From NCBI RefSeq assembly GCF_900089455.2, contig NZ_LT907988.1, positions 2,666,001 through 2,730,000 on the forward strand: DNA of 64,000 bases. The letters are read 5' to 3'. The stretch comes from Orrella dioscoreae (GTDB lineage Bacteria > Pseudomonadota > Gammaproteobacteria > Burkholderiales > Burkholderiaceae_B). The notes under the pieces are model-generated. The model ran no database searches. It saw only the letters and a list, made by a program, of their open reading frames with translations, and was not told where the DNA came from. Positions 1 through 64,000 of this stretch are shown piece by piece. Made by a program: the position numbers and the translations under genes. Positions within the stretch are counted from its first letter, which is position 1. Each line of letters starts with the position of its first letter.

Positions 1-1
1 C

Positions 2-106
2 CTGCGCATGGCGCTGGCGATGCTGGCCTGCGTGGCACTCAGCGCGGCGGGATGGGTGATGTTGCACCGACGGGGTAGCGCCATCGGCGCCACGCAGACG
101 GGATAG
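2..106 (+). CDS. C-terminal end of a membrane protein (partial)
   Basis: An open frame enters from the left edge and stops at 104-106 after about 34 codons. The visible residues form one hydrophobic helix (LACVALSAAGWVML) followed by a short basic tail, HRRGSAIGATQTG. This looks like the last membrane segment and cytoplasmic tail of an inner-membrane protein. Nothing identifies the family. It lies upstream of an iron-regulated receptor, so it could be one of the small membrane proteins often found beside TonB-dependent receptors, but that is only context. Confidence 0.4.
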   Translation: MRMALAMLACVALSAAGWVMLHRRGSAIGATQTG

Positions 107-166
107 CAATTTCGGCGTTTGGCATAGGGATCGTGCGCTTAGCGATACGTAAGCAAATCCAACAAA

Positions 167-185
167 AACAATAATTCTCATTAAC
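167..185 (+). promoter_or_regulatory. Fur box before the siderophore receptor
   Basis: The 19-mer AACAATAATTCTCATTAAC matches the Fur consensus GATAATGATAATCATTATC at 13 of 19 positions by eye. It sits 37 bp before the receptor start at 223, where a Fur-repressed promoter would be expected, and implies iron repression of the receptor and probably of the ABC importer behind it. Confidence 0.6.
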
Positions 186-222
186 AGTTCCATCCCTAAT
201 ACCATCGCTGGAGAAGGCAAGC

Positions 223-2415
223 ATGCCGCTCGTATCTTCTGGCGCGCCGTTCCGTGTGCGCCCCCTGGTTCTCCTGGTCAACACCGCCCTGGTGCTGGCC
301 GCCGGCGTCGCCCAGGCCCAAAGCAGTGCCACCGCGCAGCAGCCGGGCCAGCTCCAGGCCGTGACCGTCACCGCCGACAGCCTCGGCGTGACCGAGACCA
401 CGCGCTCGTACACGACGAATGCGATGAGCACGGCCACGGGCCTGTCGCTGTCCCCGCGAGAGACCCCGCAGTCGGTCAGCGTGATCACGCGCCAGCAGAT
501 GGACGACCGCGGCCTGCAGACGACCTCCGACGCCCTGCAAAGCGCGCCCGGCGTCTCGGTGACCCGCAGCGACACCAACCGCTACTCCTTCTCCGCCCGC
601 GGCTTCGACATCGACAACTATCAGTTCGACGGTCTGACGCAACCGAACCTGTCGCCCTGGACCTTTGGCGAAAGCAACCTGGATCTGGCCGTGTTCGACC
701 GCGTCGAAGTCGTGCGCGGCGCCACCGGCCTCATGACTGGCGCCGGCAATCCCTCGGCCGCGGTCAACTATGTCCGCAAGCGCCCCCTGCGCGACTTCGC
801 CTTGTCGGGCGGTGTCTCCGTGGGCAGTTGGGATTTCAAGCGCGGCTATGCCGATATTTCCTCTCCGCTGTCCGAGAATGGCCGGATCCGTGGCCGGCTG
901 GTCGCGGCGTACTCCGATTCGGACAGCTATACCGCCTTGCAGGAGTCGCGCGGGCGGACGCTTTATGGCGTCATTACCGCAGACCTCACACGATCGACCG
1001 AACTGACCGGCGGCGTGTCCTACCAGTCCAGCGCGTACAACGGGTTCGGCAGCGGCTTCCCGCTGTTCTACAGCGACGGCACGCGCACGGATTTCGGTCG
1101 CACCGCCTCGAACAACGCCGGCTGGGCCCGTGCCGAGAATGACACCACCACGGGCTTCCTCGACCTGAGCCATACGTTCGCCAACAACTGGAAGGCACGT
1201 GTCGCGTACAGCCAGTCCTTGACCGACGCGACCATGAAGCAGGTCTTCCGCGGCGGCTATCCCGACCGGGCCACCGGCATCATGAGCGCCGCGCCGTCCT
1301 TCAGCCATTACGACGGCCACGTGCGCCGCAATGCGCTCAACCTGACGCTGTCGGGCCCGTTCCAGCTGTTCGGTCGCGAGCACGAGCTGGCGGTTGGCTA
1401 CATGCGCTCCGAAGACCACGTCGCCTTCCCGCAATACCGCGCCCTGCTCCCCCTTCCCGGCCAGACGAACTACTTCCAGTGGGACCAGGACCTGACCCCC
1501 GAGCCCAATTGGTCGTCCACCAAAACCCAGGCCGATGACCTGGACAACAAGCAAAGCGGTGGCTACATCGTGAGCCGCTTTTCGCTGGCCGATCCGGTCA
1601 AGCTCATCGTGGGCGGCCGCCTCAGCAACTGGGAAACCAACCAGAACTACTTCGGCGCGCGACGCCAGTATTCCCACAAGAACGAGTTCGTTCCGTACGC
1701 CGGCCTGCTGGTCGACCTGAACGATACCTTCACCGCCTACGCCAGCTACACGGAAATCTTCAAGCCGCAGAACTACCGGACCGAAGCGGGCGAAATCCTG
1801 CCTCCGGTCACCGGCAAGAGCTATGAGATCGGCCTGAAGGGAGCCCACATGAACGGCCTGCTGACGAGCGGCATCTCCCTCTTCCGTACCGAACAGGAGA
1901 ATCTGGCCGAAGCCACCGGCAACCTGGTCACCGGCACCACGAACCAGAGTGCCTACCGCGCGGTGAAGGGTGCCAAGGTCAACGGGCTGGAACTGGAGCT
2001 CGCAGGCGAGGTCACGGAGGGCTGGAACGTGGCCACCAGCTACACCACCTTCGTCGCCAAGGACGCCAACGACAACCCGATCAACACCAGCAAGCCGCGC
2101 AACCTGTTCAAGCTGTATACGACATATCGCTTGCCAGGTGAGCTGAACCGCCTGACCATCGGCGGCGGCGTGGACTGGCAGAATCGGATGTACCAGCTCG
2201 CAACCGCGCCGGGCAATCGCCGCGTGAACGTGCAGCAAGGCAGCTACGCGCTGGTCAACGCCATGGCACGCTTCGACTTCACCGACAAGGTCTCGGCCAC
2301 GCTGAACGTGAACAACCTCTTCGACAAGAAGTACTACTCGCAGATCGGCTTCTATAACCAGGGCTGGTATGGCGCGCCGCGCAACGTGATGCTTTCCTTG
2401 AGGGCCCAGTATTGA
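223..2415 (+). CDS. TonB-dependent hydroxamate-type siderophore receptor
   Basis: Outer-membrane receptor of 730 residues that imports a ferric siderophore using energy from TonB-ExbBD. It has a signal peptide ending near AAGVAQAQ, a plug beginning about residue 80 (TPQSVSVITRQQM, ARGFDIDNYQFDG, VEVVRGATGLMTGAGNPSAA), and a 22-strand barrel ending in NVMLSLRAQY with a terminal aromatic residue. It lacks the N-terminal signalling domain seen in the other two receptors here, so it should not control a sigma factor. Length and plug motifs resemble the FauA/FhuE/FpvA group; FauA of Bordetella is of nearly the same size. The exact ligand cannot be read from the sequence. The start at 223 has GGAGAAGG upstream. 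The ABC importer genes follow in the same direction. Confidence 0.9.
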   Translation: MPLVSSGAPFRVRPLVLLVNTALVLAAGVAQAQSSATAQQPGQLQAVTVTADSLGVTETTRSYTTNAMSTATGLSLSPRETPQSVSVITRQQMDDRGLQTTSDALQSAPGVSVTRSDTNRYSFSARGFDIDNYQFDGLTQPNLSPWTFGESNLDLAVFDRVEVVRGATGLMTGAGNPSAAVNYVRKRPLRDFALSGGVSVGSWDFKRGYADISSPLSENGRIRGRLVAAYSDSDSYTALQESRGRTLYGVITADLTRSTELTGGVSYQSSAYNGFGSGFPLFYSDGTRTDFGRTASNNAGWARAENDTTTGFLDLSHTFANNWKARVAYSQSLTDATMKQVFRGGYPDRATGIMSAAPSFSHYDGHVRRNALNLTLSGPFQLFGREHELAVGYMRSEDHVAFPQYRALLPLPGQTNYFQWDQDLTPEPNWSSTKTQADDLDNKQSGGYIVSRFSLADPVKLIVGGRLSNWETNQNYFGARRQYSHKNEFVPYAGLLVDLNDTFTAYASYTEIFKPQNYRTEAGEILPPVTGKSYEIGLKGAHMNGLLTSGISLFRTEQENLAEATGNLVTGTTNQSAYRAVKGAKVNGLELELAGEVTEGWNVATSYTTFVAKDANDNPINTSKPRNLFKLYTTYRLPGELNRLTIGGGVDWQNRMYQLATAPGNRRVNVQQGSYALVNAMARFDFTDKVSATLNVNNLFDKKYYSQIGFYNQGWYGAPRNVMLSLRAQY

Positions 2416-2443
2416 TGCAGCCCCTGTCCGAAGGCCGCCCGGC

Positions 2444-3568
2444 ATGAGGGGTGGCCGCTTGAAACACGGCGCGGCATGGCCGCGCCTGCTGCTGGCGGGC
2501 TTCCTGGCCGCTGTTCTTGCCGCGTGCGGCGATGGCGGCAAGGACACGCCACCGGCATCGGCCACAGAGGCTTCCAGCGCGCCATCCCCTGCGCCGGCGG
2601 CGGATGGCGCCGGTACTTCGTCGGCGCCCACGGTTGCCGGGGCCGACGCCACCGGTTTCCCGCTGACGCTGACCACCGCACTGGGCGATGCCGTCATCCC
2701 TGCGCCACCCAGGCGCGTCATCACGCTGGGCCTGGGAGCCGACGACCTGGCCCTGGCGCTGGGCGTGGCGCCCGTGGGCGTGGGCCGTGCCGACTGGGGC
2801 GGCGATGCCGACGGCTACTGGCCGTGGGTACGCCAGGCGCTGGAGCGGCAAGGCAAGCCGCTGCCCGAGACCATCCGCATGTATCCCGAGCTGGACGTCG
2901 AGCGCATCATCGCGCTGCAGCCCGATCTCGTGCTGGCGCCGTTCAGCGGCATGAGCGCCCAGGCGTTCCGGCAGTTGTCGGCTTTCGTGCCCGTGGTGGG
3001 CTATCCCGACGCGCCTTACCTGACGCCCGTCCCCACGCAGGTGGACCTGAGCGCAGCCGCGCTGGGCAAGACGGCCAAGGCCGAAGCTGTGAAGCAAGAC
3101 ATCCATGACGCCCTGGCGCAAGCCGCCAAAAAATGGCCCATGCTGCAAGGCAAGTCCTTCGCCTATGTGCGCGCGGACCTCGGCTCGGGCAACTTCGCGG
3201 CCTACGTGCCAGGCGACCCGCGCGTGGACACGCTCTCGGCCATGGGCCTGACGCTGGCGCCCGCCGTGCGCGACCTGCGCGCCAGCGGCGGCCATTTCGC
3301 GCACTATCTGGGCTTCGAGCACGCGGACCGGCTGGCCGACGTCGACGTGCTGGTGTCCTGGTTCTATAACGCGCAGGAACGCGACAAGGTGGCGGCGGTG
3401 CCGCTCTTTGCCAGCATTCCGGCCGTGCGGCGAGGCGCCTACGTCGCACTGGACGACCCGGGCCTGGTCATGGCATCGTCTTCGGGTGCGCCGCTGGCGA
3501 TTGCCTGGATGCTGGACCGACTGGGTCCGCAATTGGCCCAGGCAGCCGAGCGTGCATCGTCTCCGTGA
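2444..3568 (+). CDS. Iron-siderophore periplasmic binding lipoprotein
   Basis: Substrate-binding protein of 374 residues (FhuD/FecB-like, Peripla_BP_2 fold). A lipoprotein signal is clear: a hydrophobic stretch LLLAGFLAAVL followed by the lipobox LAAC near residue 27. Then comes a low-complexity Ala/Pro/Ser linker to about residue 66, and the binding domain, which opens with the typical PPRRVITLGLGADDLALALG strand. It should hand ferric siderophore from the receptor to the permeases that follow. The start at 2444 has no good ribosome site; a TTG at 2459, preceded by AGGGGTGG, is a plausible alternative. It lies 28 bp after the receptor. Confidence 0.88.
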   Translation: MRGGRLKHGAAWPRLLLAGFLAAVLAACGDGGKDTPPASATEASSAPSPAPAADGAGTSSAPTVAGADATGFPLTLTTALGDAVIPAPPRRVITLGLGADDLALALGVAPVGVGRADWGGDADGYWPWVRQALERQGKPLPETIRMYPELDVERIIALQPDLVLAPFSGMSAQAFRQLSAFVPVVGYPDAPYLTPVPTQVDLSAAALGKTAKAEAVKQDIHDALAQAAKKWPMLQGKSFAYVRADLGSGNFAAYVPGDPRVDTLSAMGLTLAPAVRDLRASGGHFAHYLGFEHADRLADVDVLVSWFYNAQERDKVAAVPLFASIPAVRRGAYVALDDPGLVMASSSGAPLAIAWMLDRLGPQLAQAAERASSP

Positions 3569-3594
3569 AGCCCTGCTGACCGCGCCATCGCTGC

Positions 3595-4599
3595 TTGTTT
3601 TCCGTGCCTCATCGCCCTCTTCATGCTCTCTGCCTTCCGGCCGCCCTGCTTGGCTTGCTGGCCTGTGCACTGGCCAGCCTGGCGCTGGGCTCTCGCACCC
3701 TGGGCCCGGCCGCCGTCTGGCAGGCGCTGACCCAGCCCGACGACAGCTACCTTTCCCTTATCGTGTCGTCGCGCGTGCCGCGCACGGTGCTGGCCATCCT
3801 GACCGGCGCGGCGCTGGCCGTATCAGGCGCGATCGCGCAGGCGCTTACCCGCAATCCGCTTGCAGACCCGGGCCTCCTGGGCGTGAACGCGGGCGCGGCG
3901 GCGTCCTTGGTCGGCACGGCACTGATCGCGGGCAGCATGCCGGCGCATCCATTCTGGGCCGCCCTGCCTGGCGCCCTGGCTGCCGCGGCGGTCGTGCACC
4001 TGGTCGGCGCAGGCGGACGCGGCCGCTTGAATCCCGCCCGCCTGGTGCTGACGGGCGCGGCGCTGAATGCCGTGCTCTTCGCCTTCGTGCAGGCCGTGGC
4101 GCTGGTGCGCAACGACATCTTCGACGTCTATCGCTTCTGGGCCATCGGCTCCCTGTCCGGCCACAGCCTGCAGGCCGCCTGGCAGGCCGTGCCCTATGTG
4201 GCTGCCGGGCTGGTGCTGGCCGCGCTGCTCGCGCGCGCCCTGAACCTGCTGACGCTGGGCGGCACGCTGGCCAGCGCCCTTGGCGCCCGGGCAGGCCTGG
4301 TCCGCCTGCTGGGACTGTTCTGCATGACGCTGCTGGCCGCGGCCGCCACCGCCGCCGTGGGGCCCATTGCCTTCGTGGGGCTGGCGGTGCCTCACCTGGC
4401 GCGCCGCCTGGCCGGCGCCGACCAGCGCTGGCTGATGCTGTATTGCGCGCTGCTGGGGCCGATCCTGATGCTCGTCGCCGACATCCTGGCGCGCGTGCTG
4501 CGCGCCCCCGCGGAAGTGCTGACGGGCGTCATCGTCGCGCTGCTGGGCGCGCCCTTCCTGCTGGCGGCCCTGCGGCGTTCGGCAAGGATCTCGGCATGA
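3595..4599 (+). CDS. FecCD-family iron-siderophore ABC permease (first subunit)
   Basis: Inner-membrane permease of 334 residues from the FecCD/BtuC family. Family hallmarks are VPRTVLAILTGAALAVSGA, the QALTRNPLADPGLLGVNAGA loop, and a PIAFVGLAVPHLARRLAG segment that normally contacts the ATPase. No ATG fits the N-terminus: the frame begins with TTG at 3595 or GTG at 3604, and an in-frame stop lies just upstream, so the start is uncertain by a few codons. It overlaps the second permease by ATGA, which shows translational coupling. Partner genes lie on both sides. Confidence 0.88.
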   Translation: MFSVPHRPLHALCLPAALLGLLACALASLALGSRTLGPAAVWQALTQPDDSYLSLIVSSRVPRTVLAILTGAALAVSGAIAQALTRNPLADPGLLGVNAGAAASLVGTALIAGSMPAHPFWAALPGALAAAAVVHLVGAGGRGRLNPARLVLTGAALNAVLFAFVQAVALVRNDIFDVYRFWAIGSLSGHSLQAAWQAVPYVAAGLVLAALLARALNLLTLGGTLASALGARAGLVRLLGLFCMTLLAAAATAAVGPIAFVGLAVPHLARRLAGADQRWLMLYCALLGPILMLVADILARVLRAPAEVLTGVIVALLGAPFLLAALRRSARISA

Positions 4600-5660
4600 G
4601 CGCCTGTCGCCCACCGCCGAACGAGGGCCTGCCGACGCGCCAATGCCTGCGCATCGGGCGGCACGTCTCGCTGCCCTTCTTTTTGCGCACGGTCGTCTAC
4701 TGCAGCCTGCTGCTGTGCCTGGCTGGCGCCATCGCCCTGGCAGGCGTGCTGGCGGGCCCCGGACTGGACCTGGATGGGCTGCTGCGCGTGCTGGGCGGTG
4801 GCGGCACCACGCTGGAACAGTGGCTGGTGCACACCGTCCGCCTGCCCCGCACGCTGGTGGCCCTGGGCGCAGGGGCCGCGCTGGGGCTGTCAGGCACGCT
4901 GTTCCAGAGCATCACGCGCAACCCCCTGGGCAGCCCCGACGTCATCGGCCTGACAGCGGGCGCATCGGCGGGCGCCGTCACCGTGTCCATGCTGTGGCCG
5001 GGCGTGGTTCCCCTGGCGGTCGGCGCCGTGTCGGGCGCCTTCATTGCGACGGCCGCCGTCCATGCCAGTTCGGGCGCGGGCTTTTCGGCACCGCAACGCA
5101 TGGTCATCGCGGGGATCGCCGTCGGTGCGCTGGCCTTCGCCTTCGTGCAGTTCGGCCTGTCCAACCTGCGCCGGGAACAGGCCTACCTGGCTGCTGCCTG
5201 GCTCAACGGCAGCGTGGCGGGCAGCACCTGGCGGGACGTCCACTTGCTGGCCGCAGCCTGCCTGCCCATGGCCTTGCTGGCGCTGGCACAGGCACGCCGC
5301 CTGGCGCTCCTGGAAATGGGCGACGGGCTGGCCACCGCACTGGGCGCACCACCGCGCGCCACGCGCGGCATTGCCATCCTGCTGGGCGTGGTCGCCGCCG
5401 CGGTGGCCGTCAGCGTGGCCGGCCCCGTCGCCTTCATTGCCCTGGCCGCGCCCCAGATCGCCCGCCGCTGCGTGCGCCGGGGCGGGCCCTTGCCCATCAC
5501 GGCCGCGCTGACGGGCGCCGTGTTGCTGGGCGCCGCGGATCTCTCGGCGCGCCATCTCACGGGCGGCCAGGGCCTGCCCGTGGGCGTGCTCACAGCCGGC
5601 ATCGGCGGCGTCTATCTGGCATACCTCCTCATCGCCGAATGGCGCAAGGCTTCCGCATGA
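4596..5660 (+). CDS. FecCD-family iron-siderophore ABC permease (second subunit)
   Basis: Second FecCD-type permease, 354 residues, forming a heterodimeric channel with the preceding subunit. Visible hallmarks are LPRTLVALGAGAALGLSGT, the QSITRNPLGSPDVIGLTAGA loop and GPVAFIALAAPQIARRCV. The start ATG overlaps the stop codon of the first permease. The same frame stays open far upstream, but that extension is Arg/Pro-rich shadow sequence and not a permease fusion. The stop overlaps the ATPase start by ATGA. Confidence 0.9.
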   Translation: MSACRPPPNEGLPTRQCLRIGRHVSLPFFLRTVVYCSLLLCLAGAIALAGVLAGPGLDLDGLLRVLGGGGTTLEQWLVHTVRLPRTLVALGAGAALGLSGTLFQSITRNPLGSPDVIGLTAGASAGAVTVSMLWPGVVPLAVGAVSGAFIATAAVHASSGAGFSAPQRMVIAGIAVGALAFAFVQFGLSNLRREQAYLAAAWLNGSVAGSTWRDVHLLAAACLPMALLALAQARRLALLEMGDGLATALGAPPRATRGIAILLGVVAAAVAVSVAGPVAFIALAAPQIARRCVRRGGPLPITAALTGAVLLGAADLSARHLTGGQGLPVGVLTAGIGGVYLAYLLIAEWRKASA

Positions 5661-6466
5661 CCCTGGTTGCTTCCCCTCTCGCCCATCCTCCCCCCTTGCT
5701 CGAGGCTCACGGCCTGTCCGTCCGCTATGGCAGGCACGATGCCTTGCGGGAGGTCTCGCTGAGCGCGCCGCCGGGCTCTTTCACGGCGATAGTGGGTCCC
5801 AACGGCTGTGGGAAATCGACCCTGCTGCGCGCCTTGAGCGGCGCCCTGGCGCCCAGCGCCGGGGAAATCATCCTGGGGGGCAAACCCATGGCTGCGATGC
5901 GCCGCAAGGAAGCGGCGCGTCAATTGGCCTATCTTCCGCAAAGCCCCGTGGCGCCCGAACTCGTCACGGTCTTCGACCTCGTGGCGCGCGGCCGCTATCC
6001 GCACCAGACGCTGCTGCGCCAATGGTCGGATGAAGACGAGCTTGCGGTGCGCAACGCCCTGGCCGATACCGACCTCTCGGCATTGGCGGACCAGTCCCTG
6101 GATGTGTTGTCGGGGGGGCAGCGCCAGCGCGCCTGGCTGGCGCTGGTGCTGGCGCAGCGCGCGCCGCTGCTGTTGCTCGACGAGCCCACCACCTTCCTCG
6201 ACATCCGCCACCAGGTGGACCTGCTGGCGCTCTGCACCCGCCTGAACAGGGCGGGCCGCACGCTGGTGGTGGTGCTGCACGATCTCAACCTGGCCTTCCG
6301 CCACGCCGGGACCGTGGTGATGATGCGCGCAGGCAAGGTGATGGCGCGCGGCCCGGCAGACGAGATCGTGACGGAACACGCCATGCGCACGGTCTTCGAC
6401 CTGGACTGCCGGGTCATGCCCGATCCGGAGAGCGGGCGGCCGATGGTCATCCCGCGGCTGGCATGA
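5657..6466 (+). CDS. Iron-siderophore ABC transporter ATPase (FecE/FepC type)
   Basis: Cytoplasmic ATPase of 269 residues that powers the FecCD permeases. Walker A is GPNGCGKST, the Q-loop lies in AYLPQSP, the signature is LSGGQRQRAWLA, Walker B is LLLLDEPTTFLD and the H-loop is VVLHDLN. The PTTFLDIRHQ wording is characteristic of iron-siderophore ATPases. It ends the operon that starts with the receptor at 223; only 33 bp separate it from the convergent exporter gene. Confidence 0.92.
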   Translation: MTLVASPLAHPPPLLEAHGLSVRYGRHDALREVSLSAPPGSFTAIVGPNGCGKSTLLRALSGALAPSAGEIILGGKPMAAMRRKEAARQLAYLPQSPVAPELVTVFDLVARGRYPHQTLLRQWSDEDELAVRNALADTDLSALADQSLDVLSGGQRQRAWLALVLAQRAPLLLLDEPTTFLDIRHQVDLLALCTRLNRAGRTLVVVLHDLNLAFRHAGTVVMMRAGKVMARGPADEIVTEHAMRTVFDLDCRVMPDPESGRPMVIPRLA

Positions 6467-6499
6467 CGCGCGCAGCCGCGGGCAGGCCGCGCACGGCGA

Positions 6500-7261
6500 T
6501 CAGTTCTTCAGGCGGTAGCCGGTCTTGAAGATCCAGCGCACCGCCAGCAGGCAAGCCGCCAGGAAGACCAGCGTCATGGCCAGGCTGATTTCCACGGCAA
6601 CGTCAGACACGCCATAGAAGCTCCAGCGGAAGCCGTTCACCAGATACACCACCGGGTTCAGCAGCGTGACCTTCTGCCAGAAAGGCGGCAGCATGTCGAT
6701 GGAATAGAAGCTGCCGCCCAGGAAGGTCAGCGGCGTCACGATCAGCATGGGCACGATCTGCAGCTTCTGGAAACCGTCGGCCCACACGCCGATGATGAAG
6801 CCGAAGAGGCTGAAGGTGATGGCCGTGAGCAGCAGGAAGCACAGCATCCAGATCGGGTGCTCGATGCTGAACGGAATGAAGGCTCTTGCGGTGGCCAGCA
6901 TGATGAGCCCGATCAGGATGGACTTGCTGGCCGCGGCGCCCACATAGCCGATCACGATCTCCATATACGAGATCGGCGCGGACAGGACTTCATAGATGGT
7001 GCCGGAGAACCTGGGCATGTAGATGCCGAAGGCCGCATTGGAGATGCTTTCGTTCAGCAGCGACAGCATGATCAGGCCGGGAATGATGAAGGCGCCGTAG
7101 CTGATGCCGTTGATTTCCACCATGCGCGAGCCGATGGCCGAGCCGAACACGATGAAGTAGAGCGACGTGGCCAACACAGGCGAGGCGATGCTTTGCATCA
7201 GCGTGCGCCAGGTGCGGGCCATCTCGAACAGGTAGATGGCGCGGATGCCGTGCAGGTTCAT
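6500..7261 (-). CDS. yadH: ABC-2 type exporter permease (YadH-like)
   Basis: Inner-membrane permease of 253 residues with six predicted membrane spans and the ABC-2 hallmark region around [17 protein letters not shown] and [16 protein letters not shown]. Length and paired ATPase match E. coli YadH. The ATG overlaps the stop codon of the ATPase gene, so both are one unit. Substrate is not known for the family with certainty. There is no sequence link to the siderophore operon that converges on it. Confidence 0.85.
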
Positions 7262-8220
7262 GATTGCTGACCTTGTTGCGAAGTCTGGGACGAGGCGGCG
7301 GGCTGGTGCACCAGGCCCACGAAGATTTCCTCCAGAGAGCTTTGCGAGGTGCGCAGGTCCTTGAAGCCGATGCCCTCGGCCGCCAGGCGCTGCAGCAGCG
7401 CGGCAATGCCGCCGCCCCCGCCTTCCTTGTCATAGGTATAGACAAGCTCGTGGCCTTCGGCGGCCAGTTCCAGCTGCTCGCTGGCCAGGGCCGCAGGCAC
7501 GGCGGCCAGCGGCTGCTCCAGGTACAGCGTCAATTGCTTCTTGCCCAGTTTTTCCACCAGCGCGGCAGTGCGCTCGACCAGGATGATCTCGCCCTGGCGG
7601 ATCACCCCGATGCGGTCGGCCATTTCCTCGGCCTCTTCGATGTAGTGCGTGGTCAGGATGATGGTGACGCCTTTCTCGCGCAGCTGGCGCACCATCTCCC
7701 ACATGCCCCGGCGCAACTCGACGTCGACGCCCGCGGTGGGCTCGTCCAGGAACAGGATGCGCGGCTCGTGCGACAGCGCCTTGGCGATCATCACGCGGCG
7801 CTTCATGCCGCCCGACAGCGTGCGCAGGCGCGCATCGCGCTTGTCCCACAAGGACAGGTCGCGCAGGACCTTCTCGATGTGGGCCGGGTTCTTCGGCTTG
7901 CCGAACAGGCCGCGGCTGAAGCTGACCGTGTCCCACACGGTTTCGAAGGCATCGGTGGTGAGTTCCTGCGGCACCAGGCCGATGGCGGCACGCGCCGCGC
8001 GGTAGTCACGCACGATGTCGTGGCCGTCGGCCATGACCTGGCCGCTGGTCGGCGTGACGATGCCACAGAGGATGCTGATGAGCGTGGTCTTGCCCGCGCC
8101 GTTGGGGCCGAGCAAGGCGAAGATCTCGCCACGCGCGATCTCCAGGTTGATGGGTTTCAGCGCCTGGTGGCCCGAGGCGTAGACCTTGGTGAGATTCTGG
8201 ACGGAAATGACGGGCTGCAC
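7258..8220 (-). CDS. yadG: ABC exporter ATPase (YadG-like)
   Basis: ATPase of 320 residues pairing with the YadH-like permease. Motifs are Walker [10 protein letters not shown], the signature [15 protein letters not shown], Walker [13 protein letters not shown] and the H-loop TTHYIEEAE. The [14 protein letters not shown] wording is typical of YadG. The open frame extends to 8379, but GTG at 8220 preceded by AAGGAGG four bases upstream is the convincing start. The C-terminal part carries a Gly run (GGGGG) between two small domains. Confidence 0.87.
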
Positions 8221-8370
8221 GCAGCCTCCTTGGTGTTGCGATCGGAATGTCGGTCGGGGGGAGGATCGGAGGAAAAACGAAGGCGCCGGCGCACCCGGCG
8301 TCTTGACGACGCGGTGACACCGGCGAGGGGTTGGGGGAATTGTAGCCACCCTGCCCGCGCCGCATAAGCT

Positions 8371-8393
8371 TATCCCCACATGACGTGGGGATA
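8371..8393. repeat. Perfect inverted repeat, 9-bp arms
   Basis: Arms TATCCCCAC and GTGGGGATA surround a 5-base loop (ATGAC). It lies 36 bp beyond the stop of the aldehyde oxidoreductase Mo-subunit and upstream of yadG, both on the minus strand. It could be a terminator without a T-run, or an operator for yadGH. Confidence 0.5.
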
Positions 8394-8428
8394 GGCGAGG
8401 ATGCTGACAATAAGCTGACTGTTCGTTC

Positions 8429-10654
8429 TTATCGGGACGGGGCAGCCTTGAGCAGATCCTCGATATGCACAGGCAGCTCCCGTACCCGCACGCCCGTTGC
8501 GTGATGCACCGCCGAGGTCACCGCGGCGGCGAATCCTGCCAAGCCGATTTCTCCGATACCACGTGCCCCCAGCTCATTCAGGGCGGTGTCCGGGTGATCC
8601 AGGAAGACCACGTCGATGGCCGGGGCATCCGCATGCGTCGCAACCAGATAGTCCGCCAGGTTGCTGGTGACAGGCGCGCCGTTGCGCGCGTCGTAGCGGG
8701 TTTCCTCCAGCAGCGCCATGCCGACGCCCATGATGAGCGCGCCTTCGATCTGGTTGCGCCCGGTCTTGGGGTTGATGATGCGGCCCGCATCAATCACTGT
8801 CACCACCCTGGACACCCGCAGGCGGGCGATCTCCGGCTGCCAGGCTACCTCGACGAAATGCGCGCCATAGGAATGCAGCGACAGCTTGCCCGCATCGGCA
8901 TCGTTGTCGCTGGAACCGGATTTGCCCTCGCCGACGGCGGATTCCGCCAGCAGGGTTTCGAAGCGCACGCCTGCGGAATCCGCTGCATCGGTGGCGCGGA
9001 TCTTCCCTGCCTCGAAGACCAGGTCCGCGGTGCTCCGGCCATGATAAGGCCCGTCCTTCCTCTTCACGGCCTGGCCCAATGCCTGGGCGATGGCCGCGCG
9101 GGTGGCCTGGGCAGCGGCCGGCACCAACGAGCCCGTTGCCATCGAGCCGCCGGACAAGGGCCCGGGCGGCAGGTCCGTGTCGCCCAGCCTGACCGTGATG
9201 CGAGACAAGGGCAACCCAGTCAGTTCTCCCACCATCTGCGCCAACACCGTATAGGTGCCGGTGCCCAGGTCCTGGGTGGCGCTGGCAACCTCCGCGGTGC
9301 CGTCCGTGCGCAGGGTCACCCTGACCTGCGCCGGCAGGCGCTTCGCCAGCCATGAGGCGCTGGCCACGCCCCAGCCCAGGATCTCATCCCCACGCCAGAT
9401 GGAACCCACGCCCCGCGTGCGCCGGTCCCAACCGAAACGGCGGGCCCCCACTGTCAGGCATTCAACCAGGTGCCGGGTCGAGAACGGCACCGCCAGGCTT
9501 TCATCTTCCTGCGGCTCGTTCATCAGCCGCAACGCCACCGGGTCCATCCCGAGCTCACAGGCGAGTTCGTCGATTGCCGACTCCAGCGCGAAGAGCCCGG
9601 GCACAGCGCCCGGCCCCCGCATGGAGGTGGCCGGGGCCATGTCCCGGCGCTCGTAACGGCTGCGCACCCTCAGGTTGGGCACGCTGTACAGGTAGGGCGT
9701 GGCCTCGCCGCAGTTTTCCTTCATATGGTCGAAGCGCGAGGCGTAATACAGAAAGTCGTGGCGCAGGGAACTGAGGCGTCCCGCGCGCGTGGCCGACAGG
9801 CGGATGCGCTGGCGCGTGTGGCTGCGATGGCCCACCGTCTGGAACATCATCTGGCGCGTGATCTCCAGCTTCACCGGCCGGCCAAGATCCCGGGCAGCGG
9901 CGGCGGCCAGCACGGCATGCGTCCATGGCCATAGCTTGCCGCCGAAACCCGACCCCAGGTAATGCGTGATGACCCGCACCCGCTCGACAGGCACGCCCAG
10001 CATCTGGGCCATGGCGGCGCGGTGATTGACCACCGCTTGCGAGGTTTCGTACAGCGTGTAGTGGCCGTCCTCGCAGACGGCGACGCTTGCGTGCAATTCG
10101 ATGGGGTTGTGGGCCTGGACGGGCGTGGAATATGACTGGTCGAGCCTGACCTCGCCGCGCGAATAGGCCGCGTCGGGGTCGCCGCGCTCGCTGTCCACCT
10201 CGCCCGACTCACCGGGTTGCGCCTCCATGCCGACATCGGGGGCCTCGGCGTCATAGACCACGGTCACGGCGTCGGCCGCCGCCTTCGCGTGCGCGAACGT
10301 GTCGGCCACGACCAGGGCGACGTACTGCCCGTAATAGCGCACCAGGTCGTCGTGCAAGGGCGGACGGTGCTCATCGACGGTCACCCCGCTGTCCTTGTCG
10401 ACGCGATGCAGCTTGCCTATGTTGTGGCGCGTGTAGATCTTGATCACGCCGGGCATGGCCGCCGCGCTTGCGGTATCCACCTGCCTGACGGTGCCGCGCG
10501 CAATCGTCGCGCCTACCGGCAGGGCATGGACCATGCCGTCCAGGCGCTGGTCGGCGGTGTAGTCGGCCCGCCCCGTCACCTTCAGCGCGCCGTCCACGCG
10601 GGAATGCCCCGCGCCCACCATCGCCGCCATGGCCTTCCTGTCCGGCGCGTTCAT
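8429..10654 (-). CDS. paoC: Molybdenum-binding subunit of aldehyde oxidoreductase (PaoC-like)
   Basis: Large catalytic subunit, 741 residues, of a xanthine-oxidase-family enzyme that oxidises aldehydes to acids. The N-terminal half opens with [20 protein letters not shown]. The molybdopterin region contains YLGSGFGGK near residue 240, and the active-site glutamate motif GARGIGEIG lies near residue 700. Size and three-gene arrangement match E. coli PaoC (YagR). The ATG overlaps the stop of the FAD subunit (ATGA). The true substrate range cannot be read from the sequence; nicotinate or isoquinoline-type relatives share this fold. Confidence 0.87.
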
Positions 10655-11670
10655 GGCCGCACCCCGCGTCCTTCAGCCACGGCACGGCTCAAGGCATGCA
10701 TCAGGCAGCGTTTCGCCAGCTCTACCTTGAATGCGTTCTCCGGCAAAGGCCGAGCATCGCGCAAGGCCGCCTCTGCGGCAGTGCGGATCAGACTCTCCGT
10801 AGGCGCGCGGTCAAGCAGCACGGCTTCGGCCTCGGGTGAGCGCCAAGGCTTGGCGCCGACCCCGCCCAGTGCAATCCGCACGTGCTTGAGCACGCCGGCG
10901 CGCTGGGCCAGAACCACGCCCGCCGAGGCCAGCGCGAACTCATAGGAAGCGCGATCCCGCAGCTTCAGATAGACGGATCGGCCCTGCAGCACGGGCGGAG
11001 GCAGGCGGATGCCCGTGATGAGTTCATCCTGCGCCAACGCATGCTCGTGCTGCGGCGTGCTGCCCGGCAACAGGAAAAAGTCGGAGACCGGCAGGCGCCG
11101 GGCGCCACGCTCGCTTTCAAGCACCACCGTGGCATCGAGGGCCACCAGTGCCACCGCCATGTCCGAAGGATGCGCCGCCACGCAATGCTCGCTGGTGCCC
11201 AACACCGCCATGTTGCGGTGGTATCCCTCGATGGCGGAACAGCCGCTGCCCGGCTCCCGCTTGTTGCAGGCCGTCGCGGTGTCGCGGAAATACACGCAGC
11301 GCGTGCGCTGCATCAGGTTGCCCCCGGTGGTCGCCATGTTGCGCAATTGCGGCGACGCGCCGGCCAGCAAGGCCTGGGACAGCACCGGATACGCGGCCAG
11401 GATGGCTGGATGATGCGCCAGGTCGGCATTGCGGACCATCGCGCCGATGTCCAGGCCGCCGTCGGGACGCTCGGTGATGTCCGTCAGAGGCAGGCGGCTG
11501 ATGTCCAGGATCTCCAGCGGCGTCTCGACCTCGAGCTTCATCAGGTCCAGCAAGGTCGTGCCGCCCGCCAGGAAGCGGAAGGCGTGGGATTGCCCCGCCG
11601 CACGGGCGCGGCCAGCCGCGCGCAGCGCGTCGCTGACGCCGCGGCTGTGGCTGAGATGGAAAGCTTGCAT
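10651..11670 (-). CDS. paoB: FAD-binding subunit of aldehyde oxidoreductase (PaoB-like)
   Basis: Flavin subunit of 339 residues. The FAD site is seen as FLAGGTTLLDLMK near residue 35 and MATTGGNLMQRTRC near residue 115. A Cys-rich insertion follows (C in RTRCVYFRD, ACNKR and PGSGC), which in PaoB binds an extra 4Fe-4S cluster, so this subunit probably carries one as well. It passes electrons between the Mo and Fe-S subunits. It is coupled by overlap to the Mo subunit and lies 15 bp after the Fe-S subunit. Confidence 0.87.
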   Translation of the reverse strand: MQAFHLSHSRGVSDALRAAGRARAAGQSHAFRFLAGGTTLLDLMKLEVETPLEILDISRLPLTDITERPDGGLDIGAMVRNADLAHHPAILAAYPVLSQALLAGASPQLRNMATTGGNLMQRTRCVYFRDTATACNKREPGSGCSAIEGYHRNMAVLGTSEHCVAAHPSDMAVALVALDATVVLESERGARRLPVSDFFLLPGSTPQHEHALAQDELITGIRLPPPVLQGRSVYLKLRDRASYEFALASAGVVLAQRAGVLKHVRIALGGVGAKPWRSPEAEAVLLDRAPTESLIRTAAEAALRDARPLPENAFKVELAKRCLMHALSRAVAEGRGVRP

Positions 11671-11685
11671 GCGGGGCCTCCTGGC

Positions 11686-12288
11686 TCAGTCCTTGCGCGG
11701 ACCGCGCACATGCTGGATGGCGGCCACGATATTGGAATAGGCGCCACAGCGGCAGATGTTTCCGCTCATGGCCTCGCGCACATCGGCGTCGGCGGGGCCA
11801 CAGGGCTCGCGCATCAGCGCCTCGGCCGACATGATCTGGCCCGCGGTGCAATACCCGCACTGGTAGCCGTCGTACTCCACGAAGGCTTCCTGCAAGGGAT
11901 GCAAGGCCTCGGGCGTGCCCAGGCCTTCGATCGTCGTGATCTCGTCACCCTGGTGGCAGGCCGCCAGCACCAGGCAGGCATTGGTGCGCCGGCCGTTGAT
12001 GTGCACCGTACAGGCACCGCACTGGCCGTGGTCGCAACCTTTCTTGGTGCCCGTCAGGCCCAGGTGGTCGCGCAGGCAATCCAGCAGCGTCGTGCGCGGG
12101 TCCACCTCGCAATGCAGGTCCTCGCCATTGACGCCCAGGGTCAGCGGAATCGGCGCCGCGGCGCGCGCGCGCGCGGCCGTCTCGGCCTGCGTCGGCATGC
12201 GCCGTCCCGTGGGCATCAAGGGAGGAGGACTGGAACGCGCATGCCGTGCGGCATGCGTGGGATCGGGGGTGGCAAGTTTGGGCGGCAT
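11686..12288 (-). CDS. paoA: 2Fe-2S subunit of aldehyde oxidoreductase (PaoA-like)
   Basis: Small subunit of 200 residues carrying two 2Fe-2S clusters. The first binding loop is CDHGQCGACTVHINGRR, followed by a downstream Cys in TNACLVLAAC. The second has GYQCGYCTAGQI and GNICRCGAYSNI. The open frame reaches 12564, but ATG at 12288 with GAGGAG upstream is the likely start. E. coli PaoA has a twin-arginine leader; none is obvious in the roughly 60 residues before the first domain here, so periplasmic location is uncertain. First gene of the paoABC unit. Confidence 0.87.
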   Translation of the reverse strand: MPPKLATPDPTHAARHARSSPPPLMPTGRRMPTQAETAARARAAAPIPLTLGVNGEDLHCEVDPRTTLLDCLRDHLGLTGTKKGCDHGQCGACTVHINGRRTNACLVLAACHQGDEITTIEGLGTPEALHPLQEAFVEYDGYQCGYCTAGQIMSAEALMREPCGPADADVREAMSGNICRCGAYSNIVAAIQHVRGPRKD

Positions 12289-12544
12289 GGTCCGGTCTCC
12301 TCGATGCACCTGTCCGGCCGCTTGGCGGAAAGTAGCGGCGCGACGCCCGATGCGCGCAGGTGTGAGGCCACTGTAGAACCCCACCCCGGTCATCCGTGCC
12401 TTCCAAGCGCATGCGAAGGATTCCGTTTGTAAACCGCACAGGCACTGGTTCTGCGTGGTTTTTCCTCCGAAACGCCCCAGTGCGGGCGGGCCCGCCCCGT
12501 CGCATTGAGTAAACTTGCTGTCTTCCCTACTGCCCTTCCCCCTC

Positions 12545-13399
12545 ATGTCCTCCGCGCCCGACATCCGTCCCGATCAGTCCGTCGAACTGCTCAAGGCCCT
12601 GCACATCCTGACCCGCGACGGCAAGCTGAACCAGGACAGCCGGCGCAAGCTCAAGCAGGTCTATCACCTGTTCCAGTTCATCGAACCGCTGCTGAAGGAC
12701 CTGAAGCAGGACCGCGACGGCATCACGCTGGTGGACCACGGCTCGGGCAAGTCGTATCTGGGCTTCATCCTGTACGACCTGTACTTCAAGCAGTTGAAGG
12801 ATGCCTCGCATCTGTATGGCATCGAGACCCGGCCGGAACTGGTGGCCAGCGCGCAGGATCTCGCGCGCCGGGCGGGTTTCGAGGGGATGTCCTTCCTGAA
12901 CCTGTCGGCCGCCGAGGCCATCGATTCGCCCAGGCTGCCCGCGCAGGTGGACATCGTGACGGCGCTGCATGCCTGTGACACCGCCACCGACGACGCCATC
13001 CGCTATGCGCTGGCCAAGGAAGCAAGGCACATCGTGATCGTGCCCTGCTGCCAGGCCGAGGTGGCGGGCGTCCTGCGCCGCCGCAAGCAGATGTCGCTGG
13101 GCGCGTCCGCCCTGGCCGAGTTGTGGCGCCACCCGCTGCACACGCGGGAGTTCGGCAGCCAGGCCACCAACGTGCTGCGCAGCCTGCAGCTGGAGGCGCA
13201 CGGCTACCAGGTCACGGTCACCGAGCTGGTGGGCTGGGAGCACTCGATGAAGAACGAGCTGATCATCGCCAGTTACAAAAACCTGCCCCGCAAGAAGGCC
13301 ACGGAACGGCTGGAGAACCTGCTGGAGATGCTGGGGATCGGGGAAATGCGGGCGCGCTTCTTCGGCGGCGCGGCGCCTGCCGCGTCCGCCAAGGCCTGA
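12545..13399 (+). CDS. SAM-dependent methyltransferase of unknown substrate
   Basis: Protein of 284 residues with a class I methyltransferase core. The SAM-binding glycine motif is VDHGSGKSYLGFILY near residue 65, an acidic residue follows in LYGIETRPEL, and the region DIVTALHACDTATDDAI with CCQAE resembles the Methyltransf_32 family. The ATG at 12545 is preferred over the upstream codon at 12515 because the conserved part begins just after it. It is divergent from paoABC; no partner gene suggests a substrate. Confidence 0.75.
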   Translation: MSSAPDIRPDQSVELLKALHILTRDGKLNQDSRRKLKQVYHLFQFIEPLLKDLKQDRDGITLVDHGSGKSYLGFILYDLYFKQLKDASHLYGIETRPELVASAQDLARRAGFEGMSFLNLSAAEAIDSPRLPAQVDIVTALHACDTATDDAIRYALAKEARHIVIVPCCQAEVAGVLRRRKQMSLGASALAELWRHPLHTREFGSQATNVLRSLQLEAHGYQVTVTELVGWEHSMKNELIIASYKNLPRKKATERLENLLEMLGIGEMRARFFGGAAPAASAKA

Positions 13400-13411
13400 T
13401 CACGCGGGGAG

Positions 13412-14011
13412 TCAATCCCGCTTGGCGTGCGGACAGGAGGCCGCTTCGGGCGCCTCCATCAGTCTTTCCCAGCCTTCCGGGCCCAGGCGGCGCAGCGTTT
13501 CCTGGTTGCGCAGATAGATTTCCGCCGCGTCCGGATTGGACTCCACCGCGCGATCCAGGCTGTCTTCGCGCAGGATGTGGAAGATCGGATACGGCGAACG
13601 GTTGGTGTAGTTCTCGATGTCGTCCGGCCCCGCGTCGGCGAACTGGTATTGCGGATGGAAGCTGGCCACCTGCAGCACGCCATCGAGCGCCATGGCCGCC
13701 AGCAGGTCTTCGGCCACATCCAGGAAATCGTTGTAGTCCAGGAAGTCCGACAGCGCGTCGGGCACGATGAGCAGCGCCGTGTCCATCGCTTGCGGGTCGG
13801 CGTCGGCCACCGTTTCCAGCAGGCGTTGCAGGTCCTGGGCCACCTGCTTGCGGTTGATGGCGGCGCTCACTTCGTAATGGATCTGCCCTTTGACCTGCAC
13901 GCTCTTGGCGAAGGGACAGAGGTTCAGCCCGATGACGGCGCGCTCCACCCAGCGCTGCGTGGCGGCCAGGACGGCTTCAGGAGTATCGGACGGGATCGCG
14001 GGGGACGTCAT
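13412..14011 (-). CDS. DUF1415 family protein
   Basis: Protein of 199 residues that matches the DUF1415 family. The N-terminal WVERAVIGLNLCPFAKSV segment and a later FHPQYQFADAGPDDIENYTNRSP-like stretch with many Asp and Asn residues are the family signatures. No membrane segment or signal peptide is visible, so it is probably cytoplasmic. Function is unknown for the family. It converges with the methyltransferase gene. Confidence 0.8.
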   Translation of the reverse strand: MTSPAIPSDTPEAVLAATQRWVERAVIGLNLCPFAKSVQVKGQIHYEVSAAINRKQVAQDLQRLLETVADADPQAMDTALLIVPDALSDFLDYNDFLDVAEDLLAAMALDGVLQVASFHPQYQFADAGPDDIENYTNRSPYPIFHILREDSLDRAVESNPDAAEIYLRNQETLRRLGPEGWERLMEAPEAASCPHAKRD

Positions 14012-14124
14012 GGCAGGGATTCACTTGGGACTGGGGAGGGTGGCGCATTCTATCCGCCTAATGGACGGGAAAATGTCACATTCCTGTCATGCCGAGCTTT
14101 CCATTTTATCCGGGGTGATTTCCC

Positions 14125-15033
14125 TCAAAGCCTGACGTCCTCCCACAGGCGCAACACCATTTCGTGTGCGGCGCCAGGCGCCAACACCAGGGCATCATCC
14201 ATGACCCGGGCGGTTTCGATGCACAGCATCTGCTGCCACGCATCGGGCGAAAACTGCGACAGGCGTCGAGCCTTGTCGATGTGCGGATTCCACAGGACGG
14301 CGCTGCCCGAGCCCTCGCTTTCCACCACCAGGCGACGGCCCAGGCCGGTGTCATCCACCACCAGGCAGGGCGAGCCGGTGTAATAGATGCGATCCACCTC
14401 GCCGTCGAAATGCAGCGGCCCCTCCTGGCGCTTTTCCACCCAGCCTGCCAGCGTGTCCAGGTAACGGGCATCTTCCAGGCCCAGCACCCGCACGTCGCGC
14501 ACGTCGCCCACCTGCAGATAGGTGTGCAGCGCCTGGCTGATGGTGCGCGGCTGGCCGCTGCCGTTGCGGCTGTGCAGCGCCACGCGCAGGCCGGCGGCGT
14601 CGAGCCGCACGTCCAGGCGTGCCGACAGGCCTTGCCAGGGTCCATCGTCGTCGGCGGCCAGGGCCAGCGTCAGGACTGCGGCCTCGCCCGCCAGGGCCTG
14701 GGCGTCCTGCACCTGCCACGCGCGTGTCCGCGCGTGGCCATGGGCGGGCGCGTGCGCGGCATCGGGCACCCCTGCGTGCACGGCCGCGGGATTGCGCGCC
14801 AGTTCGCCAAACCAGGGCCAGCACACGGGAATGCCGCCTCGCACCGACTTGCCGGGTTCGAGGACCGCGGCATCGCTCAGCCAGACCACGGGCTGTCGGC
14901 CGTCCCGGCCGAAACCGAGCACCTGCGCGCCCTGCTCCGCCACCCAGGCCTCGGTGTCGCCTACGCGCAAGCGCCAGCAATCCAGTTCGCCCCGCCGGGT
15001 CCGGGTGATGTCGATGCGCGTTTCCTGTGTCAC
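14125..15033 (-). CDS. D-hexose-6-phosphate mutarotase (YeaD type)
   Basis: Aldose-1-epimerase-fold enzyme, 302 residues, that interconverts the anomers of hexose 6-phosphates. The family signature GGIPVCWPWFGELA is near residue 70, and a conserved acidic residue lies in VDRIYYTGSPC-like sequence further on. The start is GTG at 15033, with AAGGA seven bases upstream; the frame stays open beyond it, but that extension is shadow sequence. It is divergent from the epimerase gene at 15240. Confidence 0.83.
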   Translation of the reverse strand: MTQETRIDITRTRRGELDCWRLRVGDTEAWVAEQGAQVLGFGRDGRQPVVWLSDAAVLEPGKSVRGGIPVCWPWFGELARNPAAVHAGVPDAAHAPAHGHARTRAWQVQDAQALAGEAAVLTLALAADDDGPWQGLSARLDVRLDAAGLRVALHSRNGSGQPRTISQALHTYLQVGDVRDVRVLGLEDARYLDTLAGWVEKRQEGPLHFDGEVDRIYYTGSPCLVVDDTGLGRRLVVESEGSGSAVLWNPHIDKARRLSQFSPDAWQQMLCIETARVMDDALVLAPGAAHEMVLRLWEDVRL

Positions 15034-15239
15034 GGTGATTCCTTGCAGCAGAGTCGGATAAGCGGGATTTTGACCCGAGCGGTGCGCTGAACGCCAGTGC
15101 TGCAAGCGCGATGCCAGGCGTGGCGGCCATGGCCAGGCAACCCCGGCTTGGGCTATGGTTGCCGGTGCCGTTGACATGGCTGTTGCGGCAGCCTGTCTCT
15201 TTTGTCTCTCCTGCCTGCCTCTCGATGCCTCTTGCCGCC

Positions 15240-16079
15240 ATGAACGCTTCCGACAGAATCCTCATCGCCGGCTGCGGCGACGTCGGCCTGCGCGCCGCCC
15301 GCCTGCTGGCGTCCCGAGGCGCACAAGTGTGGGGGCTGCGCCGCAGCCTCCCGCCCGGCCCTGCCCCGCTTTCCTGGATCGCCGCCGATTTGCGCCAGCC
15401 TGCCACCCTGGCCGCGCTGCCGCCCGGCATCACGCACCTGGCCTACCTGCCCACGCCCGGCGCGCGCAGTCCCGAGGCCTATCGCGGCGTGTTCATCGAC
15501 GGCCTGCGCAACCTGATGGCCGCGCTGGATCCGGCCACCTTGCGGCGCGTGGTGCTGGTGTCGTCGACGGCGGTGTATGGCGAACACGAAGGCGCCTGGG
15601 TGGATGAACTGACGCCCACCGGACCGCTGTCATTCAATGGAGAGATCCTGTGCGAGGCCGAGGCCTGGCTGGCCGCGCAGCCTGTGCCCAGCGTGTCGCT
15701 GAGGCTAGCCGGCCTGTATGGTCCGGGGCGCCTGCAACTCATCGCGCGCCTGCGTGAAGGACGCGCCCGCGCGCCCCGGCATCCGGTGCACTGGGCCAAT
15801 CGCATGCATGTGGATGATGCGGCGGGCGCGCTGGCGCACCTCTTGAACCTGCCTGACCCAGCGCCGGTGTATCTCGGTTGCGACGACACGCCCTTGCCAT
15901 TGCACGAGCTGTATGCCGCGCTGGCGGAAATGGCCGGCGCCCCCGCGCCTGGCGAGGGCCCGGCGCCGGGCGCGGTAGGCAGCAAGCGCCTGTCCAACGC
16001 CCGGCTGCGGGCCAGCGGCTATGCCTTGCGCTGGCCCGATGCACGGCAGGGGTATGCCGCGCTGCTGAAGGACGCGTGA
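15240..16079 (+). CDS. SDR-family NAD(P)-dependent epimerase/dehydratase
   Basis: Protein of 279 residues with a Rossmann fold. The dinucleotide-binding motif is ILIAGCGDVGLRAAR at the N-terminus (GxGxxG), and VVLVSSTAVYGEHEG contains the Ser and Tyr of an extended SDR. A short C-terminal half and the SLRLAGLYGPGR strand fit the YeeZ-like group. The substrate is unknown. An alternative in-frame ATG lies at 15225; neither has a strong ribosome site. Confidence 0.78.
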   Translation: MNASDRILIAGCGDVGLRAARLLASRGAQVWGLRRSLPPGPAPLSWIAADLRQPATLAALPPGITHLAYLPTPGARSPEAYRGVFIDGLRNLMAALDPATLRRVVLVSSTAVYGEHEGAWVDELTPTGPLSFNGEILCEAEAWLAAQPVPSVSLRLAGLYGPGRLQLIARLREGRARAPRHPVHWANRMHVDDAAGALAHLLNLPDPAPVYLGCDDTPLPLHELYAALAEMAGAPAPGEGPAPGAVGSKRLSNARLRASGYALRWPDARQGYAALLKDA

Positions 16080-16125
16080 CGCGGCTGCGCCTCGGGTGCT
16101 TCAGGATGCTGGCTGGCGTCGCAGG

Positions 16126-16203
16126 TCAGAAGACGCCGAACAGCCACAGCAGCAGGATGATGGGAATGGGAATGCCGATAAGCCAAAGCAGGATGCCGCG
16201 CAT
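16126..16203 (-). CDS. 25-residue hydrophobic membrane peptide
   Basis: A tiny open frame of 25 codons plus stop, led by a strong ribosome site (AGAGGAGAAGACC) directly before ATG at 16203. The peptide starts MRGILLWLIG, continues with a Pro-Ile repeat (IPIPII) and ends LLWLFGVF: one membrane span with nothing outside. A near-ideal ribosome site and non-random composition argue for a real gene. Function is unknown. It lies between the epimerase gene and arfB. Confidence 0.6.
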   Translation of the reverse strand: MRGILLWLIGIPIPIILLLWLFGVF

Positions 16204-16311
16204 GGTCTTCTCCTCTGTGTGAAATCCGAGCACCCATGGTGCCCGCTTGCGCCGCGCCTTGCCTGTCCAAAGGCGTCAAGGCAATTCAAGCGGATACATC
16301 TGGCGCGGCGC

Positions 16312-16728
16312 TCAGTCGTCCTGCACCCTGCCGCGCAGGCGCTTGGTCTGCCCATGCGCGACCTTGCGTTGCACCCGCCGCCGCTGCGAGGCGCGCGTGG
16401 GCCGGGTGGCATGCCGCGGCGCGGCGGGCGTGGCGGCCGTGCGCAACAGCGCCAGCAGGCGATCGAGCGCGTCGCCGCGGTTCTTTTCCTGGCTGCGGAA
16501 GGACTGGGCCTTGATGATGATGACGCCGGCCTGCGTGACGCGGTGGTCGCCCAGGGCCATGACGGCATCCTTGAACCATTGCGGCAGCGCCGCATTGGCG
16601 AGGTCGTAGCGCAGGTGCACCGCGCTGGAAACCTTGTTCACATTCTGGCCGCCCGAGCCTTGGGCACGGATCATGCCGTAGCTCAGGTCGTCGGGGTCGA
16701 GCGACAGCGTATCGGTAATCGGGATCAT
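16312..16728 (-). CDS. arfB: Alternative ribosome-rescue factor ArfB
   Basis: Peptidyl-tRNA hydrolase of 138 residues that releases stalled chains from ribosomes lacking a stop codon. The catalytic GGQ is present in RAQGSGGQNVNKVSSAV at about residue 29. The basic C-terminal tail (SQRRRVQRKVAHGQTKRLRGR) is the part that inserts in the empty mRNA channel. Size equals E. coli ArfB (YaeJ). Confidence 0.92.
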   Translation of the reverse strand: MIPITDTLSLDPDDLSYGMIRAQGSGGQNVNKVSSAVHLRYDLANAALPQWFKDAVMALGDHRVTQAGVIIIKAQSFRSQEKNRGDALDRLLALLRTAATPAAPRHATRPTRASQRRRVQRKVAHGQTKRLRGRVQDD

Positions 16729-16789
16729 CTTCGCATTTTGCTACAGTGCCTCGTCGCCGTCTTGCCCGCCGCCGTGCCTTTTCCGTCCC

Positions 16790-17629
16790 ATGTGCCTTGC
16801 CGCCTTCGCGCTCAACGCGCGGCCCGACCTGCCTTTCGTGCTGATCGCCAACCGCGATGAGTTCCATGCGCGGCCCACCGCGCCCGCAGCCCCCTGGGCC
16901 GGGCAGCCGGGCCTGGTGGCGGGCCGCGACCTGTCCGCCGGCGGCACCTGGCTGGGCATCGCCGCGCCAGGCCGCTATGCGCTGCTGACCAATTACCGCG
17001 ACCCCAGCCACGTGCTGCCCGATGCCCCTTCGCGCGGCGCGCTGGTGCAGGGCTTTCTGTCAGGCACGGACAGTCCGCGTGATTACGCGCACGCCGTGCA
17101 TGCGCGCGGCGCGGACTACAACGGCTTCAATCTGGTCGTGGGCGATGCGCAAGGCGCCTGGTATGCGGGCAACCGCGATGGCGCGCCGCGCGCCCTGGCC
17201 GATGGCGTGCACGGCTTGTCCAATCATCTGCTGGATACGCCCTGGCCCAAGGTCGTGCGCACGCGCGAGGCCCTGCGGGCCTGGCTGGCGGAGGGCGCCT
17301 TGCCGCCCTCTCCTGCCGACGAGGCGCCGGACCTGCGCGCGCTGTGGCGCATCCTGGCCGACCGCCGGGCGCCACCCGACGCGGAATTGCCCGACACCGG
17401 CGTGGGCCTGGCGCGCGAGCGCCTGCTGGGCAGTCCGATGATCGTCAGCAAGACCTACGGCACGCGCTGCGCCAGCGTGCTGCTGCTGCGTCCCGGCGTG
17501 GGCCTGTCCTTGCACGAGCTGCAATACCGGCCCGATGGCTCGGCGGGCACGCAAGCCGACTGGCTGCTGCCCGCCGATACACGGCTGCCGGCGGGCGTGG
17601 CCGTGGCGCTGACGCGCCAGCCCGGTTAA
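16790..17629 (+). CDS. NRDE (TANGO2-like) family protein
   Basis: Protein of 279 residues. Cys2 and the ANRDEFHARPT motif near residue 22 define the family, which has an Ntn-hydrolase-like N-terminus. The region GGTWLGIAAPGRYALLTNYRDP is also conserved. The eukaryotic relative TANGO2 has been linked to heme and lipid handling, but the bacterial role is not established. The start at 16790 places Cys2 correctly. The gene is divergent from arfB. Confidence 0.83.
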   Translation: MCLAAFALNARPDLPFVLIANRDEFHARPTAPAAPWAGQPGLVAGRDLSAGGTWLGIAAPGRYALLTNYRDPSHVLPDAPSRGALVQGFLSGTDSPRDYAHAVHARGADYNGFNLVVGDAQGAWYAGNRDGAPRALADGVHGLSNHLLDTPWPKVVRTREALRAWLAEGALPPSPADEAPDLRALWRILADRRAPPDAELPDTGVGLARERLLGSPMIVSKTYGTRCASVLLLRPGVGLSLHELQYRPDGSAGTQADWLLPADTRLPAGVAVALTRQPG

Positions 17630-17685
17630 GCCCGCCGGCGCTTGCGGCCTGGCTTGCTGACTGTGCGCCGACCTACTGCGTCGAC

Positions 17686-18768
17686 TTACTGCGCCGACGC
17701 GGCCTCCGCCAGCGCCGGATAGTCGGTGTAGCCGTTATCCGGACCTTCGCCTTCCAGGGGCGCATAGAAGGTCTCGGCGCGCGGCGCGTTCAGTTCGGCG
17801 CCGGCCGCGAAACGCTCGACCAGGTCCGGGTTGGCGATGTAGAGCTTGCCGAAAGCCACGGCATCCGCCTCGCCCGCGTCCAGCACCTGTTGCGAGGTCT
17901 CGGCCGTGAAGGCTTCGTTGGCGATATAGACGCCGCCGAAAGCCTGCTTCAGTTGTGGGCCGATGCGCTTGTCGCCCAGCGACTCACGCGCGCAGATGAA
18001 GGCGATGCCGCGCTTGCCCAGCTCGCGCGCCACATAGGTGAACGTGGCCAGCGGATCGCTGTCCGACATGTCATGCGAATCGCCACGCGGCGCCAGGTGC
18101 ATGCCCACGCGGTCCGCGCCCCACACGTCGATGCAGGCGTCGGTCACTTCCAGCATCAGGCGCGCGCGGTTTTCCAGGCTGCCGCCATAGGCGTCGGTGC
18201 GCGTGTTCGTGCCGCTCTGCAGGAACTGGTCCAGCAGATAGCCATTGGCGCCGTGCACTTCCACGCCGTCGAAGCCCGCGAGCTTGGCGTTTTCCGCGCC
18301 GGTGCGATAGGCCTGCACGATGCCGGGGATCTCGCTGGTTTCCAGCGCGCGCGGGGTCACGAAGGGGCGCTTCGGACGCAGCAGGCTGACGTGGCCGTCG
18401 GGCTGGATCGCGCTGGGCGCGACGGGGAGGTTGCCGTCCAGCAGCTCGGGATCCGAGATGCGGCCCACGTGCCACAGCTGCAGGAAGATGCGTCCGCCCG
18501 CGGCGTGCACGGCCTCGGTCACGCGCTTCCAGCCTTCCACCTGCTCGGCGGACCAGATGCCCGGGGTGTCGACGTAGCCCACGCCTTGCGGGATGACCGA
18601 GGTGGCCTCGGACAGGATGAGGCCGGCGCTGGCGCGCTGGGCGTAGTACTGCGCCATGAGCGCGTTGGGCACGCGGCCGGCGGCGCGCGAACGGGTCAGC
18701 GGCGCCAGGACGATGCGGTTCGGCAGGGTCAGCGCGCCGACCTGGAGGGGATCAAAAAGCGTGGTCAT
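17686..18768 (-). CDS. nemA: Old yellow enzyme family ene-reductase (NemA-like)
   Basis: FMN-dependent alkene reductase of 360 residues using NAD(P)H on electrophilic alkenes and related compounds. Visible features are the N-terminal NRIVLAPLTRSRA, substrate-site HGANGYLLDQFLQSGTN with NTRTDAYGGSLENRARL, and the FMN-binding C-terminus ADAVAFGKLYIANPDL. The ArsR gene lies 23 bp upstream on the same strand, so the pair is probably co-transcribed and regulated by it. Confidence 0.87.
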   Translation of the reverse strand: MTTLFDPLQVGALTLPNRIVLAPLTRSRAAGRVPNALMAQYYAQRASAGLILSEATSVIPQGVGYVDTPGIWSAEQVEGWKRVTEAVHAAGGRIFLQLWHVGRISDPELLDGNLPVAPSAIQPDGHVSLLRPKRPFVTPRALETSEIPGIVQAYRTGAENAKLAGFDGVEVHGANGYLLDQFLQSGTNTRTDAYGGSLENRARLMLEVTDACIDVWGADRVGMHLAPRGDSHDMSDSDPLATFTYVARELGKRGIAFICARESLGDKRIGPQLKQAFGGVYIANEAFTAETSQQVLDAGEADAVAFGKLYIANPDLVERFAAGAELNAPRAETFYAPLEGEGPDNGYTDYPALAEAASAQ

Positions 18769-18791
18769 GCTGCAATCCTTCTGGGTTCAGT

Positions 18792-19088
18792 TCAGAGATC
18801 ACGCGCGGACTGCGCCAGGAACTCCTGGATGAGCGCCTCGTTGCGTGCATAGAAAATCCACTGCCCCACCTTGCGGGCGGTGATCAGTCCTGCGCGCTGC
18901 AGGATGGCCAGGTGCCCGGACACGGTGGACTGCGACAAGCCCGTGCGCTGGTCGATGCGCCCCGCGCACACGCCCATGTCCCAGGGGTGGTCCTGGGCTT
19001 CGAAACACTGCTCCGGGGTTTTCAGCCACGTCAGGATCTGGCGCCGCAAGGGGCTGGCCAGGGCTTTGTGGATGGCGTCGATATCCAT
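18792..19088 (-). CDS. ArsR-family transcriptional regulator
   Basis: Winged-helix repressor of 98 residues. The recognition helix is in TGLSQSTVSGHLAILQRAGL, followed by a wing with RKVGQWIFYARNE. Cys residues at about 28 (EQCFEAQ) and 41 (MGVCAGR) could sense electrophiles or oxidants, which would fit control of the adjacent ene-reductase. The upstream region holds three inverted repeats. It is divergent from imuA. Confidence 0.82.
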   Translation of the reverse strand: MDIDAIHKALASPLRRQILTWLKTPEQCFEAQDHPWDMGVCAGRIDQRTGLSQSTVSGHLAILQRAGLITARKVGQWIFYARNEALIQEFLAQSARDL

Positions 19089-19100
19089 GGTGTCGGTAGG

Positions 19101-19148
19101 TGTATATCTGGATTTTCCGAATCTTAGTTCGGCTTTTTCCGATATACA
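19101..19148. promoter_or_regulatory. Nested inverted repeats upstream of arsR
   Basis: Outer arms TGTATATC (19101-19108) and GATATACA (19141-19148) are 32 bp apart. Between them CCGAA (19117-19121) and TTCGG (19128-19132) form a second, shorter dyad. They lie just upstream of the ArsR start and are candidate operators for autoregulation. Confidence 0.45.
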
Positions 19149-19169
19149 ACCCTGTGCGCAACAGGGTTG
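19147..19169. repeat. 9-bp inverted repeat between arsR and imuA
   Basis: Arms CAACCCTGT and ACAGGGTTG flank the loop GCGCA. The half-site spacing (CCTGT...ACAGG) resembles a dyad operator, and it lies between the ArsR dyads and the SOS box. Confidence 0.5.
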
Positions 19170-19200
19170 CTGTACGGCCTCGGCTTACGTTCACGGAATA

Positions 19201-19216
19201 CTGTATATTCATACAG
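19201..19216 (+). promoter_or_regulatory. LexA (SOS) box before imuA
   Basis: CTGTATATTCATACAG keeps both half-sites CTGT-N8-ACAG exactly and has TA in front, as in the LexA consensus. It lies 26 bp before the imuA start, so the cassette should be induced by DNA damage. Confidence 0.85.
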
Positions 19217-19242
19217 CCTTATTTTCAGTTCCTCATCTGTCC

Positions 19243-19950
19243 ATGCCCCGGCCCGAACACATCCATCCCGCCCTCTGGCGTGGCTCGCAACTGGCCACGC
19301 GGGCCAGCGCGTGCCTGCCCGCCGGACACGCGGCGCTGGCGGCGGAATTGCCCGGCGGCGGCTGGCCCCTGGGCAGCCTGACCGAGCTGCTGCCCGAACG
19401 CCACGGCGTAGGAGAAATCCGGCTGCTGCGCCCGGCATTGGCGGCCGTGCCCGCGCATCGCCGGATCGTGCTGCTCTCGCCGCCCTACGCCCCCCACCTG
19501 GCCTGCTGGCATCACTGGCGGCTCGACCCTGCGCAACTGCTGTGGCTGCACCCCGCCCACGACCGCGATGCCTTGTGGGCCGCCGAACAGGTGCTGCGCA
19601 ACGGCCAGTGCGGCGCGTTGCTGGCCTGGCACGACCCGGTGCCGCTGCCTGCCTTGCGGCGCCTGCACCTGGCGGCGCAAGGCAGCGACATGCTGTTCGT
19701 GCTGATGCGCCCGCCCTCCACCGCCGCGCAGGCCTCGGTCGCGCCCCTGCGCGTGGCGCTGGCGCCGGCGCGCGGCGGCGTGGCCGTCACGCTGCTCAAG
19801 CGCCGCGGCCCGCCTTGCGCGCGCACCCTGCACATTCCCCTGGACAACCGCCTGCCTGGCCTCGACACCCTGTTTCCCCATGTCCCTCTGGATCAGCCTG
19901 CACCTGCCCCAGCTCATGCTGGACGCCTGCCGCACGCGCTGGCTCAGTGA
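19243..19950 (+). CDS. imuA: Translesion synthesis protein ImuA
   Basis: RecA/SulA-like protein of 235 residues, first member of the imuA-imuB-dnaE2 mutagenesis cassette. The N-terminal HPALWRGSQLA and the segment LPGGGWPLGSLTELLPERHGVGEIRLLRPAL are typical of ImuA. It lacks an obvious Walker A motif. ATG at 19243 follows the SOS box; the frame stays open upstream across the promoter, so this start is preferred. Its end overlaps imuB by 71 bp. Confidence 0.87.
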   Translation: MPRPEHIHPALWRGSQLATRASACLPAGHAALAAELPGGGWPLGSLTELLPERHGVGEIRLLRPALAAVPAHRRIVLLSPPYAPHLACWHHWRLDPAQLLWLHPAHDRDALWAAEQVLRNGQCGALLAWHDPVPLPALRRLHLAAQGSDMLFVLMRPPSTAAQASVAPLRVALAPARGGVAVTLLKRRGPPCARTLHIPLDNRLPGLDTLFPHVPLDQPAPAPAHAGRLPHALAQ

Positions 19951-21358
19951 GCCGGCCGCCTGGGCATTGCTGTCGCGCGAGCGCATCGTCGCCTGCAGCG
20001 CCGGCGCCCGCGCGCTGGGCCTGGCCGAAGGCATGCGCCGCAGCGGCGCATCCACGCTCGCCCCGCAAGCCACGCTGCTGGAACGCGATGCCGCCAGCGA
20101 ACAGGCCCTCTTCGACGCCGCCGCGCTGGCCGTGCTGCCCTACACCCCGCAAGTGGTGCAATACGCCGACCACACGCTGCTGCTGGACGTCACGGCCAGT
20201 TTGACGCTCTTCGGCGGGCCACGCGCCCTGCTGCGCGCCACGCGCCAGGCCGTGCGCGCCTGTGGCCTGCAGGTGCAGGCAGCGCTGGCCCCCACGCCGC
20301 ATGGCGCCTGGCTGCTGGCCCGCCACGCTGCGGCACGCGCCCGGCGCGCCACGCTCAAGCCCGCCACCTTGTCCCGCCGGCTGGACGCCCTGCCCTGCGC
20401 CTTGCTGCCCGAGGCCGAACCCTTGGCCGACTGGCTGGGCGGCATCGGCTGCCATACCCTGGGCGCCTTGCGCGCCTTGCCGCGCGCGGGGCTGCAACGC
20501 CGCAGCAGTCCCGCGCTGATGCGCGCGCTGGACGCGGCCTATGCGCCCACGCCGCTGGCCACGGACTGGTTCGTCCCGCCGCCCAGCTACCACATCCGCC
20601 ACGACCTGCTGGAACGGCTGGAACACAGCGAAGGCGTGCTGCACGTGGCGGCCCGGCTGCTGGAAGGCCTGTGCCGCTGGCTGCAGGCCTGCCGGCTGGC
20701 GGTGACAGGCCTGCGGCTCACGCTGATCCACGAACGCCGCCGTCACGCAGGCCCGCAGGAACAGCCCGACACCTGCCTGGCGCTGGCGCTGGCCGAACCC
20801 GCCTGGCAATTGCCGCAACTGCTTGCGCCCTTGCGGGAACGCTATGCGCGCCTGCCCTGGGCCGGCCCGGTCGTGGCCGTGCAGCTCGACACCCAGGCGC
20901 TGGCGCCGCAGGCCCCGCCCAGCGCGCAGCTCTTTCCCGACCCAGGCGGCTCGCCCGCCGATTTCCGCCGCCTGCTGGACCTGCTGCGCGCACGCCTGGG
21001 CGACGCGCGCGTGCTGCACGGGGCCGCCGTCGCCGACCACCGCCCCGAGAACGCGAATGTCTGGGCCGGCGCGGACTCGCCCCCCTGCCGCCAGGGGCTC
21101 GCCCCCACGCCCGGCGAGCGTCCGTTCTGGCTGCTGGACGTTCCCCAGCCCCTGCCGCTGCAACAGGACCGGCCCGTCCATGGCACGCCGCTGCGCCTGG
21201 TGCGCGGCCCCGAGCGCATCGAAAGCGGCTGGTGGCACGGCGCCTTCGTGCTGCGCGACTATTTCGTGGCCGAGGACGCGCACGCCGCGCGCTATTGGAT
21301 CTTCCGCGAGCGCGGCCAGGCTGCGCCGCGCTGGTTCCTGCACGGGCTCTTCGCCTGA
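19880..21358 (+). CDS. imuB: Y-family polymerase-like protein ImuB
   Basis: Protein of 492 residues with the fold of Y-family DNA polymerases. The catalytic acidic residues of active members are missing: the N-terminus reads SLWISLHLPQLMLDA where DinB has its metal-binding Asp. ImuB acts as a hub that binds the beta clamp and recruits DnaE2. A possible clamp-binding stretch is SAQLFPDPGG near residue 350. It overlaps imuA and is followed 16 bp later by dnaE2. Confidence 0.87.
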   Translation: MSLWISLHLPQLMLDACRTRWLSEPAAWALLSRERIVACSAGARALGLAEGMRRSGASTLAPQATLLERDAASEQALFDAAALAVLPYTPQVVQYADHTLLLDVTASLTLFGGPRALLRATRQAVRACGLQVQAALAPTPHGAWLLARHAAARARRATLKPATLSRRLDALPCALLPEAEPLADWLGGIGCHTLGALRALPRAGLQRRSSPALMRALDAAYAPTPLATDWFVPPPSYHIRHDLLERLEHSEGVLHVAARLLEGLCRWLQACRLAVTGLRLTLIHERRRHAGPQEQPDTCLALALAEPAWQLPQLLAPLRERYARLPWAGPVVAVQLDTQALAPQAPPSAQLFPDPGGSPADFRRLLDLLRARLGDARVLHGAAVADHRPENANVWAGADSPPCRQGLAPTPGERPFWLLDVPQPLPLQQDRPVHGTPLRLVRGPERIESGWWHGAFVLRDYFVAEDAHAARYWIFRERGQAAPRWFLHGLFA

Positions 21359-21374
21359 ACCGGGGGCCTGGGGG

Positions 21375-24300
21375 ATGCGCGACACGTCCACGCCGCTGTC
21401 CGGCCTGCTGTCCGGTCAACTCCCCGGCTATGCCGAACTGCATTGCCTCTCGAACTTCTCTTTCCTGCGCGGCGCCTCGCATCCGGAAAGCCTAGTCGAG
21501 TACGCCGCGGAACTGGGCTATGCGGCGCTGGCCCTCACCGACGAATGCTCGCTGGCCGGCGTGGTGCGCGCGCATGTCGAAGCGAAGAAGCTGCCCGGGG
21601 ACAGGCCGCTGAAACTGCTCATCGGCAGCGAGCTGCGCCTGTCGCCGCGTGCCGGCCATCCCGGCTGCACGCTCGTCGCGCTGGCGCAGGACAAGGAAGG
21701 CTATGGCAACCTGTCCGAGCTCATCACGCTGGCGCGCGGCCGCGCCCCGAAAGGGGAATACCGGCTGCACGCCGACGACCTGGATGCCCCTGCCGCCGCG
21801 CATGCCCATCTGCGCGGACTGCCCGGCTGCATCGTGCTGCTGTCGCCCGAACGCGGCACGCCGCTGGAAGACCTGCTGGCGCAGGCGGAATGGACGGCGC
21901 GCACCTTCGGGCCGCGCGCGCGCATGGCCTTGACGCTGCTGCATCATCCGCACGAAGACACCTATCGCGCCGCGGTGGAAACCGCCGCGCGCCGCCACGG
22001 ACTGCCACTGGCCGCCACGGGCCGCGTCGAGATGCACACCCGTTCGCGCAAGCCCTTGCACGACACGCTGGCCGCCATCCGTCTGGGCCAGCCCGTGCAT
22101 GCCTGCGGCTATGCGCTGGCGCCCAATGCCGAACAGCACCTGCGCACGCGCCAGCGCCTGGCCGCCAGCTATCCGCCCGAGGCCCTGGCCGAGACCCTGC
22201 GCATCGCGCAGGCCTGCACGTTCTCGCTGGACGAGCTGCGTTATGAATACCCCGAGGAGATCGTGCCTGCCGGGCACACGGCGGCGTCATACCTGCGCAA
22301 GGCCACGCGCGAAGGCGCCGCCCAGCGCTATCCCCAGGGCGTGCCGCCTGCCGTGCAAACCCAGATCGACCACGAGCTCGCGCTCATCATCGACCTGAAA
22401 TACGAAGCCTATTTCCTGACGGTGCACGACCTGGTGCAGTTTGCCCGCTCGAAGCACATCCTGTGCCAGGGCCGGGGCTCGGCCGCCAATTCCACCGTCT
22501 GCTATTGCCTGCATATCACCGAGGTCAACCCCGCGCAAAGCACGCTGCTCTTCGAGCGCTTCATCAGCCGCGAACGCGGCGAGCCGCCCGACATCGACGT
22601 GGACTTCGAGCATCAGCGCCGCGAAGAAGTGATCCAGTACGTCTATGAAAAATATGGCCGCGCGCGCGCGGCGCTCACCGCCGTCGTCATTTCCTATCGG
22701 CCGCGCAGCGTCCTGCGCGACACGGGCCGCGCCCTGGGCATCGACGAGGTGATCCTGGACGCCGTCGCACGCCAGCACCAGTGGTGGGATGGCAAGGATC
22801 ACCTGATGGATCGTTTCGCGCGGGCCGGCCTCGACCCTTCCTCGTCCGTTGCGCAGCATTGGGCCTGGCTGGCCGAGCAACTCATGGGATTTCCACGCCA
22901 CCTGTCGCAGCACCCGGGCGGCTTCGTCATGTCGCGCGGGCCGCTGACCAGGCTGGTCCCCATCGAGAACGCCGCCATGGCCGACCGCAGCGTGGTGCAG
23001 TGGGACAAGGACGACCTCGATGCGGTGGGCTTGCTGAAGGTCGACGTGCTGGCATTGGGCATGCTGACCGTGCTGCGGCGGGCAATGGCGTGGGTGGCGC
23101 AGCGCCGCAGCCTGCCGGGCTTTGCCTTCCCGGACATCCCGGATGAAGACGGGCGCACCTACGACATGATCTGCGACGCCGACACCATCGGCGTCTTCCA
23201 GATCGAGTCGCGCGCACAGATGAGCATGCTGCCGCGCCTGCGGCCAAGAACCTATTACGACCTGGTGGTGGAAGTCGCCATCGTGCGCCCCGGCCCCATC
23301 CAGGGCGGCATGGTGCATCCCTATCTGCGGCGCAAGCACGGGCTGGAGCCCAACATTCCCCCCACGGAAAAAATCGGCGAAGTCCTGGCGCGCACCCTGG
23401 GCGTCCCGATCTTCCAGGAACAGGTCATGCAGATCGCCATGGTCGGCGCGGGCTTCAGCGCCGACGACGCCGATCAGCTGCGCCGTTCCATGGCGGCGTG
23501 GCGGCGCAAGGGCGGCGTCGACAAGTTCCGCAACAGGCTGATCGACGGGCTGCTGAAACACGGCTGCACCCAGGAATTCGCCGACAGCCTCTTCCGCCAG
23601 ATCGAAGGCTTCGGCGAATACGGCTTCCCCGAAAGCCACGCCGCCAGCTTCGCCAAGCTGGCCTACTACAGCTCCTGGATCAAGCGCCACGAGCCCGAGG
23701 CCTTCCTGGCGGCATTGCTGGACTCGCAGCCCATGGGCTTCTACCAGCCCGCGCAACTGGTGCACGACGCGCGCCGGCACGGGGTGCAGGTGCTGCCCGT
23801 GGACATCCGCCACAGCGAGGCGCTGTGCACGCTGGTCGAACGCACCGTGCCTGGGCCCGATCCCCTGCCGGCGCATGCCCCCGCCGAGGCCCCGCGGCCC
23901 GCCGTGCGCCTGGGCTTGAACCAGGTCGCCGGACTCTCCAAGGACACCGCCGAACGCATCGCCGCCTTGCGCGCGGAATCCCCTTTTACCGATGTCCACG
24001 ACCTGTCCCGCCGCGCCGGGCTCACGCGGCACGAGCTGGACGCCCTGGCCGCGGCAGGCGCGCTGGCGCTGGCCGGGCACCGGCGCCAGGCCCGCTGGGT
24101 CGCGGCAGGCGCCGTGGCCGATGCGGGCTTGCTGCGCGCGGCCAGCGTCGGCGATGTGCAATCGCCCGCCCTGAGCGCGCCCTCCGAGGGCGAGGACATC
24201 ATCGACGACTATGAATCCGTGGGCCTGACGCTGGGACGCCATCCCGTGCACCTGCTGCGCCCGCGCCTGACCGGCATGCGCTTCATGCCCGCCGCCACGC

Positions 24301-24602
24301 TGAACGGCTATCCGCATGGCCGGCTGGCACGGGCCTGCGGCATCGTCACCGGGCGCCAGCGCCCGCCCACCGCCAAGGGCGTGCTCTTCGTGACGATCGA
24401 GGACGAGACCGGGCCGGTCAACGTGGTGCTGCGGCCGGAACTGGTGGAGCGCCAACGCCGCGAAGCCACCGCGGCCACCCTGCTGGGCGTCTATGGCGTG
24501 TGGCAAAGCCACCAGGGCGTGCGTCACCTGGTGGCCGGCAGGCTGGTCGATTGCTCGCCGCTGCTGGGCCGGCTGACGCCGCACAGCCGCGACTTCCATT
24601 GA
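21375..24602 (+). CDS. dnaE2: Error-prone DNA polymerase DnaE2 (ImuC)
   Basis: C-family polymerase of 1,075 residues that makes mutagenic bypass synthesis with ImuA and ImuB. It has an N-terminal PHP domain (YAELHCLSNFSFLRGASHPES), the catalytic PDIDVDFEH motif near residue 400, a helix-hairpin-helix region around FTDVHDLSRRAGL and an OB-fold near the C-terminus (GIVTGRQRPPTAKGVLF). The ATG at 21375 puts the PHP domain 20 residues in. Length is normal for DnaE2. Confidence 0.93.
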   Translation: MRDTSTPLSGLLSGQLPGYAELHCLSNFSFLRGASHPESLVEYAAELGYAALALTDECSLAGVVRAHVEAKKLPGDRPLKLLIGSELRLSPRAGHPGCTLVALAQDKEGYGNLSELITLARGRAPKGEYRLHADDLDAPAAAHAHLRGLPGCIVLLSPERGTPLEDLLAQAEWTARTFGPRARMALTLLHHPHEDTYRAAVETAARRHGLPLAATGRVEMHTRSRKPLHDTLAAIRLGQPVHACGYALAPNAEQHLRTRQRLAASYPPEALAETLRIAQACTFSLDELRYEYPEEIVPAGHTAASYLRKATREGAAQRYPQGVPPAVQTQIDHELALIIDLKYEAYFLTVHDLVQFARSKHILCQGRGSAANSTVCYCLHITEVNPAQSTLLFERFISRERGEPPDIDVDFEHQRREEVIQYVYEKYGRARAALTAVVISYRPRSVLRDTGRALGIDEVILDAVARQHQWWDGKDHLMDRFARAGLDPSSSVAQHWAWLAEQLMGFPRHLSQHPGGFVMSRGPLTRLVPIENAAMADRSVVQWDKDDLDAVGLLKVDVLALGMLTVLRRAMAWVAQRRSLPGFAFPDIPDEDGRTYDMICDADTIGVFQIESRAQMSMLPRLRPRTYYDLVVEVAIVRPGPIQGGMVHPYLRRKHGLEPNIPPTEKIGEVLARTLGVPIFQEQVMQIAMVGAGFSADDADQLRRSMAAWRRKGGVDKFRNRLIDGLLKHGCTQEFADSLFRQIEGFGEYGFPESHAASFAKLAYYSSWIKRHEPEAFLAALLDSQPMGFYQPAQLVHDARRHGVQVLPVDIRHSEALCTLVERTVPGPDPLPAHAPAEAPRPAVRLGLNQVAGLSKDTAERIAALRAESPFTDVHDLSRRAGLTRHELDALAAAGALALAGHRRQARWVAAGAVADAGLLRAASVGDVQSPALSAPSEGEDIIDDYESVGLTLGRHPVHLLRPRLTGMRFMPAATLNGYPHGRLARACGIVTGRQRPPTAKGVLFVTIEDETGPVNVVLRPELVERQRREATAATLLGVYGVWQSHQGVRHLVAGRLVDCSPLLGRLTPHSRDFH

Positions 24603-24686
24603 CCACTTCCATGGACCGTCACGCGCCCGCCCGCCAAGGAGCGGTAAGATGACGGCTTCCGTTCACCGTCACACCAAGGTCTTTCC

Positions 24687-25154
24687 ATGAGCACCGAACC
24701 GCTCAAGCAGCGTATTGCCAACGCCGTCAAGGACGCCATGCGCGCCAAGCAATCCGAGCGCCTGGGCACCCTGCGCCTCTTGCAGGCCGCCATCAAGCAG
24801 AAGGAAGTGGACGAGCGCCGCGACCTGGACGATGCCGACGTCACCGCCATCCTGGAAAAGCAGGTCAAGCAGCGCCGCGAGTCCATCACCGCCTTCGAAC
24901 AGGCCGGCCGCCAGGAAACCGCCGACGCCGAAAAGGCCGAAGTGCTCGTGCTGCAGGAGTTCCTGCCGCAAGCCGCCACCGAAGCCGAAGTGCTTGCCGC
25001 CGTCGACGCCGCCGTGGCCCAGGTGGCCGCCGAAGGCGCCACGGGCGCGCCGGCCATGGGCAAGGTCATGGCCATCGTGAAGGCCGCGTTGGCCGGCCGC
25101 GCCGACATGACGGCCGTCTCGCGCCAGGTCAAGGAAAAGCTGACCGGCGCCTGA
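24687..25154 (+). CDS. yqeY: GatB/YqeY domain protein
   Basis: Protein of 155 residues consisting of one GatB/YqeY domain, the tail domain of the amidotransferase subunit GatB. The N-terminal half is basic (LKQRIANAVKDAMRAKQSERLGTLR) and the C-terminal half has the GKVMAIVKAALAGRADM signature. It may act in tRNA-dependent amidation or RNA binding; the standalone protein is not well understood. A strong terminator follows. Confidence 0.88.
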   Translation: MSTEPLKQRIANAVKDAMRAKQSERLGTLRLLQAAIKQKEVDERRDLDDADVTAILEKQVKQRRESITAFEQAGRQETADAEKAEVLVLQEFLPQAATEAEVLAAVDAAVAQVAAEGATGAPAMGKVMAIVKAALAGRADMTAVSRQVKEKLTGA

Positions 25155-25178
25155 TCGGCGCTTGGCTCGCCGCCATGA

Positions 25179-25213
25179 AAAATGGGCGCCTGTGATGCAC
25201 AGGCGCCCATTTT
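25179..25213. terminator. Bidirectional terminator hairpin
   Basis: A 16-bp perfect stem: AAAATGGGCGCCTGTG pairs with CACAGGCGCCCATTTT around an ATG loop. An A-run on one side and a T-run on the other let it work for yqeY and for the convergent lipoprotein gene. Confidence 0.9.
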
Positions 25214-25243
25214 CATTGGCGGGTCTGGCGCCCAGCAGCGCCC

Positions 25244-25684
25244 TCAGCGACCCCGTTTCGGATCCGCCTTGGGCTTGGGCATATAGGCGCGGCAGGTCGG
25301 CGTGCCGAATTCGATCGACTCGCGCAGGGCCGCCAGGCCCTCTTCGTTCCACACGCCCACGTTCCAGGCCGCCAGGCTCACCGCGCTGCGCTTGCCGTCA
25401 CGGGCCTGGATATCGGCCTGCACCAGCGGGCTCGAACTGAAGCGCGTGATGACCTCGGCCACCGCCGTGCGCGCCGTGTCGTCCACGCCGCCTCGCACCG
25501 AATGGCCGTTCTCGCCGCGCAGGCACTGGCGCATCTGTTCATCGGCACGGCGCCAGGCTTCCTGGTAATCCACCGCGACCTCGAAGGAATCGGTGATGGC
25601 GCGCCCGCCCAGGGGAGCGATATCCGTCGCGCAACCCGCCAGACCGACCGCCATCGCGGCCACGGCCGCCAATTTCTTGAGCAT
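25244..25684 (-). CDS. Hypothetical lipoprotein
   Basis: Protein of 146 residues with a classical lipoprotein signal (MLKKLAAVAAMAVGLAGC), so Cys18 is probably lipidated. The mature part is polar with Cys residues in RQCLRGE and TPTCRAY that could form a disulfide, and it ends in a basic tail (KPKADPKRGR). The family is not recognised. ATG at 25684 gives a normal signal peptide, whereas an earlier in-frame ATG does not. Confidence 0.7.
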   Translation of the reverse strand: MLKKLAAVAAMAVGLAGCATDIAPLGGRAITDSFEVAVDYQEAWRRADEQMRQCLRGENGHSVRGGVDDTARTAVAEVITRFSSSPLVQADIQARDGKRSAVSLAAWNVGVWNEEGLAALRESIEFGTPTCRAYMPKPKADPKRGR

Positions 25685-25758
25685 GCTGAAATCTCCACAT
25701 CGAATGCCGGCCATTATGCTTGATTTAGGCTGACCGGCGCGCGACGCAGGCCGGGCGC

Positions 25759-26739
25759 TCAGTCCATCCTGGCGCCCGACGCCTTCACCACCTCGGCCCA
25801 GCGCGCCATTTCCACGCGGGTCAGCTCGCCCAGTGCCTGCGGCGTGCCGCCCACCACCTGCAAGCCTTGCGCGCCCAGGCGCTCGCGCACCCCGGCATCG
25901 GCCAAGGCCTTGCCGACCGCGCCGTTCAGGCGCGTCACGATGGCATCGGGCGTGCCCGCCGGCGCATACAGCGCGTGCCAGGACAGCACCTTGAAGTCCT
26001 TCACGCCCGCCTCCTGCAGCGTGGGCACGTCCGGCAGCAAGGGCGAACGCTCGTCCGAGCTGACCGCCAGCGCGCGCACCTTGCCGGACTGGATCAGGGA
26101 GAAGGTCTGGTCGAACATGAAGTCCACGCGGCCGCCCATCAGGTCCTGCAAGGCCTGGGGCGAGCCACGGTACGGCACGTGCGCGAAGGCGATGCCGGTC
26201 TGTTTCTTGAACAGTTCACCGGTCAGGTGCTGGCTGGTGCCGTTGCCATTCGACGCGAAGGTCAGCTCGCGCGACTTGCCGGCGGCGATCAGGTCCTGCA
26301 CGGTCTTGAACGCCGAATCGGCGTTCACCACCAGCACATTGGGCACATAGCCCAGCAGGATGATGGGCGCGAAGCTCTTGACCGGGTCGTATTGCAGGTT
26401 GGGATACAGGCTGGCGTTGATGGCGTGCGTGCTCACCGTGGCGCTGGTGATCGTATAGCCGTCAGGCGCCGCGTTCGCCGCCATGGCCGCGCCGATGCCG
26501 CCGCCCGCGCCGCCGCGGTTGTCCACGACCATGGGCTGGCCCAGCTCGCGCTGCATGGATTCCCCCAGCACGCGGGCGAAGATGTCGGTGCTGCCGCCCG
26601 CGGGAAACGGCACGATCCATTTGACGGGATTGGACGGATAGGTGTCCGCGGCCAGCACCGGCGCCGACACGGCGGCGCCCGCCACCGCGCAGCAGAGGGC
26701 GGCAAGGGTCTTGCGAAGGATGGTCTTGTTGAACGTCAT
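25759..26739 (-). CDS. Bug-family periplasmic substrate-binding protein
   Basis: Extracytoplasmic binding protein of 326 residues from the tripartite tricarboxylate transporter (TctC/Bug) family, expanded in Bordetella and Achromobacter. It has a signal peptide ending VSAPVLAAD, then YPSNPVKWIVPFPAGGSTDIFAR and NRGGAGGGIGAA motifs near the ligand site. The ligand is unknown. No membrane subunits are adjacent. It lies 141 bp after the DHDPS-like gene on the same strand and is probably part of that catabolic unit. Confidence 0.87.
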   Translation of the reverse strand: MTFNKTILRKTLAALCCAVAGAAVSAPVLAADTYPSNPVKWIVPFPAGGSTDIFARVLGESMQRELGQPMVVDNRGGAGGGIGAAMAANAAPDGYTITSATVSTHAINASLYPNLQYDPVKSFAPIILLGYVPNVLVVNADSAFKTVQDLIAAGKSRELTFASNGNGTSQHLTGELFKKQTGIAFAHVPYRGSPQALQDLMGGRVDFMFDQTFSLIQSGKVRALAVSSDERSPLLPDVPTLQEAGVKDFKVLSWHALYAPAGTPDAIVTRLNGAVGKALADAGVRERLGAQGLQVVGGTPQALGELTRVEMARWAEVVKASGARMD

Positions 26740-26880
26740 GATGCTTTGTCTCCTGTGTTCTTGTAAGGCATGCATGGACCGGGCGCGCGGCCACCGGCGC
26801 GACGCACCCTGCCCCGCCGCGCGTGCCCTCAGGGCCGCGCGGCATGGACTGTCGATCGGCGGGGGATCAGGCCAGGCGGA

Positions 26881-27804
26881 TCAGGCCGCCACGGACTCGG
26901 CCTTCAGCAGTGCGCTGGCGGCGGCCGTCAGCGGCGCCTTCAGGGCCGCGTCGGTATTGGCCAGCATGGGCAGCATGGGACCCATGTCGGCAATGCCGCA
27001 GAAGCTCACCGCGTCGTGCAGGACCGGGATGGGGCCGTGCGCGTCGCGCAGGTCTTCCACGCCCAGGAAGCCCTTGCGGAGGGTTTCCGCGCCTTCCCAG
27101 TCGCCCGCCTGGATGGCGCGCAGCAGCGACATCGACGCGGCAGGCGCGATGCAACCCGTACCGGTAGTGAAGCTGCCCAGGCCGAAGGCGCGCAGGTGAT
27201 CGATGGCGGGACGCTCGCCGATGCCGCTGATGATGCGCTTGGGATCCACCTGGGCCGCCAGTTCGCGCAGTTGCTCGTCCTGGGCCGGCTGCTCGCGCAC
27301 CACGGCGTACTTGATGAGGCTGACCGTGCCGTCGTCCACCAGCGCGCGCACCGTCTGTGCCGGCAGATAGCCTTCGTCCTTGATGTACAGCAGCACCGGC
27401 TTGCCCAGCTTCTCGGCGAACAGGCTCACGCCGCGCGCCACGCCCGCGGGATGGCAGGCGCCACGCTGGGGCATGACCATCGTGATGGGGAAGTCGTAGT
27501 CGCGCAGCACGGCGGCCTGGTCGACCAGCTTGCCGAAGTCCGGCCCGGCCGAGGGCACCACCCACGTGTCGTCGGCGGCTGCTTGCACCAGCAGGTCCAG
27601 CACCGCGGCATATTCGTGCATGCCCAGGTGATAGAAGTTGGCGTTGCCGCCATAGACCAGCGTCGAGATGCCGCCGGCTTCCATATGGCGGATCAGGGCG
27701 CGGTTGGCGTCGGCGTTCAAGGACAGGTCGGCGTTGCGCGCCAGCGGCGGCACGGCCAGCACGGAAGCGGCGACGTCCTGCAGGGTGTGGGGCGTGGTTT
27801 TCAT
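26881..27804 (-). CDS. DHDPS-family (class I aldolase) protein, substrate unknown
   Basis: Protein of 307 residues with a dihydrodipicolinate synthase/N-acetylneuraminate lyase fold. The Schiff-base lysine is probably the Lys of PVLLYIKDEGYLPA near residue 170, and VYGGNANFYHLGMHEY is the equivalent of the family's active-site loop. Family members cleave or form 2-oxoacids. The neighbouring FadR-type regulator and Bug binding protein suggest uptake and breakdown of a carboxylic acid, so a catabolic lyase or dehydratase is likelier than lysine biosynthesis. Start ATG 27804. Confidence 0.75.
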   Translation of the reverse strand: MKTTPHTLQDVAASVLAVPPLARNADLSLNADANRALIRHMEAGGISTLVYGGNANFYHLGMHEYAAVLDLLVQAAADDTWVVPSAGPDFGKLVDQAAVLRDYDFPITMVMPQRGACHPAGVARGVSLFAEKLGKPVLLYIKDEGYLPAQTVRALVDDGTVSLIKYAVVREQPAQDEQLRELAAQVDPKRIISGIGERPAIDHLRAFGLGSFTTGTGCIAPAASMSLLRAIQAGDWEGAETLRKGFLGVEDLRDAHGPIPVLHDAVSFCGIADMGPMLPMLANTDAALKAPLTAAASALLKAESVAA

Positions 27805-27933
27805 GTTGCGGAACTCTTGGAGTGTTGAGGGGATGGTGCCGGTCAGGGCACGGATCCGCCTGGCGCCGGACCCCGTGCACAGAGCCCGCCACATCGGCGA
27901 TGACGATGGCTGAATCTTGGCAGCGCCCTTGCA

Positions 27934-27947
27934 ACTTGTCAACAAGT
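27934..27947. promoter_or_regulatory. GntR-type operator
   Basis: ACTTGTCAACAAGT carries perfect 6-bp arms around CA and contains TTGT-N2-ACAA, the usual core for FCD-type GntR regulators. It lies between the two divergent genes, 50 bp before the regulator start. Confidence 0.6.
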
Positions 27948-27997
27948 GGTTATTTATACTTCCAACATACTGACAAGCTGGCCGGTAGAATGCCGGC

Positions 27998-28762
27998 ATG
28001 TCCACCGCCCCCCTGTCCGCGCGCGCCGCCACCCCGCCCCCTTCCACCGAGGGCGGCCCGGTCCTGCGCCGCGTGAAGAAATACAGCGACCAGATCTACG
28101 AAGAGATCATGGCCCGCATCGTCAGCGGCGCCCTCCCCGAGGGCGAGCGCCTGCCGGCGGAAAGCGAAATGGCGGAAACCTTCGGCGTGTCGCGCCCGGT
28201 CATCCGCGAGGCGCTGGCGCGCCTGCGCGCCGATGGCGTCATCGTGTCGCGCCACGGCTCGGGTTCCTATGTGCAACGCAAGCCTGCGGTCGATTTCCTG
28301 CAACTGGCGCCCATCGGCGGCGTGGCGGACCTGCTGCGCGCCTATGAATACCGCGTGGCGCTGGAAGGCGAAGTGGCATGGCTGGCGGCCGAGCGCCGCA
28401 CCGAAACCGACCTGCGCCTGTTGTCGGCTGCCCTGAAGGACATGCGGGCGGCCATGGACGAACGCCGGGTGGGTGCCGAGGCCGACCTGCGCTTTCATCG
28501 CGCGATTGCGGCCGCCACCAAGAACCCGCTGTTCGAGTTCAGCATGCAGGCGCTGTCGGAGTACATCGCCGAAGGCGTGGCGCTGACGCGCAAGCTGTCG
28601 CTGAAAGTGGGCCGCGCCCGCCTGGAACTCGTCCAGGCCGAACACGAGCGCATCTATCAGGCCGTGCGCGCGCACGACAGCGCCGGCGCACGCGAAGCCA
28701 TGCGCAGCCACATCGACAACGCGCGGCTGCGCATGCTGACGGAAGAGCCGCAGCAGGGCTGA
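27998..28762 (+). CDS. FadR-subfamily GntR transcriptional regulator
   Basis: Regulator of 254 residues. The N-terminal winged helix has EIMARIVSGALPEGERLPAE and FGVSRPVIREALARLRADG, and the C-terminal FCD domain has FHRAIAAATKNPLFEF, whose Asp and His residues normally bind a metal and an organic acid. It is divergent from the DHDPS-like/Bug pair with a palindrome in between, so it most likely represses that pair until the substrate appears. Confidence 0.85.
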   Translation: MSTAPLSARAATPPPSTEGGPVLRRVKKYSDQIYEEIMARIVSGALPEGERLPAESEMAETFGVSRPVIREALARLRADGVIVSRHGSGSYVQRKPAVDFLQLAPIGGVADLLRAYEYRVALEGEVAWLAAERRTETDLRLLSAALKDMRAAMDERRVGAEADLRFHRAIAAATKNPLFEFSMQALSEYIAEGVALTRKLSLKVGRARLELVQAEHERIYQAVRAHDSAGAREAMRSHIDNARLRMLTEEPQQG

Positions 28763-28807
28763 TACGGCAACGCCAGTGCAGCGGGACGCCCTGGACGCCG
28801 GTGCGCC

Positions 28808-30940
28808 CTAGCGCCAGCGCGCCCGTATCCGCGCCGCCACGTCCATCGCCGGCGCTGGCTTTTCGCCTTTCGGCCGTATCGGTTCCAGCGGCTCCGGCCT
28901 GGGCAGCAAGTCGAACTTGTCCAGCAGGCTGTCGGGGATGAAGCGCGTGCGTCCGCCGTACACATGGCGGTCGCCCATGCCGGTCTGCTGGGTCACATAG
29001 AAGCGCTGCGGCACCATCACGTGCAGGAAGTCACGCGCGCGCGTCATGGCCACGTACAACAGGCGCCGCTCCTCTTCGATCTCTTCCGACGCACCGGTGC
29101 TGATGTCGCAGGGGATGCAGCCATCCACGGCGTTCAGCACATAGACGGCCTTCCACTCCTGGCCCTTGGCGGAATGGATGGTGGACAGGATGAGGTAGTC
29201 CTCGTCGCGCATGGGTGGCCCGGCATGCGCGCTGGTGGCATCGGGCGGGTCCAGCGTCAGTTCGGTCAGGAAGCGCTCGCGGCTGCCGTAGGCCCCCGCC
29301 AGGCGCGACAGCTGCTGCAGGTCGCCTTGCCGCACGCGCGCATCTTCATACAGGCGCTCCAGGTGCGGCGCGATCCAGCGGGTCACCAGCTCGAGCTCCG
29401 CCGGCCAGCCCGCCTTGCCGCTGGCCAGCGCGGCATACAGCTGCGCAAAGCCGCGCCAAGCCTCGATGTCGCCTTGCGCCGGCACGAAACCGGCAATGGC
29501 CGACACCGGATCCGCGGCGTCGGCCAGGGTGTCCATGAGACGCGCCGCCGTGGCCGGCCCGACACCGGGCAGCAACTGCGCCACGCGAAAACCGGCCACG
29601 CGGCTGCGCGGATTCTGCGCCCAGCGCAGCACCGCCAGCGCATCCTTGATGTGGCCGGCCTCCAGGAATTTCAGGCCGCCGAACTTCACGAAGGGAATGT
29701 TGCGCCGCGCCAGCTCCAGTTCCAGCGCGGCGCTGTGGCTGGACGTGCGGAACAGCACGGCCTGGGCCATGAGCCGCAGGCCTTCTTCGCGCCGCTCCAG
29801 CACGCGGTCGGCCACCCAGCGCGCCTGCCCGGCCTCGTCGCTGACGGCCACCAACTGGGGCTTCAGGCTGGAGTGACGGTCGGTCCAGAGGTCCTTCTTG
29901 AAACGCTCGGCCGCCTGCGCAATCACGGCATTGGATGCCTCCAGGATGGGCTGTGACGAGCGATAGTTGCGCGAGAGCGTGATCACCCGCGCGGGCGTCG
30001 CGAAGCGCTGGGGGAAATCCAGGATGTTGCGCACGGTGGCCGCGCGGAAGGAATAGATGGCCTGGGCATCGTCGCCCACCACCGTGAGCCCCTTGCCGTC
30101 CGGCTTCATGGCCAGCAGGATGCCGGCCTGCAAGGCGTTCGTGTCCTGGTACTCGTCCACCAGCACGTGGTCGAAGCGCCCGCCCAGCTCGGCCGCCAGG
30201 CCGGGGTCGCCCAGCATCTCGGCCCAATACAGCAGCAGGTCGTCGTAATCAAGCGCTTGCTGGTCCTGCTTGGCCTGCACATAGCCGGTGAAAAGGCCGT
30301 TCAGTTCCTCTTCCCACTGCGCGCACCAGGGATAAGCCCGGGCCAGCACCTCGGCCAGCGGCGCGCCGCTGTTGACCACGCGCGAATAGATGCCCAGGCA
30401 GGTGCCCTTCAGCGGAAAGCGCGCGGCCGTGGCCGACAGGCCGCGCGCGTGGCGCACCATGCCCATGAGGTCTTCGGCGTCGCCGCGGTCATGGATGCTG
30501 AAATTTTCGGCCAGCCCGATACGCGGCGCGTAATCGCGCAACAACCGTGCCCCGATCCCGTGGAACGTGCCGGCCCACGGCAAGGCTGGCGGCTCGCCGC
30601 CCTGCAGGCCCAGCGCGCGCGACAGCACCTGCCCCGCCCGCCACGCCATTTCCTGGGCGGCCCGGCGCGAAAACGTCAGCAACAGGATGCGCTGCGGGTC
30701 CGCCCCGTGCAGGATCAGGTTCACCACCCGATGCGCGAGCGCACTGGTCTTGCCCGTGCCCGCCCCCGCGATGACCAGCAGGGCACGGGCATCGGCATCG
30801 GCCAGGCCATGCGCCGCCGCGGCCCGCTGCTCGGCATTGAGCTCGGCCAGGATGTCGGCATGCTGGGGGCCCACGGCCCAGGCAGGCAGGGCGACGGCGG
30901 GGCTGGCTGGGGAAGTCACGGAGAGCAGGTCGGTGGGCAT
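28808..30940 (-). CDS. UvrD/Rep-family ATP-dependent DNA helicase
   Basis: Superfamily 1A helicase of 710 residues. Motif I is VIAGAGTGKTSALAHRV, motif II is VLVDEYQDTN, motif III is VVGDDAQAIYSFRAA, motif IV includes LSRNYRSSQPIL, and motifs V/VI are LSTIHSAKGQEWKAVYV and LLYVAMTRARD. It resembles the UvrD-like helicases of unknown role rather than UvrD itself, which has a longer C-terminus. The frame is open up to 31204, but ATG at 30940 begins the conserved part. Confidence 0.85.
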   Translation of the reverse strand: MPTDLLSVTSPASPAVALPAWAVGPQHADILAELNAEQRAAAAHGLADADARALLVIAGAGTGKTSALAHRVVNLILHGADPQRILLLTFSRRAAQEMAWRAGQVLSRALGLQGGEPPALPWAGTFHGIGARLLRDYAPRIGLAENFSIHDRGDAEDLMGMVRHARGLSATAARFPLKGTCLGIYSRVVNSGAPLAEVLARAYPWCAQWEEELNGLFTGYVQAKQDQQALDYDDLLLYWAEMLGDPGLAAELGGRFDHVLVDEYQDTNALQAGILLAMKPDGKGLTVVGDDAQAIYSFRAATVRNILDFPQRFATPARVITLSRNYRSSQPILEASNAVIAQAAERFKKDLWTDRHSSLKPQLVAVSDEAGQARWVADRVLERREEGLRLMAQAVLFRTSSHSAALELELARRNIPFVKFGGLKFLEAGHIKDALAVLRWAQNPRSRVAGFRVAQLLPGVGPATAARLMDTLADAADPVSAIAGFVPAQGDIEAWRGFAQLYAALASGKAGWPAELELVTRWIAPHLERLYEDARVRQGDLQQLSRLAGAYGSRERFLTELTLDPPDATSAHAGPPMRDEDYLILSTIHSAKGQEWKAVYVLNAVDGCIPCDISTGASEEIEEERRLLYVAMTRARDFLHVMVPQRFYVTQQTGMGDRHVYGGRTRFIPDSLLDKFDLLPRPEPLEPIRPKGEKPAPAMDVAARIRARWR

Positions 30941-31248
30941 GGAATCAGGGCGGCGGAAAGCAGGCGCCGGGGCCGACGCATCGACCAATATACTGTATAT
31001 CCATCCTGTATCGGCGGGCCGTTGGCGCGCAGCACGGGAAAACACGTTTGCATCCGGCGGCCAATGCCTCTTGCGCCACAGCCAGGCGCCCACCAGAAAA
31101 GCAAGCCCGCCGCGCGGCGTCTTGCGCGATGCCTTGCGCCAGCGCAGATGCCCGCGAGACAGCGGCCTCGGGCGCCAACGCGCGAACCTAGAATGGATTC
31201 GCACGCCGACCCGACACCGGACCCCTCTTGAAACATTCCACCGAAGTC
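30941..31248. other. Intergenic region between helicase and cyclase genes
   Basis: This 308-bp divergent region must hold promoters for both genes. It contains a half-matching SOS-like site at 30993-31008 (CTGT, eight bases, then CCTG instead of ACAG). No coding frame with a ribosome site was seen. Confidence 0.4.
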
Positions 31249-32673
31249 ATGGCGCTGGATTGGGCACATACCCATTCCCGCTACAGCGCCGAGCAATGCC
31301 AACTCGCCCAGGATGTCTCCGCCCGCCACACGGCGGCGCTTGCCGATGACTTCTACGATTGCATGCTGGCGGACCAGGGCGCGGCCTTCTTCCTGTCGCA
31401 TGAGCTGGTACAGACGCGCCTGCGACACGCCATGCAGGAATGGCTGCTGACGGTGTTCGATGCGCGCCACCTGGCGCAGTTCCAGGCAGCGGTGGCCTAT
31501 CAATACCGCATCGGCGAAGTGCATGCGCGCATCGAGATTCCGGTGCACTTCATCATTCGCGGCATGCGGCTGCTGACCCGGCGCATGCACGAACTCCTCC
31601 ACGCTGAACCGGATGCCTTGCCTCACGCCGTGCTGGGCGCCTGCCGGTATATTTCGGAAGTCACGCTGATCTCGGTCGAGATCATGTGCCATGCCTATGA
31701 AACCTCGCACGACCGCAAGTCACGCGCCGAGGAAGGCTATCGGCTGCTGGCCCTGTCGCAGAACATCGGCGCGGAAAAGGAACGCCAGCGCGCGGCGCTG
31801 CTGGATTGGGAAAACCAGCTCATGTTCGGCCTGTCGGCCAACCTGCCGTGGCAGCAGTTGCCGCGCATCCGCAAATCCGAGTTCGGCCTGTGGTTCACCC
31901 ACAAGGCCTCGCACGCCTTCGAGGGCGCCAGCGAAACACGCAGCATCCTGCTGCAGCTGGCACAGGTCGATTCGCTGATCCAGACCGCCTCGCACCACCC
32001 GCCCGGCAGCGCGCAACGCGCGCAAGCACTGCAAGGCATCCGCGACGCGACCCAGGCGGTTGCCTATCTGGTCGAGTGCCTGTTCGAGCAGGCGGGCAAC
32101 CTGGAGTCCGGCCGCGACACGCTGACGCGGCTGCTGAACCGCAAGTACCTGCAGGTGGTCATGAACAAGGAGATCGCCTACGCCCGCAAGATCGGCGCGC
32201 CGCTGTCGGTGCTGCTGGCCGACATCGATCACTTCAAGCTCATCAACGACACGCACGGCCACGACGGCGGCGACGTCGTGCTGCAGCAGGTGGCCAGCCT
32301 GATCTCGACCTACAGCCGCGGCGGCGACTACACCTTCCGCCTGGGCGGCGAGGAATTCCTCATCGTGCTGGTGGATGTGGACGGGCCCCAGGCCCTGAGC
32401 GTGGCGGATGCATTGCGCCGCCGCGTGCAGGAACGACCCGTGGCGTTGCCCGATGGCAGCCGCGTGCAGGTGACGCTGAGCGTGGGCGTGTCCGGACACA
32501 GCGGCCATCCCGATTACCAGCGCCTGCTGAAAAGCGCCGACCAGGCGCTGTACGCGGCGAAGGCGGCGGGCCGCAATCGCTGCGTGCTGGCGGAAGACGA
32601 CACCGACATGCCCTCCGGCGCGCCGGCCAGCCACGCGGCAGGCCATCAACCGGTACGCGCCGGCGCGCGCTGA
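31249..32673 (+). CDS. Globin-coupled diguanylate cyclase (BpeGReg/DosC type)
   Basis: Sensor enzyme of 474 residues that makes c-di-GMP in response to a heme ligand such as oxygen. Residues 1-150 form a sensor globin; the probable heme-binding His lies in RIGEVHARIEIPVHF. A linker domain follows, then a GGDEF domain from about residue 290 (DTLTRLLNRKYL). The active site reads GGEEF, which is catalytically competent, and RGGD five residues before it is an intact inhibitory I-site. Length equals Bordetella BpeGReg. A TTG at 31228 is an alternative start. The gene lies beside the hemophore locus, separated only by the DUF454 gene. Confidence 0.87.
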   Translation: MALDWAHTHSRYSAEQCQLAQDVSARHTAALADDFYDCMLADQGAAFFLSHELVQTRLRHAMQEWLLTVFDARHLAQFQAAVAYQYRIGEVHARIEIPVHFIIRGMRLLTRRMHELLHAEPDALPHAVLGACRYISEVTLISVEIMCHAYETSHDRKSRAEEGYRLLALSQNIGAEKERQRAALLDWENQLMFGLSANLPWQQLPRIRKSEFGLWFTHKASHAFEGASETRSILLQLAQVDSLIQTASHHPPGSAQRAQALQGIRDATQAVAYLVECLFEQAGNLESGRDTLTRLLNRKYLQVVMNKEIAYARKIGAPLSVLLADIDHFKLINDTHGHDGGDVVLQQVASLISTYSRGGDYTFRLGGEEFLIVLVDVDGPQALSVADALRRRVQERPVALPDGSRVQVTLSVGVSGHSGHPDYQRLLKSADQALYAAKAAGRNRCVLAEDDTDMPSGAPASHAAGHQPVRAGAR

Positions 32674-33101
32674 GGCGTGTCTCCATCGCAACCCGCGCCA
32701 CGGAGACGGGTGGCGCTTGGCGCGGGCCGCGTGGCCAGCCACGCCGCACAGGCCGCCATGCCGGCGGTCACCGCGCCCCCCAGCCATCCCCCCGGATTGG
32801 CTCCCCACCAGAACATCACGGCCCCCAGCGTGATGCCGCCGACCGCGAAGCATTTGCCGCGGCGCGAGATGGCGCCCTCTTCCCGCCAGGCCACGAGCGC
32901 TGGGCCATAGCGCGGGTGGCGCAGCAGCCAGGCCTCCCAGCGCGGCGACGCCCGGCCGAAGCAACTGGCCGCCAGGATGACGAACACCGTGCTGGGCATG
33001 ACCGGCAACACCGCGCCCAGCACGGCCAAGCCCAGGCACGCCAGCCCGCAGGCGAAATACAGACGGCGGCGCCAGCGCGCCTGCCAGCCCGTGTCCGGCA
33101 T
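32646..33101 (-). CDS. DUF454 (YbaN-like) inner-membrane protein
   Basis: Small membrane protein of 151 residues with the DUF454 pattern: a first hairpin of helices, GLAVLGAVLPVMPSTVFVILAASCF, then a conserved ASPRWEAWLLRHPRYGPALVAWREEGAISRRGK loop, then two more helices. YbaN of E. coli has the same layout and no known function. The 3' end overlaps the cyclase gene by 28 bp. It lies 11 bp after hasF on the same strand. Confidence 0.8.
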   Translation of the reverse strand: MPDTGWQARWRRRLYFACGLACLGLAVLGAVLPVMPSTVFVILAASCFGRASPRWEAWLLRHPRYGPALVAWREEGAISRRGKCFAVGGITLGAVMFWWGANPGGWLGGAVTAGMAACAAWLATRPAPSATRLRGAGCDGDTPQRAPARTG

Positions 33102-33112
33102 GACCGCCGCCC

Positions 33113-34507
33113 TCAACCGCCCGCCCTCGGCGAGACCCTGCTTGCGGCGCGCACGGATGACGGCGGCGCGAGGAACAGCATGCCGACCGCGGACACGTCG
33201 CTTTCTTCCAGCACGCCGGCCTGCCAACGCAGCGTGAGCCACGCCAGCAGGTTGTCGTAGCGCGCCCGCGCCAGGTCGCGCAGGGCCTCCACGCGTTGGC
33301 GTTCAGCGTCCAGGACATCCAGGTTGGTGCGTTCGCCGCCCAGCACGCTGCGGCGCGTGGCCCGCAACCGGCCCGCCGCCGCATCGGCGGCCCGCTGGTA
33401 TGCCGCGATGCGCCGCTCGCTGCTGGCAAGCAGGTTGTACTGCCGCTCCAGGTCATCGAGCATCGCCCGTGTGTCGGCCTCCAGCTTGTGCTGGGCCACA
33501 TCCTGCTGCGCCAGGGCCTGGGCGCTGGCCGCGCTGGTGCGCCCGCCGCTGTAGAGCGGCACCGAGATTTCCACGCCGACGGTATTGGTGTCGTAGCGCT
33601 GGCCGATCTGGTTCTCGGCATTCGAGTCGGTCAGTTGCTTGCGCGCGTACAGGCGCACGCTGGGCAAATGGCCCGCGCGCGCCGCCTCGCGCCGCTGGCG
33701 GGCGGCTTCCAGCAGGCGACGCTGGGCGGCAAGTTCCGGATTGCTGTTCAGGGCGGTATCGCGCCACTGCGCCAAGGGCTGGGGCGAGCCCGCCAGCTGC
33801 GCCATGGCCCGCGCATCCAGGGGCGCCAGCGCCGCCTCGCCCAGGTCCGGCCCGACCACGGCACGCAAGGCGTTGCGTGCGTCGCGCAACTGGTCTCGCG
33901 CCTCGATCTCCTGCGCCTGCACCAGGCCCAGGCGGGCCTCGATTTCCAGGCTGTCGGTGACAGTGCCCTCCCCGCCCGCCACGTAGCGCTCGCTGCGCCG
34001 GGCATCCTCGTGCAGGGTTCGCGCCTGCGCCTCGGCCAGTCCCAACGCCTCCTCGGCATACAGCACATCGGTGTAGACCTGCAGCACCCGCACGGCCAGC
34101 GCCTGCCGCGCCCGCGCCAGCGTGAAGCCCGCCGCCTCGGCTCGGGCCGCCCCCTCGCGATACTGCGCGAACGCCGCCGCGTCGAAGAGCGGCTGGGTCA
34201 GCGTGAAACCAGAGGAATAGCTGTTGTAGCGATAGTCCTGGGTCACCTCGCCGAACAGATTGCTGCTGCGCGACTCGGTCCAGTTTCGTCCCCGGTTGTA
34301 GCGGTACTGCACCGTGGGCAGAAGGCCGCTGCGGCCCAGGGCCCGCTCTTCCTGGTCGGCCCGGGCCTGCGCGCGCGCCTGCGCCCACGTGGGATCGGCG
34401 GACAGCGCCATCGCATAGGCCTGGCGGAAATCCACGGATTGGGCGCAAGCAAGGAAAGACACGACGGACAGGCAAGCCGCGGCCGTCCGGCGAAACCCGC
34501 GCATCAT
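33113..34507 (-). CDS. hasF: TolC-family outer-membrane channel of the hemophore exporter
   Basis: Outer-membrane efflux protein of 464 residues. A signal peptide ends near LACAQSVDF. Two repeats of long coiled-coil helices and barrel strands follow, with the typical internal pattern QARTLHEDARRSERYVAGGEGTVTDSLEIEAR and SVPLYSGGRTSAASAQALA. The start ATG overlaps the stop codon of hasE (ATGA), so this dedicated channel is translated with its adaptor. Serratia relies on a separately encoded TolC-like HasF, so its inclusion in the unit is notable. Confidence 0.85.
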   Translation of the reverse strand: MMRGFRRTAAACLSVVSFLACAQSVDFRQAYAMALSADPTWAQARAQARADQEERALGRSGLLPTVQYRYNRGRNWTESRSSNLFGEVTQDYRYNSYSSGFTLTQPLFDAAAFAQYREGAARAEAAGFTLARARQALAVRVLQVYTDVLYAEEALGLAEAQARTLHEDARRSERYVAGGEGTVTDSLEIEARLGLVQAQEIEARDQLRDARNALRAVVGPDLGEAALAPLDARAMAQLAGSPQPLAQWRDTALNSNPELAAQRRLLEAARQRREAARAGHLPSVRLYARKQLTDSNAENQIGQRYDTNTVGVEISVPLYSGGRTSAASAQALAQQDVAQHKLEADTRAMLDDLERQYNLLASSERRIAAYQRAADAAAGRLRATRRSVLGGERTNLDVLDAERQRVEALRDLARARYDNLLAWLTLRWQAGVLEESDVSAVGMLFLAPPSSVRAASRVSPRAGG

Positions 34508-35874
34508 GACTCTCCCCATGCCGTCCGGACCCGGTCCTGCAAGGGCTTGAAGAGGTAGTTCAACAAGGACCGCTCGCCGGTGCGCACGAAGACCTCCACC
34601 GGCATGCCCGCGCGCAAGGGCGCGTCGCCCAGGCGGGCCAGCTCGCCGGCGCCCACCTGCACCCGCAAGGTGTAATAGGGATGGCCGCTGCGCTCGTCCT
34701 CGAAACGGTCCGCCGACACCAGCGCGACCTCACCGGCTAGGCGTGGCGTGCGGGCGCTGTCGAAGGCGGAGAACATCAGCTCGACGGGCAGCCCGGCGTA
34801 CACCTTGTCCACGCTGGCGACGGGCAACCGGCCTTCCACTGTCAGGGGCTGGTCCTGGGGCACGATCTCCATGAGCCGGGTGCCGGCCTGCACCACGCCG
34901 CCCACGGTGTGGGCGGCAAGACCCACCACGATGCCGCTGGCCGGTGCGCGGATTTCCGTGTGGGCCAGTTCGAAGCGCGCCGTCTCCAGCCGCTGCGCGG
35001 CCTGCTCGGCCTGCACGCGGGCCTCGGCCAGATCGGCGCGGACTTCCTGCTGGAAGGCGTCACGGCGCTGCTGGGCCCGAAGGTTCAGTTCCGCCAATTG
35101 CTGGCGCGTCTGGCCGATGGTGCCCAGGTCCGACGCGATCTCGCCCGACAACTGCGACTGCATGCGCGACAACTCCAGCAGGCGGTTGCGCGGCACATAG
35201 CCTTCTTCGGCCAGTCCTTTCAGGTTGTCCACCTGTTCGCGCAGCAAGGTCTGTTGCGCGCGCTTGTGGGCCAGCGATGCCTCCAGGCCGGACAGCAGGT
35301 TGCGGCTGCCCTGGGCGGACGCCTCGATGCCCGACAGTTCTCCCGCCAGCGACGCGCGCCGGCTGGCGAAGAGCTGGCGTTCGAGCTCGAAGGCCGCCAG
35401 CGCGCGCGTGTCTTCCGCCCCGATGGCGGGCCGCGCGATGTCCGCGCTGCCATCGCGCTCGGCCGTCAGCCGCGCCACGCGTGCGGTCAAGGCGGCCAGT
35501 TGCTCGCGCAGGCCCTGCGTTTCACCCTGCGCGCGCGTGGCATCCAGCCGCAGCAAGGGCTGGCCCGCGCTGACGGTCTCGCCCTCGCGCACCAGCAGCT
35601 CGCCCACCACGCCCCCGCCCAGGCTGTCCACCGCCTGGCGCTCGCCGCTGACCACCACCACGCCGGGCATGGGCACGCCATTGTCCAGCGGCGCAAGCGC
35701 CGCCCAGGCCAGGAAGCCGCCGAAACCCAGCAGCACGACCCACCAGCCCAGGCGTCCCGGGCGTGCATCGCGCAAGCGGGCGTCCTCGGCCGTCGGCCAC
35801 AGCACCGCGTCCTCGATATCGGCGGACGCGGTTTGCCCGCGCGAGGGGCGGCGCGCGATCACGGCCTGGCTCAT
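34504..35874 (-). CDS. hasE: HlyD-family adaptor of the type I exporter
   Basis: Membrane-fusion protein of 456 residues (HasE/PrtE group). One N-terminal membrane helix around residues 42-62 (LGWWVVLLGFGGFLAWAAL) is followed by a lipoyl half-domain (GVVVVSGERQAVDSLGGGVV), a long coiled coil, and a C-terminal beta-barrel (GAGELARLGDAPLRAGMPVEVFVRTG). It links HasD in the inner membrane to the TolC-like channel. Overlaps of four bases on both sides show translational coupling. Confidence 0.87.
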   Translation of the reverse strand: MSQAVIARRPSRGQTASADIEDAVLWPTAEDARLRDARPGRLGWWVVLLGFGGFLAWAALAPLDNGVPMPGVVVVSGERQAVDSLGGGVVGELLVREGETVSAGQPLLRLDATRAQGETQGLREQLAALTARVARLTAERDGSADIARPAIGAEDTRALAAFELERQLFASRRASLAGELSGIEASAQGSRNLLSGLEASLAHKRAQQTLLREQVDNLKGLAEEGYVPRNRLLELSRMQSQLSGEIASDLGTIGQTRQQLAELNLRAQQRRDAFQQEVRADLAEARVQAEQAAQRLETARFELAHTEIRAPASGIVVGLAAHTVGGVVQAGTRLMEIVPQDQPLTVEGRLPVASVDKVYAGLPVELMFSAFDSARTPRLAGEVALVSADRFEDERSGHPYYTLRVQVGAGELARLGDAPLRAGMPVEVFVRTGERSLLNYLFKPLQDRVRTAWGES

Positions 35875-37799
35875 GCCTTGTCTCCTTGATGCTTGATCGT
35901 CATGCCGGCGGGCATGGCATAGGCCCCATCCGTGCCGGTCGCCCTGCGGCGCAACCCAGGCACCGGGCCGGTGGCCGCCAGCCCGGCCGTGGCGCTGTTG
36001 GCGGCGGCGTCCGAGGCCACGGCGGACGGGTTCGCCGCCTGCCTGGCCTGGCCCGCGTCCTGCAACTTCGCCAGCACCTGCGCGGTCGGTCCCACGCCTT
36101 GCAGCTGTCCGGCCCGCAACACCAGCAACTGGGTCGTGGCCGCCAACACCTTGGGTTTGTGCGTGATCAGCACGACGGTCGCCTTGCGGGCCCGCAAGCC
36201 TTGCAGCGCGGCCATCAAGGCCTGCTCGCCTGCGTCGTCCAGGCTGGCATTCGGTTCGTCCAGCACCACCACGCTCGGTTCGCCGTACAAGGCCCGGGCC
36301 AGGGCCACGCGTTGACGCTGCCCCCCGGACAAGCCTTGGCCTCCCATGCCCAGCACGGTGTCATAGCCTTGCGGCAGCCCCAGGATCAACTCGTGCGCCC
36401 CCGCCGCCTGGGCGGCGGCCACGACACGTGCCGCGCGGCTGGCCTGCGCCTCGTCGGCCTCATCGCCTGCCGGCTCCTGGAAACGTGCGATGTTCTCGGC
36501 CACCGTCCCGGCGAACAATTCGACATCCTGGGGCAGGTACCCCATCCACGGCCCCAGCCGCTCACGATCCCATTGCGCCAGGTCTGCCCCATCCAGCCGC
36601 AAGACACCGACGCGTGGCGTCCAGATGCCCGCCAGCACGCGCGCGAACGTGGACTTGCCGGAACCCGACGGACCGATCACCCCCAGCACCTCGCCGGCAG
36701 GCAGCACCAGGTTCAGGTTCACCAGCGACGGCGTCCGCGCGCCTGGCGGCAGCACCGTCACCCCCTCCACCCGCAAGGCGCCGTCGGGGCGCGGCAGCGG
36801 CAAGCCCGCCGCGGGCTCGCCGTGGTCGGACAGCAAGGCCTGCAGGCGCGCATGCGCCAGGCGCGTGCCGCTCCATTGCCGCCACGCCGCGATCACCTGG
36901 TCGATGGGACTCAGCACGCGCCCCATCAGGATGGAGCCGGCGATCATCATGCCCGGACTGATCCGGTTGTCCATGGCCAGCCAGGCGCCCAGCCCCAGCA
37001 CCGCCGATTGCAGCGCAATGCGCAGGCTCTTGGAAATCGCGCCGATGCCGACCGACGTCCGGCTGGCCTGCGCCTGTCTTCCCACGTAGGCCCGGTGCAG
37101 GCGCTGCCAGCGCCGTTGCAGCGCGCCCAGCATGCCCATCGCCTGGATGCTCTCGGCGTTGCGCAACTGCCCTTCGGCCAGCAGGTTGGCCCGCAGCGAC
37201 CAGGTGCCCGCCTCGGCCAGCGGCGTGCGGGATTGGCGTTCATTCAGCCAGGCCAGCCCCATCAGCAGCAAGGCGCCCGCCAGCGCCAGCACGCCCAGCC
37301 ACGGATGCAGCAGGAACATCACCAGCAGGAACAGCGGAAACCAGGGCGCGTCGAAGAAGGCGAACACGGCGCTGCCCGTCATGAACTGGCGCAGGGTGTT
37401 CAGGTCGCTCACGGCCTGAGCCGCATTGGCGGGCTGTCCCGCCAGCCCGCGCCGGAAGGCGGCGCCATGCACCTGTCTGCCCAGCACCGCATCGAAGCGC
37501 GCCCCCAGTTGCACCACCACCATGCCGCGCGCATATTCCAGCGCGCCCATCATGGCCAGCAGGCCGAGCATCAACAGGCTCAGCATGACCAGCGTGGCCG
37601 GATTGCCCGACGCCAGCACCCGGTCGTAGACCTGCAGCATGTACAGCGCCGGCGCCAGCATCAGCAGGTTGATCACTGCGCTGAAGGCCGCCGCGCTGCG
37701 CCACGCGCCGCGATAGCGCCGCAACACGTCGCGGATGTCCACGGAAGCAGGCGCGCCCGGATCGGGTGGCGCGGCGGATGCGCGCACGGAGTCGAGCAT
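35871..37799 (-). CDS. hasD: Type I secretion ABC transporter ATPase/permease
   Basis: Fused permease-ATPase of 642 residues, HasD/PrtD family. The N-terminal membrane domain (to about residue 320) starts with YRGAWRSAAAFSAVINLLMLAPALYMLQVYDRV, the PrtD hallmark. The nucleotide domain has Walker A GPSGSGKST, signature LSGGQRQRVALARAL, Walker B VVVLDEPNASLD and the H-loop ITHKP. It recognises the uncleaved C-terminal signal of its substrate, here almost certainly the HasA protein encoded just upstream. A 137-bp gap with hairpins separates it from hasA. Confidence 0.9.
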   Translation of the reverse strand: MLDSVRASAAPPDPGAPASVDIRDVLRRYRGAWRSAAAFSAVINLLMLAPALYMLQVYDRVLASGNPATLVMLSLLMLGLLAMMGALEYARGMVVVQLGARFDAVLGRQVHGAAFRRGLAGQPANAAQAVSDLNTLRQFMTGSAVFAFFDAPWFPLFLLVMFLLHPWLGVLALAGALLLMGLAWLNERQSRTPLAEAGTWSLRANLLAEGQLRNAESIQAMGMLGALQRRWQRLHRAYVGRQAQASRTSVGIGAISKSLRIALQSAVLGLGAWLAMDNRISPGMMIAGSILMGRVLSPIDQVIAAWRQWSGTRLAHARLQALLSDHGEPAAGLPLPRPDGALRVEGVTVLPPGARTPSLVNLNLVLPAGEVLGVIGPSGSGKSTFARVLAGIWTPRVGVLRLDGADLAQWDRERLGPWMGYLPQDVELFAGTVAENIARFQEPAGDEADEAQASRAARVVAAAQAAGAHELILGLPQGYDTVLGMGGQGLSGGQRQRVALARALYGEPSVVVLDEPNASLDDAGEQALMAALQGLRARKATVVLITHKPKVLAATTQLLVLRAGQLQGVGPTAQVLAKLQDAGQARQAANPSAVASDAAANSATAGLAATGPVPGLRRRATGTDGAYAMPAGMTIKHQGDKA

Positions 37800-37822
37800 G
37801 GTGAAGGCCTCGGCATGAAACC

Positions 37823-37917
37823 GGCGATGCCCTGAGGGCTGGCATCGCCAAAAACAGGAAAGGTCCCGGACGCGATGCCCGGGACCGGTATCCCGGCAGC
37901 CTTGGCGGCCGCCGGGA
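37823..37917 (-). terminator. Tandem hairpins between hasA and hasD
   Basis: Three stem-loops in transcription order: TCCCGGC with GCCGGGA (37917-37891), GGTCCCGG with CCGGGACC (37886-37862) followed by TTTCCTGTTTTT, and GGCGATGCC with GGCATCGCC (37849-37823). The middle one looks like a partial Rho-independent terminator and could lower expression of hasDEF relative to hasA. Confidence 0.65.
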
Positions 37918-37936
37918 TGACGACGTGGCAGCCCGT

Positions 37937-38545
37937 TTAGGCCGCCAGCGCCACTTCCGTCTCGGACAGCGCCGAGGCGCCGACCAGGTCGGCGATGGAC
38001 ACGCCGTCCAGCGTCAGGCCGTTGGCTTGCAGGGCGGCCAGCAGGCCGCCATTGCTCACCGTGTTCAGGCTGTCCGACGCGCCCGACACCGAGCCGTTCA
38101 TCAGGCCCCAGATCACGTCATGGACGACGTTGGTGCGGCCATCGGCGATGTCCCCCACCAGCGGCGTGTCGAAGTTGAACGTGAGGAAGGGCTTGTCGAC
38201 GACGCCCGTGTCCGACACGCCCGCGCCCAGCGTGATGCTGGTGATCGAGCCGTGCAGGGTGTGCGACACCGGGCCGTCACCGACCGAACCATTGAGCGGC
38301 GGGAAGTAGTAGCTCAGGTTGCCCGTGGCCAGGAAGGCGAAGCCGTCCACCAGCGTGCTGGTGTAGCCGTAGCTGGTGCCGTTGAAGGTATCGCCGCCGA
38401 AGAAGCCGCCATAGTTGGGCGCGCTGGTGTGCTCACCTTGCACACCGTTGTTCTGGAATTCGGTCAGGACGGTGCGCAGGTCATCGTCGGCGGAGGTGAA
38501 GTCCGGGAAGAAGTCTTCGTCGTAATCACTGATGTAGGCGCTCAT
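37937..38545 (-). CDS. hasA: Secreted hemophore HasA
   Basis: Extracellular heme-binding protein of 202 residues with no N-terminal signal peptide, as expected for a type I substrate. His39 lies in GEHTSAPNYGGFFGG and Tyr79 in TGNLSYYF; these match His32 and Tyr75 of Serratia HasA, the axial heme ligands. His95 in SHTLHGS matches His83, which assists the tyrosine. The C-terminus ALSETEVALAA resembles the uncleaved secretion signal of HasA. Compared with Serratia, eight extra residues separate Tyr and the assisting His. AGGAGTG precedes ATG 38545; an upstream frame extension is not credible. The receptor and exporter genes flank it. Confidence 0.9.
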   Translation of the reverse strand: MSAYISDYDEDFFPDFTSADDDLRTVLTEFQNNGVQGEHTSAPNYGGFFGGDTFNGTSYGYTSTLVDGFAFLATGNLSYYFPPLNGSVGDGPVSHTLHGSITSITLGAGVSDTGVVDKPFLTFNFDTPLVGDIADGRTNVVHDVIWGLMNGSVSGASDSLNTVSNGGLLAALQANGLTLDGVSIADLVGASALSETEVALAA

Positions 38546-38617
38546 AACAACACTCCTGTCTGAAGTTTCGATGCCGGAATCGCTTCCGGCGCCCAGGATG
38601 GCGAGGCTCGCCACCCC

Positions 38618-38665
38618 CATGCGGCAACACGCCGCATGTCCCTGCGCCGCGCGCACTCGCGCGGC
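38618..38665 (-). other. Two hairpins between hasR and hasA
   Basis: CATGCGGC pairs with GCCGCATG around AACAC (38618-38638), and GCCGCGCG pairs with CGCGCGGC around CACT (38646-38665). Neither has a T-run. They lie in the 126-bp gap and could stabilise the hasA transcript's 5' end or protect the hasR 3' end. Confidence 0.5.
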
Positions 38666-38671
38666 AATCCC

Positions 38672-41600
38672 TTAGAAATGGATCTCCATCCCGACCTGCA
38701 CCGTCCGGCCTGGCGCATAGGTGCGTGCCAGCGCGTCCGAGTAGCCGTCGCGGTACATGCGGTCGGTCACGTTCTCCACCGCCGCCATGAGCTTGATCTG
38801 CTTGGTGGCCTGGTAGCTGGCGAACCAGTCCCAGGTCGTGTAGCGGAACCAGGTCTGCGCGCCGCCGGTCTCGCGGTTGTAGTAACCATTGCCGCTGTAG
38901 GTGAAGCGCACGCCGGTGTCGAGCTTGCGTTCGAACATGCGCACACCCAGCACCGCGGCGCCCTTGTCCACCGGCTTGGCGATGGCGCTGTTGAAGACGT
39001 TGTTGCGGCACACGATCATGTCGTTCACCCAGGCCTCCCACGAGGGATAGCCCGCCGCCAGGGCATCCTGGTGGCCTTGCGGATAGCTGCCGTCCTCGTT
39101 CGGCTGGTCGTGCACGCTGCTGCCGGCGCCGGCGAAATACAGGTCCTGGCAGAACTTGTTGGCGCCGCCCAGGTAATGCGTGTAGGACAGGCCGGCATAG
39201 ATCCAGCCTGCGTCGTAGTGCCCTTCGAACTCCAGGCCACGGAAATTGGTGACGTTCCGGTTGTTGACGAAAGCGACCTTGCCGAAGCCGAAAGGCACTG
39301 TCGTGCCCGTGCCCGGCAGGTTGTTCTCCAGCGAGGAATACAGGTAGTTGTAGGCGCGGGTATCGAAGTAGCCGAGCTTGGCCGACAGGCGGTCGCCGCG
39401 CTGGAATACGTCCTGGAACTGGGTGTTCACGCCCAGTTCCCAACTGCGCGTCGTCTCCGGATCGGCGTTGGGGTTGGGATACATGACCGACGCGTTGTCA
39501 CCGGGATGCGCCCCCACCATCAACGATTCGTTGATCGCGGGCGGACGCCACGAGCGGCCCCACGTGCCATAGAGTTCCAGCCAGGATGTCGGCCGGACCG
39601 CCGCGGCCAGCGAGGGCAGCAGCTTGCCTTCGCTGCGGTCCACGGACGAGTCATACATGCCCTGGCGCTGCGTCCACTGGGGTGCCAGGTTCGGGTTGTT
39701 CCAGTAGCCCCTGCGGTCGTTCGCCTCCATGAAGGCAGCCGCGCCAGCCTCGCCGCCCGTGCGTCCAGCCTCGCACGCCCTGCGCTGCGTCGCCGAGGTG
39801 CCCGGGCAGAAACGCGCCATGTAACGCTGGAAGCGGTCGACATACTCATGCTGTGTGCCCGGCACCTGGGTATCGCCCTTGAGCCAGTACCGGTCATAGC
39901 GCAAGCCTGCCGAGAGCGTGTAGACCTCGTTCTCGAACGTGACGTTGGCAAAGAGGCCGCCCATGTCACGCTTGCCCTTGGGGTTGAGCCCGACGCCCTG
40001 GCCGTAAGGGTTGTACGACGGCACCGCGCGGCCCTTGTGATCGAGGGCGATCGAGGAACTGGCACGGTCCGTGTAGTACTCGCCGCCATAGTTCACGCGC
40101 AGCACGCTGGCCTCGCCGATCGGCAGGCGCGACGTGTTGTCCAGCTGCATGCCATGGGTCTTGGTGCGGATGCGGTGATCGGAGCCCAGCCCGTAACCGC
40201 AAGCGGTGCGCACGGAATCCGCCACCGTCTCGCCTTCGCAATTGCCCCGCTCCCAGGCGCCGTCCACGGACAGCCTGATCAGTTCCGGGTCCGTCAGCGG
40301 CACGGTTCCGCTGCCGATGCGCAGCGAGCGCGGATACGTCGGGTCCGTGTAGTTCCGGTTGCGGGTATCGACGGAATACAGCTTCAGGTTCAGGTCCACC
40401 AGGTTGTTGCCCGGCGGCTGCAGGCGGTAGTCCAGCGAATACCCCTGGGATTGCACGCGCGAACTGCCCAGGCTGCGCCACACCGTGCCCCCCTGCTGCA
40501 TCGACAGGTCGGCATCCGTCGTGTTCTGGTAGCCCACCTGCGTGCCCACGTAGCTGAACTGCAGCGACTGGCCGCCGTCCAGGTTCCAGCGGGCCTTGAA
40601 CAGGCTGGAGTTCTGGCGCTGGCTGGCGTACTTCACGTCGTTGAACGCGGCCAACTCGCCGTCCTGCCAGGCGGTGTTGTGGTTCGCGCCGCGCGAGCCG
40701 ATCTCGTAATCGCCGAAGGAACGGCGGGCATAGGCGGCCAGCAGCTCCACCCGCTCGCCCACCCGCGCCGCGCCCGCGGCGCTGCCGATGAAGTTCACGC
40801 CATTGCCGGCATTGCCCAGGCCGGTGTTGGCGCGCAGCCGAAAGCCCAGGTGCTGGCCTTCGCGCAGCACGTCATCGAAGTCCAGCGTGCGGAAGTTGAC
40901 GCTGCCGCCGATGGCGCCCAGGCCGTGCACATCCGAGCGGGGCCCGCGCTCCACCACCACGGTGGACAGCAGCTCGCTGTCGACGAACATTTCGCCATTG
41001 CGCTGCATGTGCCCGGTCTGCACGAAGTTCTGGCGCATGCCGTCGATCATCATGTTCACGCGGCCGAAATCCTGCATGCCGCGGATGTTCACCGACAGGC
41101 CGGGGTTCAGGCGATTGACGGCGCTGGCCACGCCCGGGGTGTCCTGGATGAGGTCGGCGGCATGCCGCGCCGGCGTGCGGTCCATCTGTTCGCGCGTGAT
41201 CACGCTGACCGCGCGCGGCGTCTGGTAGACCCACTGGTCCTCGGGGATCCTGCCCACCACCACCACTTCCGGCAGCGCATGCACGCTGACACGCGATGCC
41301 GCGGGCAGCGCATACAGCTGCACCGCCAGGCGCCCGCCGTCGCGCGGCGCCGCGTAGCGGTAGCCCACGCCCGAGCCAGACAGCAGCACATCGAGCCCTT
41401 GCGTCACCGTGAACTGCCCCACCAGCGGGCTGGCCTGCAGATGACGCAGATCGGCTTTGCCGACAAACAGATCGATGCCTGCCTGCTGGGCGAAGACCAT
41501 CACGGCCTCGCCCAGAGGCTGTGCGGCGATGTTGAACTGCCGCACAGCCTGTCCCGCCTCGACCGTCTGCGCCTGCCCCGCGGCAGGCGACTGGGCCCAG

Positions 41601-41683
41601 GCAGCCGCTGGCGGCAAGACCGCCAGCGCCCCTGCCGCCAGTGCCTTGCCCGCCAACCCCATTCGTCCTCGTGTTCTTTTCAT
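38672..41683 (-). CDS. hasR: Heme/hemophore receptor HasR with signalling domain
   Basis: TonB-dependent receptor of 1,003 residues. Order: signal peptide to about residue 31 (AAAWAQ); an STN signalling domain, about 45-115 (QFNIAAQPLGEAVMVFAQQAGIDLF); a plug from about 145 (PRAVSVITREQMDRTP, VNIRGMQDFGRVNMMIDGMRQ, RGPRSDVHGLGAIGGSVNF); and a barrel with FRAP/NPNL-like sequences WRPPAINESL and NPNADPETTRSWELG and a C-terminus ending in Phe. The STN domain should pass a heme-loaded state to the FecR-type protein encoded upstream. The adjacent hasA identifies it as HasR. It imports heme taken from HasA. Confidence 0.9.
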   Translation of the reverse strand: MKRTRGRMGLAGKALAAGALAVLPPAAAWAQSPAAGQAQTVEAGQAVRQFNIAAQPLGEAVMVFAQQAGIDLFVGKADLRHLQASPLVGQFTVTQGLDVLLSGSGVGYRYAAPRDGGRLAVQLYALPAASRVSVHALPEVVVVGRIPEDQWVYQTPRAVSVITREQMDRTPARHAADLIQDTPGVASAVNRLNPGLSVNIRGMQDFGRVNMMIDGMRQNFVQTGHMQRNGEMFVDSELLSTVVVERGPRSDVHGLGAIGGSVNFRTLDFDDVLREGQHLGFRLRANTGLGNAGNGVNFIGSAAGAARVGERVELLAAYARRSFGDYEIGSRGANHNTAWQDGELAAFNDVKYASQRQNSSLFKARWNLDGGQSLQFSYVGTQVGYQNTTDADLSMQQGGTVWRSLGSSRVQSQGYSLDYRLQPPGNNLVDLNLKLYSVDTRNRNYTDPTYPRSLRIGSGTVPLTDPELIRLSVDGAWERGNCEGETVADSVRTACGYGLGSDHRIRTKTHGMQLDNTSRLPIGEASVLRVNYGGEYYTDRASSSIALDHKGRAVPSYNPYGQGVGLNPKGKRDMGGLFANVTFENEVYTLSAGLRYDRYWLKGDTQVPGTQHEYVDRFQRYMARFCPGTSATQRRACEAGRTGGEAGAAAFMEANDRRGYWNNPNLAPQWTQRQGMYDSSVDRSEGKLLPSLAAAVRPTSWLELYGTWGRSWRPPAINESLMVGAHPGDNASVMYPNPNADPETTRSWELGVNTQFQDVFQRGDRLSAKLGYFDTRAYNYLYSSLENNLPGTGTTVPFGFGKVAFVNNRNVTNFRGLEFEGHYDAGWIYAGLSYTHYLGGANKFCQDLYFAGAGSSVHDQPNEDGSYPQGHQDALAAGYPSWEAWVNDMIVCRNNVFNSAIAKPVDKGAAVLGVRMFERKLDTGVRFTYSGNGYYNRETGGAQTWFRYTTWDWFASYQATKQIKLMAAVENVTDRMYRDGYSDALARTYAPGRTVQVGMEIHF

Positions 41684-41752
41684 GTTCTGTCCGTGCCAAG
41701 ATGCAAACGCGCATCATTAACATTGACGGACCACGAAAAGAATCGAGTAAAA

Positions 41753-41771
41753 AAAGATGAGAATTATTATC
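41753..41771 (-). promoter_or_regulatory. Fur box before hasR
   Basis: AAAGATGAGAATTATTATC matches the Fur consensus at 14 of 19 positions by eye. It lies 70 bp upstream of the hasR start, so hasR may be repressed by Fur directly in addition to control by the ECF sigma factor. Confidence 0.65.
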
Positions 41772-41825
41772 GAAGGGGCTGGAAGCGTGACGCCTGGCCT
41801 GCCACCGGGCGCAGGAAGCCGCCCG

Positions 41826-42824
41826 TCAATACACCATCGTCAGGCCGGGCAGGCGCACGGCCTTCAACCCGACCTGCGCACAGAGGCGGTCGATGGCATC
41901 GTCCAGGCTGTCCAGATGCACCAGCGCCGTGACCGGCGTGCGCACGGCCTCACGATTGAGCATCACCAGCCGTCCGGGCAGGAAGCCGTCGATGCGCGCC
42001 AACGCCTGGCCCAGGGGCTGTGCCTCGAAGCGCAACAAGCCCTGTGTCCAGTCTGCCTGGCTGTCCGGCGACATCGGGGTGGACACCACGCCCTCGTCGG
42101 CGCTGTACCGCACGCTCTGCCCTTGCTCCACCCGCGCCTGCGCACGGCCCGCGCGCGGCGGCTGCGCCAGGCCCACTTCTACGCTGTGGGCGAGCACGCC
42201 CACCCAAGTATGGGTGGCGTCTTCACGCCGCACCAGATAGCGCGTGCCCAGCGCCGTGCTGGCGCCAGGGCCCGCAACGACGACGAAGGCCCGCGGCTCG
42301 TCAGCCGAACGCGGCGCCGGCGAGAAGACCGCCTCCCCGCGCAGCAGCGTCGTGCGCCGCTGCTTGCCGTCATACGACACGTCCAGGGCGCTGTCGCTGC
42401 CCAAGAGGACCTCGCTGCCGTCTGACAGATGCAGTGTGCGCATCTCTCCCGGACGCGTACGGTGGTCCGCCGTCAGCACAGCCCAGCCGCCCATGCTTGC
42501 CACGCCCAGCCACCCGGCCAGCGCCAGGCCCGCGCCCGCCGCCATGCGGCGTGGCGCGGCGAATGCCTGCAGCAGCGACAGCAATGGATTGCGCGGCGCC
42601 CTGGGCACCGGCGCGGCGAAAAGACCGCTGCCACGCAGGTCGCCCGCCAGCGCCCAGGTCATCTCCGCGTCGGCCAGCGCCTGTCCGTGACGCGGATCGC
42701 GCGCCAGCCAGCGTGCCAGCCGCCGCGCGCTCCCGGCATCCAGCTCGCCCTCTCCCAGGCGCACGGCCCAGGCCGCGGCGGCTTCGCGCACTCGGCGCGG
42801 CACGGGGGCGTTCATTTCGGACAT
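41826..42824 (-). CDS. hasS: FecR/HasS-type anti-sigma factor
   Basis: Inner-membrane regulator of 332 residues. The cytoplasmic N-terminus has the DUF4880 pattern (AAAWAVRLGEGELDAGSARRLARWLARDPRHGQAL) that holds the sigma factor. One membrane helix follows near residues 95-115 (GAGLALAGWLGVASMGGWAVL), then the periplasmic FecR domain (EMRTLHLSDGSEVLLGSDSALDVSYD) and a C-terminal STN-like part that meets the receptor's signalling domain. ATG at 42824 has AAGG in front. It lies between the sigma gene and hasR, the same order as in Serratia. Confidence 0.87.
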   Translation of the reverse strand: MSEMNAPVPRRVREAAAAWAVRLGEGELDAGSARRLARWLARDPRHGQALADAEMTWALAGDLRGSGLFAAPVPRAPRNPLLSLLQAFAAPRRMAAGAGLALAGWLGVASMGGWAVLTADHRTRPGEMRTLHLSDGSEVLLGSDSALDVSYDGKQRRTTLLRGEAVFSPAPRSADEPRAFVVVAGPGASTALGTRYLVRREDATHTWVGVLAHSVEVGLAQPPRAGRAQARVEQGQSVRYSADEGVVSTPMSPDSQADWTQGLLRFEAQPLGQALARIDGFLPGRLVMLNREAVRTPVTALVHLDSLDDAIDRLCAQVGLKAVRLPGLTMVY

Positions 42825-42893
42825 GGAAAGGCCTTCATGAAGACTAAGACGTCTGAGAGCCTTGAAACAGTAAAGATGGCGCCAGCCATGGCC

Positions 42894-43400
42894 TCAGTCC
42901 TCGGTCCCGGCCCGCTCGCGCAGGAAATCCAGCGCCAGGGCCAGGTGCTTCTGCACGGCGCTGGTGGAAACGTTCAAGTGGCGCGCGGCATCCTGGTAGC
43001 GCATGCCTTCGATCCGGCACAGCTGGAAGATCTGCTGCGTGCGCACAGGCAGCTCCTGCAACGCATCGTGCAGGCGGCGCAGGCGTTGGCGCGCATCGGC
43101 CTGCACGTCCAGCCCGGCAGCCGGATCGTGCACCTCTTCCAGCGTTTCCAGTGCCACCGCCTGGGTGCGAGCCTGATGGTGGTTGCGGCGATGATCGATC
43201 AACAGGTGCGTGGCCACCGTGTACAGGTACGACAGCACGTTGTCCGGCATGCCTTCCTGCAGGCGCACGATCAGCCGCGCATAGCAGTCATGCAGCAGAT
43301 CCGCGGCAAGTTCGGCGTCGCCCGTCTTCAAGACCAGGAAGCGCCGCACCCGCTCCGCGTGCGCTGCATAGAGTTGCTCGATATCGGGTAAGGCCGCCAC
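42894..43400 (-). CDS. hasI: ECF sigma factor of the FecI/HasI type
   Basis: Sigma factor of about 168 residues. Region 2 is AADLLHDCYARLIVRL and YLYTVATHLLIDHRR; region 4 is LPVRTQQIFQLCRIEGMRYQDAARHLNVSTSAVQKHLALAL. The open frame reaches 43487, but that extension would run through a 17/19 Fur box, so GTG at 43400, which gives normal FecI length, is a better start; AGGA is only two bases from it. It should transcribe hasR and hasA when the receptor signals heme. Confidence 0.83.
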   Translation of the reverse strand: MAALPDIEQLYAAHAERVRRFLVLKTGDAELAADLLHDCYARLIVRLQEGMPDNVLSYLYTVATHLLIDHRRNHHQARTQAVALETLEEVHDPAAGLDVQADARQRLRRLHDALQELPVRTQQIFQLCRIEGMRYQDAARHLNVSTSAVQKHLALALDFLRERAGTED

Positions 43401-43438
43401 GTTCCTTTTGACTGTCGGGTCAAGATTGCCAAGACAAT

Positions 43439-43457
43439 GCTCATGATAATCATTATC
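43439..43457 (-). promoter_or_regulatory. Strong Fur box before hasI
   Basis: GCTCATGATAATCATTATC matches the Fur consensus at 17 of 19 positions by eye, the best in the window. It lies between hemO and hasI, 39 bp before the chosen hasI start, and implies iron repression of the sigma factor and thus of the whole system. Confidence 0.85.
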
Positions 43458-43491
43458 GCCAAGGCAGAGCGACCCAGCATGTAACACCGCT

Positions 43492-44124
43492 TTACCCCTG
43501 CGCCATGCCTTGCGCCAGGGCGATCACCCGCAGGAACGCGGCCTGCGCGCCCTCCACCACCAGCGACTCGTACTGGTCGCCCACCGGCGCCGCATCGAGC
43601 TGGGCGACGAAAGTCTTCCAGTGCAAGGCGCGGCCATCCGCGTGCGGCGCCAGATGCCGGGCGCCGAAATCGGCATCCAGCCCCAGCGCTTGCGCCGCCT
43701 TGTACAGGAACGCCGCCCCCAGGTTCGAGCCCTCGGTGACGTACAGCCATCCCAATGCGGTTGCACGGCCGGCGGCATGGCGCGGCGTGGCCAGCGGCAG
43801 GTTCAGGTAATGCTCGGGCGTCAGCCCCAGGTCACGGCAGTCCTGCTCGAGCGCGGCGAGGCGCTCGCGCTCGGCCAGACCGGGCAGCCAGCCATTCAGG
43901 ATCGGATCGCGGAAGTAATGGCGGGTCAGTTGGTGGAAGCGGTACTGCACGATCAGGAATTGCGCATAGTGCTCGCGGTCCTTCATGGGCTCGCCCGCCA
44001 TCATGGCCGCATCCACCTGGGCGTGCAGCGCGCTGGTGGCCTCCCGCAGGTGCAAGGCGCGCCCGGGCTTGCGGGCGGCATTGGGCTGCCCGGCGGGCGT
44101 GACGGTCTCGGTGGCGGTCTGCAT
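43492..44124 (-). CDS. hemO: Biliverdin-producing heme oxygenase
   Basis: Enzyme of 210 residues that opens imported heme to release iron. The proximal His is probably His34 in LREATSALHAQVDAAMM, and the distal-helix equivalent is GWLYVTEGSNLGAAFL with the Gly-rich turn. Size and motifs match the HemO/PigA/BphO group. Placed directly before hasI, it supplies the cytoplasmic step of the heme pathway. No Fur box was seen before its own start at 44124. The 391-bp gap upstream contains a riboswitch for the divergent gene. Confidence 0.88.
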   Translation of the reverse strand: MQTATETVTPAGQPNAARKPGRALHLREATSALHAQVDAAMMAGEPMKDREHYAQFLIVQYRFHQLTRHYFRDPILNGWLPGLAERERLAALEQDCRDLGLTPEHYLNLPLATPRHAAGRATALGWLYVTEGSNLGAAFLYKAAQALGLDADFGARHLAPHADGRALHWKTFVAQLDAAPVGDQYESLVVEGAQAAFLRVIALAQGMAQG

Positions 44125-44300
44125 GGCTGGCTCCTCGTCTTGGCGCTCGTCACGCGATGGACGAACAGTGTCTCCCTGGTAAGACGGTTCAGCCGCGCAA
44201 TCGAATACTTTTTCCCGCGGCAGCGCCCTGACGCGAGGCTTGCGCTTGCCGAGCCGCGAAGCTTGCGGCTATGCTCTGCCGGTCGACTCACTGACCGCAC

Positions 44301-44501
44301 AGAAGAGTCCAGCCCGCCCGGGCTGGCGCCGACGGAGCAACCGCCCCGGAAACTCTCAGGCCCAAGGACTGCGCGGTCCAGACGATCTGGAGAGAGGCGC
44401 CTTGCGCGCCCACCGAAGGGGAAGCCGCGCTGCCGCGCGGTGAAGCTCTCAGGTAACGGGACAGATGGGGCGCGATGACTACCTGGTCATCGCCCATCCC
44501 C
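44301..44501 (+). promoter_or_regulatory. Tandem glycine riboswitch
   Basis: Two aptamers in series. The first (about 44304-44380) has the conserved GGAGCAACCGCCCCGGAAAC core followed by TCTCAGGC. The second (about 44390-44470) has CACCGAAGGGGAAGCC and GAAGCTCTCAGGTAAC. Both show the glycine class hallmark of an A-rich bulge next to CTCTCAGG. A hairpin at 44464-44501 (GATGGG with CCCATC, GATGAC with GTCATC) lies 14 bp before the dehydrogenase start and is the probable expression platform. Confidence 0.9.
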
Positions 44502-44515
44502 TATCTGGAGCGACC

Positions 44516-45772
44516 ATGCCCCGCATCGCCGTACTCGGCGCCGGCATCACCGGCGTCACGACTGCCTATCTTCTGAACCAGGCCGGCCTGGACGTCACGG
44601 TCATCGACCGCAAGCTGTATCCGGCCATGGAAACGTCCTACGCCAACGGCGGCCAGCTGTCGGCCAGCAACGCCGAAGTCTGGAACCAGGTGTCCACCCT
44701 TGCCAAGGGCCTGCGCTGGATGTTCCAGCCCGATGCCCCGCTGCTCATGAACCCGCGCCCCTCGTGGCACAAGGCCGTATGGCTGGCCGAGTTCCTGTGG
44801 GCCGTGCGCAAGTACCGCCAGAACACCATCGCCACCACGCGCCTGGCCATCGAGGCCCGCCAGCACCTGTACGCCATGGCGCAGCAGGAAGGCATCGACT
44901 TCGATCTCGAACGCCGCGGCATCCTGCACGTCTATCACGACCGCGCGGGCTTCGAGGCCGCGGCGCGCGGCAACGCCCTGCTGCAGGCCGGCGGCCTGGA
45001 ACGCCACGCCGTCACGCCCGAGGAAATCCGCCGCATCGAACCGGCGCTGCAAGGCCATTACCACGGCGGCTACTACACGCCGTCGGACGCCACCGGCGAC
45101 ATCCACAAGTTCACACGCGGCCTGGCCCGCGCCTGCGAACGCCGCGGCGTGCGCTTCCTGCATGGCCGAGACATCACCGGCCTGGATCACTCACAAGCCG
45201 GCGTGCGCGTGGACATGGCGCCGCTGGATGCGGGCACCGGCGAACGCGTGGCGGACATCGAATCCTTGCAGGTCGATGCCGTCGTGATCTGCGCGGGCGT
45301 GGGCAGCCGCCGCCTGGCCGCATTGGCGGGCGACCGCGTGAACGTCTATCCGGTCAAGGGCTATTCCATCACCGTCCACCTGGACGACGAAGCCAGCGTG
45401 CGCGGCGCGCCCTGGACGAGCCTGCTCGACGAGCGCGCCAAGATCGTCACCTCGCGCCTGGGCCGTGACCGCTTCCGCGTGGCCGGCACGGCGGAATTCA
45501 ACGGCGAGAACCGCGACATCCGCGCGGACCGCGTCGAGCCGCTGCTGCGCTGGACGCGCGCCCATTTCGCCATGGACACCTCGCGCGTGGTGCCCTGGGC
45601 GGGCCTGCGGCCGATGATGCCCGACATGATGCCGCGCGTGCAGCGCGGCAAGCGGCCTGGCGTCTACTACAACACCGGCCACGGCCACCTGGGCTGGACC
45701 TTGTCGGCGGCCACGGCGGCAGGCATCGCCGCGCTGGTGCAGGCCGACTTGCCGGGGTTGCGGCAGATGTGA
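44516..45772 (+). CDS. dadA: DadA-like D-amino acid dehydrogenase
   Basis: FAD enzyme of 418 residues. The dinucleotide-binding motif RIAVLGAGITGVTTAYLLNQ opens the protein, and GHGHLGWTLSAATAAGIAALV near the end is the second FAD-contact region of the DadA family. It oxidises D-amino acids (or glycine) to 2-oxoacids and feeds electrons to the respiratory chain. ATG at 44516 with GGAG in front is preferred over the frame extension through the riboswitch. Control by a glycine riboswitch suggests glycine itself is a relevant substrate or product signal. Confidence 0.85.
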   Translation: MPRIAVLGAGITGVTTAYLLNQAGLDVTVIDRKLYPAMETSYANGGQLSASNAEVWNQVSTLAKGLRWMFQPDAPLLMNPRPSWHKAVWLAEFLWAVRKYRQNTIATTRLAIEARQHLYAMAQQEGIDFDLERRGILHVYHDRAGFEAAARGNALLQAGGLERHAVTPEEIRRIEPALQGHYHGGYYTPSDATGDIHKFTRGLARACERRGVRFLHGRDITGLDHSQAGVRVDMAPLDAGTGERVADIESLQVDAVVICAGVGSRRLAALAGDRVNVYPVKGYSITVHLDDEASVRGAPWTSLLDERAKIVTSRLGRDRFRVAGTAEFNGENRDIRADRVEPLLRWTRAHFAMDTSRVVPWAGLRPMMPDMMPRVQRGKRPGVYYNTGHGHLGWTLSAATAAGIAALVQADLPGLRQM

Positions 45773-45851
45773 CGGCCAGAGGGGGCACGAGCGGCTCGCC
45801 CTGGCGCCCTGGCTGCGCGATAATCCGTCCCTCTTGTGTCTTGGAGGGACC

Positions 45852-46364
45852 ATGAACACGCATGCGGACGGTGCAATACCCCCGATAGCCCCATCACGCC
45901 GGGACGGGGTGCTGAGCCTGCTGTTCGGCGTGGCGATCGCGCTGCTGTTTTTCTACGTGCTGCGTGGCACGGGCTCGCGCGCGCCGCTGGCCCTGATCAA
46001 CAACGGCAACGATGAGGCGGGCGCCGCCGCGCTGGCGGCCCATGCCTTCATCGCCGGCGGCATCGCGCTGTTTCTCAGGAAGCTGAGCGAACGCCTGGGC
46101 TTCTTCGGCTTGCTGGCGCTGGTGCTGACGCTGCTGGGGGTGATCATCGCGTGGGGGCTGCCCGCACGCCTCGCCGACGGCCTGCCTTTCGTCGGCGCGC
46201 CCACCGCCTTGCTGGTGCTGGCCCTCTTTGCCTTCAAATCCTGGCAGCGAGGCGCGTCGCGCGCGCCGCTGACACGCGGCACGCGCGCCTTGGCCTTGGC
46301 GGTGAGCGCGCCGGTGCTGCTGCTGGCGTTCTGGATCGTCGCGCTGCGGCCGCTGTTCTTCTGA
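45852..46364 (+). CDS. Hypothetical inner-membrane protein
   Basis: Protein of 170 residues with four probable membrane helices (GVAIALLFFYVL, HAFIAGGIALFL, FGLLALVLTLLGVIIAWGL with TALLVLALFAF, and AVSAPVLLLAFWIVAL). The N-terminus is a polar stretch with His and Pro. ATG 45852 is preceded by TTGGAGGGACC, a good ribosome site. The family is not recognised and the neighbours suggest no role. Confidence 0.62.
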   Translation: MNTHADGAIPPIAPSRRDGVLSLLFGVAIALLFFYVLRGTGSRAPLALINNGNDEAGAAALAAHAFIAGGIALFLRKLSERLGFFGLLALVLTLLGVIIAWGLPARLADGLPFVGAPTALLVLALFAFKSWQRGASRAPLTRGTRALALAVSAPVLLLAFWIVALRPLFF

Positions 46365-46383
46365 GCGGCCCCGCGCGCCGCCC

Positions 46384-47907
46384 TCAGGGCGTCGGCATCG
46401 AGAACTCCGCGCCCTTGCCGATGCTGTCGGGCCAGCGCTGCATCACGCTCTTCTGGCGGGTATAGAAACGGATGCCCTCTTCGCCATAGGCATGCATGTC
46501 GCCGAAGAGGGAGCGCTTCCAGCCGCCGAAGCCGTGCCAGGCCATGGGCACCGGAATGGGCACGTTGATGCCCACCATGCCCACTTCGATGCGGCGGCTG
46601 AACTCGCGCGCGGCCTGGCCATCGCGGGTAAAGCAGCTCACGCCGTTGCCGAATTCGTGCGCGTTGATCAGCGCCACCGCCTCGGCCAGGTCCTTCACGT
46701 GCACGCAGGCCAGCACCGGCCCGAAGATTTCCTCGCGATACAGGCGCATGCCAGGCGTCACCTTGTCGAACAGCGTGGCGCCCAGCCAGAAGCCTGCCTC
46801 GCAGCCCTCGCCGGCCAGGCTGGCGTCGAACCCCCGGCCATCCACCACCAGCGCGGCGCCTTCGCGCACGCCTTCATCGATGGCGCCACGGATGCGCGCC
46901 AGGGCCGCCGCCGTCACGATGGGGCCCATTTCCGCGCCCGCGCTCTCGCCATTGCGGATCTTCAGCGTGCGGGCACGCTCGGCCAGCACGGGAATCAGCG
47001 TCTTGCCCACGTCGCCCACCAGTACGGCCACCGAGATCGCCATGCAGCGCTCGCCCGCCGAACCGAAAGCCGCGCCGATCAGCGCATCGGCCGCCTGTTC
47101 CAGGTCTGCATCGGGCATCACCACCATGTGGTTCTTCGCGCCGCCCAGGGCCTGCACCCGCTTGCCGTGGCGCGCGCCGGTTTCATAGATGCGCTGCGCA
47201 ATCGGCGTGGAGCCCACGAAAGACACCGCCTTCACATCCGGGTGCGCCAGCAGCGCCTCCACCGCGTCCTTGTCACCCTGCACCACGTTGAAGACGCCGT
47301 CCGGCAGGCCGGCTTCCTTCAGCAGCGCCGCGATGCGCAGCGACGGCGACGGATCCAGCGGGCTGGGCTTGAGCACGAAGGTGTTGCCGGCGGCCAGCGC
47401 CATCGGGAACATCCACATCGGCACCATCACCGGAAAATTGAAGGGCGTGACGCCTGCCACCACGCCCAGGGGCTGGCGCAGCGTCCAGTTGTCCATGCCG
47501 CCCGACACCTGGTCGGTGTAGTCGCCCTTCAGCAACTGCGGGGCGCCGCAGGCGAACTCGACGATGTCGATACCGCGCGCCACCTCACCCATCGCGTCAT
47601 CGAACACCTTGCCGTGCTCGGCCGTGATGAGATGGGCCAGTTCCTCGCGATGCGTGTTCAGCAGCTCCAGGAACTTGAACAGCACGCGCGCGCGTCGCGC
47701 CGGCGGCGTCTCGGCCCACTTCGGGAAGGCCGCTTGCGCCGATGCCACGGCGGCGTCCACGTCGGCGGCATTCGCCAGCGCGGCCTGCGCGCGCACCTTG
47801 CCAGTGGCGGGGTTGGTGATGGGCGAACGGCCGGCGCCCTGTCCGGCATGGGGCTGGCCCTGGATCCAGTGGGCAACGAGCGGGGGGGCGGAAGTGTCGG
47901 CAGGCAT
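46384..47907 (-). CDS. mmsA: Methylmalonate-semialdehyde dehydrogenase (CoA-acylating)
   Basis: Aldehyde dehydrogenase of 507 residues. It converts methylmalonate semialdehyde or malonate semialdehyde to propionyl-CoA or acetyl-CoA in valine, thymine and inositol breakdown. [21 protein letters not shown], the NAD site [16 protein letters not shown] and the catalytic Cys in [11 protein letters not shown] are typical of MmsA. The divergent LysR gene and a palindrome upstream suggest control by that regulator. Confidence 0.9.
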
Positions 47908-47998
47908 GCAAGCGTCCTTATCGGTCGGAGAGTGGCGGTATGTCCATGCAGTCTAGGAACTCTCGCCTTCCTTGATAAGCCATTTGTGTGTGATATTA

Positions 47999-48018
47999 GT
48001 GTTCATAAATCTGAACAC
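47999..48018. promoter_or_regulatory. LysR-type palindrome between mmsA and lysR
   Basis: GTGTTCA and TGAACAC form perfect 7-bp arms six bases apart. The site lies 33 bp before the LysR start at 48052 and upstream of mmsA, a normal place for an autoregulatory LysR operator. Confidence 0.6.
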
Positions 48019-48051
48019 ATGGCTTACCCCCCTCTTCCTGGAGTCCGCCCC

Positions 48052-49020
48052 ATGTCCATGGACGAACTGGCCGACGAAGTCGCCGACATCTTCCTGCTGA
48101 CCGTGCTGGCGCAAACGCGCAGCTTCACCCAGGCCGCCAGGCGCCTGGGGCTGTCCAAGGCCTCGGTCAGCGGTCGCATCGGCGCGCTGGAGCGCCGCGT
48201 CGGCACCCCGCTGGTGCGCCGCTCCACGCGCGCGGTGTCGCTGACCCAGGCAGGCCAGGCGCTGGCCGATGGCGCGGCCACCGGCTTCGCCGCCGTGCAG
48301 GACAGCCTGTCGCGCGTGCGTGACCTGGCGGACCAGCCACGCGGACTGGTGAAGCTCACCGCGCCCGTCGCCTTCGGCCGCCAGCACCTGGCGCCGCTGC
48401 TCACGAGGTTCCTGATGGAACACCCCGACATCAATATCGAGCTGGACCTGAGCGACCGTTTCGTGAACCTGGAAAGCGAGGGTTTCGACCTGGCCATCCG
48501 CCACGCAGGCGAGGCGCCGCCCGCCTACGTCGCGTGGCCGCTGGCGCGGACGGCCACGCATCTGCTGGCCAGCAGCCGTTACCTGGGCAGGCACGGTACC
48601 CCTGCCCAGCCGGAGGACCTGCTCACCCACGCCTGCCTGCCCTATTTGCGCAGCGGCGGCGCGGCCACCTGGACCTTCCAGTGCGAGCGTGGGCCGCGCA
48701 AAGGGGAACGCGTGAACGTGCCGGTGCGCGGCCGCTTCAAGGCGAACAACAGCGAGGTGTTGCGCGGCGCCTTGCTGGGAGGCTTGGGCATCGGGCTGCT
48801 GCCGGACTTCAGCCTGCCCACCGGGCGCGACGCGCGGACGCTGCGGCCCGTGCTGCCGGACTGGTCGGTGCAAGGGTTCTTTGGCGAGACGATCCATGCC
48901 ATGCGGCCGTGGTCGGCGTCGGTACCGCAGGCGGTGCGCAGCCTGGTGGATTTCCTGCGTGAGCAGTTACCGGTGCAGTTGGAGGACGGCCGATCCGATA
49001 CACGGCAACAACAGAACTGA
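48052..49020 (+). CDS. LysR-family regulator, probably of mmsA
   Basis: Protein of 322 residues. The winged helix-turn-helix is FTQAARRLGLSKASVSGRIGALERRVGTPLVRRSTRAVSLT, which is close to CrgA/DsdC-like LysR proteins. The effector domain follows from about residue 100 (LVKLTAPVAFGRQHLAPLL). ATG 48052 has GGAG upstream; ATG 48019 is an in-frame alternative with no ribosome site, and it would overlap the palindrome's edge. Confidence 0.85.
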   Translation: MSMDELADEVADIFLLTVLAQTRSFTQAARRLGLSKASVSGRIGALERRVGTPLVRRSTRAVSLTQAGQALADGAATGFAAVQDSLSRVRDLADQPRGLVKLTAPVAFGRQHLAPLLTRFLMEHPDINIELDLSDRFVNLESEGFDLAIRHAGEAPPAYVAWPLARTATHLLASSRYLGRHGTPAQPEDLLTHACLPYLRSGGAATWTFQCERGPRKGERVNVPVRGRFKANNSEVLRGALLGGLGIGLLPDFSLPTGRDARTLRPVLPDWSVQGFFGETIHAMRPWSASVPQAVRSLVDFLREQLPVQLEDGRSDTRQQQN

Positions 49021-49105
49021 CAGCTGTATTGCAAGTCGGCGGACTTCTAGGCGTCGCGCCGGCAAGCCAAGCGCACTTCTCTTGAATAGGTTCGGCTTGC
49101 TGCCA

Positions 49106-49468
49106 TCATGGGAAAGGCAAGGGGATCCGCAATGATTCGTAGGGCGCGCACAGTTGCCTGTAGCGATCCGCAATGTGCGTGGGTGTCCATGCCGACGCGT
49201 ACACCTCTTCCACGAAGGCCGACCACGCCAGGTCGGCATCTTCAGACGAGCCAAAGCCATGCAAGGCCTTCAGGACTTCTTGCGTGGCGGCCTCGCGAAC
49301 GATGCCCTTGTCCCTGGCCGACGGTACCCATGCCGCGGTCTCCTGCAGCACCCGGCAGGCGGCAAGGGCGGGGTTCGGATCAGCGTAGCGCGAATTGCCC
49401 GTCGCGCTGGCGGCGCTGCCCAGGGCCATAGCCAACAACGCCAGTCCGATCAGTCTTGCGGATTTCAT
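49106..49468 (-). CDS. Hypothetical secreted protein
   Basis: Protein of 120 residues with a signal peptide (MKSARLIGLALLAMALGSAASA). The mature part of about 98 residues is mostly helical with two Cys (ALAACRVLQ and YRQLCAPYE) that could form a disulfide. AGGAGAG precedes the ATG. The family is not recognised. It follows another unknown gene by 28 bp and may be expressed with it. Confidence 0.6.
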   Translation of the reverse strand: MKSARLIGLALLAMALGSAASATGNSRYADPNPALAACRVLQETAAWVPSARDKGIVREAATQEVLKALHGFGSSEDADLAWSAFVEEVYASAWTPTHIADRYRQLCAPYESLRIPLPFP

Positions 49469-49496
49469 GTGTGTGCTCTCCTGGTCAGCGCAACGC

Positions 49497-49874
49497 CTAC
49501 GCGTCTTCCGCCGCGGTCGCGTACTTAGCTTGATCTGCAGTGAAGAACACCGTGGTCGCATGCCGCGTGCAAACGATCTCCCGCTCGATCTCCAGGTGGA
49601 TGTCCAGGTCTTCGCCCCGCAGGCCTTGCCACATCGCCAGATAACGCAAGGAGCCGTATTTCCTGCCCGACTTCAATGCGCGCTCGACACCACCGCGCCA
49701 GGGCAGCAGCAGCAACTCGCCACGCTTCGCCTGCTCCGCCAGCTCGGCCTTTTGCAAGGCCAGTTCCCTGCCCCGCTCCCAGCAGGCAATCAGCCCACGG
49801 TCCTCGGCATGCCACCGCTCTTGCAGCACGAGGCCGGTGCGTACGCTTTCAGACGCTGAACGTCGAATTCTCAT
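49497..49874 (-). CDS. Hypothetical protein
   Basis: Protein of 125 residues, rich in Arg, Glu and Ala, with no signal peptide or membrane segment. The segment WERGRELALQKAELAEQAKRG is probably helical. AGGAG lies nine bases before ATG 49874. The family is not recognised. It is upstream of the secreted protein gene on the same strand. Confidence 0.55.
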   Translation of the reverse strand: MRIRRSASESVRTGLVLQERWHAEDRGLIACWERGRELALQKAELAEQAKRGELLLLPWRGGVERALKSGRKYGSLRYLAMWQGLRGEDLDIHLEIEREIVCTRHATTVFFTADQAKYATAAEDA

Positions 49875-49923
49875 GCCGTGTGCTCCTGTTGCCCGACCCG
49901 CTGATCAACGCTGGCAGATGCCA

Positions 49924-51138
49924 TCAACGCACCGCCACCGCCTCGATCCCGGCCAACTGCGCGATCTCCTCGTCGGAATACCCCACCTCGCGCAGGATCT
50001 CCTGGGTGTGCTCGCCATACAGCGGCGCGCCCCGGCGCGTGACGCCGTTGCCGTTCGAGAACTTCACGGGCAGGCCCAGCGCCTGCACCTCGCCCGCCAC
50101 CGGGTGATCGACCGTGATGACCATGTCGCGCGCCAGGGTCTGCGGATCGTCCAGCATCTCGCGCATCTTGCGCACGGGACCGGCGGGCACGCCTGCCGCC
50201 TCGAAACGTTCCACCCAGTAATCGGTGCCGTGGCCGCTCATGGCCTGCGAAATGATGTCGATCAGCGTCTCGCGGTGCTTCATGCGCGCGCCGTTGGTCG
50301 AGAAGCGCGCATCCGTCACCAGCTCGGGCATGCCGATGGCCTGTGCCAGCTTTTCCCAGGTGGACTGGCTGACCGCGCCGATGTTCACCCAGCCGTCCTG
50401 CGTGGGAATGGCCTGGTAGGGCGCAGCCACCGGATGTGCGGAGCCCATCGGCGTCACGGACTCGCCCGTGGCGAAGGCCATCGCGGCCTGCCAATAGGTG
50501 TAGATCATGGAGGCCTCGTACAGCGAGGTGTCCAGGTACTGGCCTTCGCCGGTGCGCAGCCGCTCGATGTAGGCCGCCAGCACGCCGTTGGAGGCCAGGA
50601 TGCCCGCCGAGACGTCGCCGACCGGCACGCCCACCTTCACGGGCGGCCGGCCCGGGCCTTCGCCGGTCAGGCTCATGATGCCCGACATGCCCTGCGCGAT
50701 CAGGTCGTAGCCCGCGCGCTTGGCATAGGGGCCGGTCAGGCCGAAGCCCGTGATCTTGCAATAGATGATGGCCGGGTTCACGGCCTTCAGCGACGGATAG
50801 TCCAGGCCCAGCTTTTCCATGGTGCCGGGACGGAAGTTCTCCAGCACCACGTCGGCCTTGGCGATCAGGCGCCGCACGACGTCCACGCCCTCGGGCTTCT
50901 TCAGGTTCACCGCGATGCCGCGCTTGTTCCGATTGATGATCATGAAGGCGCAGGACTCGCCGCTGATCTCGGGCGGCGTGGCGCGGCGCGTGTCGTCGCC
51001 GCCGGGCAGGCGCTCGACCTTGATGACGTCCGCGCCCATGTCGGCCAGCATCAGGCCGGCCACCGGACCGGCCATCACGTTCGTCAGTTCAACTACCTTG
51101 AGGCCGGCCAGCGGTCCCTTGCGTGCGGCTTGATTCAT
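49924..51138 (-). CDS. CaiB/BaiF family CoA transferase
   Basis: Family III CoA transferase of 404 residues that moves CoA between carboxylic acids. The N-terminus LAGLKVVELTNVMAGPVAGLMLADMGADVIKVE and the segment VGVPVGDVSAGILASNG, whose Asp is the catalytic nucleophile, are typical. The enoyl-CoA hydratase gene lies 12 bp upstream on the same strand, so the two probably act in sequence on a CoA ester. The acid substrate cannot be read from the sequence. Confidence 0.87.
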   Translation of the reverse strand: MNQAARKGPLAGLKVVELTNVMAGPVAGLMLADMGADVIKVERLPGGDDTRRATPPEISGESCAFMIINRNKRGIAVNLKKPEGVDVVRRLIAKADVVLENFRPGTMEKLGLDYPSLKAVNPAIIYCKITGFGLTGPYAKRAGYDLIAQGMSGIMSLTGEGPGRPPVKVGVPVGDVSAGILASNGVLAAYIERLRTGEGQYLDTSLYEASMIYTYWQAAMAFATGESVTPMGSAHPVAAPYQAIPTQDGWVNIGAVSQSTWEKLAQAIGMPELVTDARFSTNGARMKHRETLIDIISQAMSGHGTDYWVERFEAAGVPAGPVRKMREMLDDPQTLARDMVITVDHPVAGEVQALGLPVKFSNGNGVTRRGAPLYGEHTQEILREVGYSDEEIAQLAGIEAVAVR

Positions 51139-51150
51139 CTGTTCCTACTT

Positions 51151-51933
51151 TTACTTGCCTTGAAAGACGGGCGTGCGCTTGTCCAGGAACGCGCGATACC
51201 CTTCCACGAAATCCTGCGTGTCGAAGCACGCATAGCCTTCCTCCTGCTCGGCCTGCGTCAGCGGCTCGGGCTGCGCCTGCAGGCGGCGGATGAAGCGCTT
51301 GTGCCAGCGCGCCGACAACGGCGCCAGTGCGGCGATGCGCGCGACGCTGGTGGAAATTTCCGCTTCCCACGCATCCACCGGCACGACACGCGTGACCAGG
51401 CCCTTGGCGCACGCTTGCGCTGCATTCAGCAGGCGGCCTTCCAGCAACAGTTCCAGCGCCACCTGCGGGCCCACGGCGCCCAGCAGCGCCTGCATTTCCG
51501 GATAGGCCAGCACGCCGCCCAGCTTGGCGATGGGAATGCCGAAACGCGCATCCTCGCTGGCGATGCGCAGGTCGCAGCACGCGGCGATCTCCAGCCCCCC
51601 GCCCACGCAGGCGCCACGGATGGCGGCCAGCGTGGGCACCGGGCTTTCGCGCAGGGTCTGCATGGCCAGGTGCGCCTGCTTGCCGAAGGCGATGCCCTTT
51701 TCCTTGGTGGAACGCAGTTCCTCGAACTCGTCGATGTCGGCGCCGCTGCCGAAGGCCTGGGTGCCCGCGCCACGCAACACGATGCAGCGCAGCGTCGCGT
51801 CGCCCGTGAGCGCCTGCAGGTGCCCCGCCAGTTCGACCCACATGCGCTGGCTGATGGCGTTGCGCTTGGCTTCGTTGTCGATGATGAGCGTGGCGACGTG
51901 CACGTCACGCTGGAGAGTGATGGTTCCGCTCAT
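51151..51933 (-). CDS. Enoyl-CoA hydratase/isomerase family protein
   Basis: Crotonase-fold enzyme of 260 residues. The oxyanion-hole sequences are GSGADIDEFEEL and AIRGACVGGGLEIAACCDLRIA. The position of the usual second catalytic Glu is in PIAKLGGVLAYPE. It hydrates or isomerises a CoA ester, probably one made by the coupled CoA transferase. ATG at 51933 removes a poorly conserved 15-residue extension. Confidence 0.85.
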   Translation of the reverse strand: MSGTITLQRDVHVATLIIDNEAKRNAISQRMWVELAGHLQALTGDATLRCIVLRGAGTQAFGSGADIDEFEELRSTKEKGIAFGKQAHLAMQTLRESPVPTLAAIRGACVGGGLEIAACCDLRIASEDARFGIPIAKLGGVLAYPEMQALLGAVGPQVALELLLEGRLLNAAQACAKGLVTRVVPVDAWEAEISTSVARIAALAPLSARWHKRFIRRLQAQPEPLTQAEQEEGYACFDTQDFVEGYRAFLDKRTPVFQGK

Positions 51934-51981
51934 GTGTGCACTCCGTGGGCGCTGCCCGTCAGGCGGGACGTTGGGCACGCG

Positions 51982-52015
51982 AAAAGGCGCATGCGGGGTG
52001 AACCCAGCATGCGCC
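51982..52015 (-). terminator. Rho-independent terminator after metQ
   Basis: GGCGCATGC and GCATGCGCC form a 9-bp stem with a further GGG/CCC pairing inside, followed on the minus strand by TTTTCGCG. It lies 55 bp past the metQ stop. Confidence 0.75.
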
Positions 52016-52069
52016 GGCGTACCGGATCAAGGGAACAAGGCGTGGGCGGCGAAAAGACGCGGCACGCGT

Positions 52070-52870
52070 TCAAAACGCGGGCACGATCGAGCCCTGGAAT
52101 TGCGTCTCGATGAACTTGCGCACGTCGTCCGAGTGATAGGCCTTCACCAGGCTCGCCACCCAGGGCTTGTCCTTGTCTTCCTGACGCACCGCGATCAGGT
52201 TGGTATAGGGCGAGTTGGCCTCTTCGCGCGCGATGGCGTCCTTGCTGGGGTTCAGCTTGGCGGCGATGGCGTAGCTGGTGTTGATGACGGCGGCGTCCAG
52301 ATCGTCCAGCGCGTGCACCAGCTGGGCGGCGTCCAGCTCGCGCAGGCGGAGCTTGCGGGGATTCTCCACCACGTCGATGGGCGTGGCCTTGATGCCTGCG
52401 TCGGCGCGCAGCTTGATGAGGCCCTGCTGTTGCAGCAGCAGCAAGGCGCGGCCGCCGTTGGTCGGGTCATTGGGCACGCCGACGGTGGCGCCGTCCTTCA
52501 GCTCGCCGAGCGACTTCACGCGCTTGGAATACATGCCCATCGGCAGGATCACGGTGTTGGCCGCGGCCACCAGCTTGTAGCGGCGGTCGGCCACCTGCTG
52601 GTCCAGATAGGGGTGATGCTGGTAAGCGTTGGCATCCAGGTCGCCGGCCACCAGCGCCGAATTGGGCTGGATGAAATCGCTGAACTCGATCACCTGGATG
52701 GTCACGCCATCCTTGGCGGCCGCGGCCTTCGCGGCTTCGGCGATCTGGGCATGCGGGCCCGCCGTCACGCCCAGGCGGATCGGCTTGTCCTGCGCGAACA
52801 CGGCGGAGGAGGAAAACACCAGCGTCGCGGCGGCAAGCACGACGGTCGACAGGAAATTGCGTTTGTTCAT
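52070..52870 (-). CDS. metQ: MetQ/NlpA-family methionine-binding protein
   Basis: Periplasmic binding protein of 266 residues. The signal peptide (TVVLAAATLVFSSSAVFAQ) ends in a normal signal peptidase I site and has no lipobox Cys, whereas E. coli MetQ is a lipoprotein. Motifs include RLGVTAGPHAQIAEAA, DANAYQHHPYLDQQ and VGVPNDPTNGGRALLLLQ. MetN and MetI are not adjacent, so it may work with a transporter encoded elsewhere. ATG at 52870. Confidence 0.85.
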   Translation of the reverse strand: MNKRNFLSTVVLAAATLVFSSSAVFAQDKPIRLGVTAGPHAQIAEAAKAAAAKDGVTIQVIEFSDFIQPNSALVAGDLDANAYQHHPYLDQQVADRRYKLVAAANTVILPMGMYSKRVKSLGELKDGATVGVPNDPTNGGRALLLLQQQGLIKLRADAGIKATPIDVVENPRKLRLRELDAAQLVHALDDLDAAVINTSYAIAAKLNPSKDAIAREEANSPYTNLIAVRQEDKDKPWVASLVKAYHSDDVRKFIETQFQGSIVPAF

Positions 52871-52907
52871 GAGTAACAGCGAGGCACGCCCAAGGGAAAG
52901 GGTTGAA

Positions 52908-52936
52908 ATTGTAATAACACTCGCTTTACTTATAAA
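52908..52936 (-). promoter_or_regulatory. Sigma-70 promoter of metQ
   Basis: On the minus strand TTTATA (52936-52931) and TACAAT (52913-52908) are 17 bp apart, in an AT-rich patch about 40 bp before the metQ start. Match to TTGACA is four of six and to TATAAT five of six. Confidence 0.55.
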
Positions 52937-53038
52937 CAAATATCGCAGAATAAAGTTAGGCGTACGAGACATAAGAACATAAGAAATAAGCAGGCCCCCC
53001 GCGGCGACCCGCGCGGGGGACATGGCGGCCCGATGTGG

Positions 53039-53061
53039 CCTGGCCGGCACCGCCGGCCAGG
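53039..53061 (-). terminator. Hairpin after the siderophore synthetase gene
   Basis: A perfect 10-bp stem, CCTGGCCGGC with GCCGGCCAGG around ACC, begins 35 bp after the stop of the NIS synthetase. No T-run follows, so it may be a weak terminator or a stabilising 3' hairpin. Confidence 0.5.
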
Positions 53062-53095
53062 CTGGTCGCCACGCTACGACACACTGCGTGCAGCG

Positions 53096-54952
53096 CTACG
53101 CAGACAACGCCATGTCGCGCGCCGGCACCCGCGCAATCGGGTTCTGGAGATTACCGGCCATCTTCAGGTTGCCGGCGGGGTCGGCCAGGTTGACCATCTG
53201 CAGGTTGTTGCCCAACTGCAGGCGGTTCAGGCAAGAATGCAGGAACTCGGGCGCAAACAGGTTGTACCGGGCATACCTGGCCGCATGTTCGGGATGCGCG
53301 TCCTGGTATTCCAGGATGCAATCGGCCACCGCCTGCCAAAAAGTCCCCTCGTCGCAGCATTGGTTGGCGACCAGTACCTCGTTCACGTACCGCAGCACGC
53401 CGTCGAACACGTCGATGAAAATGGCCAGAAGCTTGACGTTCTCAGGCACGTCCACCGCCAGGCGATGCACGTTCTCGGGCATGTGCGCGCGCGCCTCGAC
53501 ATTGAGAATCGCCGACTCCTCGGCAATATCCTTCATGATGGCGCGTACCGGCACGCAGTTGTCCATGACGAGGATAAGGTTCTCGCCGTGGGGCATGTAA
53601 ACCAGTTCATACTGGTAGAAGCAATGCACCAGCGGCGCCAGGTAGGCACGCAGATAGCTTGCCAGCCACGCCTGCACGTCCAGGCCTGAACGGCGGATGA
53701 GTTCGGGCAGCAGCGCCTTGCCTTGCGTGTCGGTGTGCAGCAGTGCGGCCATGGTCATCAGCGACTCGCCCGGCCGCAAACGCGGCAGCGGATTTTCCCG
53801 CCACAGGGCCGAGAACATCTTCTTGTAAGGCGTATCGGCCGGGATGGCGGCTTCGTAGTAGTAGTTCCGGAAGCCCAGCGTTGCCACCTCCTTCAGGGTG
53901 GTGAAGCCGTTCTCGCGCAGGTAGTCGTCGCGCTCGATCAGGCCGCTGATGTAGTCATTGATGGCCGGGGTGCCGGACATGTAATACGGCGACAGGCCCC
54001 GCATGAACCCCATGTTCAGGATGGACAGCGAGGTCTTCACGTAGCGCTTGCTGCGGTCGGTGACGTTGAAGAAGGTGCGGATCGATTGCTGGGCCAGGTA
54101 TTCGTCGTCGCCGTAGCCCAGGCAGATGATCTTGCGATCCGCCACGTAGGCCGCGAACGCGATGGACAGTTTGTCGAACCATTGCCAGGGGTGCGCCGGC
54201 ATGAAATAGTAGTCGGCGGGGTCTGCGCCTTGCCCGAGCACGATCTCGGTGTATCGCGCCACCGTGGCCTCCCCGAGCTCCTCGCGCATGAGCTGCGCGT
54301 AGTCCAGCCCGGGGATGCTGGCGAAATGGGCATTGTCCTTGTGCACGGCCAACCACATGATCCGCACCGGCGAGCCGGCCTCCGGGGCATAGGCGCGGTA
54401 ATCGGCGGCGTTGAAACCCAGGCGCCCGTTGTTGGCCACGAACCCCGGGTGCCCCTCACGCATGGCGACCTCGATGCGCTGGAAATCCTGGGTCTGCGCC
54501 AGTTCGGACGAACTGGGCGCATCGGCCTTGGCCAGCTTGAAGGCAGCCCCATAGAGCGTGCTGCTGATCTCGTCCAGATAGATCGGCAGCAACTCTTCCT
54601 TGATGCCGATGCGCGCCCGGACATCGATGATGAACTGCAGGGCATCCAGGGGCAGCGTTTTTCCCTCCCGGACGCGCGTGATCGACTCGGCATCGATCGA
54701 CCAATGGCGCAGGGCCAGCACCCGCGCAATGAAGGTATACACGGTCTTGCCGTCGTCGCTGGTGAGCGTATAACGGGCCAGGCCGTCGTCCATGTCCTCG
54801 ATCATCTCGGGCGCCAGGATCAACTCGTGCGAGTATTCGGACAGCGCCTTGCGCAGCAAATGGCGGTTGCTGGCCGCCCAGTGCTCGGGCGTCAGGTGCG
54901 TGGCAGCCTGGGCGGGTTGCTGAGACATCAGGGTAAGCGTGGCGGGATTCAT
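53096..54952 (-). CDS. NIS siderophore synthetase (AlcC/DesD/PubC type)
   Basis: IucA/IucC-family ligase of 618 residues that activates a carboxylate with ATP and joins it to an amine. The type C features are EGHPGFVANNGRLGFNAADY, AHPWQWF, RTFFNVTDRSKRYVKTSLS and MPHGENLILVMDNC. Enzymes of this type dimerise and close rings of succinyl-hydroxydiamine units (alcaligin, putrebactin, bisucaberin, desferrioxamine). The length matches AlcC. The ATG overlaps the MFS stop (ATGA), so it is the last gene of the siderophore unit. The substrate-making acyltransferase is not in the window. Confidence 0.9.
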   Translation of the reverse strand: MNPATLTLMSQQPAQAATHLTPEHWAASNRHLLRKALSEYSHELILAPEMIEDMDDGLARYTLTSDDGKTVYTFIARVLALRHWSIDAESITRVREGKTLPLDALQFIIDVRARIGIKEELLPIYLDEISSTLYGAAFKLAKADAPSSSELAQTQDFQRIEVAMREGHPGFVANNGRLGFNAADYRAYAPEAGSPVRIMWLAVHKDNAHFASIPGLDYAQLMREELGEATVARYTEIVLGQGADPADYYFMPAHPWQWFDKLSIAFAAYVADRKIICLGYGDDEYLAQQSIRTFFNVTDRSKRYVKTSLSILNMGFMRGLSPYYMSGTPAINDYISGLIERDDYLRENGFTTLKEVATLGFRNYYYEAAIPADTPYKKMFSALWRENPLPRLRPGESLMTMAALLHTDTQGKALLPELIRRSGLDVQAWLASYLRAYLAPLVHCFYQYELVYMPHGENLILVMDNCVPVRAIMKDIAEESAILNVEARAHMPENVHRLAVDVPENVKLLAIFIDVFDGVLRYVNEVLVANQCCDEGTFWQAVADCILEYQDAHPEHAARYARYNLFAPEFLHSCLNRLQLGNNLQMVNLADPAGNLKMAGNLQNPIARVPARDMALSA

Positions 54953-56214
54953 GCTTGGATATCCTCCGGGACGGTTGGTGAGGCGGCCTTGAACAGGTCG
55001 CGCGTACAGCCCACGTCGGCAACCCGCGCCTCGCTGGCACTGGGCACGCGCAGGATGAGCCGGTCGAGCATCCCCGTCAGCAGGAAGACCGCCGCCCCGA
55101 CCACGAACGGCATGTACAAGCCATAGCGGCTGACGATGGCGCCGGCTGCGAAAGAGGACAGCAGGACACCCAGGTTCTGGAAGAAATTGGTCACGGCGAA
55201 ATCCTGCGCATAACGCTCGGGACGGCTCAGGCGGAACAGCGCCACGTCCAGCTTGACGATGATCTGGAAGATCGCCCAGCCATACAGGCAGCGCCCCACG
55301 ATGACCAGCGCGGGATCGGGTGCCCCCTGCATGAGCAGGCCCGCCATGCCCAGCAGCAGGTTGCCCAGCGTGTGATCCGGCAAGCGCGCCTGGCGGGCAC
55401 GCAGCCTGGCATGCACCCGCAAGGCGATCAACGCCAGCACGCCCGGGATGGCGAACACCGCGCCCGATGCGAGCTCCGAGTCATCGCCGCTGATCGCCTG
55501 CCAATGTGTCGAGAAGAACGGCCGTATCACATAGCAGCCGAAATCGAACAGCAACATGATCAACGCCAGCCGCAAGATGGGCATGCGGGCCCGCCAGGCC
55601 GCCAATGCCGGCAGCGGGGACGCAGGGGCGACATAGCCGGGATCGTGCGCACGCGTGGTCCGCACGATCCTGCCGCTGCGGATGAGATAGGCGCAGACGC
55701 CCATCTGGAAGAAGTCGCCCGCCGCCATCGCCATGATGCTGCCCGTAGCGCCCCATTCGCTCAGCACGAAGCCTCCCACCACCGCGCCCAGGATCGCGCC
55801 GAAGTTCACCACCACCGACAGCGTGCCCACCACGCCGGCATGCTCGGCCTTGGGCGTCAGGCGCATCAGATAGGGATACATGAGCAGATAGCTGCTCTTG
55901 CACATGAACATCAGCATGGAGAGCCCCCAGTACCAGGCCACGTCCGGCGCCCAATTGCTTGCCACGCTGAAGGTGCCCGCCGCCAGTTGCGTCCAGACCA
56001 GCAGGTGCAGCGGCTCGACCCGCCGGGCCAGGCGCGCCCACAGGGGCAGCGTGCACATGACCGCGATGGATATCGCCGCCACATACGCGCCCACGTGCAC
56101 CGAACTGTCCATGCCGTAGCGCAAGGAAAAGAACTGCGGATAAAAGGGGATCAGGATCGCGTCGCTGACCACCGCGAAGGCCGTCATCACGATGATGTGC
56201 GTGCGCAGCGTCAT
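54949..56214 (-). CDS. MFS transporter, probable siderophore exporter
   Basis: Major facilitator protein of 421 residues with twelve predicted helices (first VMTAFAVVSDAILIPFYPQFF; the TRRAHD-type loop near residue 200). The MFS signature is weak. Its place between the hydroxylase and the condensing enzyme, with ATGA overlaps on both sides, suggests it exports the finished siderophore, as AlcS does in Bordetella. It has no acetyltransferase-like domain fused to it. Confidence 0.82.
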   Translation of the reverse strand: MTLRTHIIVMTAFAVVSDAILIPFYPQFFSLRYGMDSSVHVGAYVAAISIAVMCTLPLWARLARRVEPLHLLVWTQLAAGTFSVASNWAPDVAWYWGLSMLMFMCKSSYLLMYPYLMRLTPKAEHAGVVGTLSVVVNFGAILGAVVGGFVLSEWGATGSIMAMAAGDFFQMGVCAYLIRSGRIVRTTRAHDPGYVAPASPLPALAAWRARMPILRLALIMLLFDFGCYVIRPFFSTHWQAISGDDSELASGAVFAIPGVLALIALRVHARLRARQARLPDHTLGNLLLGMAGLLMQGAPDPALVIVGRCLYGWAIFQIIVKLDVALFRLSRPERYAQDFAVTNFFQNLGVLLSSFAAGAIVSRYGLYMPFVVGAAVFLLTGMLDRLILRVPSASEARVADVGCTRDLFKAASPTVPEDIQA

Positions 56215-57539
56215 GCATGCTCCGCGATGCGCTGGAAGTGTTCCCCGACCGGCACGGCGAAGTCCTGCAGCGCGATATTCCGTTCGATCTTGTAGTGCTC
56301 CACGCCCGTCAGCGCGCGGATGATGCAGGAATTCCGGTAGCAGCTCATGCCCAGGTCGGGGTTGGTCAGCCCGTGTGTGTGCATCCCCGCGTTCTGTACG
56401 AAGACGTCGGTGCCTTCAAGATCGGCGGCGTAGTGGCGCGATAGCCGATAGCGACCCTGCCCGTCCCAGCGCAGGCGATGGCGGATGCCCTCGACGAAGG
56501 GCGGGATGTTCTGGCGGTAGCCGGTGGCGAATATCACCGCCTCGGTGCGATGGGTATAGCGGGCGCGGGTGTCACGCTGCACGAAGTCCAGCACGTAGCC
56601 GGTGCCGTCCTCGACCTGGCGGCAGGCCTGCACCTCGCAGTTGGTGATCAGGTGCGTACGCAGCCGGCCCTGGCTGCGGAGATCGTCCAGCAGGTCATAG
56701 ATCCGGTTGATCAGGCTGGCGTTCACGCCTTTGTAAAGGCTGTCCTGCCTGTCGATGATGCCGGCTTTCGTCGCGTCGGGAAGATCGAAGAAATAGTCGA
56801 TGTAGTCCGGCGAGATCATTTCCAGCGTGAGCTTGGTGTTCTCCATCTGGAAGAAGCGCGGCGAGCGCGTGATCCAGGTGAGCTGGTAGTCGTGATTGCC
56901 GCTGTCGCGCAACAGGTCGTGGTAGATCTCGGCGGCACTCTGCCCGCTGCCGACGAGGGTAATGGACTTGCGCCCCTGCAATGCCGCCTTATGTGCAAGG
57001 TAGTCGGAGGAATGAAGGTAGCGGTGGCCACTCTCGCGGCAGCAGGCAGGAAAATCCGGCACCGACCCCACGCCCAGCACCAGCTTGCGGCAATGGTATG
57101 TGAACGGCGTACGTGCCGGCCCGACCACGCCGGCCACCACATAGAGGCCACTGGCCGCGTCGTGCCCAAGCGACCGGACCTCATGGCCGAACCGGAGGTT
57201 GCCCAGCCGCGCCACCACCCACTTGCAATAGCGGTTGTACTCGGCGCGGCTCAGGGTGAAGTTCTCGCGGATGTAGTAGGAATACAGCTTGCCTTCCTGC
57301 TTGCAGTAGTTGAGGAAGCTGTACCGGCTTTGCGGATCGGCAAGGCTGACCAGGTCCGCCAGGAAAGGATTCTGGAGCGTGGTGTGCTCGATCAGCATGC
57401 CGGGGTGCCAATCGAAGGTGGCGTTGCGCTCGAGGAAAAGCCCGCGCAGTGACTCGATGGGCTCGGCCAGGCAGGCCAGGCTGAGATTGAAGGGACCCAG
57501 GCCGATGGCGATGAAGTCGTGCACGCCCTCGTCTTTCAC
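56211..57539 (-). CDS. Lysine/ornithine/diamine N-monooxygenase (AlcA/IucD type)
   Basis: FAD- and NADPH-dependent hydroxylase of about 442 residues that makes the N-hydroxy group of a hydroxamate siderophore. Motifs are the FAD site FIAIGLGPFNLSLACL, the substrate region PGMLIEHTTLQNPFLADLVSL, the NADPH site ITLVGSGQSAAEIYHDLL and the ATGYR motif (AVIFATGYRQNIPPF). The substrate is probably putrescine, ornithine or lysine and cannot be told apart by eye. GTG 57539 has AAGGGGAG in front; ATG 57593, overlapping the receptor gene by 7 bp, is the alternative. Confidence 0.87.
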   Translation of the reverse strand: MKDEGVHDFIAIGLGPFNLSLACLAEPIESLRGLFLERNATFDWHPGMLIEHTTLQNPFLADLVSLADPQSRYSFLNYCKQEGKLYSYYIRENFTLSRAEYNRYCKWVVARLGNLRFGHEVRSLGHDAASGLYVVAGVVGPARTPFTYHCRKLVLGVGSVPDFPACCRESGHRYLHSSDYLAHKAALQGRKSITLVGSGQSAAEIYHDLLRDSGNHDYQLTWITRSPRFFQMENTKLTLEMISPDYIDYFFDLPDATKAGIIDRQDSLYKGVNASLINRIYDLLDDLRSQGRLRTHLITNCEVQACRQVEDGTGYVLDFVQRDTRARYTHRTEAVIFATGYRQNIPPFVEGIRHRLRWDGQGRYRLSRHYAADLEGTDVFVQNAGMHTHGLTNPDLGMSCYRNSCIIRALTGVEHYKIERNIALQDFAVPVGEHFQRIAEHA

Positions 57540-57586
57540 GGCGCTTCTCCCCTTGCCCGACTTCCCTCCCGGCCGTCCTCTTCCCT

Positions 57587-60022
57587 TCACCATGCGTACG
57601 ACAGGGTCGCCATCAGGTTCCGGCCTTCACCCCAATAGCAGTTCTCGATGCTGATGCAGGAAGCGACATAGGTCTTGTCGAACAGATTGTTGGCCGACAG
57701 ACGCACGCTGCTGCCCGCCAAGCCCTGGTGGAACTGTCCCAGGTCCAGGCGCACCATCAGGTCCGTCAACGTGACGGCCGGCACCTTGCCGCTATTGGCG
57801 TTGTCGATCCAGTTCGTGCCCACGTAGCGCACCCCCGCGCCCACGTCCACGCCGGCCATCGCTTTCCAGTCCACCCAGAGCGACGCCAGGTGCTTGGGCG
57901 CCTGATAGGGCGTGTTGCCCTTGAACCCGTCCGCGGATTCGACGAAGGTCAGGTCGTTCAGCGTGTAGCTGGCCAGCACGGCAAAGGTCTTGCTCAGCTG
58001 GCTGCGTGCCTCCAGCTCCAGCCCGCGCGCCCGCACCTTGCCGGAGGGTTCGTAGAAAGGTTGCGTCGGTGCGCGCGACGCCACGTTGTCCTGCGTCAGC
58101 TGATACACCGCCCCCGACAGGTAGCTTTCGCTGCCCGGCGGCTGGTAGCGCAGGCCGACTTCGTACTGCTTGCTGGTGGCGGGCTTGAGCAGTCTGTTCT
58201 GCTGGTCGGCGCGAATGCTGGGGTTGAAACCTTCGCCGTAGCTCACATAAGGCGCCAGGCCGTTGTCGAAGAGATAGACCAGGCCAGCGCGCTTGGTCAG
58301 CCTGGACCCCTTCCAGCTCGAAGCGGCGTTGTCATAGGCGTTGGTCACCCGCGCCTGGTCATGGCGCAGCCCCAGCGTCAGGCGCCATTTGTTCCAGGAC
58401 AACTGGTCCTGCAGGTAGACGCCCGTCTGCTCGAGCTGGCGATCTACCGGTGCCGAGTAGATGTCGGCAATGTTGGGATTGCCATATACGGGATCGAAGG
58501 CATCCACGGGGTCCGCGCTGCCCGAGCGCCAGGTGCCGTCCAGTTTTCGGCGCTGGTAGTCGAGGCCGCCCAGCAGCGTGTGCTGGACGGTGCCGGTGCC
58601 GAACTTGAACTCGATCTGGTTGTCCACCGCCACCGCATGCATCTTCTCCTGGGCACCGGCGTAGTAGCGTGTCAGGGAGGTTTCGTCGGCCCAGCCGAAA
58701 CCATACACCTGCTCCAGTGAAGCCCGGGTGCGGACATGGCGGAAGTTCTGGCGTACCGCCACACGATCGTTGAAGACGTGCTCGAACTGGTAGCCCAGCA
58801 GCTGCTGCCTGCGGTCATAGGCATTGGCGGTTGGGTCGCCGTCGAAGAATCGCCGCGAGGTGCGCCGTCCGGCGTGGCTGTTGGTGATGCTGGCATCCGC
58901 CGGGACCGCGCCATGGTAGCTGCCTTCCGGATCTCGCTGCAGATAGGCCTGCAGCAACAGCCTCGTGCGGTCCGAGAAGTGGATGTCCAGCGAAGGCGCA
59001 ATGGCGTAGCGTTGCTCGCTGACGTGGTCGAACTGGCTGTCGAGCGTACGGCCCATGCCGGTGACCCGATAGGCCACCTTGCCGCTTTCGCCGAGCGGGC
59101 CGGTCACGTCCAGCCCGGCCTCGTAGCGATCGCGATTGCCAACCGTCACTTCCGCCTGCCGATAGGGCTCGAAGCTGGGGCGCTTGCTGGTCAGCGCCAC
59201 CACGCCGCCGGGCGAGGACCGGCCATAGAGGACGGACGCCGGCCCCCGCAGCACGTCGGCGCGTTCGAGGAAATAGGGATCGATCTGCAGCGCGGTATAG
59301 CTGCCCTGGTCGCTCAGCGTACGCAGGCCATCGAGCAGGACATTGTCCACGCTGTTGTCGGTGAATCCACGCAGGGATACGTAGTCGTAGCGGTTGGTGG
59401 CGCCCACCAGCGCCGTGAAGATGCCCGGCGTGTAGTTCAGCGCCTCGGAGATGCTGCGCGGCTTCTGGTCCTCGAGTTGCTTGCGGGTGATGACCGACAC
59501 CGATTGGGGCGTCTCGAGCAGCGGCGTGTCCGTCTTGGTGCCGGCGGCGCTGCGCCGCGCCACCAGGCTGTCGCCCGCGCTGTAGGCGGTCTGCTCGGCG
59601 CCCATGACGGTCACCGGCGCCAACGCGTCCAGGCCGGGATCGGGCTGGGGACGGGCGCGCAGGACATACCCCCCGTTGCGTCCGGGCACCGCCTGCACCG
59701 ACGTGCCCGCAAGCAGCCGCGCCAGGCCCTCGGCCACCGAATAGCTTCCCTGCAGCCCCTGGGTGCGCAGGCCCTGGGTCAACGCGGGATCGGCCGCCAC
59801 CATGACCCCCGCCTGGGCGCCCAGCGCACTCAGGGCATTGTCGAGCGGACCGGCGGGAATGTCGTATCGCCGCGGGATTTCCGTGGCGGCGGATTGCGCC
59901 TGCGCAGCGGGCACGGCCCACTGCAGGGCCGCCACGAGACACAGCAGCGTCAGCCCCGGGCGGGAAAACACGATGGAAACACCGCCTGCGCGGGCGGGGG
60001 ACAACAACTGGCGATTCGCCAT
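57587..60022 (-). CDS. TonB-dependent siderophore receptor with signalling domain
   Basis: Receptor of 811 residues. Order: signal peptide to about 43 (AAQAQS), an STN signalling domain about 50-110 (RYDIPAGPLDNALSALGAQAGVMVAADPAL), a plug from about 170 (ETPQSVSVITRKQLED, VSLRGFTDNSVDNVLLDGLR, RGPASVLYGRSSPGGVV), and a barrel ending ENCYWGEGRNLMATLSYAW. The C-terminal CYWG region is like FhuA/FoxA hydroxamate receptors. Linked to the FecR/ECF pair upstream, it should both import the ferric siderophore and signal its presence. Confidence 0.9.
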   Translation of the reverse strand: MANRQLLSPARAGGVSIVFSRPGLTLLCLVAALQWAVPAAQAQSAATEIPRRYDIPAGPLDNALSALGAQAGVMVAADPALTQGLRTQGLQGSYSVAEGLARLLAGTSVQAVPGRNGGYVLRARPQPDPGLDALAPVTVMGAEQTAYSAGDSLVARRSAAGTKTDTPLLETPQSVSVITRKQLEDQKPRSISEALNYTPGIFTALVGATNRYDYVSLRGFTDNSVDNVLLDGLRTLSDQGSYTALQIDPYFLERADVLRGPASVLYGRSSPGGVVALTSKRPSFEPYRQAEVTVGNRDRYEAGLDVTGPLGESGKVAYRVTGMGRTLDSQFDHVSEQRYAIAPSLDIHFSDRTRLLLQAYLQRDPEGSYHGAVPADASITNSHAGRRTSRRFFDGDPTANAYDRRQQLLGYQFEHVFNDRVAVRQNFRHVRTRASLEQVYGFGWADETSLTRYYAGAQEKMHAVAVDNQIEFKFGTGTVQHTLLGGLDYQRRKLDGTWRSGSADPVDAFDPVYGNPNIADIYSAPVDRQLEQTGVYLQDQLSWNKWRLTLGLRHDQARVTNAYDNAASSWKGSRLTKRAGLVYLFDNGLAPYVSYGEGFNPSIRADQQNRLLKPATSKQYEVGLRYQPPGSESYLSGAVYQLTQDNVASRAPTQPFYEPSGKVRARGLELEARSQLSKTFAVLASYTLNDLTFVESADGFKGNTPYQAPKHLASLWVDWKAMAGVDVGAGVRYVGTNWIDNANSGKVPAVTLTDLMVRLDLGQFHQGLAGSSVRLSANNLFDKTYVASCISIENCYWGEGRNLMATLSYAW

Positions 60023-60142
60023 GAAAGGAATTCCTGTCTCGCGATGGTTGGCTTTGTCTGGCCACTGGCCGCGTCATCGCGGCGGGCTCATGAACAAGAC
60101 ACGCGAGAAAAAGGAATCTGCCGGGCCGTTACATCTTTTTTG

Positions 60143-60240
60143 CCGCCGGGCCGCCCCAAGGCAAAAACGGCCCCCTCGGGGGGCAGCAAGCCGAAGGCGC
60201 GGCGTGGGGGCTTTTTTTCCGCCGGGCCGCCCCAAGGCAA
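60143..60240 (-). repeat. Direct repeat and attenuator-like hairpins
   Basis: A 22-bp sequence, CCGCCGGGCCGCCCCAAGGC plus AA, occurs twice (60143-60164 and 60219-60240). Between the copies, on the minus strand, GCCCCC/GGGGGC with a CGA loop is followed by GTTTTTG, like a Rho-independent terminator. The same GC strand can pair alternatively with GGGGGC at 60206-60211, followed by T7 on the plus strand. It lies in the gap between fecR and the receptor. Confidence 0.6.
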
Positions 60241-60265
60241 GGCCCGCGGACGCCAGCACCGTGCG

Positions 60266-61291
60266 TCAGCTGGCGCGAATCTGCACCCAATACCGGGTGC
60301 GGTAGCGGATCCGCACGGGCAGCACCTCTTCCAGCATCCGCAACGCCGCATCCGTGTCCTGCACCGGAAACGCACCGGTCACGGACAGGTGCGCGACATC
60401 GCCCTCGCACTGCACCAGCCCGCTGCGGTAGCGGCCCAGTTCAGCGGCGAACCGGGCCAGCGGCATCCGCACGGCCACGATCATGCCGTGCAGCCACGAG
60501 GCTTCGGCGGAAGCGTCGTCGATGCCCGCGACGGCCTGCACACGACCGGTATCAAAACAGGCCGCCTGCCCGGCATTCACCACGGCCTGCGGGGCAGACG
60601 CTTCACGCGGAACCAGCCGCACCGCCCCTTCCAGCACCGCGACGCGCACGCCCTGCCGATCGCCGCCGTGGAACTGCCGCACGGTGAAGCGGGTCCCTAT
60701 CGGCAGGATGTCGCCGCTGTCCGTATGTACCCGCAGCGGCCTGGCCTGCGCGTCATGGCCGGTCGCCACCAGGATTTCCCCACGCCGCAACCAGATGTCG
60801 CGCGTCTGGCCATCGACGCTCACATCGATGGCGGTGTCGGTGTTCAAATCCACCCGCGTGCCATCGGCGAGCGTCAGCGTCCGTCGCTCGCCCACGCCGG
60901 TCTGGTACGCCGCCAGCCAGCCGGGAGGCGCGAGATTGACGGCTTGCCAACCCAGCCCCCCTGCCCCGGCGAGCAGCAACGCCAGTTTGATGATGCCCCG
61001 GCGTTGTTCGCGCATGTCGGACCTGGCCAACGTGCCGTCGACCAGGTTCGCATCGGCATAGTGGCGCGTGCTCGACAGGTTCCGGGCCAGGTCGGCCAAT
61101 CGCCGCCAGGCGCATTCGTGGTCGGCATGCGCCGCGCGCCAACGCTCACAGGCCAGTCGAACCTCTTCGCCGGAGTCATCCTGCAAGCGGGCCATCCACT
61201 CCGCCGCCTGTTGGACGACCTGGGCAGACGGCCGACAGGCGCCGTCGGCGAGTGGCGCAAAAGTCGGCAACGACGGCGTGTCGTCACGCAT
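60266..61291 (-). CDS. FecR-type anti-sigma factor
   Basis: Membrane regulator of 341 residues. The cytoplasmic N-terminus is the DUF4880 domain (QQAAEWMARLQDDSGEEVRLACERWRAAHADHE), one membrane helix follows near residue 100 (IIKLALLLAGAGGLGWQA), and the periplasmic FecR domain has ERRTLTLADGTRVDLNTDTAIDVSVD with FTVRQFHG. It bridges the receptor's signalling domain and the sigma factor. The start ATG at 61291 overlaps the sigma gene by 8 bp. Confidence 0.87.
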   Translation of the reverse strand: MRDDTPSLPTFAPLADGACRPSAQVVQQAAEWMARLQDDSGEEVRLACERWRAAHADHECAWRRLADLARNLSSTRHYADANLVDGTLARSDMREQRRGIIKLALLLAGAGGLGWQAVNLAPPGWLAAYQTGVGERRTLTLADGTRVDLNTDTAIDVSVDGQTRDIWLRRGEILVATGHDAQARPLRVHTDSGDILPIGTRFTVRQFHGGDRQGVRVAVLEGAVRLVPREASAPQAVVNAGQAACFDTGRVQAVAGIDDASAEASWLHGMIVAVRMPLARFAAELGRYRSGLVQCEGDVAHLSVTGAFPVQDTDAALRMLEEVLPVRIRYRTRYWVQIRAS

Positions 61292-61799
61292 AGACAGCCT
61301 GGTAGCAATGCTGCAAGCCACGTACCACGGCTTTCTGCACGACGTTGACCGTGATGTCGAGTTCAGCGGCAATGGCCTTGTACGGCATGCCGTCCATCTG
61401 GGCCATCAGGAAGATGCGGCGGGTGCGTTCGGGCATGCCATCGAGCACCGCATGGACGGCTTCCAGGGCTTCCATCAGCAATCGCTGGGTTTCAGGCGAC
61501 GGCGCGGTCAGTTCGGGGCGCGCGGCCAGCGCCTCGAGGTAGGCACGTTCCAGCGCGGCACGCCGGTAGCGGTTGCGCATCAAGTTGATGGCCACGGCGC
61601 GCAGATAGCCGCGTGGCTCCCGCAACGCCACCTGCGCGGGCGTTCGCAGCACCCGCTCGAACGTATCCTGCGCCAGGTCGGCGGCATCGTCGCGATTCCC
61701 CAGCTTGCGGCGCAACACCCCCTCCAGCCAGCCATGATGATCGCAATACAGCTTGTGCATGCGTTCTTGGGGAACCATTTCTGCCTGCAGCTTGTACAT
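61284..61799 (-). CDS. ECF sigma factor (FecI type)
   Basis: Sigma factor of 171 residues. Region 2 is NRDDAADLAQDTFERVL and YLRAVAINLMRNRYRR; region 4 is LDGMPERTRRIFLMAQMDGMPYKAIAAELDITVNVVQKAVVRGL. The FecR gene is coupled to it. A Fur box lies 25 bp before the ATG. Activation should follow binding of the ferric siderophore to the receptor, and should drive the receptor and synthesis genes. Confidence 0.9.
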   Translation of the reverse strand: MYKLQAEMVPQERMHKLYCDHHGWLEGVLRRKLGNRDDAADLAQDTFERVLRTPAQVALREPRGYLRAVAINLMRNRYRRAALERAYLEALAARPELTAPSPETQRLLMEALEAVHAVLDGMPERTRRIFLMAQMDGMPYKAIAAELDITVNVVQKAVVRGLQHCYQAVYA

Positions 61800-61823
61800 G
61801 GACGCGCCAGCCCTTCAAAAATT

Positions 61824-61842
61824 GATAATGCAAATTATTATC
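61824..61842 (-). promoter_or_regulatory. Fur box before the siderophore ECF sigma gene
   Basis: GATAATGCAAATTATTATC matches the Fur consensus at 16 of 19 positions by eye, and the symmetry extends outward (ATT...AAT). It sits in the gap between the permease stop and the sigma start, so the sigma gene has its own iron-controlled promoter. Confidence 0.8.
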
Positions 61843-61845
61843 AAT

Positions 61846-63087
61846 TCATTTTGGTGTCAATGGTTCGCGCATCCCGATCCTGCCGAACAGCCTGAAGATG
61901 ATCAAGATAGATGCCAGGGCGACGCCGCTGGCCGCGCCGAAGATCGCCCCGTACCCCAGTCGCTCGGCCAGCCATCCCACCGCCACGCCGCCCACCATGG
62001 TCACGATGCCGTCCGTGCATTGCAGGATGGTGAAATCCACGCCGGCCTGCCGCGGGTCGGCCAGACGCATGAACTGCGAATACAGGGCGACAAAGCCGAA
62101 CGACATGACACCGGAAGAGGCCATCAGCGCCACCGATACGATCACCTGCAAGGGGGCGTCCATGCCCAGGGCGATGGCCGCGAGGCATGCCAGCAGGACC
62201 GCCTGCGCCAGCAAGGAGATCGCCAGCACCTTGGCGGGTCCCAGGTAGCGCACGCACGCCCCGCCCGATACGGCCCCGCTCAATCCCAGCACCACGCTGC
62301 CCGCCCCGTTCAAGACGCCGATCATGGACAGGCTGAACCCCTGGTCGACCAGGAACGGGCCCAGCATGGCCAGTCCCCACTTCTGTGCGGCGACAAACAG
62401 GGCCGTCGCCACGATCGCGTCCCGCATCTCGGGACGGGCAAACGCGGCCAAGAGCATCGGACGATGGCTGCGGGTCCCCACCGCGTTCCCCCGCCCCAGC
62501 CCCAGGGAGAACGGCAAGCCCAGCACGAGCACCAGTGCCGCCATGGCGAAGCAGGCCGAGCGCCAGCCAAGCTGCGCCACCAGCACCAGAAAGAGGCCGG
62601 CACCGATGGCGGAGCCGAGGTAGGAACTGCCGACCTGCGCAGCATTGCCCCAGCCGTGATGGCGGCGCGGCAGGTGCTCGACGGCGTAGCCGTCGCAGGC
62701 GATATCGGTGGTTGCCGCCACGAATGCCACAAATGACAGGCAGGCCACCTGGGAGAGCAGGCTTTCCCCCAGCAGGCCCGCGATGGCCAGGCCCAGCGCG
62801 CACAACGCGTTGCCGACGAGCACGACGAGGTTGGAGCGGTCCCCGCCGACGGCCGGCAGCCGGAACCGGTCCACCGCAGGGGCCCACAGGAATTTGAGAG
62901 ACCAGGGCAGGACCGTGATGTACAACAGGCCGATGCGCTCCAGCGATGCGCCCGCATCGCGCAGCACCGCCGGCAAGCCGATGATGGTCAGCCCGGCGAT
63001 GACACTTTGCCCGACATAGACGCCTGCGATCGCCATGATGATGGCGGCCGACGACGGCGCGCCAACGGGCGCACGCATGCCGGCCAT
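61846..63087 (-). CDS. RhtX/FptX-like MFS siderophore permease
   Basis: Membrane protein of 413 residues with twelve predicted helices. The N-terminal VGQSVIAGLTIIGLPAVLRDAG and LPWSLKFLWAPAVDRFRLP, and the DIACDGYAVEHL loop, resemble the RhtX/FptX single-protein siderophore importers and the related AmpG permeases. Lying directly before the siderophore sigma gene, it most likely carries the ferric siderophore across the inner membrane. The ATG overlaps the LysR stop (TGATG), so it is coupled to that regulator. Confidence 0.8.
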   Translation of the reverse strand: MAGMRAPVGAPSSAAIIMAIAGVYVGQSVIAGLTIIGLPAVLRDAGASLERIGLLYITVLPWSLKFLWAPAVDRFRLPAVGGDRSNLVVLVGNALCALGLAIAGLLGESLLSQVACLSFVAFVAATTDIACDGYAVEHLPRRHHGWGNAAQVGSSYLGSAIGAGLFLVLVAQLGWRSACFAMAALVLVLGLPFSLGLGRGNAVGTRSHRPMLLAAFARPEMRDAIVATALFVAAQKWGLAMLGPFLVDQGFSLSMIGVLNGAGSVVLGLSGAVSGGACVRYLGPAKVLAISLLAQAVLLACLAAIALGMDAPLQVIVSVALMASSGVMSFGFVALYSQFMRLADPRQAGVDFTILQCTDGIVTMVGGVAVGWLAERLGYGAIFGAASGVALASILIIFRLFGRIGMREPLTPK

Positions 63088-63980
63088 CAGCGCGTCAGCC
63101 CTGACGCCAGCAAGGCCGTGCCCGCCATCTCGGCGATGTCCTCGAACACCTTGGTGTCTCCCATCACGGGGAACGAGGCATAGATGGGCAAGGGCGGCAC
63201 CGGCCGCGTCACCGCGAGCAGATCGATGGTGCCGTCGTCCAGCTCACGCTGCACGATGGCGCGCGGCAGGATCGCGATTGCAATGCCCGAGACCACCATC
63301 TGCAGGGTCACCGCCAAGGAGTTGCAGGTGTTGATGTTCGGCGGCGATACCCGCGAACTGGCGAACCAGCCCATGGTGAGCGCATGCAGCGACGACGGCG
63401 CGGGCACGCTCAGGATGGGCAGGCGCGCCAGGTCCGCGGGACTGTGGGGCTCGCGCTGCTTCAGCTTGCCCTTGGCGCTGACCCAGCACATGTCGGAGTC
63501 GCCCAGCAACACGTCGCGCACTTGCGGGTGTTCGCTGGGGTTGGTCAGGATGGCGAAGTCCAGCCCGCCTGCCGTGATGCGGCTGCGCAGCATCGATCCG
63601 ACATCCACCGTGAGTTCGACGTTCAGTTCGGGATACCGCTCGCCCAGCGTCGCCAGGAACGCGCCCAGCCCGGCCAGCGCCGCGGACTCGTTCGAGCCGA
63701 TGCGCAGCAGGCCGCGCAAGGGCATGGCGTCATCCGCCAGGATGTTGTCGGCCAGGTCCAGCAGTGTCTCGGCCTTCTTCAGGAAAGCCAGGCCCCTGGG
63801 GGTCAGCTCGGTTCCCTGCGCGTGACGCTCGAACAGCTTGTAGCCGACCGTGGATTCCAACTCATGGATACGCGCCGATACCGTCGGCTGCGCCAGGTGC
63901 TGCTGGCGGGACGCGGCATGCAGGCTCTTGAGCCGGGCGACCCAGTAGAACGTCTCGATCTGACTAAGGGAAAGCTTCAT
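63087..63980 (-). CDS. LysR-family regulator
   Basis: Complete regulator of 297 residues. The N-terminal helix-turn-helix is SLHAASRQQHLAQPTVSARIHELESTVGYKLFERHAQGTELTPRG, followed by an effector domain (RGLLRIGSNESAALAGLGAFLATLGERYPELNVEL). It is coupled by a one-base overlap to the RhtX-like permease gene. Whether it controls siderophore transport is inferred only from that coupling. The remaining 20 bases of the window hold only its upstream region. Confidence 0.82.
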   Translation of the reverse strand: MKLSLSQIETFYWVARLKSLHAASRQQHLAQPTVSARIHELESTVGYKLFERHAQGTELTPRGLAFLKKAETLLDLADNILADDAMPLRGLLRIGSNESAALAGLGAFLATLGERYPELNVELTVDVGSMLRSRITAGGLDFAILTNPSEHPQVRDVLLGDSDMCWVSAKGKLKQREPHSPADLARLPILSVPAPSSLHALTMGWFASSRVSPPNINTCNSLAVTLQMVVSGIAIAILPRAIVQRELDDGTIDLLAVTRPVPPLPIYASFPVMGDTKVFEDIAEMAGTALLASGLTR

Positions 63981-64000
63981 GATAGAAATTGGCGCTGCGC

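Follow-up and report, generated by a model that had tools for sequence, protein, structure and literature searches.

The has cluster and its layout

The window analysed here, a 64,000-nucleotide stretch of the Orrella dioscoreae chromosome, carries at positions 33113-44124 eight has-region genes that ORF and profile searches find open, intact and on the minus strand. Together they are a real, complete and acquired Has-type cluster, a known type of system in an uncommon host. In the direction of transcription, the features are:

43492..44124, minus strand: heme oxygenase of the HemO/PigA type, proximal His in SALHAQV (H34); PF01126, E 8e-21
43439..43457, minus strand: Fur-box-like site GATAATGATTATCATGAGC, 17/19 to consensus
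42894..43400, minus strand: hasI, ECF sigma factor; TIGR02937, Sigma70_r2/r4; ORF reaches 43487
41826..42824, minus strand: hasS, FecR-type anti-sigma factor; DUF4880 and FecR
41753..41771, minus strand: weak Fur-like site in the hasS-hasR gap, 14/19, which may be chance
38672..41683, minus strand: hasR, TonB-dependent heme/hemophore receptor with signalling (STN) domain; TIGR01785
37937..38545, minus strand: hasA, hemophore, 202 aa, C-terminal ALAA; PF06438
35871..37799, minus strand: hasD, type I secretion ABC exporter; TIGR01842, 725 bits
34504..35874, minus strand: hasE, periplasmic adaptor; TIGR01843, 411 bits
33113..34519, minus strand: hasF, TolC-family outer membrane channel; TIGR01844, 314 bits
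about 32646..33101, minus strand: DUF454 (YbaN-like) membrane protein; PF04304, E 1.5e-31; start codon from sequence

The original prediction placed a complete eight-gene HasA system on one strand of a genome of the Achromobacter family, and it was right about both the host and the system, each component of which scores over its family model, with large margins above the cut-offs for HasDEF. The E-values and a gene order shared with relatives rule out a chance resemblance: the order found here, hasI-S-R-A-D-E-F, recurs in the loci with canonical HasA (L067/L070) and is kept across the eight family genomes, Halomonadaceae and Pseudomonas. The heme oxygenase in front of hasI retrieves the HemO of N. 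meningitidis (1j77, 5e-38) and the pa-HO of P. aeruginosa (1sk7, 3e-33) in phmmer searches, and a homologue (63%) occupies the equal place in locus L019.

At the other end of the cluster, hasD and hasE overlap by 4 bases, hasE and hasF by 16 bases, and the DUF454 gene starts 11 bases past the hasF stop, an arrangement that suggests a single transcript. The DUF454 gene, which lies beyond the region first delimited, is the probable final gene of the has operon. Most has loci of Halomonas and Pseudomonas likewise contain or adjoin a DUF454 gene, on the same strand and after either hasF or the heme oxygenase. Elsewhere in this genome, a second heme oxygenase gene is directly followed by a DUF454 gene (L073 5787-6823, minus strand; about 0.802 Mb on G000:C1), so that two of the three DUF454 genes of the genome lie within heme loci, and a DUF454 gene of Avibacterium is up-regulated under iron restriction (PMC7970244). 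The heme oxygenase at 0.802 Mb groups with has-linked enzymes of Pseudomonas.

The flanks of the cluster have features of their own. Tandem glycine riboswitch aptamers (RF00504; 44290-44466, plus strand) precede a D-amino acid dehydrogenase gene at 44465 that is divergent from the heme oxygenase gene, and a globin-coupled diguanylate cyclase gene (protoglobin, DosC_2nd and GGDEF; 31228-32673, plus strand) adjoins the end of the operon.

Predicted regulation

We scored Fur-like sites against the general Fur consensus. The site at 43439-43457 is the top scorer of the 64-kb window. Since hasI homologues are 168-169 aa long and align only from GTG 43400, this codon, rather than the start of the ORF, is probably where hasI begins; such a start leaves the Fur-like site upstream of the gene, at about 40-57 bases. 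Read from the sequence, the hasI/hasS pair, the signalling domain of HasR and the putative Fur box fit the regulatory scheme described in Serratia (PMC9249621).

HasR and HasA

HasR scores 488 bits against TIGR01785 (cut-off 317) and aligns over its whole length with HasR of S. marcescens (3csl and 5c58, E about 1e-154). The receptor had been predicted to bear an STN domain, and this is upheld by a match to the HasR signalling domain 2m5j (E 7.6e-10), although the Pfam STN model reaches 19.5 bits, below its cut-off of 28.4. Two histidines, His225 in the plug (GHMQRNG) and His726 near a YPNP motif, are at or near the heme-ligand sites of Serratia HasR.

HasA scores 52.4 bits against PF06438 (cut-off 26.3). 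We rejected a start at an upstream GTG; translation from ATG 38545 gives 202 aa beginning MSAYISDYDEDFF. An AlphaFold2 model built from 30 sequences (mean pLDDT 88.3, pTM 0.86) matches no structures but those of HasA: Foldseek gives E 1e-10, and VIA gives Z values of 15.9-19.3 against the HasA proteins of Serratia, Pseudomonas and Yersinia, whereas the best unrelated chain reaches 2.3. The refuting outcome named in the original prediction, a lack of structural match to HasA proteins, thus did not arise. The ligand residues, too, are in place as predicted: in an alignment, as distinct from a heme-bound structure, H39 pairs with His32, Y79 with Tyr75 and H95 with His83, and all three are invariant in 30/30 HasA proteins, as is the spacing of 12 between a conserved helix Leu and the His. 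An alignment by eye had displaced the axial His by four residues; we discarded it, because the 30-protein alignment puts His39 in register with His32. In Serratia HasA, heme is bound by Tyr75 and His32, and in Yersinia pestis HasA by Tyr75 alone (PMC9627568). The C-terminal AA is invariant among the aligned HasA proteins, and the exporter genes adjoin hasA.

Where HasA departs from the canonical form is in its loops. Its Tyr loop exceeds that of Serratia by 8 residues, and its His loop is shorter. The Tyr-to-His spacing is 16 here, a value shared by Achromobacter, Halotalea and two Pseudomonas; one further protein has 14, canonical HasA has 8 and most proteins of the Halomonas type have 5. This series offers a natural test of how HasA takes up and lets go of heme. 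The model is weaker in the long loop (pLDDT about 74, residues 81-90). It is possible, though we consider it doubtful, that the longer Tyr loop and short His loop entail a movement at heme handover unlike that of Serratia and Yersinia HasA and that, in addition, the DUF454 protein has a so far overlooked function in heme utilisation.

Heme receptors and the inner-membrane importer

The original prediction held that the inner-membrane step must be coded elsewhere, and we found hmuS, hmuT, hmuU and hmuV on the same chromosome at about 1461317-1465073 (G000:C1), 1.24 Mb from has. No receptor gene lies beside hmuSTUV in this genome or in G489. By the one family model used, HasR is the only receptor of this genome above the TIGR01785 cut-off, and the four next-best candidates are siderophore receptors. 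As a control, all seven Achromobacter genomes examined that lack has carry a BhuR-type receptor next to hmuS, and such a receptor also adjoins hmuS in five of the six Achromobacter genomes that have has. The has-bearing genomes in which HasR was the sole receptor found are this one, G489 and G417, which matches A. pulmonis.

As the sole heme receptor over the cut-off, HasR probably feeds the HmuTUV importer; this coupling, which we infer, is the likely route. A whole hemophore system, switch and exporter included, is thus established in the Alcaligenaceae, and in some members it is apparently the sole recognisable heme front end, with the importer coded elsewhere; HasR feeding a separate importer would be a clear-cut instance of one module of a heme uptake pathway being replaced. 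A second hmuS-like gene occurs in two overlapping ORFs (L074 9456-10531, minus strand; about 3.6165 Mb on G000:C1) that are 43-54% identical to HmuS and represent a two-gene form or a frameshift.

Our working scheme begins with iron shortage, which, judging from the Fur box, would lift Fur repression of hasI. By homology, HasDEF would export HasA across both membranes via its C-terminal signal, and HasA would capture heme with His39 and Tyr79, His95 supporting, and pass it to HasR. The receptor, energised by TonB, would take the heme across the outer membrane, and its STN domain may act with HasS and HasI to raise the receptor's own expression. Heme would then enter through the separate HmuTUV with HmuS, and the heme oxygenase would release the iron.

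Comparison with known systems

In Serratia marcescens the operon reads hasI-hasS-hasR-hasA-hasD-hasE-hasB, with hasB last (PMC9249621). The gene order here, apart from the flanking heme oxygenase and the TolC gene, had been equated with that of this operon, which is correct from the sigma factor gene to hasE, that is, for sigma factor, anti-sigma factor, receptor, hemophore and two exporter genes; what had been missed is that hasF replaces hasB. The HasA fold, the His32/Tyr75/His83 triad and, by sequence, Fur control are further likenesses to Serratia, whereas hasF (TolC) and DUF454 where Serratia has hasB, a heme oxygenase in front and a HasA that has a longer Tyr loop and is about 30% identical in structure alignments set the two apart. 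No hasB-type TonB gene lies within the cluster, and three TonB-like genes are found elsewhere in the genome.

The has clusters of Pseudomonas and Halomonas (L030-L047) combine hasI-S-R-A-D-E-F with a heme oxygenase and DUF454, as here, and their HasD and HasR are 55-65% and 40-45% identical to ours; they differ in the place of the heme oxygenase, after hasF in Pseudomonas and after hasS in Halomonas, and in a HasA Tyr loop that is mostly 11 residues shorter. The nearest relatives, sharing the 16-residue Tyr-His spacing, are the loci of Achromobacter (pulmonis, dolens, ruhlandii, insuavis) and Halotalea alkalilenta, with G489. Unlike the cluster described here, the Achromobacter and Halotalea loci were not found to include the heme oxygenase and DUF454, and most Achromobacter carriers also keep BhuR, of which none exceeds the cut-off here. 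The hurIR-bhuRSTUV system of Bordetella likewise places a heme receptor under ECF/anti-sigma control, and its hmuSTUV homologues are present in our genome; it has no hemophore, while hmuSTUV here stands alone, with no BhuR-type receptor over the cut-off.

The suggestion that this is a little-described route does not hold, as a review already names Bordetella and Halomonas among the bacteria with Has-type genes (PMC9249621), although we found no description of an Alcaligenaceae or Achromobacter HasA system in the literature searched. A 'possible hemophore' of Achromobacter (PMC12108089) is a DUF336 protein and not HasA, and all that PMC2907700 reports is a giant protein of Dechloromonas with one domain resembling HasA. 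The cluster is a further member of the known Has type, noteworthy because of the host that carries it, a HasR that apparently serves as sole receptor, and the loop lengths of its HasA.

Distribution, origin and alternative explanations

HasA over the cut-off was found in 8 of 268 family genomes, representing 3 of 43 genera, and in 1/399 genomes of an order-wide and 6/398 of a phylum-wide sample. It is therefore rare in the family of Achromobacter and Bordetella but not unique to our host: A. pulmonis, dolens, ruhlandii and insuavis carry the cluster, which makes it relevant to how Achromobacter obtains iron. The search for named HasA used peptides of the family's clade and under-samples distant HasA genes. 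HasA was not found on plasmids.

In trees of HasDEF and of HasR, the sequences of the family group together in a single clade, next to which stands Halotalea alkalilenta (Halomonadaceae), and AU tests reject the placement of Halotalea with the other Halomonadaceae (p 1.6e-6 for HasDEF, 1.7e-62 for HasR). The joint Alcaligenaceae and Halotalea clade lies beside Halomonadaceae in the HasDEF tree with 100/100 support; its neighbour in the HasR tree has 49/9 support and is left unresolved. These trees, together with the AU rejections, make it well supported that the cluster moved between classes from a recent source in common with Halotalea/Halomonadaceae, and they agree, along with the patchy distribution, with the earlier view that the locus was acquired. 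For the direction of transfer, the rarity of the cluster and the HasDEF tree make gamma-to-beta the likelier one. No empty site could be shown, as the D-amino acid dehydrogenase flank, followed in relatives, was not syntenic. No mobile element was seen beside the cluster, and no tRNA gene occurs within the 64-kb window.

Taken together, we are highly confident that the locus is a complete Has-type operon for hemophore-mediated heme uptake, acquired by between-class transfer. It strikes us as very improbable that HasA has turned to another task, such as another porphyrin or pure signalling: its Tyr-to-His spacing of 16, where canonical HasA has 8 and most Halomonas relatives have 5, and the lower certainty of the model at residues 81-90 would leave room for this, but the three pocket residues, HasR, the heme oxygenase and the exporter are all kept. 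Less remote, yet still improbable, is that HasR takes up free heme alone, making HasA dispensable, or that another, unrecognised receptor exists. Free-heme uptake by Serratia HasR does need less energy than the hemophore route (PMC9249621), and our receptor search was based on one family model; against this, all eight family loci retain both hasA and its dedicated exporter, one genome even having two hasA genes.

The cluster could also be ancestral to the family and lost in most of its members, its likeness to Halotalea reflecting transfer from the family into Halotalea. We hold this to be unlikely, if less so than either functional alternative. All family sequences do form a single clade, and one transfer into Halotalea would equally explain the AU result, but carriage in 3 of 43 genera and in one of the 399 genomes of the order sample, and a HasDEF clade beside Halomonadaceae at 100/100 support, favour acquisition by the family.

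Additional observations

Several has loci of other genomes showed peculiarities. Two different tandem hasA genes occur in G410, of the Achromobacter type (L020 9599-11054, plus strand). A HipA kinase gene with a helix-turn-helix partner lies between hasS and hasR in L021 (13464-15254) and L023 (13465-15276), both on the minus strand, with Pfam tested on L021 only; this hipBA-like pair is absent from the other Achromobacter-type has loci. In Halomonas socia, hasR is split in two frames (L037 7014-9838, plus strand) and may be broken in the record.

Within the window, a siderophore-like operon (53096-61372, minus strand) encodes an NIS-type synthetase, an MFS protein, an amine N-monooxygenase, an STN-bearing FoxA-like receptor and FecR; no acyltransferase was seen there, and a Fur-like box (16/19) lies at 61824. 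A FauA-type alcaligin receptor (1349 bits, cut-off 900) is encoded in the region 223-6466 on the plus strand, with a Fur-like box at 167, and is followed by genes that read as a periplasmic binding protein, permeases and an ATPase.
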